Source: Selenomonadaceae bacterium
GTDB taxonomy: Bacteria > Bacillota > Negativicutes > Selenomonadales > Selenomonadaceae
Length of the DNA stretch: 33,557 nt
Reading direction: 5' to 3'
NCBI GenBank assembly: GCA_017412925.1
Contig: JAFPVP010000189.1
Location: forward strand, 1-33,557
The first letter of the stretch is position 1. Each line of letters opens with the position of its first letter. The notes beneath the pieces were generated by a model. The model ran no database searches, was not told the origin of the DNA, and saw only the letters and a program-made list of their open reading frames with translations. The position numbers and the translations under genes were made by a program. Shown here piece by piece: positions 1 through 33,557 of the stretch.

Positions 1-222
1 CAGACGATTGACGCATTCAAAGACGACAAGATTTTCTCTGTGCGTTTCGTCGAAGAAATTATTTCGCTCACGATTTTTAATCTGCGCGGGATAGAAAAGT
101 TTTTTAGTCGACAAATTCGCCTTCATGATGACGCCGTCGTCGAAAATTTTTTCAAAAAAATTACCGCACTCGGTGAAGTTCATGACTTTGAGGGCGGCAA
201 CAAAATTTTTTTCAGTGAGCAA
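1..222 (-). CDS. N-terminus of probable restriction-modification DNA methylase (partial)
   Basis: Seen: an open frame of 74 codons runs off the left edge of the window, so the 3' end is missing. It starts at TTG (222-220), seven bases after a GGAGG at 234-230, and lies 12 bases downstream of the tyrA stop. A second TTG at 225-223 is too close to the GGAGG. The peptide begins MLTEKNFVAALKVMNF and ends with ENLVVFECVNRL. Family knowledge: an EN(L/F)VVFECV(N/H)RL block after a stretch with K+L+YP resembles, from memory, the N-terminal region of large N-6 adenine DNA methylases and type IIG/III-like restriction enzymes. Inference: a modification or restriction-modification protein co-transcribed with aroF-tyrA. 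The catalytic motifs (NPPY and the SAM-binding motif) would lie outside the window, so the assignment is tentative. Confidence 0.5.
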   Translation of the reverse strand, partial: MLTEKNFVAALKVMNFTECGNFFEKIFDDGVIMKANLSTKKLFYPAQIKNRERNNFFDETHRENLVVFECVNRL

Positions 223-234
223 CAAAGCTCCTCC

Positions 235-1110
235 TCAGTTCGGGTCGAAGGTGATAGTTTCCAAAATTTTATCGCGGCGAGCTTTGGACTTAGCAAAATA
301 ATCGTGGACGGCTTGCCGGTCGTGACTTTCAATCGCCGCAATGACGTTGCCGAGAATATTTTGCAGGTCGCGCAGGTGAGTGGCAATGGCGTCGCCGTTT
401 GTCATGCAAATATCCGCCCACATGTCGGCATTGGAGCTGGCAATGCGCGTGGTATCTTTGAAGCCGCCGCCAACGAGTTTTAAGCACGAATCCAAATCGT
501 TTCCGGCGTCGTTTAGGAGCGTGACGAGAGCCGCCGCCGTCAAGTGTGGCACGTGGCTGATAATCGAGGCGCAACGGTCGTGCTTAGCGATGTCAATCGT
601 CAAAAAATTTGCCTCCGTCAAGCGCAGGACGTTCATCAACTTTTCGTGAACTTCAGGCGGCGCGCCCGTGTCTTTGGCGATAACATAAGCCTTGCCCTTG
701 AAAAGATTTTTATCCGCGACTTCGACGCCAGATTTTTCCTTGCCCGTCATGGGGTGTCCGGCGATGTAAAAAATATCGGGCGGCAGAATTTTTTTCAGTT
801 CCTGCCAGATAAACTGTTTTGTGGAGCCAGCGTCAGTCAAAATCGCGCCCGACTTGAGGAATGGCAGAATTTTTTTTACCATTGGGACAATTTGGAGGAC
901 GGGCGGACTTAAAAAAATAATATCAGCGTCATCGACAACTTCTTGAAGGTCGGGAGTTGCCAAATCGACTGCACCGAGCTCCTTAGCGCGTTTCATTGAA
1001 CTTTCCGTCCTGCACAAGCCCGTTATGAAAATTTTATCGCCGAGTTTATCTTTTAAACAAAGTCCGAGCGAGCCGCCGATTAACCCGACGCCGATAATCG
1101 CCAGCTTCAT
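235..1110 (-). CDS. tyrA: prephenate dehydrogenase
   Basis: Oxidatively decarboxylates prephenate to 4-hydroxyphenylpyruvate with NAD(P)+, the committed step to tyrosine, in the cytosol. The 291-residue protein opens with a Rossmann fold, the dinucleotide loop GVGLIGGSLG at residues 7-16, followed by the usual central pattern ILTDAGSTKQ and a conserved histidine stretch FYIAGHPMTGKEKSG near residues 115-130. The helical dimerisation domain fills the C-terminal half (HVPHLTAAAL). Length is that of a monofunctional TyrA with no C-terminal ACT domain, so feedback control by tyrosine through such a domain is not expected. The ATG overlaps the stop of the upstream DAHP synthase gene (ATGA at 1110-1107), which means translational coupling within one operon. 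Confidence 0.93.
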   Translation of the reverse strand: MKLAIIGVGLIGGSLGLCLKDKLGDKIFITGLCRTESSMKRAKELGAVDLATPDLQEVVDDADIIFLSPPVLQIVPMVKKILPFLKSGAILTDAGSTKQFIWQELKKILPPDIFYIAGHPMTGKEKSGVEVADKNLFKGKAYVIAKDTGAPPEVHEKLMNVLRLTEANFLTIDIAKHDRCASIISHVPHLTAAALVTLLNDAGNDLDSCLKLVGGGFKDTTRIASSNADMWADICMTNGDAIATHLRDLQNILGNVIAAIESHDRQAVHDYFAKSKARRDKILETITFDPN

Positions 1111-2120
1111 AGCGACCGCCCCATAACTTTTGCAATGCCTTCAAGATTTCCCATTAATTCCCTAAAATCTTCGGGCTTGAGCGATTGGTCACCGTCCGAG
1201 AGGGCTTTTTCGGGATTCGGGTGCACTTCGATTATCAAGCCGTCTGCGCCCGCCGCGATTGCCGCCCGTGCCATTGGCGCGACCATTTTCCAACGTCCTG
1301 TGCCGTGACTTGGGTCAACGACGATTGGCAAATGCGACAGCTCCTTGACAGCCGCCACCGCCGATAAATCAAGTGTGTTGCGCGTGAAAGTTTCGTAAGT
1401 GCGGATTCCGCGTTCGCAGAAGATGACTTGCTCGTTGCCGCCGCTCATGATGTATTCCGCCGCGTTTAGCCATTCTGAAATCGTCGCACTAAGTCCGCGC
1501 TTTAAAAGGACGGGCTTGGAACATTTGCCCAGAGCTTTGAGCATTTGGAAGTTTTGCATATTGCGCGCGCCGACTTGTAAAATGTCTGCGTAGTTGCAAA
1601 AAAGTTCAATGTCGTCTTTGTCAACAATTTCCGTCACGACACGCAGATTAAATTCGTCGGCAACTTTGCACAAAAGTTTCAAACCCTCCTCGCCGAGCCC
1701 TTGGAAATCATAGGGCGAAGTTCGGGGCTTGAAAGCACCGCCGCGCAGAAATTTGGCTCCATATTTTTTTACGGCGGCAGCAGATTCGCGCAGTTGCTCC
1801 AAACTTTCCACCGCGCAAGGACCCGCCATCACCACGACTGCCGAACCGCCGATTTTCACGCCGCCCGCGTCAATGATTGTGTCTTCGGGGTGAAAGTCGC
1901 GGCTAACGAGTTTATATTTTTCGGTAATGCGGACGGTCTTTTCGACGCCCGACATCATTTGCAGTTCCAAGTTCGCGATAATTTTTTTGTCGCCGATTAC
2001 GCCGATTATTGTACGCTCCTCGCCCTTGGAAAGGTGCGTGCGCAGTCCCGCCGATTCAATCTTTTTAACGACCGCCGACAAATTTTCTTGCGTCGAGCCG
2101 CTTTTCATCACTACTATCAT
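1107..2120 (-). CDS. aroF: 3-deoxy-7-phosphoheptulonate synthase (DAHP synthase), class I-beta
   Basis: Condenses phosphoenolpyruvate and erythrose 4-phosphate to DAHP, the entry step of the shikimate pathway. The 337-residue protein has an N-terminal ferredoxin-like regulatory domain (about residues 1-70, MIVVMKSGST...), then a TIM barrel. The barrel shows MAGPCAVES near 98-106, the substrate loop RGGAFKPRTSPYDFQGLG, and the metal/phosphate motif VDPSHGTGRW near 268. The N-terminal domain is the type that gives allosteric control by aromatic products in related enzymes. An AAGGGG stands eight bases before the ATG. It is the first gene of the aroF-tyrA operon. Transcription comes from a strong promoter about 220 bases upstream, and the leader carries a terminator hairpin, so attenuation is likely. 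Confidence 0.93.
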   Translation of the reverse strand: MIVVMKSGSTQENLSAVVKKIESAGLRTHLSKGEERTIIGVIGDKKIIANLELQMMSGVEKTVRITEKYKLVSRDFHPEDTIIDAGGVKIGGSAVVVMAGPCAVESLEQLRESAAAVKKYGAKFLRGGAFKPRTSPYDFQGLGEEGLKLLCKVADEFNLRVVTEIVDKDDIELFCNYADILQVGARNMQNFQMLKALGKCSKPVLLKRGLSATISEWLNAAEYIMSGGNEQVIFCERGIRTYETFTRNTLDLSAVAAVKELSHLPIVVDPSHGTGRWKMVAPMARAAIAAGADGLIIEVHPNPEKALSDGDQSLKPEDFRELMGNLEGIAKVMGRSL

Positions 2121-2203
2121 AACGAAAACCCCTTATTCTTAAAATTCGATTTAAATTCTCTGCAAAACCGCCGCCTCTTTCATTGTGCATTGCTTGCGCC
2201 ACG

Positions 2204-2263
2204 TCACTGACCGCCTAAAAAAATTCCCTCCGCCGTGGAGGGCTTTTTTATTTCATTTTTCAC
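2204..2263 (-). CDS. candidate leader peptide in the aroF 5' UTR
   Basis: A 19-residue reading frame (MKNEIKKPSTAEGIFLGGQ) starts at GTG 2263-2261, seven bases after a perfect GGAGG at 2275-2271, and ends in TGA at 2206-2204. The terminator hairpin of the aroF leader lies wholly inside this frame. It has no run of Phe, Tyr or Trp codons, so it is not a classical aromatic attenuator peptide. Whether it is translated is inference from the ribosome binding site only. Confidence 0.4.
   Translation of the reverse strand: MKNEIKKPSTAEGIFLGGQ
2217..2242 (-). terminator. leader terminator / attenuator upstream of aroF
   Basis: On the minus strand CCCTCC, a five-base loop and GGAGGG form a perfect six-pair stem followed by AATTTTTTT, about 85 nt after the promoter start and 97 nt before the aroF ATG. 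The first arm can also pair with the GGAGG ribosome binding site of the leader ORF at 2275-2271, giving two mutually exclusive folds. On the plus strand the same stem is followed by a short T run (2244-2249), so it may act in both directions. Confidence 0.65.
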
Positions 2264-2333
2264 GTAGCCACCTCCGAATTACACTGCCATTGAGCCTTGG
2301 AAGCGATTTGTTATCATCGTTGTTATTTTATTA

Positions 2334-2362
2334 ATTATAGCACGAATTCTAATCACATGCAA
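2334..2362 (-). promoter_or_regulatory. promoter of the aroF-tyrA operon
   Basis: Minus strand: -35 TTGCAT (2362-2357), 17-base spacer, -10 TATAAT (2339-2334). The spacing is ideal and the -10 is consensus. The expected start point near 2327 gives a leader of about 207 nt before the aroF ATG. Confidence 0.75.
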
Positions 2363-2729
2363 GATGCGCACAGCCTTGTAACTTCAAGCTTGAGGGCGAC
2401 GAGACTGCTTAGGGGGTGTTGGTAAAGTCAAACTTATTTTATCACGATAGTCAGTGCAAGAAGATAAAATTTTTCTTTCCGCCACTTTCAATGCCGACAA
2501 TGTACATAACACCCTTTTGGACAATTACTCTGATTTTTGCGGCTCAAAACCTGTTTAGATATAGGGAGACTAACAACATCTGGCGCATTATTCCGCAGGT
2601 CAGAGCCTTCACTCTTTATGAAGTGGACAGCACCACATGAAGGTTGAAAGAAAAAAATTATTCGCTTGGATTTTAGCAAAACTCTTTCGAGTTTTAATAC
2701 TTATTTTTATATAACAGGAGATGTCATCC
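2363..2729. other. gene-poor stretch with no assignable gene
   Basis: I see no convincing gene here. Overlapping short frames exist on both strands (for example 2416-2640 plus and 2488-2679 minus), but none has a ribosome binding site or a family I recognise. A hairpin with a perfect seven-base stem (AAAACTC-TTTC-GAGTTTT) lies at 2678-2695, just upstream of the small gene at 2730. It could be decayed mobile-element or gene sequence, or hold a small RNA. Confidence 0.4.
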
Positions 2730-2976
2730 ATGGCTAATTCCGTTAAGTCCGAAGTCGCTAATATAATTTTGGAGCAACTCGCTAAGAATAATAATTCTAC
2801 CTTCGATGCTCAAGACGTCCTCAATATTTTCGATGAAATGCCCAATAAGGAAGAGACTAAAAATCTCCTGTGCTTTCAATCCCGCTGACGCCATTAAACC
2901 CCTCGATTGCGGCGTTTATGCCTCCCTGTCTTGGCTTGACAATAGTTTCTTCGACGGCAATCTCCTCCTTGCCTAA
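2730..2976 (+). pseudogene. small gene of unknown function interrupted by a +1 frameshift
   Basis: ATG at 2730 follows an AGGAG (2716-2720). The frame begins MANSVKSEVANIILEQLAKN and stops after 52 residues at 2886-2888. Skipping one base around 2870-2880 joins it to a second frame that reads NPADAIKPLDCGVYASLSWL and ends in TAA at 2974-2976. The two parts have the same amino-acid style, and together would give about 82 residues. The first part looks helical and acidic, the second holds one Cys and aromatic residues. I do not recognise the family. The break may be a true mutation, an assembly error or, less likely, a programmed shift at TTTC. It converges on the ftsW-like gene. Confidence 0.45.
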
Positions 2977-3017
2977 AACAAAAAAACTTCTACACGATTT
3001 ATTTTATCATGCAGAAG
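2975..3017 (-). terminator. terminator of the sensor kinase / DUF4422 / ftsW transcript
   Basis: On the minus strand a 12-base stem with two mismatches (3017-3006 with 2998-2987) closes a seven-base loop and is followed by TTTTTTGTTTT. It starts 30 bases after the stop of the gene ending at 3047. Confidence 0.7.
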
Positions 3018-3046
3018 ATTTATAGACAAGATAAATTGCAGTTAAT

Positions 3047-4159
3047 TCAGCTGGACTTTTCGCCCTGCTTGCCGACGTTGACGAGAATTCCAATCGCCGC
3101 CATCGTCACGATTAGCGAAGTGCCGCCGTAACTTATAAACGGCAACGGCACGCCGACGACGGGAATCAAGCCGCCGACCATGAGTAAGTTGGCTATCGCT
3201 TGCCCGACGACCAAAATCATTATGCCCATAGCCAGAATTTGCCCGTATTCGTCTTTGGCTTTATTGGCGATTCTTGCCGCGTAGACCGCGAACGCCGCGA
3301 ACAACAGGAAAACAAATATCGCGCCCAAAAAACCGTTCTCTTGGCAGAAGATCGCGAACGCAAAATCCGTGTGCGCTTCCGGCAAATAATCGTACTTGCT
3401 GACGCCGACGCCAAGCCCCATGCCGGTTAATTCGCCCGAACCGATAGCCGACAGCGATTGCACCGTTTGATAGCCGTAGTTCTGTGCGTCTGACCACGGG
3501 TCGTAGGTTATCTTCAGCCGTTCGAGGCGGTAGGGTTCTTTTATAATCAACAACGCTACGCCCAAAGCCACCAAGCCAGCTAATTTGTACACGTCGCGCT
3601 TTTCCAATCCGGAAGCCACCAACATTATTATCGGTATCCCCAAAATTATGCTCGCGGTGCCCATGTCCGGTTCCATTTCCGTCAACAGAGCCAAAAAAAC
3701 TATGATGCCCGCCTGCACCGAGAGGAGCCGGAGCCGCTGGTTGAGGCGCATTTTTACGGAGATATACGCCGCCGCAAGAATTATCGCTATGAGCTTAGCC
3801 AACTCCGCCGGCTGAAATTGCACCACGAACAACGGGAGCCAACGCCGCGCTCCGTTCACGACGGGACCAACAATCAGCACCGCAATCAGCGCAATGACCG
3901 TGAAGCCGAGGATAAAAAACATGCACCGCCGCCAAATGTGATAATCGAAATGCAAGCACACAACGAACGCTATCAGCCCGATAAAAACGTTGATGATGTG
4001 GCGTTTCAGGAAAAAGTACGGTGTGCCGAAATCCGCCTCCGCATAAATAAAACTTGAGCTGAAAACATTAATCGTGCCGAGAATCAACAGCACGAGCGTT
4101 ATCGCGATAATCGCCTCCATGTCGCTCGTCCAAAATTTTTTTTTGCCAGTTTCAGCCAT
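3047..4159 (-). CDS. ftsW: SEDS-family peptidoglycan polymerase, FtsW type
   Basis: Integral membrane glycosyltransferase that polymerises lipid II into glycan strands with a partner class B penicillin-binding protein, in the inner membrane at the septum (FtsW) or side wall (RodA). The 370-residue protein has about ten hydrophobic segments. It also has the SEDS signatures GARRWL, FQPAELAKL near residue 118, SGELTGMGLG, HTDFAFAIFCQENGF and the C-terminal PLPFISYGGTSL. The last, with the ARRWL loop, favours FtsW over RodA. I place the start at ATG 4159, after GAGG with a seven-base gap; the TTG one codon upstream is too close. It is the last gene of the run headed by the sensor kinase and lies only 12 bases after the DUF4422 gene, away from any dcw cluster in this window. 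An FtsW/RodA/SpoVE distinction needs a tree. Confidence 0.82.
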   Translation of the reverse strand: MAETGKKKFWTSDMEAIIAITLVLLILGTINVFSSSFIYAEADFGTPYFFLKRHIINVFIGLIAFVVCLHFDYHIWRRCMFFILGFTVIALIAVLIVGPVVNGARRWLPLFVVQFQPAELAKLIAIILAAAYISVKMRLNQRLRLLSVQAGIIVFLALLTEMEPDMGTASIILGIPIIMLVASGLEKRDVYKLAGLVALGVALLIIKEPYRLERLKITYDPWSDAQNYGYQTVQSLSAIGSGELTGMGLGVGVSKYDYLPEAHTDFAFAIFCQENGFLGAIFVFLLFAAFAVYAARIANKAKDEYGQILAMGIMILVVGQAIANLLMVGGLIPVVGVPLPFISYGGTSLIVTMAAIGILVNVGKQGEKSS

Positions 4160-4171
4160 CAAATCACCTCT

Positions 4172-5683
4172 TCAAACACCCGCGCGGAACAGGACGGGCA
4201 AAGCCTTAATGCGCAGATTTTTTTTCATAAGCCAGACGGTCATCAAGCGTTCGGAAATGAGACCGACGGCGCGATATTTTCTTGCGTTGTCAATTTGAGC
4301 AAGGTTCGTTCTGGCGAGGACTTCCTCCGTCACGTCGATTATAAACGAGAAGAGCCATTCGCAATAGGCGTCGAAAATTTTGCGCCGCGTGATGAACATT
4401 TCGTACATAAATTCGGAGTAGCTGCTCGAAACGTAATCGAAAGCCGCAAGATAATCGGGTTGTTTCTGTTCAATGTGCTTGCGGAAAATTTTCTCGACAA
4501 AATCGCAGAGGTCGCCGCCGCTGACTAAAATTTTCAATTCGCGCTGAGTAAGGGCAAAAAAATTTCCCTTGACAACAATAACGTCGCACGTCCGCAAAAT
4601 TTCCCGCGCTTGCGTCTCCGTCAAAAAATTTTCTCCGTCCGCCGTGAAAATTCTGCGGTAGTGGCACAGCCCGATAATCGCGTGCGCCGTGTTTTTCCAC
4701 ATCCAGTAAAGCGCGGTTATCTCGTTTAGGTAGCGATTTAGGCGGCTGATATTGTCGCCGGTGTCGTCGCCCACGTAGCCGAAATCTTTTTTGGCGAGCG
4801 CGTGACCAGCATGAATAATTTCGTAGCCGTCAGGGAGCGTGGCGAGTTTGGCGTCTTTGTGCGTGACGATATAAATTTTAAAATCTGCGCGGGCGAACTT
4901 TTTCAACAGAAACCAATGCCCGTTGACGGCGGGGAAGCGCGAAATTTCTTCAAAAATATTTTTGTAAGTCGCGAGCCAACTTTCAAGCACGGAGCCACGT
5001 CGCACGAACGCCAAAATTTTTTCCGTCAATGAATCGGTCTCAATCAGCGCGTCAATAAATTCAGCGGGCGAGCGTTCAGCAGTTAATAAAATCGCGTCGT
5101 AATGTTTAAAGCGACACGCCGCAAGCGAAGGATAAATTTCCCTGTAGAGATTTTCGACGACGGGGAAATTTTTCGCGAACGAATTTTTATCAATCGCCGC
5201 AATCTCCACGCCGTCGAAATCAGACGTGTAAACCAAATCATTTTTGGCAAGGAAGGCGTCGGCGTCCAGCAATCGCAAAATGTTGAGCTGGTGGAGGAGC
5301 CTCTCGACACTTGCCGCGTTTTTCAAAGAGAAAAAATTATCCGCCGCGTACTTCGCCAAATCGCCGCGCGTGATAAATCTGTCCTGCAAGCCGAGTTGAT
5401 AAAGCTCGTTGAAGCGGTAAATTTTCCCTCCGCTGTTTTCAAAGACGATATAATCTGCCGCGCCGTCCAAAATTTTTTTGAGTTCGTCAGCAGAAATCTC
5501 CGCGCCGTCTAAGAAAATTTGAAAGCTCCCCTCCGCGAACGGAAGGTTATCCAAATCTGCCAGCGTCGTGAACAGGAAAATTTCTCCGCGCTCCGCCGCG
5601 CCCTTGAAGGCAATTCGCCCGACAATTTCAGCGTTCGGAAGATTTTTCGATTCGCCGCAAAAAAGCACTCGCGGAATATACAA
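4172..5683 (-). CDS. DUF4422 glycosyltransferase-like protein, copy 1
   Basis: A 503-residue protein with no signal peptide. Residues about 268-495 match the DUF4422 pattern: KIYIVTHKD, then GDDTGDNISRLN, then NEITALYWMWKN and IGLCHYRRIF. Family knowledge: DUF4422 proteins occur in capsule and exopolysaccharide loci and are thought to be glycosyltransferases, but the reaction is not established. The first 260 residues are an extra domain that I do not recognise; it opens with MYIPRVLFCGESKNLPNAEI. The start is TTG (5683-5681) after GGGGTGA; no ATG in frame has a better ribosome binding site. A second copy lies upstream with the same two-part layout, so this is a tandem duplication. The short gap to the ftsW-like gene suggests one transcript and a role in the cell surface. 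Confidence 0.75.
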   Translation of the reverse strand: MYIPRVLFCGESKNLPNAEIVGRIAFKGAAERGEIFLFTTLADLDNLPFAEGSFQIFLDGAEISADELKKILDGAADYIVFENSGGKIYRFNELYQLGLQDRFITRGDLAKYAADNFFSLKNAASVERLLHQLNILRLLDADAFLAKNDLVYTSDFDGVEIAAIDKNSFAKNFPVVENLYREIYPSLAACRFKHYDAILLTAERSPAEFIDALIETDSLTEKILAFVRRGSVLESWLATYKNIFEEISRFPAVNGHWFLLKKFARADFKIYIVTHKDAKLATLPDGYEIIHAGHALAKKDFGYVGDDTGDNISRLNRYLNEITALYWMWKNTAHAIIGLCHYRRIFTADGENFLTETQAREILRTCDVIVVKGNFFALTQRELKILVSGGDLCDFVEKIFRKHIEQKQPDYLAAFDYVSSSYSEFMYEMFITRRKIFDAYCEWLFSFIIDVTEEVLARTNLAQIDNARKYRAVGLISERLMTVWLMKKNLRIKALPVLFRAGV

Positions 5684-5717
5684 ATCATCACCCCGTTAAA
5701 CATCGCTACGGAAAATT

Positions 5718-5807
5718 GCCGCTTTAAAAGCGGCGGAAGTTACTTTTAAAAAGTAACCAAACAGTTAGCGCGATTCAGCGTTAAAAAATTTTCAACTAAT
5801 CGCCGCG
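5718..5807. repeat. intergenic repeat element, copy A
   Basis: Lies in the 125-base gap between the two DUF4422 genes. It contains a palindrome with GCCGC / GCGGC arms around TTTAAAA (5718-5734), a second perfect palindrome GTTACTTTTAAAAAGTAAC (5739-5757), and a 40-base segment (5768-5807) that recurs at 10513-10552 with one mismatch. The matching copy B has an equivalent first palindrome but lacks the second. Confidence 0.7.
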
Positions 5808-5808
5808 T

Positions 5809-7284
5809 TCAAACGTCGTCACGGAAAATTATTGGCAGAGTTTTAATCTTAAGGCGGTTTTTAATCAGCCAAACGGTCATCAAATGTTCGGCAACGAAAC
5901 TGACTGCCCGATAAGTTCGCGGGTCGTCGGAGCTTGCAATGTCGGTCGTCGCTAAAATTTCTTCCGTGGCGTCGATTATAAACGAGAACAGCCACGCGCA
6001 ATAAGCGTTAAAAATTTCGTGGCGCGTGATGAAAATTTCGTAGCAGTAGACGCCGAAGCTGTCGTTCACCCTGTCATAAGCCGCAAGATAATCGGGTTGG
6101 CGGCGCGCGATAAATTTTCTGATTGTGGCGATGACGTGTTCGGCGAGCGGGCGCGTGCTGAGCAAAGTTTTCCAGTCGCGCAGGGCAATGTAGCCGAATT
6201 TGCAATCGTTGACGATTATATCCGAATCGCGCAGAATCTCCCGCGCAGAGTCCGTCGACAAAAAATTTTCGCCGTCCGTCGTGAAAAATCTGCGGTAGTG
6301 ACAAAAGCCGATAAAACTTTGGCGCGTGTGCTTCCACAGCCAATAAAGCGCGGTTATCTCGTTCAAGTACAAATTCAGGCGGCTGATATTGTCGCCGGTG
6401 TCGTCGCCCAAGTAGCCGAAATTCTCCTTGGCGAGCGTGTGCCCCGCGTGAATAATTTCATAGCCGTCAGGGAGCGTGGCGAGTTTAGCGTCTTTGTGCG
6501 TGACGATATAAATTTTAAAATCTGCGCGGGCGAACTTTTTCAACAGAAACCAATGCCCGTTGACAGCGGGGAAGACAGAAATTTTTTCAAAAATATTTTC
6601 GTTAGCCGCCAAAAATTTTTCAAGCGCGGAGCTACGTCGCACGAACGCCCAAATATTTTCCGTCAAAGCGTCCGTTTCAATCAGCGCGTCAATAAACTCG
6701 GCGGGCGAACGTTCAGCAGTCAATAAAACCGCGTCAAAAAATCTGAAGCGGCAGGCGGCGAGCGTGGGAAAAATTTCTTTGTAGAAGTGAAAATCCTCGG
6801 CGACGACGCCCGCGATTTTGTGATTCAAATCTGGGAACATGTAGTAATCGTTCTTGATAAAAAAGGCGTCCGCGTCGAGAACTCGTTGCGCGTGAATCAG
6901 ATTAAAAATTTGTACGGCGTTGTCCAGCGCGAAAAAATTATCCCGCGCGTAGTTTAAGAGCGTGGGCACGGTGATAACTCGGTCAACCAACTTGAGCGCA
7001 TAAAGTTCGCGGAAACGCAAAAGATATTCGTCGTGATTTTCAAAGACAATGTAATCCGCCGCGCCGTCCAAAATTTTCCGCAACGTGTCGACGGAAATCT
7101 CCGCGCCGTTCAAAAAAATTTTAAAGCTACCTTCGGCGAGTTTGAACTTGTCAGCGTATTTAACACCGCCCGGCACGATGAATTCGCCACGTTCCGCCGC
7201 GCCACGAAATTTTATCTGCCCGACAATTTCAGCGTTCGGAAGATTTTTTGATTTGCCGCAAAGCAGGATACGCGGTTTGTACAA
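5809..7284 (-). CDS. DUF4422 glycosyltransferase-like protein, copy 2
   Basis: A 491-residue paralogue of the next gene downstream, with the same unrecognised N-terminal domain (MYKPRILLCGKSKNLPNAEI) and a C-terminal DUF4422 domain (KIYIVTHKD, GDDTGDNISRLN, IGFCHYRRFF). Similarity is uneven. The junction of the two domains is almost identical between copies down to the DNA (6450-6572 against 4813-4935, three differences in 123 bases), while the C-terminal 150 residues and the middle of the N-terminal domain have drifted. The start is TTG (7284-7282) with GAGG eight bases upstream overlapping the stop of the sensor kinase gene, so the two are translationally linked. The link suggests the kinase and the surface-glycan genes belong to one regulated unit. 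Confidence 0.75.
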   Translation of the reverse strand: MYKPRILLCGKSKNLPNAEIVGQIKFRGAAERGEFIVPGGVKYADKFKLAEGSFKIFLNGAEISVDTLRKILDGAADYIVFENHDEYLLRFRELYALKLVDRVITVPTLLNYARDNFFALDNAVQIFNLIHAQRVLDADAFFIKNDYYMFPDLNHKIAGVVAEDFHFYKEIFPTLAACRFRFFDAVLLTAERSPAEFIDALIETDALTENIWAFVRRSSALEKFLAANENIFEKISVFPAVNGHWFLLKKFARADFKIYIVTHKDAKLATLPDGYEIIHAGHTLAKENFGYLGDDTGDNISRLNLYLNEITALYWLWKHTRQSFIGFCHYRRFFTTDGENFLSTDSAREILRDSDIIVNDCKFGYIALRDWKTLLSTRPLAEHVIATIRKFIARRQPDYLAAYDRVNDSFGVYCYEIFITRHEIFNAYCAWLFSFIIDATEEILATTDIASSDDPRTYRAVSFVAEHLMTVWLIKNRLKIKTLPIIFRDDV

Positions 7285-7294
7285 ATCATTCGCC

Positions 7295-10200
7295 TCACTT
7301 TAAATATTTAGTCAAGGTCTCCAGCAACTTGGGAATGTCGAGCGGCTTAGAAAGGTGGTCGTTCATGCCCGCCTTAAGCGCGTTCTCCTTGTCCTCCTCG
7401 AAAGCATTAGCAGTCATCGCGACAATCGGGACAGTTTGCGCATCGGGGCGATTCAGGGCGCGGATATTGCGCGTCGCGTCGTAGCCGTTCATCGTCGGCA
7501 TTTGCACATCCATTAAAATCAAATCGTAGTAATTTGTCGGGGCAGTTCTAACCATTTCCACCGCGTCGGTGCCGTCGCAAGCGTCCTCAACTTCAAGCCC
7601 AATTTCGGTGAGAATCGCCTTGGCAATTTCGCGGTTGACTTCAATATCCTCGACCAACAACACGCGCTTGCCGCCAAAATCCGTGGAAGATAAATCGTCG
7701 TGTTTATTCTCGTCTTCGTCATGCCCGTGAATTGCTCTAGACAGAGCGCGTTTCAAATCGGAGCGGAAAAGCGGCTTGGTGCAGAACGTCGTTACGCCCG
7801 CCGCCTTAGCCTCCTGCTCAATGTCCGAGTAATCGTAAGCCGTCAGAATTATAAAAGGAGCCATTGAGCCTACGACGCGGCGAATTTGGCGAACAGTTTC
7901 AATGCCGTTTTGGTCGGGCATAAGCCAATCGATAATGTAGGCGTTGAAGGGGTCATTGTCCAGCGCACGCCCCGCGCGGAAGACTGCCTCGCGCGAAGAA
8001 GTCGTCCACTCTGAACGCATACCCATTTGCTTAAGCATTTCCGTCACGGATTCGCAGGTATTAAAATCGTCGTCGACAACCAGCGCACGCAAGCCGCTAA
8101 GTTCTTTGATAGGAACCGATTTAACGTTCTGCTGAAGTTTAAGGTCAAGCGTCACGGTGAATTCGCTGCCCTTGTCCTTCTCGCTCTCAACTTCGATTGT
8201 GCCGCCCATAAGCTCAACCATCTTTTTGGTAATGCTCATGCCAAGCCCCGTGCCCTGTATGCCGCTCTTGGTGGAAGTCTCCTCGCGCTCGAAGGCGTCG
8301 AACACGTGCTTTAAAAATTCCTTGCTCATGCCCAGCCCGTTGTCCTTGATTCGGAATTCGTATTTGGCGCAACCGTGGATTTGGGATTCGTATTGCGAAA
8401 TGCGGAAGAAGATTGAACCGGTCGACGGCGTGTATTTAACGGCGTTGCTCAAAATATTTATCAGCACTTGATTGACTTTGAGCTGGTCAGCGTAAACGTC
8501 CTCGTTCTTGACTTTGAAGGCGTCGATGTGGAATTTTTGTTGCTTAGCGTTAATCTGCGGCTGAATGATGTGAATCAGATTGTGAATCAAATCGGAAAGG
8601 TTGCACTCTTGCTCGGAGACTTCAATGCGCCCGCTCTCGATACGGCTCATGTCAAGAATGTCGTTAATCAAGCCGAGCAGATGATTGCTTGACGACAAAA
8701 CTTTTTCCAGCGAATCTTTGACCTGCGTGCGATTTTCAAAGTGGCGCAGAGCCATGGACGTGAAGCCGATAATTGCGTTCATGGGCGTGCGAATATCGTG
8801 GCTCATGTTCGATAGGAAAGTTGTTTTGGAGGCGTTGGCGTGCTGAGCTTGGGCAAGTGCGTCGGCAAGTTCCTGATTTTTTGCAAGAGCCTCGCGGGTC
8901 TGTTCGTCGACATTGGCAAAACCGACGCCCACCGCGTGCATATCCGTATCAATTTTGGCGATACGAATCATCGCGAAATGTTCAACGCCGTAACGGGTCA
9001 AAAGGTAGCGGTGCGAAATAATTTCCTTATCGGCAAGGCGCGCGCGGATATTTTCCGGCTTAACGAAATCCAAAAGAGCCTCGCGGTCGGTCGGGCAAAC
9101 GTAATCTTTGACGTAGGTGCGCAAAGCCTCGCTGAAGCGGACGACGTCGCTGACGTGGCGATTGAGTTGCCGGCTGATGTCGGGCGCGACACGATAACAA
9201 ACCGCCTCGTCCGAATCAAGATTCAAATGATAAACCAGCCGATAATCCACCGTCAACGCCTGAATCATTTCTGATTGCCGCCGCCGCCGCCGCTCCTCGG
9301 AAAGTAATTGCGTCTGCAAGCGGAATTTTTCTTCCATTTCCTCGCGCTTAACACGACTTTCCGTCTCGGCGAGATTTTTTTGATGGAGGAGCTTTGTATT
9401 CTTGCGTGCCTGCGAAATTATCAGCGCGAAAATAATTATCATCGCCGCTATCATCAAGACCGTCCGCAGCGTCGAGCGGTGGAGCATTTCGGCATTCACG
9501 GCGGAAAGTTCTTCCTCAATTTTGCTCTCGCGCATTAGGTAAGTCAGCATCCAATCCGTGCCTTCGACGGGGCGATAATAAAGCGATTCCTTCACGCCGC
9601 GAAATGTAAACGACGTCATTCCTTGGCGCGAATTTGCGAAGTCGTCCCTAACTCTCTCAAACGTAAAACCTGGCTCAAACGTCGCCTCTTGCAACGCGCT
9701 CAAAAGATTGGTGCCGCTATCTAAACTGCCCAAAACCGCGTCGGTCAAAGATTCGCCGTCCGTGCCGTAGAGGTTGGAAAAAGTCATGGCAGTCGTCGTG
9801 GTGTGCATTAAAAGCCCCGCCAACAAATCTTGCATTTCGTCGATGATAAAGCAACCCTTGAGCGGCACGCCTTGAAAGTTCAAATTCTTGACGGGCACGA
9901 AGACTGCGACGGTTTTATTGTGCGTGAAAACTTTGGGCGCGGTGACATTTTCGCCCGCAAAAAAATATTCGTCGGGATTGGCTACGTTGCCTTCGGGCGT
10001 GAAAATTGCGCCGTTGGTGCTCACGAAGCCGATTTGTTCGACGTTGTAAAGCGTGCGCATTCTGTTTAAAAACACGCTCAAAGTTTCGGGGCTTTGCATG
10101 TCGTTGGCAGTCAAAACTTTAAGGGCGTTGGAAATTTGTTTGATGTTGCGCCTTATGCGGGCGATAATGACTTGCTCGCGGCGGTCGACGAGTTCGCGCA

Positions 10201-10348
10201 GATAGACGCGGCTGACGGCGTGAACCGCCTCGCTTGTGCCGCTCTGCTCGCTACGGCTTATCCAAAGCGTCGACAGAACTAAGAGTATGGCGATAATGAC
10301 TCCGCCGATAACTGCGGTTTTATTTTCTGCCAAATTTTTTTCTTCCAT
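7295..10348 (-). CDS. hybrid sensor histidine kinase with two receiver domains
   Basis: Membrane phosphorelay kinase of 1017 residues. In order: a membrane helix (about 11-30), an external sensor region of about 260 residues resembling a Cache fold, a second helix (about 295-314), a charged coiled coil, a PAS-like region (about 365-480), the dimerisation domain with SHDIRTPMN (phospho-His near 517), and the ATPase domain with the N box NILSNAVKY, DNGLGM and GTGLGMS. Two receivers follow, the first with acceptor Asp in YIIDWLMP near 807, the second with LILMDVQMP near 947. There is no Hpt domain, so the phosphate acceptor must be elsewhere or the receivers tune the kinase. Start: ATG 10348 has GAGG eight bases upstream, whereas the longer TTG at 10366 lies before that site. 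It heads the run with the DUF4422 and ftsW genes. Confidence 0.9.
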   Translation of the reverse strand: MEEKNLAENKTAVIGGVIIAILLVLSTLWISRSEQSGTSEAVHAVSRVYLRELVDRREQVIIARIRRNIKQISNALKVLTANDMQSPETLSVFLNRMRTLYNVEQIGFVSTNGAIFTPEGNVANPDEYFFAGENVTAPKVFTHNKTVAVFVPVKNLNFQGVPLKGCFIIDEMQDLLAGLLMHTTTTAMTFSNLYGTDGESLTDAVLGSLDSGTNLLSALQEATFEPGFTFERVRDDFANSRQGMTSFTFRGVKESLYYRPVEGTDWMLTYLMRESKIEEELSAVNAEMLHRSTLRTVLMIAAMIIIFALIISQARKNTKLLHQKNLAETESRVKREEMEEKFRLQTQLLSEERRRRRQSEMIQALTVDYRLVYHLNLDSDEAVCYRVAPDISRQLNRHVSDVVRFSEALRTYVKDYVCPTDREALLDFVKPENIRARLADKEIISHRYLLTRYGVEHFAMIRIAKIDTDMHAVGVGFANVDEQTREALAKNQELADALAQAQHANASKTTFLSNMSHDIRTPMNAIIGFTSMALRHFENRTQVKDSLEKVLSSSNHLLGLINDILDMSRIESGRIEVSEQECNLSDLIHNLIHIIQPQINAKQQKFHIDAFKVKNEDVYADQLKVNQVLINILSNAVKYTPSTGSIFFRISQYESQIHGCAKYEFRIKDNGLGMSKEFLKHVFDAFEREETSTKSGIQGTGLGMSITKKMVELMGGTIEVESEKDKGSEFTVTLDLKLQQNVKSVPIKELSGLRALVVDDDFNTCESVTEMLKQMGMRSEWTTSSREAVFRAGRALDNDPFNAYIIDWLMPDQNGIETVRQIRRVVGSMAPFIILTAYDYSDIEQEAKAAGVTTFCTKPLFRSDLKRALSRAIHGHDEDENKHDDLSSTDFGGKRVLLVEDIEVNREIAKAILTEIGLEVEDACDGTDAVEMVRTAPTNYYDLILMDVQMPTMNGYDATRNIRALNRPDAQTVPIVAMTANAFEEDKENALKAGMNDHLSKPLDIPKLLETLTKYLK

Positions 10349-10383
10349 TGTGAAGACCTCGCGCAAGAAATTTTCTGCCGAAG

Positions 10384-10412
10384 ATTTTATTAAAATTGCC
10401 TCGATATAGCAA
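10384..10412 (-). promoter_or_regulatory. promoter of the sensor kinase operon
   Basis: Minus strand: -35 TTGCTA (10412-10407), 17-base spacer, -10 TAAAAT (10389-10384). Start point expected near 10377, about 30 bases before the ATG at 10348. Confidence 0.65.
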
Positions 10413-10424
10413 GCTTTAATTTTA

Positions 10425-10455
10425 GGGAAATAGGGAAGCGGGAAAATAGGGAAAG
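10425..10455. repeat. direct repeat upstream of the sensor kinase promoter
   Basis: Two adjoining near-identical units on the plus strand, GGGAAATAGGGAAGC (10425-10439) and GGGAAAATAGGGAAAG (10440-10455), each themselves a doublet of GGGAA. They end 13 bases upstream of the -35 box, the usual place for an activator site. Function is inference. Confidence 0.5.
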
Positions 10456-10485
10456 AGTAATTCCTAATAAAAAAAATAGAGCCCG

Positions 10486-10552
10486 CCCGCTTTAAAAGCG
10501 GGAGAACAGCGTGCGCGATTCAACGTTAAAAAATTTTCAACTAATCGCCGCG
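10486..10552. repeat. intergenic repeat element, copy B
   Basis: Palindrome CCCGCTTTAAAAGCGGG (10486-10502), then a 40-base segment (10513-10552) matching 5768-5807 with one mismatch. It lies between the sensor kinase promoter and the rpsT terminator. On the minus strand the palindrome is followed after nine bases by a T run, so it could add a second terminator behind rpsT. Confidence 0.7.
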
Positions 10553-10558
10553 CTTCTG

Positions 10559-10592
10559 CAAAAAAAAAATAGAGCCCGTCTAAGACGAACCC
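10559..10592 (-). terminator. rpsT terminator
   Basis: Minus strand: GGGTTCGTC, loop TTA, GACGGGCTC (nine pairs including G-U pairs), then TATTTTTTTTTT. It begins about ten bases after the rpsT stop. Confidence 0.75.
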
Positions 10593-10602
10593 TCAAAGAT
10601 TT

Positions 10603-10869
10603 TTAAGCGGGCATTGCGTTGACTTTCAACGTGAGCTTGGATTTTTTGCGAGCGGCCGCGTTTTTGTGAATCGTGTTATTCGCCGCTGCTTGGTCGATTG
10701 CCTTGTGCGCTGCGGGCAAAAGTTTTTTCGCTTCTGTCGCGTCGCCCTCCGCTATCGCCGCCAGCACGAGCTTTTGAGCCTTTTTCATGCGCGTTTTCTC
10801 GAAAATATTCCGAGCGCGGCGTTTGGCGTCAACCTTCATGCTCTTAACCGAAGACTTAATGTTAGGCAA
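10603..10869 (-). CDS. rpsT: 30S ribosomal protein S20
   Basis: Primary-binding small-subunit protein that contacts 16S rRNA helices near the 5' domain and helix 44. The 88-residue product is Lys/Ala rich and all helical, with the usual opening PNIKSSVKS and the RNIFEKTRMKK and NNTIHKNAAARKKSKL blocks. I set the start at TTG (10869-10867), eight bases after GGAGG, giving MPNIKSS as in other S20 proteins. The GTG three codons upstream overlaps the ribosome binding site. It is monocistronic, with its own promoter and terminator. S20 genes often start on a weak codon, which is linked to translational self-control in E. coli; a TTG here would fit that. Confidence 0.95.
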   Translation of the reverse strand: MPNIKSSVKSMKVDAKRRARNIFEKTRMKKAQKLVLAAIAEGDATEAKKLLPAAHKAIDQAAANNTIHKNAAARKKSKLTLKVNAMPA

Positions 10870-10906
10870 ATGAAGCACCTCCTATAAATTTTCTTACAGC
10901 TGTGGA

Positions 10907-10935
10907 AGTCTATCACAGCGCGGTTTAAATTGCAA
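10907..10935 (-). promoter_or_regulatory. rpsT promoter with overlapping inverted repeat
   Basis: Minus strand: -35 TTGCAA (10935-10930), 17-base spacer, -10 TAGACT (10912-10907). An inverted repeat GCTGTG-N9-CACAGC at 10899-10919 spans the -10 box. It could be an operator, or a hairpin if transcription starts further upstream. Confidence 0.6.
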
Positions 10936-10941
10936 GTAGAA

Positions 10942-11730
10942 TTATATTTTGACGGGCGCGAGAATCATGTAGGCTGAAATTATCGCCAAGGCAACGCTCA
11001 ATCCCGCGAAGACGTTTCGTTTAAAGATTAAATCTTTCCGCAAGTCGTCGAAATCCTGCGCACGTGCTTTGCGGAAGAAAAATATCATCGCCGCCAAAAG
11101 TAAAAGTTCAACTGCCGCCGTCAGCGCGAGCTTTTCTTTATGCCAAATTTTAAAGCGAACTTGCATAGATTTTTCGCCGCCGTGAATCAGCACGGGTGCC
11201 AAGTTCCATTTCAAAATTTTTCCGTCAGCAGAAATTTCCTCGGCGTTAGAAGTTTCAAGGGCGTAGGGCAGGCGGATTGAAAAATCGAACTTGACGCCGC
11301 TCAACGCGCTTTGAATCATGAAATTTGCTTCGGGCGGAAGATTGGCGGGCGGGCTTGTCCAATATAAATCAAAGTCGTACACGTCGAAGAACCAGCCCGC
11401 GTGCCGAGAAATGCCGCGATTTTTTCCAACTTGAGCACCGTACAAATCGCCCGCAGACTTCGCGAAACTTTCGACATCGGGGTAATTGTAATTGAATTCG
11501 TAGCCGCGCAGGTCGCCCTCGACGATTAAGTTGCCCTTCACGTCGGGATTGAGCCGCTCGTTTCTTTCCTTCCAATCTTCAATTTGCCGAATGACAAGCG
11601 CGTTGCCAATTAATTTGCTGTGCTGATTAACCGCGCCGTCGTCGGTGATTGTCAAGTCGAATTCGGCTTGGAAGCAGCCCGCGCAGATTGTGCCGATTAA
11701 AATTATCGCGGCGGCAAAAAAATTTTTCAT
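10942..11730 (-). CDS. LppM-like (DUF3153-type) membrane lipoprotein
   Basis: A 262-residue exported protein. It has a lipoprotein signal peptide with lipobox ICAGC (lipidated Cys19), an extracytoplasmic beta-rich domain of about 180 residues (FDLTITDDGAVNQHSKLIGN; later LPYALETSNAEEISADGKIL), and two C-terminal hydrophobic segments (about 207-225 and 239-258) split by a basic loop. The layout resembles LppM / DUF3153 proteins, whose role is not well settled. It starts three bases after the putP stop, so it is probably co-transcribed with putP. No terminator was seen before the rpsT promoter. Confidence 0.65.
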   Translation of the reverse strand: MKNFFAAAIILIGTICAGCFQAEFDLTITDDGAVNQHSKLIGNALVIRQIEDWKERNERLNPDVKGNLIVEGDLRGYEFNYNYPDVESFAKSAGDLYGAQVGKNRGISRHAGWFFDVYDFDLYWTSPPANLPPEANFMIQSALSGVKFDFSIRLPYALETSNAEEISADGKILKWNLAPVLIHGGEKSMQVRFKIWHKEKLALTAAVELLLLAAMIFFFRKARAQDFDDLRKDLIFKRNVFAGLSVALAIISAYMILAPVKI

Positions 11731-11733
11731 GAT

Positions 11734-13212
11734 TTAAATCTCGCTCTTGTCGACTTTATCAAAGGTTTCCAAAATATCGCGGTCGGGCTCGCTGTCAATT
11801 TTACTGACGATAAAAATTGCAATCAGCGCGAAGATAAATCCAGGGACAATTTCATAGAGCCCGAAGAGTGCAAACTGTTTCCAAATCAGAACGGTGGAGC
11901 CGCCGACGATAATTCCGGCGATAACTCCTGCGCGGGTGGTACGTTTCCAAAACAAACTCATCAAAATTGCCGGACCGAACGCCGCGCCGAAGCCCGCCCA
12001 AGCATAGGCGACCATGTCAAGGATAAAGCTGTCGGGATTGAAGCCGAGGTAGACGGCGATAGAGGCGATAATCAAGACGGAGGCGCGGGAAATCCAAACG
12101 AGTTCCGCTTGATCTGCGTCTTTGCGAAGGAGCGTTTTATAAAAGTCCTGCGCGAAGGCTGAAGCCGCGACCAAAAGTTGGCTCGACGCCGTCGACATAA
12201 TCGCCGCCAAAACCGCGCTAAGGAGCAAGCCCGCGACAATCGGCGGGAAAAGTTGGTTCGTCATGAGCAGGAAGACGGTTTCGGCGTTGGTGCCCTCCAG
12301 CGTTTCCGTCAAGTAGACTGTGCCGACCATGCCGATTGATACCGCCGCCGCCAAAGAAAGCGTCACCCACGTCATTGCGATTCGGGTTGCTTGCGGCAGT
12401 TCTTTTGTTGATTTAATTGCCATGAACCTAACCAAAATGTGCGGCTGTCCGAAGTAGCCGATACCCCACGCCAGAAGCGAGATTAATTCAATCGCGCCCA
12501 TGGTTGAGCCGTCGGGTTTGGTCAGCGGCTGGAACATTGATTCTTTGTAGGCGGAAATTGCGCTGATTGTATCGCCGAAGCCGCCCAAACTCATCGCCGC
12601 GCAGATTGGCACGATTAAAATTGCAAAAAACATCATCACGCCTTGGATAAAGTCCGTGCGACTGACTGCCAAAAAGCCGCCGATTAAAGTATAGAAGACG
12701 ACCGAACCTGCGCCCAAAAATATCGCGTATTGGAATTGTAGACCGAAGACCGTTTCAAAAAGTTTGCCCGCCGCCACGAAGCCCGAAGACGTGTACAGGA
12801 TAAAAAATATCAGAATAAAAATTGCGGGAACGATTCGGAGCAGATTGCTCGTGTCGTGGTAACGATTCTGCAAAAATTCGGGGAGCGTCAAAGCATTTCC
12901 GGCAAGTTCTGTGTATCTGCGGAGCCTAGCCGCCACGAAATACCAGTTCGCCCACGTGCCGATAGCAATACCAATGGCAATCCACGCAGAATTCAAGCCC
13001 GCAAGGTAAGCAAAGCCAGGCACGCCCATAAGCATCCAGCCGCTCATATCCGACGCCTCAGCACTTAGTGACGTGACCCACGCGCCCAATTTCCTGTTGC
13101 CGAGGAAATAATCGCTCATGTTTTTTGTTCGGCGGTAGTAGTAAACGCCAATCGCCATCATCAAGCCGATATACAGCACGAAGGCGTTGATAACCATTAT
13201 GTCGTTTGTCAA
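11734..13212 (-). CDS. putP: sodium/proline symporter
   Basis: SLC5/SSS-family symporter importing proline with Na+ across the inner membrane. About 13 hydrophobic segments in 492 residues. PutP hallmarks include YYRRTKNMSDYFLGNRKLG after helix 1, SAEASDMSGWMLMG in helix 2, and the Na+-site segment AAIMSTASSQLLVAASA, matching Ser340/Thr341 of E. coli PutP. Start: GGAGGAGG at 13228-13221 points to TTG 13212 (eight-base gap). The TTG at 13239 lies upstream of that site, and the ATG at 13197 is too far from it. A promoter sits directly upstream. The gene is followed by the LppM-like lipoprotein gene in the same transcript. Confidence 0.9.
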   Translation of the reverse strand: MTNDIMVINAFVLYIGLMMAIGVYYYRRTKNMSDYFLGNRKLGAWVTSLSAEASDMSGWMLMGVPGFAYLAGLNSAWIAIGIAIGTWANWYFVAARLRRYTELAGNALTLPEFLQNRYHDTSNLLRIVPAIFILIFFILYTSSGFVAAGKLFETVFGLQFQYAIFLGAGSVVFYTLIGGFLAVSRTDFIQGVMMFFAILIVPICAAMSLGGFGDTISAISAYKESMFQPLTKPDGSTMGAIELISLLAWGIGYFGQPHILVRFMAIKSTKELPQATRIAMTWVTLSLAAAVSIGMVGTVYLTETLEGTNAETVFLLMTNQLFPPIVAGLLLSAVLAAIMSTASSQLLVAASAFAQDFYKTLLRKDADQAELVWISRASVLIIASIAVYLGFNPDSFILDMVAYAWAGFGAAFGPAILMSLFWKRTTRAGVIAGIIVGGSTVLIWKQFALFGLYEIVPGFIFALIAIFIVSKIDSEPDRDILETFDKVDKSEI

Positions 13213-13248
13213 AACAAAATCCTCCTCCTTCCATTTCAAAACTTGAAT

Positions 13249-13277
13249 ATTATACCCGCGCAGAATTTTTTTGGCAA
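13249..13277 (-). promoter_or_regulatory. putP promoter
   Basis: Minus strand: -35 TTGCCA (13277-13272), 17-base spacer, -10 TATAAT (13254-13249). The -35 box abuts the T tract of the terminator of the upstream operon. Confidence 0.75.
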
Positions 13278-13303
13278 TAAAAAATGCCGCCGCTTAGGGC
13301 GAC
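13278..13303 (-). terminator. terminator of the exported-protein operon
   Basis: Minus strand: GTCGCC, loop, GGCGGC (six pairs with one mismatch), then ATTTTTTAT. It lies 17 bases after the stop of the TPR gene. Confidence 0.55.
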
Positions 13304-13320
13304 AAAAAATTTTCGGTTGA

Positions 13321-14277
13321 TTATCTGCGTCTAGCTTTTGCCTCGTAGGCAACTTGCATGTTTTGAATTGCGGGTTGGAAATTTTGATTGTTTGACAGCG
13401 CGCGATTATAGCAGTCAATCGCCGTGTCGTAGTCGCCGAGCTGATAGTAGCAAAGCCCCAAATTTGTGAATGCCGCAGACAGATTTACGCCCAGTTCGAT
13501 AGCTTTTTTGAAGTCGTCGATTGCTCGCTGATAATCTTTTCGCTCAAAGTAAATCAAGCCGCGATTGTTATAAATTGCACCGTAATTCGGGTCAATGGAG
13601 ATGGCTGTATTAAAATCGGCAAGCGCGCTGTCAAGCTCCCCGACGATTTTATAGGAAGAGCCGCGAGTAGAAAAAATTTGCGCGTTTTTCACGCCCAGTT
13701 CAATGGCGCGTGTCAAGTCAGCAATCGCCAAGCGGTCTTGTCCGCCCTCCCAAGAATAGACGACGCCGCGATTTTGATAAGCCTCGGCATAGTTGGGATT
13801 AAGTTCAATAGCGCGCGTCAAGTCGGCGATAGCCCGATTATAAATTGCAGAAGTATCGACGCCGGATTTTTCCTTGTAATCTGCCATTTTCCCCGTCAAC
13901 AAGCCGCGATTATTCAAGGCGACCGCATTGCCGGGATTAATTTCGACGGCGCGGGTATAATCGTTGTAAGCGTCATCAAAACGGCTTAGGCTTTCAAAAA
14001 CCGTGCCGCGATTGTTATAGGCGTCGGAATAATTCGGGTCGAGTTCAACGGCGCGGCTGAAATCGGCAAGGGCGCGTTCGTAATCTTTTTTAAGTTTGTA
14101 AGCATAGCCGCGATTGTTATAGACGACGGCGTTATTTGGCTCACTTTGAAGTTTTTGCGTATATTGAGCAATCGCGCTGTCGGCGTCAAAATTCATCGGC
14201 GCGGCAAATACGGGAGCCGCCAATAAACTCATCGCTAAAAAGCCGCCCGCGATTATTCGAGAAAATTTTTTCAACAT
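13321..14277 (-). CDS. exported tetratricopeptide-repeat protein
   Basis: A 318-residue protein with a signal peptide (MLKKFSRIIAGGFLAMSLLA, cleavage likely after VFA). After it come about eight TPR units carrying the repeated pattern A(V/I)xLNPNYAxAYxNRGxxY. TPRs are protein-protein scaffolds, so this probably holds partners together outside the cytoplasm. The final residues EAKARRR are basic. The ATG at 14277 has AGGTGA five bases upstream; the longer open frame upstream is not needed. It is the last of six genes running in the same direction from 19242, starting 13 bases after the LPP20-like gene, and is followed by a terminator. No enzymatic domain is visible. Confidence 0.85.
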   Translation of the reverse strand: MLKKFSRIIAGGFLAMSLLAAPVFAAPMNFDADSAIAQYTQKLQSEPNNAVVYNNRGYAYKLKKDYERALADFSRAVELDPNYSDAYNNRGTVFESLSRFDDAYNDYTRAVEINPGNAVALNNRGLLTGKMADYKEKSGVDTSAIYNRAIADLTRAIELNPNYAEAYQNRGVVYSWEGGQDRLAIADLTRAIELGVKNAQIFSTRGSSYKIVGELDSALADFNTAISIDPNYGAIYNNRGLIYFERKDYQRAIDDFKKAIELGVNLSAAFTNLGLCYYQLGDYDTAIDCYNRALSNNQNFQPAIQNMQVAYEAKARRR

Positions 14278-14290
14278 GTCAATCACCTGC

Positions 14291-15166
14291 TCAATACAAG
14301 AAAACAACGGCGGTCTTGTTGAGGAAACCGCTGGCTCCGTTCTCAATCAAAATGCGGCTGCCGTCCGCCTCGCTGACTACGGGGTTGGCGTTGTGGTCTT
14401 CAAGGCGTTCAGCTTTTATGACGAGCGGCTTGGCTCCTGCGCGGTCAGCCATGTTTCTATCGGTTGCGTAGTTGACCATGCCGTCGCGAACGACCAAATC
14501 ATAGTTCAAATTTTCGTGCCCGTAGAGTTTGACGCCCTTAACATTTTTGATAACAGGGCTCATGACGGGATTAAGATTTAAACCTCTACAGTCGATGATA
14601 AGCCCCGTATAGCCGCCAATCGCCGCCATGGGTGAACGTTCGCCGCCCTTAGCGATATTATAGCCCACGGAATCGCCCGTTTGGCTGTCGGCGGGCATGG
14701 AGGGAATAACTTCGGGCGCGGGTTGCGGAAAAGGTTCAATGACCGGCGCAGGAGGGATTACGGCAGTGGAAAGACCCGTTGCGCCGAACAGCGGAACTTG
14801 CATTTCAACTTCATAGCCGCCGCCGGCAAGTTCGCCCTCAGAAACGATAACGGCACCTTTGATAATCGCGCTAACTCTTGTCTTTACGATGTCGGAAGTC
14901 AACATCATCTGCTCGACTGTCGTCTCCGCGTCGACTTGCACGCCCGTAATCAATTCTGCCATTTGCCGATAACCATCAGCGATAGCCGCACGACGCGCCA
15001 TCATCAACGCATGAGCCGGAGTTTTTACCATTTGCGGATTGGCTGTGCCCATGCCTCTTACCGTTATGACTTTGTCGCCCCAATCAACCGCTGCCTCGGC
15101 ACGCACGCCCGTCAGCAAAAACATTGTCGCCAAGAGCACCGTCAAGCACGTGAACAACTTTTTCAT
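14291..15166 (-). CDS. exported LPP20-family protein
   Basis: A 291-residue protein with a Sec signal peptide (MKKLFTCLTVLLATMFLLTG, cleavage near AEA). The first domain (about 30-130) has the LPP20 pattern: VITVRGMGT, an Ala/Arg-rich helix AHALMMARRAAIADGYRQMA, a strand with VSAIIKGAVIVSE and a closing EVEMQVPL. A proline-rich linker (about 137-160) follows. The C-terminal domain opens with GYTGLIIDCRGLNLNPVMSP, which I recall from LPP20-like proteins of other diderm bacteria. No lipobox is present, so it is periplasmic or surface-bound rather than lipidated. GAGGAGG lies eight bases before the ATG. Function unknown; a structural or trafficking role in the envelope is inference from context. 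Confidence 0.75.
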   Translation of the reverse strand: MKKLFTCLTVLLATMFLLTGVRAEAAVDWGDKVITVRGMGTANPQMVKTPAHALMMARRAAIADGYRQMAELITGVQVDAETTVEQMMLTSDIVKTRVSAIIKGAVIVSEGELAGGGYEVEMQVPLFGATGLSTAVIPPAPVIEPFPQPAPEVIPSMPADSQTGDSVGYNIAKGGERSPMAAIGGYTGLIIDCRGLNLNPVMSPVIKNVKGVKLYGHENLNYDLVVRDGMVNYATDRNMADRAGAKPLVIKAERLEDHNANPVVSEADGSRILIENGASGFLNKTAVVFLY

Positions 15167-15181
15167 TTAAAACGCCTCCTC

Positions 15182-15898
15182 TTAACCTTTTTCTATTTGA
15201 GCCGCCGCCGCTTTAGATTCTTTCTTGCTCGGATCTTTTATACCACGCGCCTTGCGATATTCTTCGGTTGCTGTCTTCAAAGATTTAGAGAGTTCATTAC
15301 GAATTTTCAGCAGAGTGTCAGTTTCTTGAGCAATAGCTATAATGTTGCCTATACCTTCGACGACATTGCCGGACGCCACGCTTTTAAGTTGCGCCGCCGT
15401 GATAAATCCAATTTGAGTGTAGGAGACGCCCGCCATAACATCGGAAAGCACACGTTGATTGTTGGCAGTCTTTATGAATTCGTCGATTTGCTTAAGTTTT
15501 TCCTCGTCGCCAGAAGCCAACGCATCCGATAAATATTTCTTAACATTTTCGGCGTCATCTTTATTTTGTTTGGCACCGTTTTTCATATTAAGACCGGCAT
15601 CGGAAGTTTTTACGGCGGACTTCACAGCTTGTTCTTGCGTAATCAAATTTTTGTTGGCAATGCTGTCGTCGGTTGCAACTTTAACATTCGCGTAAGCACT
15701 GGCGAGCAATGCCGTCGAATAGTAAAAATTTTCAAGCATTCTCTTGTTGGCAGTGTTTATGTCTCCACCGGCTACACCGAGCAGACTGCTGGCAAATTGC
15801 CCCAAATTAAATGCCTCCGCCGTCGGAGCACTTACACCGCCACCGATAACGCCCAAAATGACAGCAGTAGCCGCCACTTTTTTAAAAAACTTCTTCAT
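15182..15898 (-). CDS. exported helical protein of unknown function
   Basis: A 238-residue protein that starts at ATG 15898, seven bases after GGAGG. A signal peptide (MKKFFKKVAATAVILGVIGG, cleavage near AEA) is followed by an almost wholly helical, charged protein (LGQFASSLLGVAGGDINTAN; EKLKQIDEFIKTANNQRV; KIRNELSKSLKTATEEYRKA) and a Lys/Ala-rich tail. It has no Cys and no motif that I recognise. Composition is compatible with a self-assembling helical bundle or a periplasmic chaperone, but this cannot be told from sequence. A 77-base gap separates it from the upstream gene; I saw no clear promoter or terminator there, so it probably shares the operon. Confidence 0.7.
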   Translation of the reverse strand: MKKFFKKVAATAVILGVIGGGVSAPTAEAFNLGQFASSLLGVAGGDINTANKRMLENFYYSTALLASAYANVKVATDDSIANKNLITQEQAVKSAVKTSDAGLNMKNGAKQNKDDAENVKKYLSDALASGDEEKLKQIDEFIKTANNQRVLSDVMAGVSYTQIGFITAAQLKSVASGNVVEGIGNIIAIAQETDTLLKIRNELSKSLKTATEEYRKARGIKDPSKKESKAAAAQIEKG

Positions 15899-15975
15899 AA
15901 CCATTCCTCCTATCATTTAACACGAAAGATAAATTTACTGATACTCGACCGAAGCCGTAATATCCGCATGAAAAA

Positions 15976-16845
15976 TTATTTTTGCGCCCAATATTTAACC
16001 AAACTGTCGGTAATCGATTTAGAGGACGTGACCGCTGCCTTTTCAAAGAGGAACATGCCGTAGCGATTTACATCCATGCTCGGAACGCTCAAAACCTCGC
16101 TGCCGTCGTAGTCCTCAATAATCGTGAAATTGTTCAAGCAGTCCAGCGAGTGAATTTCCATTTCGCAAGACATCGTAACGCCGTCCGCGTGCTCCAATTC
16201 CTTTGCCATCCTTATTTCGCCGACAATAGCCGTGCAAATTTCGGGATTCTCTTTAGTCTTCTGCTTGACGAACGCGACGAATTGGTTAAAGTCCATGGAG
16301 CGCGTTTGATTGAGTTGCCCGATAACTTCGTCGGCGTTGGCGACAACAAATTTATTTTCCTTAAGCCGCGTCAAGTACCGTTGAAGTATGACGTTTTCGG
16401 CACTGCGAAGTTGCTCCTCCGTCACGTTGCCGACGAATCGAACGAAAACATAAACTTCGCGGGTGACGTCATTGGCGTGGAAAATTTTGACGAGCTGACC
16501 GAGGGCGAGTTGAATGTCCGCATATTTAATTTCAACTCTGCCCGTGACGAACGCGCCCGAAGAATTTTTGCCGCGCTTTTCCACGTGAACTTTGTCAATA
16601 AAGCTGTTGTAAAGTTTAATCAGCTGTTGATAGGGCGAGGCGGGGTCGTCGCTGCGTTCGGTGATTTGCGCCAAGACGCGCTTAATCGTCGAAAGTTTCA
16701 TGTCCTCAATCGCCGCCGCCTCGGTTGCACCTTTGCCGCCCGAAGGTATACCGCGCGGAGTAGCAGCATAAACGTTCGCCGAAAAACTTTGCGCGAGAAA
16801 AATTACCGCCAATAAAATCAAGAGTTTACAAAAAAAATTTTTCAT
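15976..16845 (-). CDS. exported protein, FlgT/LPP20-like
   Basis: A 289-residue protein with a signal peptide (MKNFFCKLLILLAVIFLAQS, cleavage near YAA). After a Gly-rich stretch there is an Ala-rich helix (GATEAAAIEDMKLSTIKRVL) and strands (NSSGAFVTGRVEIKYADIQL; REVYVFVRFVGNVTEEQL). This helix-then-strand order recalls the N-terminal domain of flagellar assembly protein T and LPP20 proteins, but it is the weakest match of the cluster. The Cys at 6 is within the signal peptide and not a lipobox. AAGGTGA lies four bases before the ATG. It starts nine bases after the stop of the upstream gene. No flagellar genes are near, so a flagellar role is unlikely. Confidence 0.6.
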   Translation of the reverse strand: MKNFFCKLLILLAVIFLAQSFSANVYAATPRGIPSGGKGATEAAAIEDMKLSTIKRVLAQITERSDDPASPYQQLIKLYNSFIDKVHVEKRGKNSSGAFVTGRVEIKYADIQLALGQLVKIFHANDVTREVYVFVRFVGNVTEEQLRSAENVILQRYLTRLKENKFVVANADEVIGQLNQTRSMDFNQFVAFVKQKTKENPEICTAIVGEIRMAKELEHADGVTMSCEMEIHSLDCLNNFTIIEDYDGSEVLSVPSMDVNRYGMFLFEKAAVTSSKSITDSLVKYWAQK

Positions 16846-16854
16846 ATCGTCACC

Positions 16855-18006
16855 TTAAAACGAGAGATGAATTTTGGTCGCGCCGAGTTCGCCGCTGGGA
16901 TTGATGCCCGGTTGAATTCCGGAAATTGAACTCAGAAGAGCTTCCTGCAATTCGCCAATATTTGAATAAGAATCCGTCGAAATAAAGAACGCCAAAGTTG
17001 TTGCATTCGGGCGCGTCATGCGGATTATTTTGCATTGCGCCTTGTCAAGCCCCGCCTTAATCAGCGGATATTGCGCTTGATAATTCGTGACGTTGCCGAT
17101 AACGACGGAAGTTTTTATATTTATGTAGCCGCCGCGAGTTTCATTTTGGACGGTCTCAAGGGCTTGCTTTGCCAAAGACTCCATTGCCTCGCGAGTGGCA
17201 TTTTCTTTTGCGTTAAAAATTGCTTCGTTTTCGGTGGCGGCGACGCCCTTAACGTGTTTGCTGTAAACGTCGACTTCGCTCGAATCCAAGCCGATTAATT
17301 CAAAGGAAGCGTTGACGACAGCCTCATACACACCGCCCGATTTTTTTACCGATTCAACGTCCAACACGCCGCGCAGAAGGGCGTTCTCAATTTCACGGTT
17401 TTCTTTGGCAATCGCCCTAGCTTTTATTCTGACGTCAGGGTCGGAGTAATTTTTAGTCAAGTAATCGACGACGTTGTCATTTGTCACGGCACGCAAGCCC
17501 ACAAATTTTAATTTCGCGTTCAAGTAGTCGCCGAATTCGGGACTGTAGTTGTATACGCCGCGATTTTTTTCTATTACGGCAGTCATAATTCCGCCGCGAG
17601 AATTGGAGTCATTTACGTTGGCATCAAGCTGAGATTTTAAATCCTGTGCAAATTGGCGAATCCGTTCGGCACTTGCCTCAATATCAAGCTCGACAAAGAA
17701 AATATCACCGCGCGCCTCCTCCGAAATGACGCGATTTATCGTTATGTAGCCGTCCGACTTCAAAACAATTTCATCTTTGACGACGGCAAAATTTGCAACT
17801 TCCGTCGTGCTCGTCACTTTGACGCCCGCCACCTTCTCGACGCCCTCGCGCATTGCCTGCTTGCGAGCCTCTCTTTTTGCGCCGTCAATGTCGCCGTTGA
17901 TTATCGGAGCAAAACCTTTGACCACAAAAGCTTCAGCCGGCGAAATTAAACCGATTGTGCAGATTGCAAACGTCAGCAAAAAAATTCCAGCCAGAAAATT
18001 TTTCAT
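16855..18006 (-). CDS. exported protein with FlgT N-terminal-like domain
   Basis: A 383-residue protein. A signal peptide (MKNFLAGIFLLTFAICTIGL, cleavage near AEA) precedes a domain with the pattern of the FlgT N-terminus / LPP20: GFAPIINGDIDGAKREARKQ, AMREGVEKVAGVKVTSTTEV, LKSDGYITINRVISEE and FFVELDIEAS. A second related-looking module, KHVKGVAATENEAIFNAKEN onward, lies in the C-terminal half, so the protein may hold two copies of the fold. The ATG is directly adjacent to the stop of the upstream gene (18007), so translation is coupled. Role unknown; the family acts in envelope-associated assemblies such as the outer-membrane ring of Vibrio flagella (FlgT). Confidence 0.7.
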   Translation of the reverse strand: MKNFLAGIFLLTFAICTIGLISPAEAFVVKGFAPIINGDIDGAKREARKQAMREGVEKVAGVKVTSTTEVANFAVVKDEIVLKSDGYITINRVISEEARGDIFFVELDIEASAERIRQFAQDLKSQLDANVNDSNSRGGIMTAVIEKNRGVYNYSPEFGDYLNAKLKFVGLRAVTNDNVVDYLTKNYSDPDVRIKARAIAKENREIENALLRGVLDVESVKKSGGVYEAVVNASFELIGLDSSEVDVYSKHVKGVAATENEAIFNAKENATREAMESLAKQALETVQNETRGGYINIKTSVVIGNVTNYQAQYPLIKAGLDKAQCKIIRMTRPNATTLAFFISTDSYSNIGELQEALLSSISGIQPGINPSGELGATKIHLSF

Positions 18007-19242
18007 CTACTTAACCTTCTTTCCTGCCTGCGCCGCCGCCGATTTAACTGCCGCACCAATCATCAGCCCGCCAAAAATTTCTTGCTCGTCCTTTATAATT
18101 TTGTTGGCGACGGAATTTGTCTTGAGAAATTCTTCCGTGATGTCGTTTGTGACTTCGATAACTTTGCCGCCGACGTTGCTCTTCATCCAAAGACGATACG
18201 CTTTGAAACCGTTAATGTCGGAGGTGTATTTCGTCTCGATTTCCTTGCTGCCCGCGCCCGTCACGTCAAGATAAATTTTGTGGTCAACTTTGGTCGGCAT
18301 ACGGATATTTTTTTCGCCGGAGTGCGACGTGTTCATTTTTGCGACGTAAAAACCTTGCGTGGCGTCAGTCGTCCAGCTGGAGGTATCGCCTTCCAAAATC
18401 ATCGGGTAGACAATCTTGCCCGTGTGCGCGGCGAAATCGCTCGTGAAAACATTGCCGGCAATGCGTTGCATTAATTTGTTCATGCCCAGAACGCCGCGAG
18501 CTTTCTCCGAACTGTAGGAAACATTTTCCACGCGATAAGTTTCAACGCGATATTCTTTGTCCGCCAGCCCTTTGACGACTTTGCCCGCCTTCGTGAAATC
18601 CAAATGCTTCTTAATCATGTTCGCCGTAAAGTTCGCATAAATTCCGGCAAGCTCCACTTGACTTTTCTCGGTCATGTCGCTAATTGCATTAGACAGCGGA
18701 ATCGACTCGTAAAAATGGAGCGGAATGTTGCTTAGAATAGTCAACGCGCCGCTCTCGTCATCTTCGCCGCAAAAGGCAATGTCTATCGCCGAAACGATTA
18801 TGTATTTGTGATAAACTTGATTATTAATGACGTAAGTTTTATCAATCGAATAATCCGTCACGACGATTGGCACCAAGGCAATCGGCTCACTCATTGCCGA
18901 ATCGTTTAGTTCAAAATTGCGCTCGGAAAGATTTTCTGTATCAAGCGTCATCTTCAACTTGAACGGCAATTTGTCTTTCTGTTCAGTGAGTTTGTCGGCG
19001 ATAGCTTTGGCAATTATTTCGCGATTAGCTTTTTGCTCTGCGGCGGTTCCAGCGTTCAAAAGTTGATAGTTGCGCCTTCTTTGCGCATTTTGATAATCGT
19101 CTGCAACCGTCATCGTGTAAATATCACGCGACCAGACGATTTCGGGCAAGTCCTTTGCTTCGGCGACGCTGAAAATACTCATCAAGATTAGCCCGCCGAA
19201 TAAAAGTTGCCGCATTACATTTCCCAAAAATTTTCTCCACAT
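18007..19242 (-). CDS. exported protein of unknown function, first gene of the six-gene operon
   Basis: A 411-residue protein starting at ATG 19242, after GGGAGGGG. The signal peptide is MWRKFLGNVMRQLLFGGLIL with cleavage near AEA. The mature part mixes helices rich in Glu/Lys with strands (IALVPIVVTDYSIDKTYVIN; NQVYHKYIIVSAIDIAFC; GKIVYPMILEGDTSSW) and ends in a short Ala/Gly-rich helix (GGLMIGAAVKSAAAQAGKKV). I do not recognise a family with confidence. The order VxDYSI...NNQVYHKYIIVSA is reminiscent of periplasmic modules in CsgG/LPP20 neighbourhoods, but that is a guess. It leads the operon and sits behind a promoter region with a nine-base G tract. Confidence 0.65.
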   Translation of the reverse strand: MWRKFLGNVMRQLLFGGLILMSIFSVAEAKDLPEIVWSRDIYTMTVADDYQNAQRRRNYQLLNAGTAAEQKANREIIAKAIADKLTEQKDKLPFKLKMTLDTENLSERNFELNDSAMSEPIALVPIVVTDYSIDKTYVINNQVYHKYIIVSAIDIAFCGEDDESGALTILSNIPLHFYESIPLSNAISDMTEKSQVELAGIYANFTANMIKKHLDFTKAGKVVKGLADKEYRVETYRVENVSYSSEKARGVLGMNKLMQRIAGNVFTSDFAAHTGKIVYPMILEGDTSSWTTDATQGFYVAKMNTSHSGEKNIRMPTKVDHKIYLDVTGAGSKEIETKYTSDINGFKAYRLWMKSNVGGKVIEVTNDITEEFLKTNSVANKIIKDEQEIFGGLMIGAAVKSAAAQAGKKVK

Positions 19243-19301
19243 AAAATCCCCTCCCTCATTACAGCGACAAAGTTTATAATATAATCGCAATCAATATAAC
19301 T

Positions 19302-19310
19302 GGGGGGGGG
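19302..19310. repeat. homopolymeric G(9) tract in an upstream regulatory region
   Basis: Nine consecutive G on the plus strand (C on the transcribed minus-strand sense), about 60 bases upstream of the ATG at 19242. The AT-rich segment after it on the minus strand (19293-19272, with TATTAT and TATAAA possible -10 boxes) is the likely promoter. No -35 box of good quality was found, and the tract sits just upstream of where one would be. Confidence 0.6.
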
Positions 19311-19370
19311 TATTGTAACGGCGAATTTTTTGCTTTATGAAAAATTTTCAGAAATAAATCTCGTGCACTT

Positions 19371-20525
19371 TTATAGGCTGGCAATAAAACTTTTGCCGCG
19401 CGTTTCAAGGTCGACGGAAAAAATTTCAGCAATAGTCGCGGCAATGTCAGAAAAAGTTTTGAGCGTGCCGAGGTTGACGCCTGCGCGGACTTTTGAGCCG
19501 TAAACTATCAGCGGAACATTTTCGCGAGTGTGATCAGTGCCGGCGGCGGCGGGGTCGCAGCCGTGGTCGGCGGTTATCATCAACAAATCGTCGCCGCGCA
19601 TCTTGGATAAAAATTCGCCCAGCTCCGCGTCAAAGGTCGTCATGGCTTGCGCGTAGCCGTCAACGTCGCGGCGGTGTCCGAACTTCATATCGAAATCAAC
19701 CAAATTCACAAAGCACAGTCCGCGAAAATCTTCGTCCATGACGCGCAAAGTTTTGTTCATGCCGTCCGAATTGTTTTCGTTGACGCCGAGCGAGCGATTT
19801 ATCCCTTGCCCCGCGAAAATATCTTGAATCTTGCCGACGCCGATCGTCGCGAGATTTTTTTTGTTGAGCGCGTCCAAAATCGTTTCGGCGGGCGGCTTCA
19901 ATGAAAAATCATGGCGGCGCGGCGTGCGTTCATAATTCGGGAATTCTCCGATGAACGGGCGCGCGATAATTCTCCCGACATCAGAAATTTCGCGGGCAAT
20001 CTTGCAGAAATTATACAGCTCGTCGACGGGAACAATTTTTTCGTGCGCGGCGATTTGCAGGACGCTATCAGCCGACGTGTAGACGATTAAATCGCCCGTC
20101 GCCTCGTGAACCTGTCCGTAGTCGTGAATGACTTGCGTGCCAGAATACGGCTTGTTGCAAAGAATCTTCCTGCCGAAATTTTTTTCAAGCTCGCTGATGA
20201 CTTCGGGCGGGAAACCGTCAGGGTAAGTCGGCAACGAGCGCGCAGAAATTATTCCGGCAATTTCCCAATGACCAATCGTCGTGTCCTTGCCCGTCGACGC
20301 CTCAATCACTCGACCGAACGCACCGCGCGGATTTTTTTCACGCCGATAAAAATTTATGCCGTCAATATTGAAAAGACCGAGCCGCGCAAGATTTGGCGTG
20401 TGAAATTTTTTCGACGCGGAGATTGTCTGCAAAGTGTTAGGGTTGTCGTCGCCAAAATCTTTTGCATCAGCCGCTCCGCCGATTCCGCAGCTGTCCAAAA
20501 CTATCAGAAATACTCTCTTAAACAA
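19371..20525 (-). CDS. deoB: phosphopentomutase
   Basis: Interconverts ribose 1-phosphate and ribose 5-phosphate (and the deoxy forms) in nucleoside salvage. The protein is a cytosolic metalloenzyme of the alkaline phosphatase superfamily. The 384-residue product starts MFKRVFLIVLDSCGIGGAAD, with the metal-binding Asp in LDSCG. It has the phosphorylated Thr region ASTGKDTTIGHWEIAG, then YTSADSVLQIAAHE, the metal motif VNLVDFDMKFGHRRD and the C-terminal TADHGCDP with DHTRE. Length is normal. The start is TTG (20525-20523), seven bases after GAGG; the ORF continues upstream without a better site. It is flanked by a different operon on each side, diverges from the diguanylate cyclase gene, and has no obvious strong terminator. 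Confidence 0.95.
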   Translation of the reverse strand: MFKRVFLIVLDSCGIGGAADAKDFGDDNPNTLQTISASKKFHTPNLARLGLFNIDGINFYRREKNPRGAFGRVIEASTGKDTTIGHWEIAGIISARSLPTYPDGFPPEVISELEKNFGRKILCNKPYSGTQVIHDYGQVHEATGDLIVYTSADSVLQIAAHEKIVPVDELYNFCKIAREISDVGRIIARPFIGEFPNYERTPRRHDFSLKPPAETILDALNKKNLATIGVGKIQDIFAGQGINRSLGVNENNSDGMNKTLRVMDEDFRGLCFVNLVDFDMKFGHRRDVDGYAQAMTTFDAELGEFLSKMRGDDLLMITADHGCDPAAAGTDHTRENVPLIVYGSKVRAGVNLGTLKTFSDIAATIAEIFSVDLETRGKSFIASL

Positions 20526-20557
20526 ATCAATCACCTCAATAAAATTTTTTGCCGCCG

Positions 20558-20588
20558 TTGAATCCGCCGAATTTTTTTGTGTTATAAT
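20558..20588 (+). promoter_or_regulatory. promoter of the diguanylate cyclase pair
   Basis: -10 TATAAT at 20583-20588; best -35 is TTGAAT at 20558-20563 with a long 19-base spacer. The start point near 20595 would leave a leader of only about 15 bases before the ATG at 20610. Confidence 0.5.
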
Positions 20589-20609
20589 CAAAGAAATTTT
20601 TCAAGGGGG

Positions 20610-22568
20610 ATGAGTTCCATATCTGTCGAAAAAGCCCTTTCCATTTGCTTGGCGGGGTTACTTTTGAACTTGGGCGGCTCCTTCGTCGTCAAAACTTTTA
20701 ATCTGCCTTTTTTCTTCGACACGAGCGGCACAATTTTTGTCGCGGCTCTGGGAAGTTACATGCCTGGTATCGTGGTCGGTTTCCTAACCAATCTTTTGAA
20801 GGCTCCGTTCGATTCTTTCCAAATGTATTTCGCCTCCGTCAGCATACTCATTGCAATTTTCTCGACATTTTTTGCGCGGAAAGGTTTCTTTGACAGCTTA
20901 AGAAAAACGCTTCTACTTATCCCGCTACTGACGCTTTTTACGGGCGGCTGTTCGCTGGTCATAGAAAGTTTTTTGAACTCGGCGAGTTTCCTTGCCTCCG
21001 TCGAAGAATTTAATTTGAACTTCGCGGATAATTTCTGGAGCGAACTTTTCGATAAAGCAATTTCGATTCTCTTTGTCTTTTTCCTATTGAAATTCACGCC
21101 CGCGCAGATAAAAAAATATTTCCGTACTCTGGGGCGGCGGCAAGCTCCGCTGTCCGAAGAAATGAAGCAAGGCATCGGCAAGGAAAATTATCTGTCCTCG
21201 TCACTGCGCACCAAGTTGCTCCTCATGCTGATGTTGAGTTCTTTTTTAGTTTCATTTTCCGTTGCGTTTATCAGCTACTTGCTCTTCAAAGACGCCGCTG
21301 TCAGCGACCGCATAAAATCTGTTGACAGCATGGACGCGGTTATCCTTAGCGAGATTAACCCTTACCGTATCGGCGAGTACATGGCTTTGGGGCGTCAATC
21401 CGAAGACTACAAAGCGGTTGAGGAAAAACTTTACTCCATAAAAAACAGTAGCCCCGATGTAAAATATCTTTACGTCTACAGATTTTCGGAGGACGGCTGC
21501 CACGTTGTATTCGACTTGAACACGGCGATGATTGAAGCCGACAAGCCGGGCGAGGTCATTGAATTCGATGATGATGTTCTGCCCTACAAAGACGACTTGT
21601 TGGCGGGCAGACCCATTCCGCCGATTATCTCCGACGACGAATACGGCTATTTGCTCACGATTTACAAGCCGCTCTACGACGCGGAGGGCGTCTGTCAATG
21701 CTACGTGGCGATTGATTTTTCCTTGGATCCGCTGGCAGAATACGCTCACGGCTTCATAATCAAGTTGCTCGTGCTGTTCATAGGTTGCTTTACGGTTATC
21801 TTTTCTATCGGGCTTTGGTTTATTGAGAACAATATTATCCTGCCCGTCAACACCATGGCTTATTGCGCGCGGCATTTCTCCTACGACGACGCGGCGGCTC
21901 GTGAAAAGCACATTGAACTGATTAGAAGTTTGAAGATACGCACGGGCGACGAGATAGAAAATTTATATCAAGCACTGTTGCGGACGACGGAAAATATTTT
22001 GCGATATTTGGAGCACCTGCATATAGCCAAGACGAAAGTCGCTGACATGCGCGTTAAATTTTTCGCCATGGACGAAATCGCGCACAAGGATTCGCTGACC
22101 GGCGTTAAAAATAAAACTGCCTACGCGGAATTGACTGACGCCATTGACAAAAAAATTTCTGCGGGCGCGGCGGAATTTTGTATCGTGATGGTCGACGTGA
22201 ACTTTTTAAAGCGCGTCAACGACACCTACGGGCACGAGCGCGGCAACGATTATCTTAGGAACGCCTGCAAATTGGTTTGCGCGGTCTTCGGCGAGAAACA
22301 CGTTTATCGTATTGGCGGCGACGAATTCGTCGTTGTGATTGAGGGCGAGAAAGTTTCTCTGTGCAAATATTTTGTGGCGCAATTCAAATTCGAGATGGAG
22401 CGGAAAAATTCCAACGCCCTGCTTGAGCCGTGGGAAAAAATTTCGGCGGCGGTGGGCGTGGCTTACTACGAACCCGCCGAAGATAAAACTGCGGACGAAG
22501 TTTTTAAGCGGGCGGATAAACTCATGTACGAAAACAAATTGGCGATGAAAGCCGCGAGGATTAATTGA
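20610..22568 (+). CDS. membrane diguanylate cyclase, copy 1
   Basis: Makes cyclic di-GMP from two GTP at the inner membrane. The 652-residue protein has an N-terminal bundle of about five hydrophobic segments (10-165) reminiscent of small-solute transporter S components. Next come a helix at about 202-225, an external Cache-like sensor region (about 230-380), a helix (382-403), a linker with the HAMP-like TGDEIENLYQALLRTTENIL, and a GGDEF domain. Catalytic features are intact: VDVNFLKRVNDTYGHERGN and RIGGDEF (569-573). The RxxD inhibitory site is absent (FGEK in that place), so product feedback through it is not expected. Start ATG 20610 gives the same nine-residue lead as its paralogue, though AAGGGGG is unusually close. 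The next gene begins one base after the stop. Confidence 0.88.
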   Translation: MSSISVEKALSICLAGLLLNLGGSFVVKTFNLPFFFDTSGTIFVAALGSYMPGIVVGFLTNLLKAPFDSFQMYFASVSILIAIFSTFFARKGFFDSLRKTLLLIPLLTLFTGGCSLVIESFLNSASFLASVEEFNLNFADNFWSELFDKAISILFVFFLLKFTPAQIKKYFRTLGRRQAPLSEEMKQGIGKENYLSSSLRTKLLLMLMLSSFLVSFSVAFISYLLFKDAAVSDRIKSVDSMDAVILSEINPYRIGEYMALGRQSEDYKAVEEKLYSIKNSSPDVKYLYVYRFSEDGCHVVFDLNTAMIEADKPGEVIEFDDDVLPYKDDLLAGRPIPPIISDDEYGYLLTIYKPLYDAEGVCQCYVAIDFSLDPLAEYAHGFIIKLLVLFIGCFTVIFSIGLWFIENNIILPVNTMAYCARHFSYDDAAAREKHIELIRSLKIRTGDEIENLYQALLRTTENILRYLEHLHIAKTKVADMRVKFFAMDEIAHKDSLTGVKNKTAYAELTDAIDKKISAGAAEFCIVMVDVNFLKRVNDTYGHERGNDYLRNACKLVCAVFGEKHVYRIGGDEFVVVIEGEKVSLCKYFVAQFKFEMERKNSNALLEPWEKISAAVGVAYYEPAEDKTADEVFKRADKLMYENKLAMKAARIN

Positions 22569-22569
22569 T

Positions 22570-24390
22570 ATGGAAAAAAATAATTCGCCGTCACCGATTC
22601 TAATATGCGGGGCGGCAATCGTTTTGAATTTATGCGGGGCGTTCGTGGCGCGGCATTTTGAGTTGCCTTTGTACTTAGACACCGTCGGCACAGTTTTAAT
22701 CGCAATGATGAGCGGCTACGTGCCGGGAATTGTCGTGGGATTCGCGACGCATTTTTTTGCCTCGTTCGCCGACGAATCAGAAATGTATTATTGCTCGGTC
22801 AGCATTTTCGTTGCGATTTACACGACGTTTCTTGCGCGACGCGGCGTCTTCCAAAATTTTTTAAAGACGCTAACGGCAATCCCTGCGCTTACATTGGTTG
22901 CGGCGATTTTGAGCGCAGTCATCGGGAAATTTTTATTCTGCACGGGCGTCGTCCAAGCCCTAAGCGAAATTCAAATGAACTTCACGACGATTTTTCTAAA
23001 GGAGCTGGGCGACAAGAGTTTAACGCTTATAGCGGCGTTCGTGTTGTTGAAGTTCATGCCTGCGCGGGTTAAAGAAGTTTTTCGCGGGCTGGGACAAAAA
23101 CAATCGCCGCTTACCAAAGAAATGAAACATGCGCTCTACGGGCACAAATGTCCGAAGTCATCACTGCGCGTGAAAGTTCTTTTGATATTGATGTTGAGTT
23201 CGCTTTTTATCGCGGCGTCGATTGCGTCAATCAGCTACAGAATTTTCGAGCAAGCTTGCGTTGGCGTGCAAATAAAAATCGGCGACGGACTTGCTACGAT
23301 TGCCGCTGACCAAATTGACATTGCGAATCTTGACGCCTCCAAAGAAAATCTTCTCAGCATAAAGAACAGCAACCCCGACGTGAAATATCTCGGCATTTAC
23401 AAAGCGGAGGACGCTATCTCCGACGAAAAAATTTTAATCTATCGTGACGACTTACTCGCGAGCAAACCGATTCCGCCGATTATCGCCGACGACCGCCTGA
23501 CGATTTACAAGCCCGTCTACGACGCGGCGGGCAAGGCTCAATGCTACGTCGTGATTGAAATGTCGCTGGATTTGATTTCCGATTATGGCAGAACTTTTAC
23601 CGCCAAAGTGCTCGCGCTGTTCTCTGGTTGCTTCGTGTTCGTGTTCGTTATCGGTCTGCGCTTCGTCGAAAACAACGTTATCTTGCCCGTCAACACGATG
23701 TCCTATTGCGCGAAAAATTTTGCTTACGACGGCAGCGAGTTCTGCGTTAAAAGTCTTGAGCAAATTAAAAACTTGAAAATCCACACGGGCGACGAGATAG
23801 AAAATTTATATCACGCGCTGGTTAAGACGACACAAGACGCTATGAATTATTTTGAGAAATTGCGGCGGGCGAAAAGGCAAGTCGCGGAGATGGACGAATT
23901 GGCGCACAAAGATTCGTTGACGGGCATAAAAAATAAAGCCGCCTACGACGAGATGACGGCTCGGCTTGACGAAAAAATTTCTGCGGGCGGCGCGCAGTTT
24001 TGTATAGTTATGGTCGACGTGAACTTTTTAAAGCGAATTAACGACACCTACGGTCACGAGCACGGCAATACTTACCTTTTGAACGCGAGCAAATTAATTT
24101 GTTCGGTCTTCGGCGAGGAGCACGTTTATAGGATTGGCGGCGATGAATTCGTCGTTGTGATTGAAGGCGAAAAAGTTTCTCTGTGCAAATATTTTGTGGA
24201 GCAATTCAAAGCGGAGATGGCGCGGAAAAATTCCAATGCCCTGCTTGAGCCGTGGGAAAAAGTTTCGGCGGCGGCGGGCTTAGCTTTTTACGAATCTGGC
24301 AAAGATAGAACTGCGGACGAAGTTTTTAAGCGAGCCGATAAGCTTATGTACGAAAACAAGTTGGCGATGAAGGCCGCGCGAACCGATTAA
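22570..24390 (+). CDS. membrane diguanylate cyclase, copy 2
   Basis: A 606-residue tandem paralogue of the preceding gene with the same domain order. The external sensor region is about 50 residues shorter: it lacks the segment containing SEDGCHVVFDLN-like sequence in copy 1. So the two may sense different ligands but share output. The GGDEF domain keeps VDVNFLKRINDTYGHEHGN and RIGGDEF (523-527); the inhibitory RxxD is replaced by FGEE. The last third is close to identical between copies at DNA level, which indicates recent duplication or gene conversion. Start ATG 22570 is one base after the previous stop, with no good ribosome binding site of its own, so its translation probably depends on the upstream gene. 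A terminator follows. Confidence 0.88.
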   Translation: MEKNNSPSPILICGAAIVLNLCGAFVARHFELPLYLDTVGTVLIAMMSGYVPGIVVGFATHFFASFADESEMYYCSVSIFVAIYTTFLARRGVFQNFLKTLTAIPALTLVAAILSAVIGKFLFCTGVVQALSEIQMNFTTIFLKELGDKSLTLIAAFVLLKFMPARVKEVFRGLGQKQSPLTKEMKHALYGHKCPKSSLRVKVLLILMLSSLFIAASIASISYRIFEQACVGVQIKIGDGLATIAADQIDIANLDASKENLLSIKNSNPDVKYLGIYKAEDAISDEKILIYRDDLLASKPIPPIIADDRLTIYKPVYDAAGKAQCYVVIEMSLDLISDYGRTFTAKVLALFSGCFVFVFVIGLRFVENNVILPVNTMSYCAKNFAYDGSEFCVKSLEQIKNLKIHTGDEIENLYHALVKTTQDAMNYFEKLRRAKRQVAEMDELAHKDSLTGIKNKAAYDEMTARLDEKISAGGAQFCIVMVDVNFLKRINDTYGHEHGNTYLLNASKLICSVFGEEHVYRIGGDEFVVVIEGEKVSLCKYFVEQFKAEMARKNSNALLEPWEKVSAAAGLAFYESGKDRTADEVFKRADKLMYENKLAMKAARTD

Positions 24391-24400
24391 AAAAATTTTG

Positions 24401-24431
24401 TCTGCCGTTAAGCGCGGCAGATTTTTTTTTT
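24401..24431 (+). terminator. terminator of the diguanylate cyclase pair
   Basis: TCTGCCG, seven-base loop, CGGCAGA, then a ten-base T run, 11 bases after the stop at 24390. Confidence 0.85.
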
Positions 24432-24477
24432 ACGCTGTGATATAATCAACAAAATTTTCTGCGAGAGGTGCGGATTC

Positions 24478-25308
24478 ATGAAACAATTTCTAATCGCGTT
24501 GATGATGAGTTTGCTCGTCACTTCTACTGTCAACGCTGAAACGGAAACTTATACCGGCGAGGGCAAAGCAACGATGAGCGAAGCCGAAACACAGGAACAA
24601 ATTATCGAACGGGCGAAGACTTACGCGCTAAGGAACGCTCGCGAAAAAGCCGGCGTCTATATAAGGAGCCGTTCCGAACTCCGCGACTTTGAACTTGTCG
24701 AAGATGATATTGTAACGATGACAGCAGGAGTTTTGAAAATCACGGACACGCAGATAGAGAAAACTTTGGTCAACGACGCCATCCAAGTTTTCGTGACGGT
24801 CACGGTGATAATCGACAGCGACGAGTTGAAACAGAATATTGACGACTTCATTAACTCTCATGGAAATGTGAATATTCCTGTCGACGCCGTAAAATTCAAC
24901 TACAACGGTCACAGATACAAAGTTATCGACACGGGGCTCACTTGGACGGACGCCAAAGCTTATTGCGAATCCCTCGGCGGTCATTTGGTAACTATAACTT
25001 CGGGCGTGGAGCAAGCCTTTGTACAAGACTTGATAGTCAGTCGCGGAACGAAAGGTTACTATTGGACGGGCGGCGTCAGGAATTCCGCAGGCGATTTTAT
25101 TTGGATTACTGGCGAAGAATTTTCCTATTCCAACTGGGCTAATGGCGAACCCAACAACGGTTTTGGCGACGAAGATATAATTACAATCTATAAGTATCAA
25201 GGGATTAACGGCATGTGGAATGATGTGGCAAAACTGGGCAACACTGCAGGTAAATATCCTTTCTTTAACATTGAAAATTCCGGTTTCGTCTGCGAATGGG
25301 ACAGCTGA
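24478..25308 (+). CDS. exported LPP20-like protein with C-terminal C-type lectin domain
   Basis: A 276-residue protein. A signal peptide (MKQFLIALMMSLLVTSTVNA) is followed by an LPP20/FlgT-like domain (about 21-125: YTGEGKATMSE, ERAKTYALRNAREKAGVYIR, VFVTVTVIIDSDEL). After that comes a C-type lectin fold (about 140-276): FNYNGHRYKVIDTGLTWTDA, AKAYCESLGGHLVTITS, YYWTGGVRNS, and the ligand/Ca2+ signatures EPNNG and WND with closing FVCEWD. The pair of Cys typical of the fold is present. EPN in animal lectins favours mannose-type sugars, but bacterial members often bind protein or glycans in other ways. A -10 box (TATAAT, 24441-24446) stands just after the upstream terminator; AGAGG precedes the ATG. 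The N-terminal module resembles those in the 14291-18006 cluster, so it may be a tip or adhesin component of the same system (inference). Confidence 0.8.
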   Translation: MKQFLIALMMSLLVTSTVNAETETYTGEGKATMSEAETQEQIIERAKTYALRNAREKAGVYIRSRSELRDFELVEDDIVTMTAGVLKITDTQIEKTLVNDAIQVFVTVTVIIDSDELKQNIDDFINSHGNVNIPVDAVKFNYNGHRYKVIDTGLTWTDAKAYCESLGGHLVTITSGVEQAFVQDLIVSRGTKGYYWTGGVRNSAGDFIWITGEEFSYSNWANGEPNNGFGDEDIITIYKYQGINGMWNDVAKLGNTAGKYPFFNIENSGFVCEWDS

Positions 25309-25337
25309 AAAATTTTTTATAAAGAGGAGCGCATTCA

Positions 25338-27839
25338 TTGCAAGTACTTTACAATCTCGCGGCGATACTCGTCGTGATTCTAATTATTCCGGTGTTCATG
25401 ATTCGTTCGATACGTGAGCGCGGCTTCGTGGAGCGAATCAAACAGAGCTTTGGATTTTTCCCGAAGGGCGCACTTGACCCCGTGGCGAAAAAAAATTGTA
25501 TCTGGGTGCACGCGGCGTCGGTCGGGGAAATCGTAGCGACAAGCCCGCTGATAAAAGAATTCCGCCGCGAATTTCCCAAGTCGCCGATTTTAGTTTCGGT
25601 CGTGACGACTTCGGGCTACGAAATGGCGAACCGAATCATCAAGGACGCGGACAGCATAATTTATTTTCCGCTGGATTTGCCGTTCGTGTCAGCGTCGGTC
25701 TTCCGCAGAATTTTTCCGCGCGTTTTTCTCAACGTCGAGACGGAACTTTGGCCAAACTTTTTAAAAGCGGCGCGGGAAAATCACGTGCCGGTTATGATGG
25801 TCAACGGGCGCATTTCCGAAAAGAGCGTTAAGCGTTACAAGTACATGTTTTCAATCCTGCGCGACATGATTTCCACGGTGAAACTTTTTGCCATGGCGTC
25901 GCCCGTCGACGCGGGTTATGTCAAGCAACTCGGCGCGCCCGAAGAACTCGTAACTATCACGGGCAACACGAAATTCGACCAAACTTACACGGACGTGACT
26001 GACGCTCAGCGCGAAAAAATTTTGTCGGACATGGGCTTGACGGACGCAACGGAAATTTTTTTGGCTGGCTCAACTCATCGCGGCGAGGAAAATTTTGTTC
26101 TCAAAGCTTTTAAAGCAATTCGCGAAAATCACCCCAAGGCGCGGCTCGTGATTGCTCCGCGTGAACTTTTGCGCACCCGTGAAGTAGTCGCGCTGTGCAA
26201 GGCGGCAGGTTTTTCCGTCGGCACGCGCACCGAGCTCCAGAAACGTCCGCCCGCTAACGAAGACATAATTATCCTTGACACAATCGGCGAACTTGGGCAA
26301 GTTTACAGCGTCGGCAACGTGATTTACGTCGGCGGCAGTTTGGTTTCGCACGGCGGGCATAATATTTTGGAACCAGCGGCGCACGGCAAAGCTATAATCG
26401 TCGGGCACCACATGGAAAATTTCAAGGACTTGCACGCGCTCTTTAAAAACCGCAACGCCTGCATAACCGTAAACGACGCCGAAGAACTCGCCGCGCAGGC
26501 GAAAAAACTTTTTGACGAACCCGAAGAACGCCGCCGCCTTGAGGAAGAGACGATTAAGATTGTCCACGAAAACCGCGGCGCGTCCCGTAAATCGGCTGTA
26601 CTTTTACGGCAAATGCTCACCGAGTACGAAGCTAAAGAAATTGCCCGCCGCCTCCGCACGACGGAAAAAATTGAGAACGTCCAAACATATTTTTTGAAGC
26701 TGATTCACGACGAGGAAGTTCGCGGAGCGTTCACGCCGCTGATAATTTTTATTTTGTATCTCGGCTCGCTGATTTATAAAGGGCTGGTCAATCTACGCTT
26801 GCTCGGCTATCAGCTGGGCTTTTCGGGCAAAGAGCGACTAAATTGTTTCGTGATAAGTTTGGGCAATATCACGGTCGGCGGCACGGGCAAAACTCCCACG
26901 GCTCAACGGCTGGCTAAAGAAATTCGTGACATGGGCTATCGCGTCGTGATTTTGAATCGTGGCTATCGCGCGAAATTTTACGGCGAAGTTGGAATCGTCA
27001 GCGACGGAAAAAATTTAAACATGAACGCGACGGAGGCGGGCGACGAAGCTTACATGCTCGCCAAACATTTGCCCAACGTCCCTGTTCTAATCGGGGCGCG
27101 GCGGGCTGTCACGGGGCAATACGCCATTGAACATTTCGGCGCGGAAGTTGTCATTCTCGACGACGGTTATCAGCATTGGCAAGTTATCCGCGACTTGGAT
27201 ATTTTGCTGATTGACGCGGTGTCTATCTTCGGCAACGGGCATTTGCTCCCGCGCGGAACTTTGCGCGAATCAATTTCCCATATCAGCCGCGCAGATGTTT
27301 GCTTGATGACTAAAGTTGACCAGGCGGGCGAAGGCTCCTGCGATTTGATTCGTCAAACCGTCCGCAAATACAATTCCGCCGCGCTCCTTGTCGAAAGTAT
27401 TCACGAGCCGCGCTGCCTGATTCCGCTTGCCGAGTGGTCGATTGATTTGGCGGGCGAAGGCGTCAGCGTCGAAATTATCAGCGGGCGCAAAGTTATGGCG
27501 GTGTCTGCGATTGGAAATCCCGCGTCATTTGAACGCACGCTCAGAGATTTGGGCGCGGAAATTATTTCGAGTTTGCGCTACCCCGACCACCACGACTACA
27601 CGATTATGGAGATGGAAGACATTTTGCGGCAAGCTGATTCGTTCGCGGCGGAGATGATTATCGTCACGGAGAAGGACGCCGTTAAAATTCCCGACGAAGT
27701 CGCCAAGGTAAATTGGAACATTCCCATTTACGTCATCAGCGTCGAAGTTAAATTCCAAACGGGCGCAGACGACTTCAAAAAACTTTTGCGCGAGCGATTG
27801 GAGGCTAAGGTTAAAGGGAGTTCGTCGCGATTACAGTGA
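25338..27839 (+). CDS. waaA-lpxK: fused Kdo transferase and tetraacyldisaccharide 4'-kinase
   Basis: A bifunctional LPS enzyme of 833 residues. The N-terminal part (1-430) is WaaA/KdtA, which adds Kdo to lipid IVA. It shows a membrane anchor (4-22), HAASVGEIVA with the catalytic Glu near 64, NVETELWPN, the sugar-nucleotide loop HRGEE, and GGSLVSHGGHNILEPAAHG (332-350). The C-terminal part (about 490-833) is LpxK, which phosphorylates the 4' position of lipid A. It has a Walker A GNITVGGTGKT (509-519) and the catalytic DDGYQH (608-613). A linker with a hydrophobic segment (464-480) joins them. The start is TTG 25338, eight bases after GAGGAG. Both activities appear intact. The gene normally next in such operons, kdsB, is absent: an opposing gene begins 44 bases after the stop. 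Confidence 0.93.
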   Translation: MQVLYNLAAILVVILIIPVFMIRSIRERGFVERIKQSFGFFPKGALDPVAKKNCIWVHAASVGEIVATSPLIKEFRREFPKSPILVSVVTTSGYEMANRIIKDADSIIYFPLDLPFVSASVFRRIFPRVFLNVETELWPNFLKAARENHVPVMMVNGRISEKSVKRYKYMFSILRDMISTVKLFAMASPVDAGYVKQLGAPEELVTITGNTKFDQTYTDVTDAQREKILSDMGLTDATEIFLAGSTHRGEENFVLKAFKAIRENHPKARLVIAPRELLRTREVVALCKAAGFSVGTRTELQKRPPANEDIIILDTIGELGQVYSVGNVIYVGGSLVSHGGHNILEPAAHGKAIIVGHHMENFKDLHALFKNRNACITVNDAEELAAQAKKLFDEPEERRRLEEETIKIVHENRGASRKSAVLLRQMLTEYEAKEIARRLRTTEKIENVQTYFLKLIHDEEVRGAFTPLIIFILYLGSLIYKGLVNLRLLGYQLGFSGKERLNCFVISLGNITVGGTGKTPTAQRLAKEIRDMGYRVVILNRGYRAKFYGEVGIVSDGKNLNMNATEAGDEAYMLAKHLPNVPVLIGARRAVTGQYAIEHFGAEVVILDDGYQHWQVIRDLDILLIDAVSIFGNGHLLPRGTLRESISHISRADVCLMTKVDQAGEGSCDLIRQTVRKYNSAALLVESIHEPRCLIPLAEWSIDLAGEGVSVEIISGRKVMAVSAIGNPASFERTLRDLGAEIISSLRYPDHHDYTIMEMEDILRQADSFAAEMIIVTEKDAVKIPDEVAKVNWNIPIYVISVEVKFQTGADDFKKLLRERLEAKVKGSSSRLQ

Positions 27840-27882
27840 CGGTCGGCGTACCGTGTATTTTTTCTGCGCGGCGGAGAATTTT

Positions 27883-28248
27883 TCAGAAACGCCGCCGTCG
27901 CAGTGCCTTAGGCTTGTCCAAAATTTCGTTTAGGACAAGTGCATTCATGACAGTTGCCGGCGTCAAGTTCAAGTTCAGCTCGTTTGTCTCCTCCGCCTCG
28001 CGAACTTCCTGCGCGGAAATTTTTTTCTGGCGCGGCGGAGAATTTTTTGTGCGAACTTCCACTTGCCGGGGACTTTCGATAAAAATCGGGACTTCCTCGC
28101 CAGGAAAATTCGGATCGCCGGGCAACGTCGGTATATCGAAGTCGGGCGAATCGTTTTGCGGCGGCGGGAGCCGTCTTTTTTTGCGCTTGACCATGTTGTC
28201 GAGAATCGTGACTGCCAGCCAGATTAAAAAAATTGTTGCCAGTTCCAT
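27883..28248 (-). CDS. small single-pass membrane protein of unknown function
   Basis: A 121-residue protein. ATG 28248 lies eight bases after GAGG. One N-terminal membrane helix (MELATIFLIWLAVTILDNMV) is followed by a basic stop-transfer patch KRKKRR, then a proline-rich, charged tail (PPPQNDSPDFDIPTLPGDPN) and a helical end (ETNELNLNLTPATVMNALVL), finishing with RRRR. The topology suggests a cytoplasmic tail. I do not recognise the family. The frame on the opposite strand is as long but has low-complexity, Ser/Arg-heavy sequence and is probably a shadow. It starts 15 bases after the DUF2971 gene and probably shares its transcript. Confidence 0.65.
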   Translation of the reverse strand: MELATIFLIWLAVTILDNMVKRKKRRLPPPQNDSPDFDIPTLPGDPNFPGEEVPIFIESPRQVEVRTKNSPPRQKKISAQEVREAEETNELNLNLTPATVMNALVLNEILDKPKALRRRRF

Positions 28249-28263
28249 AAGTCGCACCTCGTT

Positions 28264-29634
28264 TCAAGTGATTTTCGTCAGCAAAGATTTTTCGCGAACG
28301 GAAATTAATTGCGTCTCGTCGTCGTATTCGGCTTGAAAAAATTCAAAGTTGCCGATATTTTTTCCGAGCCGTTCGAGTTTTTGGAGCAATTTAATTTTGT
28401 CGTCGAACTTTGTCCTTATCCCGAAAATAATTCCCGTCAGCGTGTTTAAACTGTATCGCAATCTGCGCGTAAACTTGTCGTCATAACGATGAAATTTATC
28501 CGGCAAAAAAATTCTGTACTCGCGCTCGTGATACCAATCCGTCATCTTCCGATAAAATTTTTCCTGATAAATGTCGTCGTATTCGTCAGCCACCGCGCCG
28601 CCGTCGAGTTTATAACTTTTAACGCCGCCGCTACCAGTCAGCCAATCTTCCACGCGGATAAAATTCAAATGCCTAAGCGTGTCGAAAAAATTCCGCTCAA
28701 TGATTTGCTCTTTGTACTTTATCGGCTTGACTTCCAAAGATTTCGCAGCAAAGGTTATGCAGTCGCGCCCGTCAATATTCTCCGTTTGATAGACGAAACA
28801 AATTCCTCTGTGATTGTCGGCGTAGTTGCCCCACATGGCAGAATTTGTCGGCGTGTCGGAAAAACAAACGACGTAGCCTTTGGGATACATAATTTCCTTG
28901 AGCTGGTCGACGTAGTTGCGCGGGAAAATAAATCGGAGCCAAAGCATGTGTTGCTTGAATTTGTAATTCATATCGGACGAGCGGAGATTCAGCTTCAGCG
29001 CGAGCAAGCCCGATTCCATCATGTCGCAGTTCAGATTTTCCAGCTCGTCAATTTTCTGCTTGCGAGCGGCGTTACTTAAGCTTTTCAGCTCCGCGAACGA
29101 AATTTCATAAGCCACGTCGAAAAAATTTTCGTCGAAGTCTTCGTGAATCAAGCCGAGACTTTTACATTTCTTTACACAAATTATAAACGCGGCGTCAATC
29201 ACCGTGCGGAAAATAAATTCCAGTTCGCGGCTGTAGCATTTAACTTTATCGTTGCCGTAGAATTCGACGACTTGCCGCACAATTTCCTCCGCCCAAAATT
29301 TTTCGCTAAGCTCCTCAAAAATTTTACTCATCGGCGACTTATCGAATTGGTAGAGATTAAACAGCAACGTTCTGTTCGACAAGTCGCTAAAAAAATTTTC
29401 CTGCGCGGCAGTTTGATAACGATTCGACATCAGCAGATACGTTTGCAAGTTATAAAACAGGCTGCAGAAAAAATTTTTCAGTAAGCCTTCCCACGCCGGC
29501 ACATCGCCCCGCCAAAAAATTTTCAAGTAGCCTTCAATCGGGTCGTTTAGTTCATTTGGCTCCGCGAAATAAAATGCTCCGTCGTCGAGTTCACGCAACG
29601 CGCTCTTAATCGTCCTGTACCTGTAAAGTTCCAT
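28264..29634 (-). CDS. DUF2971 protein
   Basis: A 456-residue cytosolic protein that starts at ATG 29634, seven bases after GAGG. The DUF2971 marks are at the two ends of the pattern: [20 protein letters not shown] followed by [15 protein letters not shown], and, much later, [20 protein letters not shown] with GICFVYQ. Typical DUF2971 proteins are about 250-300 residues, so this one carries an extra helical block of some 150-200 residues between the motifs (about 45-250). The family has no settled function; members are often found in accessory and defence-like neighbourhoods. It diverges from recA, with its own strong promoter. No partner toxin, nuclease or reverse transcriptase is visible. 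Confidence 0.75.
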
Positions 29635-29665
29635 GTCATGTCCTCGCAAAAAATTTTCTCCAGCA

Positions 29666-29694
29666 ATTATACCCAAGCAAAAAATCTTTCTCAA
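29666..29694 (-). promoter_or_regulatory. promoter of the DUF2971 operon
   Basis: Minus strand: -35 TTGAGA (29694-29689), 17-base spacer, -10 TATAAT (29671-29666). Start point near 29660, about 25 bases before the ATG. Confidence 0.75.
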
Positions 29695-29729
29695 CCTCCG
29701 CACAAAAAATCTGGCACCGCCATCGATTA

Positions 29730-29758
29730 TTGCCAATGTGTTTTGTGCGTGTTACAAT
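29730..29758 (+). promoter_or_regulatory. recA promoter
   Basis: -35 TTGCCA (29730-29735), 17-base spacer, -10 TACAAT (29753-29758). Nothing matching a Firmicute (GAAC-N4-GTTC) or proteobacterial (CTG-N10-CAG) LexA box was seen around it. Confidence 0.7.
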
Positions 29759-29807
29759 TCAATTAGTCAAGAAACTTTTATTTCGACATGAACAAAGGAG
29801 AGCAACC

Positions 29808-30860
29808 ATGGATAAAAAAGAAGCGTTGGCGGCGGCGATGAAACAAATCGAAAAGCAATTCGGTAAGGGCTCAATCATGCGGCTCGGCGACGACACAGCT
29901 CGCAAGGACGTTAAAGCAGTCTCGACGGGAATTTTGCCGCTGGATATTGCGCTGGGAATCGGCGGACTGCCACGCGGCAGGATAACGGAAATTTACGGAC
30001 CGGAAGCCGGCGGCAAGACGACAGTTACCTTGCACATGATAGCCGAAGTTCAACGCCAAGGCGGCACGGCTGCCTTTATCGACGCGGAACACGCCCTCGA
30101 CCCCGTTTATGCAAAACGGCTAGGCGTCGACGTGGACAATCTTATCCTCGCCCAACCAGACACCGGCGAACAAGGGCTTGACATTGCCGAAACGCTGATT
30201 CGCTCTGCTGCGATTGACATCGTCGTTATTGATTCGGTCGCCGCGCTCGTTCCCAAATCCGAAATCGACGGCGACATGGGCGACGCCAGCGTCGGACTGC
30301 ACGCGCGAATGATGAGCAAGGCTATGCGCAAATTGGCGGGCGTTATCGGCAAGACGGATACAATCGCGGTTTTCATCAATCAGGTTCGCGAGAAAGTCGG
30401 AATAATGTTCGGCAACCCTGAAACCACGACGGGCGGACGCGCCTTGAAATTTTATTCGTCGGTTCGTTTGGAAGTTCGCAAGGGCGAGCCGATTAAGCAG
30501 GGCTCGGAGGTCATCGGCAATCGCGTCAAGATTAAAGTTGCAAAAAATAAAGTTGCGCCGCCGTTCCGCACCGCCGAATTCGATTTGATTTACGGCGAGG
30601 GCTATTCGCGAATCGGCAGTATCGTCGACATGGGAGCCGCCTTTGAAATTATCAACAAATCGGGCGCGTATTTCTCCTACAACGGCGAGCGGCTCGGTCA
30701 AGGCAGAGAGAACGCGAAGAAATTTTTAAGCGAACACCCCGATATTGCGGCGGAAATTGAAACCAAAGTTCGTGACGCAATGTTGGAGTCGATAAGCCCG
30801 ATTAGTTCTGATGAACCTGAAGAAGCTGACGACGCGGAAGAGTTTGCCGGCGATGATTAA
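29808..30860 (+). CDS. recA: DNA recombinase RecA
   Basis: ATP-dependent strand-exchange protein for homologous recombination, also the co-protease for LexA in the SOS response. 350 residues, normal length. It has the opening [13 protein letters not shown], Walker [10 protein letters not shown] (the more common form is GPESSGKTT), Walker [15 protein letters not shown], the L1/L2 region with [22 protein letters not shown], and an acidic C-terminal tail ([16 protein letters not shown]). Start ATG 29808 has GGAG seven bases upstream; the longer frame reaching back to 29730 overlaps the promoter and is not used. The stop lies within the recX start region, an eight-base overlap. Confidence 0.98.
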
Positions 30861-31293
30861 ACAAAAAAAATCCGCGCTGGCGAAGGCAACGGATTTGCTG
30901 GCGAATCAAGAACAGAGCGCGGCGATATTGCGGCAGAAATTGTTGGCTCGAAAATACGACGCGGCGCAGGTCGACGAGGCGATTGCCAAGCTGAAGAAAT
31001 ATAATTATCTGAATGACGAGGAGGCTTGTCGGCGGCAGTTTGAAAATCTTTATTCGGAGGGCAAGTTGAGCGTCCGTCAAATTGTCGTAAAGTTGATTCA
31101 GCGCGGCTTCGACAAAGATTTTATCGAACAGCTTATCCCTGATGATTCGGACGAACACGAACGGCTCACGGCTGAAAATTTACTTACGAAAAAATTTCAC
31201 GGCAAAACTTTCGACAAGGTTAAGGCGTGGCAATTTTTAGCGGCTCGCGGCTTCTCCGGAGAAATTATTTCCGCAACTTTGAACGTTGAATAA
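30853..31293 (+). CDS. recX: RecX regulatory protein
   Basis: Binds RecA filaments and limits or modulates recombination. 146 residues, made of the three-helix RecX repeats: [40 protein letters not shown] and [20 protein letters not shown] are characteristic. It overlaps the end of recA by eight bases (ATGATTAA), so its level is tied to RecA translation, as in many bacteria. The start at 30853 is chosen because the frame upstream lies inside recA. A terminator follows seven bases after the stop. Confidence 0.92.
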
Positions 31294-31299
31294 AAAAAT

Positions 31300-31328
31300 G
31301 GAGCTCGTCAAGCGACGGGCTCCTTTTT
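31300..31328 (+). terminator. recA-recX terminator
   Basis: GGAGCTCGTC, loop AAGC, GACGGGCTCC, then TTTTT. A seven-base A run precedes the stem, so it can also serve the opposing BamE-like gene. Confidence 0.85.
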
Positions 31329-31341
31329 GCGTTTAAATATG

Positions 31342-31782
31342 TTAATCGTTAATCTTGCAGGTAATTTTCGCGATGACGCCGTTGACAACTTTGAATTCAA
31401 TCTTCTTGGTGCGGTCGGTGCTGTAGTATTCGTACTCGGTGTCGTTGTAATCGCGGTCAACTTTATCCGCCGCGCCGAAGGTTGAGTTTAAAGTCTCCGC
31501 CGCCTGCCCGACGCGCACGCCGTTTGGAGTGGTAATCATTTCACTGTTCGTGGAAACTTTTTCGACGATACCGTTCTCGACTTCGACCTTGAAATTTTGA
31601 TAAGTCCAATCGTCGCCGTCGCGGTAAGTGGGTTGTCCGAAAGCGTTAATTAAATCAGTCGCGTTCATGCCAGGGAAAATTTTTCCGAGCGCGATTTGTC
31701 CACCGTCGACAGCCGCAAAACAAAGCGAGGAACTTAAAAGCACCGCGCCGCAGATGACAGCCGCCAAATTCTTAAACTTCAT
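31342..31782 (-). CDS. exported BamE/SmpA-like small protein
   Basis: A 146-residue protein with a signal peptide (MKFKNLAAVICGAVLLSSSL, cleavage near CFA) and a compact alpha/beta domain with two copies of a motif. The first runs GKIFPGMNATDLINAFGQPT then KVEVENGIVEKVS; the second NGVRVGQAAETLNSTFGAAD then KIEFKVVNGVIAKI. The G(M/Q)xxxxLxxxFG(Q/A)P pattern is that of the SmpA/OmlA (BamE) fold, here duplicated in one chain. BamE is a lipoprotein of the outer-membrane beta-barrel machine, but this protein has no lipobox Cys after the signal and may just share the fold. GGAGG precedes the ATG. It follows the EAL gene by 15 bases. Confidence 0.65.
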   Translation of the reverse strand: MKFKNLAAVICGAVLLSSSLCFAAVDGGQIALGKIFPGMNATDLINAFGQPTYRDGDDWTYQNFKVEVENGIVEKVSTNSEMITTPNGVRVGQAAETLNSTFGAADKVDRDYNDTEYEYYSTDRTKKIEFKVVNGVIAKITCKIND

Positions 31783-31797
31783 AATAAATCCTCCGTC

Positions 31798-33483
31798 CTA
31801 CTGATTGAAGCGTTTAACAAAAACGTCTTCCGTTTCGGGATAGCCGAAGTAGAAACCTTGAATGATGTCAGCGTTGCACACGTCGCGCAAGAAGATATAC
31901 GTTGCCTCGTCCTCGACGCCCTCGATAACAACTTCCATGCCGACCGCGTGGCACATCATTATAACGTGCTTGATAATTTCGCGGTCATATTCGCTGTTGA
32001 CGATGTCCTCGACAAAGAAGCGGTCAATTTTAACTTGGTTGCAACGGAAATTTTTCAAGAAGGCGAGGTTTGCGTAGCCCATGCCGAAATCGTCCATTGC
32101 GATTTTAATGCCCAGCTCGTGGAAAGCTTGGAACTGTTTGTTGACAAAATCCCAATCGTAAACTTTATTGCTCTCTGTTAGCTCAAAGACCAGCGTGCGC
32201 GGGTCGATTTGATAGCGGTCGATACAATCCTTGACAAAATCGTAGAACATGTGCTCTTCTAGCTGATAAAGGGAAATGTTTACGCTGATTTCAAAGTTCG
32301 GCATGAATTGGTGCCACTGCTTAGCGGTTTTAACGGCGTTTTCTATAATCCAGTGCCCGACGGGAATAATCATGCGGGAACGTTCAAGCAGGGGGATAAA
32401 CTGCATGGGCGCGACAACGGAGCCGTCCCTGTCGTACCAGCGAAGGAGAGCCTCCGCGCCGACAAGCTCGCCGGTGTGCGCGTTGACCTGCGGTTGATAG
32501 CAAAGGAAGAAATCTTCGCAACCGCGGGCAATCGAATTCTGCATCAAGTTCTGCATGCCAATATCGTAACGCCAACGCTCGTAATAATCGCTGTTGAAGA
32601 AAGCAATTTGGTCTTTGCCTTTTTGACGGGCGAATTCGAGGGCAACTTCGGCGTAGCGCGTCAAATTAATCACGTCGTCGGCGTCATCGGGATAGAACGC
32701 CGCGCCGCCCGAAGCCGTGCAGAAAATCGTATCTTCGACGTTGCGGATTTCGCGCATGCAAAGCTGAATGCTGGAGAAAATAATTTCAAGTTCTTCGGGA
32801 TAAACGTCCGAGACGTAAAAGGCGAACATGTCATTATCGAGCTTGTAAAGGCGAATGTCGGGCGGCAAAATGTTTGTGATGTCCTGCGCGAGCTGTTTTA
32901 AAGCGTTGTCGCCGAATTCGTAGCCGTAAGTTTCGGTTATGAGTTGGAAATTATCAAGCCCGACAAAAACCACCGCGCCGCGCGCGTCGGGCGAACTGTT
33001 TAGCTCCTTCATCAAGTCGACGTAGAAGGCGTTGCGATTTAAAAGCCCCGTCACATAGTCCGCCTTGAGTTTCAAGTCCATGCGAGCAATCACGCCCGCG
33101 ACAAGTTCGGGCTGCCCGAATTCGTCCGCGCCCGCCGTCATGCGCAAGCTAACCCAGCCGTATTCGCCGTGACGATTTAGCAGACGGAACTCGCTAAAAA
33201 TTTCGACGCCAGGAGTTGCCGAATCAAGCTCTGCAAAAGCCGACTCCAAAAGTTCGCGGTCGTCGTGCCAGATAAACGGCTCAAGCAGTGCGGCAAAATC
33301 TTCGACGAGGCTGTCGGGGAAGTTGAAATCGCGCACGAAATTTTTCGACAGCATAACCTGCCCCGTATTCACGTCGATAACAAAAAGGTATTCGTCCGCA
33401 GAATTCTGCAGGGCGTCAAAATAAGTTTTGATTCGGCCAAGCGGTGAATCTTCGCCGAGTTCGAGAAATAAATTTGTGCTCAT
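31798..33483 (-). CDS. cyclic di-GMP phosphodiesterase (PAS, degenerate GGDEF, EAL)
   Basis: Degrades cyclic di-GMP to pGpG in the cytosol. The 561-residue protein has a PAS-like domain (about 20-140, ADEYLFVIDVNTGQVMLSKN), a GGDEF domain (about 145-300) in which the signature is replaced by DNDMF, and an EAL domain (about 315-555). The EAL catalytic set looks complete: AEALLRW, VNISLYQLEE, FELTESNK, AMDDFGMGYANL, QVKIDRFFV, VIEGVEDE and QGFYFGYP. So it is expected to be a phosphodiesterase, with the dead GGDEF perhaps binding GTP as a regulator. Start ATG 33483 follows AAGGAAG by seven bases. No membrane helix, so it is soluble. Nothing is recognised in the 74 bases upstream to the window edge. 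Confidence 0.9.
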   Translation of the reverse strand: MSTNLFLELGEDSPLGRIKTYFDALQNSADEYLFVIDVNTGQVMLSKNFVRDFNFPDSLVEDFAALLEPFIWHDDRELLESAFAELDSATPGVEIFSEFRLLNRHGEYGWVSLRMTAGADEFGQPELVAGVIARMDLKLKADYVTGLLNRNAFYVDLMKELNSSPDARGAVVFVGLDNFQLITETYGYEFGDNALKQLAQDITNILPPDIRLYKLDNDMFAFYVSDVYPEELEIIFSSIQLCMREIRNVEDTIFCTASGGAAFYPDDADDVINLTRYAEVALEFARQKGKDQIAFFNSDYYERWRYDIGMQNLMQNSIARGCEDFFLCYQPQVNAHTGELVGAEALLRWYDRDGSVVAPMQFIPLLERSRMIIPVGHWIIENAVKTAKQWHQFMPNFEISVNISLYQLEEHMFYDFVKDCIDRYQIDPRTLVFELTESNKVYDWDFVNKQFQAFHELGIKIAMDDFGMGYANLAFLKNFRCNQVKIDRFFVEDIVNSEYDREIIKHVIMMCHAVGMEVVIEGVEDEATYIFLRDVCNADIIQGFYFGYPETEDVFVKRFNQ

Positions 33484-33557
33484 TGTCATTCTTCCTTTTG
33501 AATTTATCGCGCTTATTTCTAACAACGAATTCGACGCGGCGTTAAAACTTCCTGCAA

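Follow-up and report, generated by a model that had tools for sequence, protein, structure and literature searches.

The closest described systems to the locus analysed here are the basal disk of Campylobacter (9HMF) and the H-ring of Vibrio (8Z5N), both of which contain FlgP. In the parts of the published accounts available to us, FlgP/FlgT rings appear as parts of the flagellar motor, and the FlgP family at large is described as broad. One study associates ring formation in the family with an insert that separates the SHS2 helix from the second strand (PMC12222027). Further points of comparison are the CsgG curli pore, the LptE/PqiC/HpaA fold class and domain D2 of Treponema Tp0624 (5JIR), which the available text of its structural paper describes as found solely together with D1 and D3 (PMC5104382). 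Among the literature matches listed, mostly from non-subscription journals, there was nothing on a non-flagellar FlgP/FlgT operon and nothing on LPP20 proteins of Negativicutes.

The window, by which we mean the whole stretch of 33,557 nucleotides analysed, comes from a genome of Quinella (Selenomonadaceae), and the Kdo-transferase/LpxK gene within it agrees with the diderm Firmicute that the preliminary description had supposed. The host is a rumen bacterium with two membranes. Six open frames lie on the minus strand, as had been described, and are given here in transcription order, followed by two further features:

P1, 18007..19242, minus strand: first gene of the operon; exported protein of 411 residues, seemingly with two lobes of the LptE/PqiC class
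P2, 16855..18006, minus strand: exported protein of 383 residues; a ring-type domain of the FlgP/FlgT_N kind first, a domain shared with P3 second
P3, 15976..16845, minus strand: exported protein of 289 residues; SHS2-like domain 1 (from the model), domain 2 homologous to that of P2
P4, 15182..15901, minus strand: exported, helical-looking protein of about 239 residues, here between P3 and P5
P5, 14291..15166, minus strand: exported protein of 291 residues; FlgP-like at about 36-128, C-terminal domain resembling Tp0624 D2 at about 180-291
P6, 13321..14277, minus strand: exported TPR array of 318 residues (Pfam TPR_1, 3.5e-59)
Terminator-like stem-loop with T run, 13285..13304, minus strand: directly 3' of P6, a possible operon end, on weak evidence because similar patterns are as frequent in shuffled sequence (10 in the region against 10.8)
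Lectin protein outside the operon, 24478..25308, plus strand: exported; FlgP/SHS2-type domain 1 and a C-type lectin domain

The gaps had been given as mostly 0-15 bases, which holds for four of them (P1-P2 0, P2-P3 9, P4-P5 15 and P5-P6 13 bases) but not for P3-P4, where 59-74 bases intervene depending on the start chosen. Judged by eye, all six products carry a charged hydrophobic leader with an AxA-like site, in line with the signal peptides reported earlier, and a pattern search found a lipobox in none of 46 sequences; for P5 it was absent from 8 of 8. The genes are under purifying selection (dN/dS of 0.06-0.20 across all six against two relatives), and on this ground we reject decayed genes. 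Pfam found no flagellar, curli or pilus family among the 20 other frames of the window, two of which matched nothing, so that the earlier statement to this effect stands; it likewise found no MCE, Lpt or permease gene in the operon, and the six genes include no candidate for a pore.

The case for ring-type proteins begins with P5. Its first domain matches chain 9hmf_C with E=4.9e-21 as a profile and 3e-11 as a single sequence, and among PDB chains its profile also retrieves the Vibrio FlgP chain 8z5n_2 (4.6e-8). The former chain was deposited as 'Lipoprotein, putative', and we take it as FlgP because 9HMF, a model of the C. jejuni scaffold, includes FlgP as a trimer and has three such chains, and because the same profile retrieves chains named FlgP. 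The first domain of P2 (about 25-117) matches the same chain with E=8.9e-9, and the first domains of P2 and P5 are related to one another (profile comparison, probability 98.1, E=1.2e-13). The LPP20/FlgT-N module that had been read in both proteins is borne out by Pfam above cut-off, as LPP20 in P5 (1.1e-6) and as FlgT_N in P2 (4.6e-8), where 11 of 13 members match; a LipL46 match of P2 in the NCBIfam/Pfam search (6.6e-5) fell below cut-off. From its sequence, therefore, we classify P5 as an LPP20/SHS2-domain protein of the FlgP/LPP20 family whose first domain is a FlgP homologue. Both proteins align to FlgP without gaps across the region expected to hold the ring-forming insert, which for P5 favours the presence of such an insert. 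P5 differs from FlgP in having no lipobox and an additional C-terminal domain, and its gene lies in a non-flagellar operon within a genus in which most genomes hold several related genes. That C-terminal domain matches residues 139-261 of 5JIR (E=1.1e-4 alone, 4.7e-5 with the whole of P5), which correspond to D2 going by the length of the chain and the domain boundaries given in the paper; unlike in Tp0624, the D2-like domain here comes after a FlgP-type domain.

Beyond its first domain, P2 showed no significant match to solved chains in the PDB sequence search, for either the middle or the last domain, and its 38-row profile (frames L131 and L133 were left out of 40) retrieved FlgP chains followed by chance hits, with no FlgT. 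P3, which had been credited with a weak version of the module, gave nothing above cut-off in Pfam (FlgT_N in 0 of 10 members), weak unrelated hits among PDB chains by sequence, and no significant kinship of its first domain with those of P2 or P5 by profile comparison. The AlphaFold2 model of P3 (pLDDT 80.6, pTM 0.54) is where the earlier reading survives: domain 1 is predicted to run beta-alpha-(insert)-beta-beta-alpha, the insert being helical rather than a hairpin, and the best Foldseek match is 8z5n_0, a chain of 352 residues in the Vibrio LPHT ring (E=1.8e-8, 282 aligned columns, TM by query 0.37). This chain is probably FlgT, given its length and the identity of two other chains of the entry, 4 being the P-ring protein and 2 FlgP; the crystal structure 3W1E was absent from the best 50 matches. 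The next matches were HpaA, CT253, GNA1162, PelC and CsgG (the last with E=1.8e-3). The second domain of P3 is, on profile evidence, common to P2 (hhalign of P2m and P3m, probability 96.4, E=1e-9). The short P3 frame of L058 was left out of P3 alignments, and L084, a near-copy of L083, was dropped from some alignments as well. The likeness to Vibrio FlgT thus consists of FlgT_N in P2 and the two-domain model of P3. The locus departs from it in setting two such proteins side by side and, as far as Pfam goes, in FlgT_M, which matched neither P2 nor P3 and passed its threshold in none of the 60 genomes of relatives.

The remaining three proteins are of other kinds. P6 has the Pfam TPRs expected of the scaffold first described. 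P1 and P4 gave no Pfam or NCBIfam match above cut-off, and PHROGs returned just an unnamed family for P4 (4e-4), whose sequence gave weak, unrelated hits among PDB chains; the P4-like gene of genome G247 has a weak Flagellin_N match (0.0048) below cut-off. P1, the 411-residue protein that had been called unrecognised, remains so by sequence (in 15 members Pfam gave nothing below 0.04, and no solved PDB chain matched), whereas its AlphaFold2 model (pLDDT 79.7, pTM 0.80) has LptE, HpaA and PqiC among its best Foldseek matches, with LptE 4nhr at E=8.9e-5, probability 1.00, TM by target 0.49 and rmsd 6.7. We therefore assign P1 loosely, from the model, to the LptE/PqiC fold class, to which domain 2 of P3 is also similar by Foldseek. 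P1 differs from that class in its apparently two-lobed form and in having no sequence match to it; the two lobes are drawn solely from the order of helices and strands, because they have no mutual sequence kinship. Unrelated folds had been named earlier as a refuting outcome; domains of P2, P3 and P5 are related, and P1 is not by sequence, its profile showing no kinship with P2 or P3. FlgP and FlgT classes of the H-ring set (FlgO, FlgP, FlgT) are present, and P1 has no Pfam match to FlgO.

We then consider gene order across related genomes, which the preliminary description had named as a test and which proved to be conserved. P1 was found in 42 of 380 Negativicutes genomes and 12 of 102 genera, many of the sampled genomes being incomplete MAGs, and the counts are not independent because some MAGs are very similar (G256/G259). 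P1-P3 are also present in three MAGs deposited as S. ruminantium. P1-P2-P3 are consecutive and in the same order in 38 of 45 places, three of the seven exceptions lying at contig ends. P2 comes next after P1 in 42 of 45 places (41 of 43 with enough contig), P3 lies downstream in 41 of 45 (38 of 39) and P5 in 31 of 45 (30 of 37). The core order is kept in places from 10 of the 12 genera, and we reject a chance cluster for this reason; in G223, P1 occurs without P2, P3 and P5, and in G230 without P2, each being the sole P1 member of its own genus. What is conserved is therefore a core of P1-P2-P3, usually followed by P5, rather than the whole six-gene unit: the place of the P4-like gene varies, and the pair of P5 and TPR genes is found elsewhere too. 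In 21 other places a P4-like gene stands upstream of P1, a count biased towards itself because five of the 11 rows of the P4 profile are among the genes counted (L086 was chosen by position); one of the 21, in G185, scores just 16 bits. Of 299 genomes sampled across the phylum, at least nine of them Negativicutes, only one, that of the window itself, had P1. A peptide-pattern scan of contigs gave 15 loci and is uninformative on absence, because it missed many that the class-wide search found.

Our reading, to which we give a probability of roughly 0.5, is that the operon encodes a non-flagellar, periplasmic ring or lattice of FlgP/FlgT-class proteins that would be associated with the outer membrane. 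P5, and perhaps P2, would polymerise laterally, like FlgP, to give a ring or disk beneath the outer membrane, since the ungapped match should span FlgP's ring-forming insert. P2 and P3 could then form a FlgT-like adaptor layer, and P1 might touch the outer membrane, or a protein in it, through its two LptE/PqiC-class lobes. Helical P4, P6 with its TPRs and the D2-like C-terminal domain of P5 may bind partners on the periplasmic side. FlgP, Lpp20 and CsgG are lipoproteins, and unlike them none of the 46 sequences has a lipobox, so that this scheme lacks a way for the proteins to reach the outer membrane.

Of the alternatives, the one that fares best, and that we consider unlikely, is that the proteins form an additional disk on the flagellar motor of selenomonads, an H-ring or basal disk whose genes lie apart from the main flagellar cluster. 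Domains of the FlgP and FlgT classes in P5, P2 and P3 are what it would predict, and class-wide FliG accompanies P1 in 38 of 42 genomes against 192 of 338 genomes without P1 (p=8e-6). Acetonema longum is itself a Negativicute. Its FlgP served as a query in a motor study (PMC5758724), and nearly all flagellar genes are reported from four Quinella genome bins (PMC9585023), as far as the accessible text of each goes. However, the association with FliG is absent among 60 Quinella genomes (p=1.0) and 188 family members (p=0.58), and we read the class-wide link as reflecting a family that is mostly flagellated. P1 is missing from 131 of 168 FliG-bearing family members; conversely, four of the 42 P1 genomes have no FliG, one of them 92% complete and another, G265, 99%. 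Within Quinella, P5 has no match in 5 of 51 FliG-bearing genomes and a match in 7 of 9 FliG-free ones. Nor do contigs supply a tie: in two genomes whose flagellar contigs were examined, P1-P5 are absent from them. In G247 a 60 kb stretch containing the flagellar cluster has no homologue of P1-P6, and on the flgI contig of G000 the sole relative, about 17 kb from flgI, is a TPR protein whose first domain is of FlgP type. With no FliG link in genus or family and no flagellar gene among the 20 window neighbours, we reject a flagellar operon as such; considered as flagellar components of the FlgP type, the proteins show no tie to flagellar genes in genus, family or the contigs examined, the class-wide link of P1 aside. 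The non-flagellar envelope system first proposed is upheld by these comparisons, while surface display and assembly are conjectural.

Surface display or secretion of the curli/CsgG type, in which the proteins would line a pore in the outer membrane or feed it, strikes us as quite improbable. In G003, CsgG-family genes follow the core (Pfam CsgG 7.7e-23; three CsgG matches on the contig), and the fold class of P3 domain 2 includes CsgG. Related first domains occur in fusions with lectin, CAP and TPR domains, among them the module with a lectin domain at 24478 that had been pointed out earlier (Lectin_C 5.6e-14; domain 1 against the P2 profile, 4e-9), and in G142 a P3 homologue is fused to an RCC1 propeller. 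Putative Quinella cells bear short tuft-like surface structures, according to the accessible text of PMC9585023. On the other hand, the window operon has no CsgG gene by Pfam, and G030 has P1-P4 with no CsgG match in a genome 79% complete. The shared domains of P2 and P3 showed no significant kinship with nine CsgG-type sequences (the L060 sequence plus the eight that passed a frame filter among 30 loci), and Negativicutes CsgG compared with all operon domains gave no significant match, the middle and last domains of P2 reaching probabilities of 2 or less. A system for transporting or maintaining lipid or LPS at the outer membrane, in which P1 would assist in the way of LptE or PqiC, is very unlikely: LptE and PqiC are among the best fold matches of P1, but P1 matches the LptE family in fold class and not in sequence, the same fold class does many tasks (HpaA, GNA1162, PelC and CsgG match P3 too), the operon lacks the MCE, Lpt and permease genes noted above, and occurrence in 42 of 380 genomes is ill-fitting for a housekeeping role.

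Returning to the non-flagellar ring or lattice, a broader version of it is that selenomonads build a second FlgP/FlgT-type structure apart from the flagellum, on which an expanded set of exported FlgP-headed proteins with TPR, lectin or CAP domains (13 matches in this genome) would dock, the flagellar rings then being one branch of an older and general family of envelope lattices; this we put forward tentatively, the odds being against it. If the operon is independent of flagella within the family, then FlgP/FlgT-class ring parts serve other tasks in the envelope, which is relevant to the way in which motors acquired outer-membrane disks. Diderm Firmicutes would thereby gain a new envelope structure, one that could be searched for by cryo-tomography.

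We fetched the surroundings of 45 P1 places in 42 genomes and scanned their open frames with profiles of the six exported-protein genes, which are laid out in the window as follows, in transcription order.

The six genes of the operon
P1: 18007-19242, minus strand; two similar-looking lobes in an AlphaFold2 model
P2: 16855-18006, minus strand; FlgT_N by Pfam
P3: 15976-16845, minus strand; SHS2-like, then alpha/beta domain in an AlphaFold2 model
P4: 15182-15901, minus strand; helical appearance
P5: 14291-15166, minus strand; FlgP-like domain and Tp0624-D2-like C-terminal part
P6: 13321-14277, minus strand; TPR array by Pfam

All six genes are under purifying selection, and the gaps between them, from P1 to P6, are 0, 9, 59-74, 15 and 13 bases. 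In 38 of the 45 places P1-P2-P3, the core, were consecutive recognised genes on the same strand. Contig ends interrupt the core in three of the seven other places (G005, the second place in G061, and G180); a P5-like gene is inserted between P2 and P3 in G173, P2 is split into two overlapping frames in G172, the core lacks P2 in G230, and G223 has P1 without P2, P3 or P5. Judged by distance, P2 follows P1 in 42/45 places (41/43 where the contig has room), P3 lies downstream in 41/45 (38/39) and P5 in 31/45 (30/37), P5 being absent despite contig room in G030, G003, G081, G223, G183, G142 and G185. Of the 45 places, 21 have a P4-like gene upstream of P1 and 8, the window included, have one downstream of it; none was recognised in the other 16. 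The window's six-gene order recurs in G082, G076, G016, G214 and G215, and also in G005, where contig ends break it up and P4 is divided over two frames; P5 paired with a TPR-array gene occurs core-free in G021 and G028. P1 was found in 10/60 Quinella genomes, in 42/380 genomes and 12/102 genera class-wide, and in 1/299 of a phylum sample, namely the window's own genome.

Some loci carry additions. On G003:C64 (L060 2035-15228) the core is embedded in a longer same-strand run containing a CsgG-family gene (7.7e-23), a further gene with a below-cut-off likeness to FlgT_N and, at either end, P5-like genes. At L121 12327-14240 (G142) an RCC1-type propeller is fused to a P3 homologue. The P4-like gene upstream of P1 at L116 9906-10775 (G247) has a weak Flagellin_N match (0.0048, below cut-off), perhaps merely common helical composition.

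In their first domains, P5 and P2 resemble FlgP and FlgT, flagellar-ring proteins of the Campylobacter basal disk and the Vibrio LPHT ring. Against solved chains, a P5 profile of 15 relatives matched 9hmf_C at 4.9e-21 and Vibrio FlgP (8z5n_2) at 4.6e-8; the window P5 sequence on its own gave 3e-11 and 1.2e-4. The 9HMF entry models the C. jejuni periplasmic scaffold, as the relevant passages of PMC12222027 describe, and its chain C, deposited only as 'Lipoprotein, putative', is probably FlgP. According to the same passages, ring formation in the FlgP family accompanies an insert that separates the SHS2 helix from the second strand (PMC12222027). The sole gap in the P5 alignment to 9hmf_C is one residue close to the match end, and so nearly gapless an alignment suggests that the ring-forming insert is kept in P5. 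The C-terminal 113 residues of P5 match 5jir_B 139-261 (1.1e-4), which by the domain limits in the sections of PMC5104382 concerned is D2 of Tp0624; there its authors found no occurrence of D2 apart from D1 and D3, whereas P5 carries a similar part behind a FlgP-like domain. Pfam places FlgT_N in the window P2 and in 11/13 relatives, and a P2 profile (38 rows) matched 9hmf_C at 8.9e-9. By profile comparison, the first domains of P2 and P5 are kin (prob 98.1), as are the second domains of P2 and P3 (prob 96.4).

Pfam gave no match of note on 10 P3 relatives. With a pTM of 0.54, the AlphaFold2 model of P3 (pLDDT 80.6) leaves the arrangement of its domains uncertain. Its top Foldseek match was a 352-residue Vibrio LPHT ring chain, 8z5n_0 (1.8e-8, 282 columns, TM by query 0.37); HpaA, CT253, GNA1162 and PelC came next, with CsgG further down; the FlgT crystal structure 3W1E was absent from the best 50 matches listed. 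Chain 4 of the LPHT-ring entry is the P-ring protein and chain 2 FlgP, so that chain 0 is, by elimination and length, probably FlgT. The P1 model (pLDDT 79.7, pTM 0.80) runs as a helix/strand succession through its lobes and by Foldseek matched LptE (8.9e-5), HpaA and PqiC, with CsgG much further down; since TM-scores were below 0.5, this is a lead to a possible LptE/HpaA/PqiC fold class. No lipobox occurred in 46 sequences.

The FlgP and FlgT likenesses raise the possibility that the operon supplies part of a flagellar motor, in which case it should co-occur with FliG. Quinella carries flagellar genes, as passages of PMC9585023 also report, and the window's genome (2.59 Mb, 94.9% complete), which we assign to this genus, encodes FliG, FlgI and one CsgG-family gene outside the window. 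Within Quinella (60 genomes), those with and without FliG numbered 9/1 where P1 was present and 42/8 where it was absent (p=1.0); for the P5 family the counts were 46/7 vs 5/2 (p=0.28), and for P1 across the taxonomic family (188 genomes) 37/3 vs 131/17 (p=0.58). Class-wide, however, P1 and FliG are linked (38/4 vs 192/146, p=8e-6), which counts against a non-flagellar reading, and which we read as reflecting that most of the family is flagellated. The P1 genomes lacking FliG are G061 (85% complete), G259 (86%), G265 (99%) and G116 (92%). No P1-P6 homologue lies in the 60 kb read of the G247 flagellar cluster, and on the 20 kb flgI contig of the window's genome the sole one is a TPR protein headed by a FlgP-type domain, ~17 kb from flgI.

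Nor did Pfam find a flagellar, curli or pilus family among the 20 non-operon frames of the window, which comprise metabolic, signalling, repair and envelope genes and two frames without a match. These surroundings include an 833-residue frame fusing two LPS enzymes, a Kdo-transferase domain and LpxK (25338-27839); two adjacent GGDEF paralogues, 54% identical, with a GGDEF-EAL gene close by (20577-24390 and 31798-33525); and two adjacent DUF4422 paralogues, 62% identical (4172-7284). A further gene (24478-25308) belongs, with L068, L070 and L169-L188, to a large exported-protein family with a FlgP/SHS2-type first domain, matched in 16/21 Quinella genomes, 13 times in the window's genome and up to 17 times in one genome, some genes having two matches. 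Behind that domain some members continue with a coiled coil plus TPR, others with a C-type lectin or a CAP domain, and others with the module repeated. Several CsgG-family matches per contig occur in Quinella on G004:C2, G004:C64, G016:C32, G019:C21, G032:C205 and G035:C16, and a P5-like gene shares the contig with such a cluster in G016, G019, G035 and G032.

Selenomonadaceae are placed within the diderm Negativicutes. In an inference that reaches further than the homologies, the export leaders and the gene order themselves, we propose that the operon products would form a non-flagellar ring or lattice beneath the outer membrane, in which P5 and P2 would be the polymerising parts, P2 and P3 a FlgT-like layer, P1 the part facing the outer membrane and P6 a scaffold. 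Many single Quinella proteins combine a FlgP-type first domain with a TPR array, which strengthens the link between P5 and P6. Among the literature matches listed, we found neither this domain combination nor the missing lipid anchors nor the non-flagellar setting. The domain classes are individually known; what would be new is their combination, without lipid anchors, in a non-flagellar setting.
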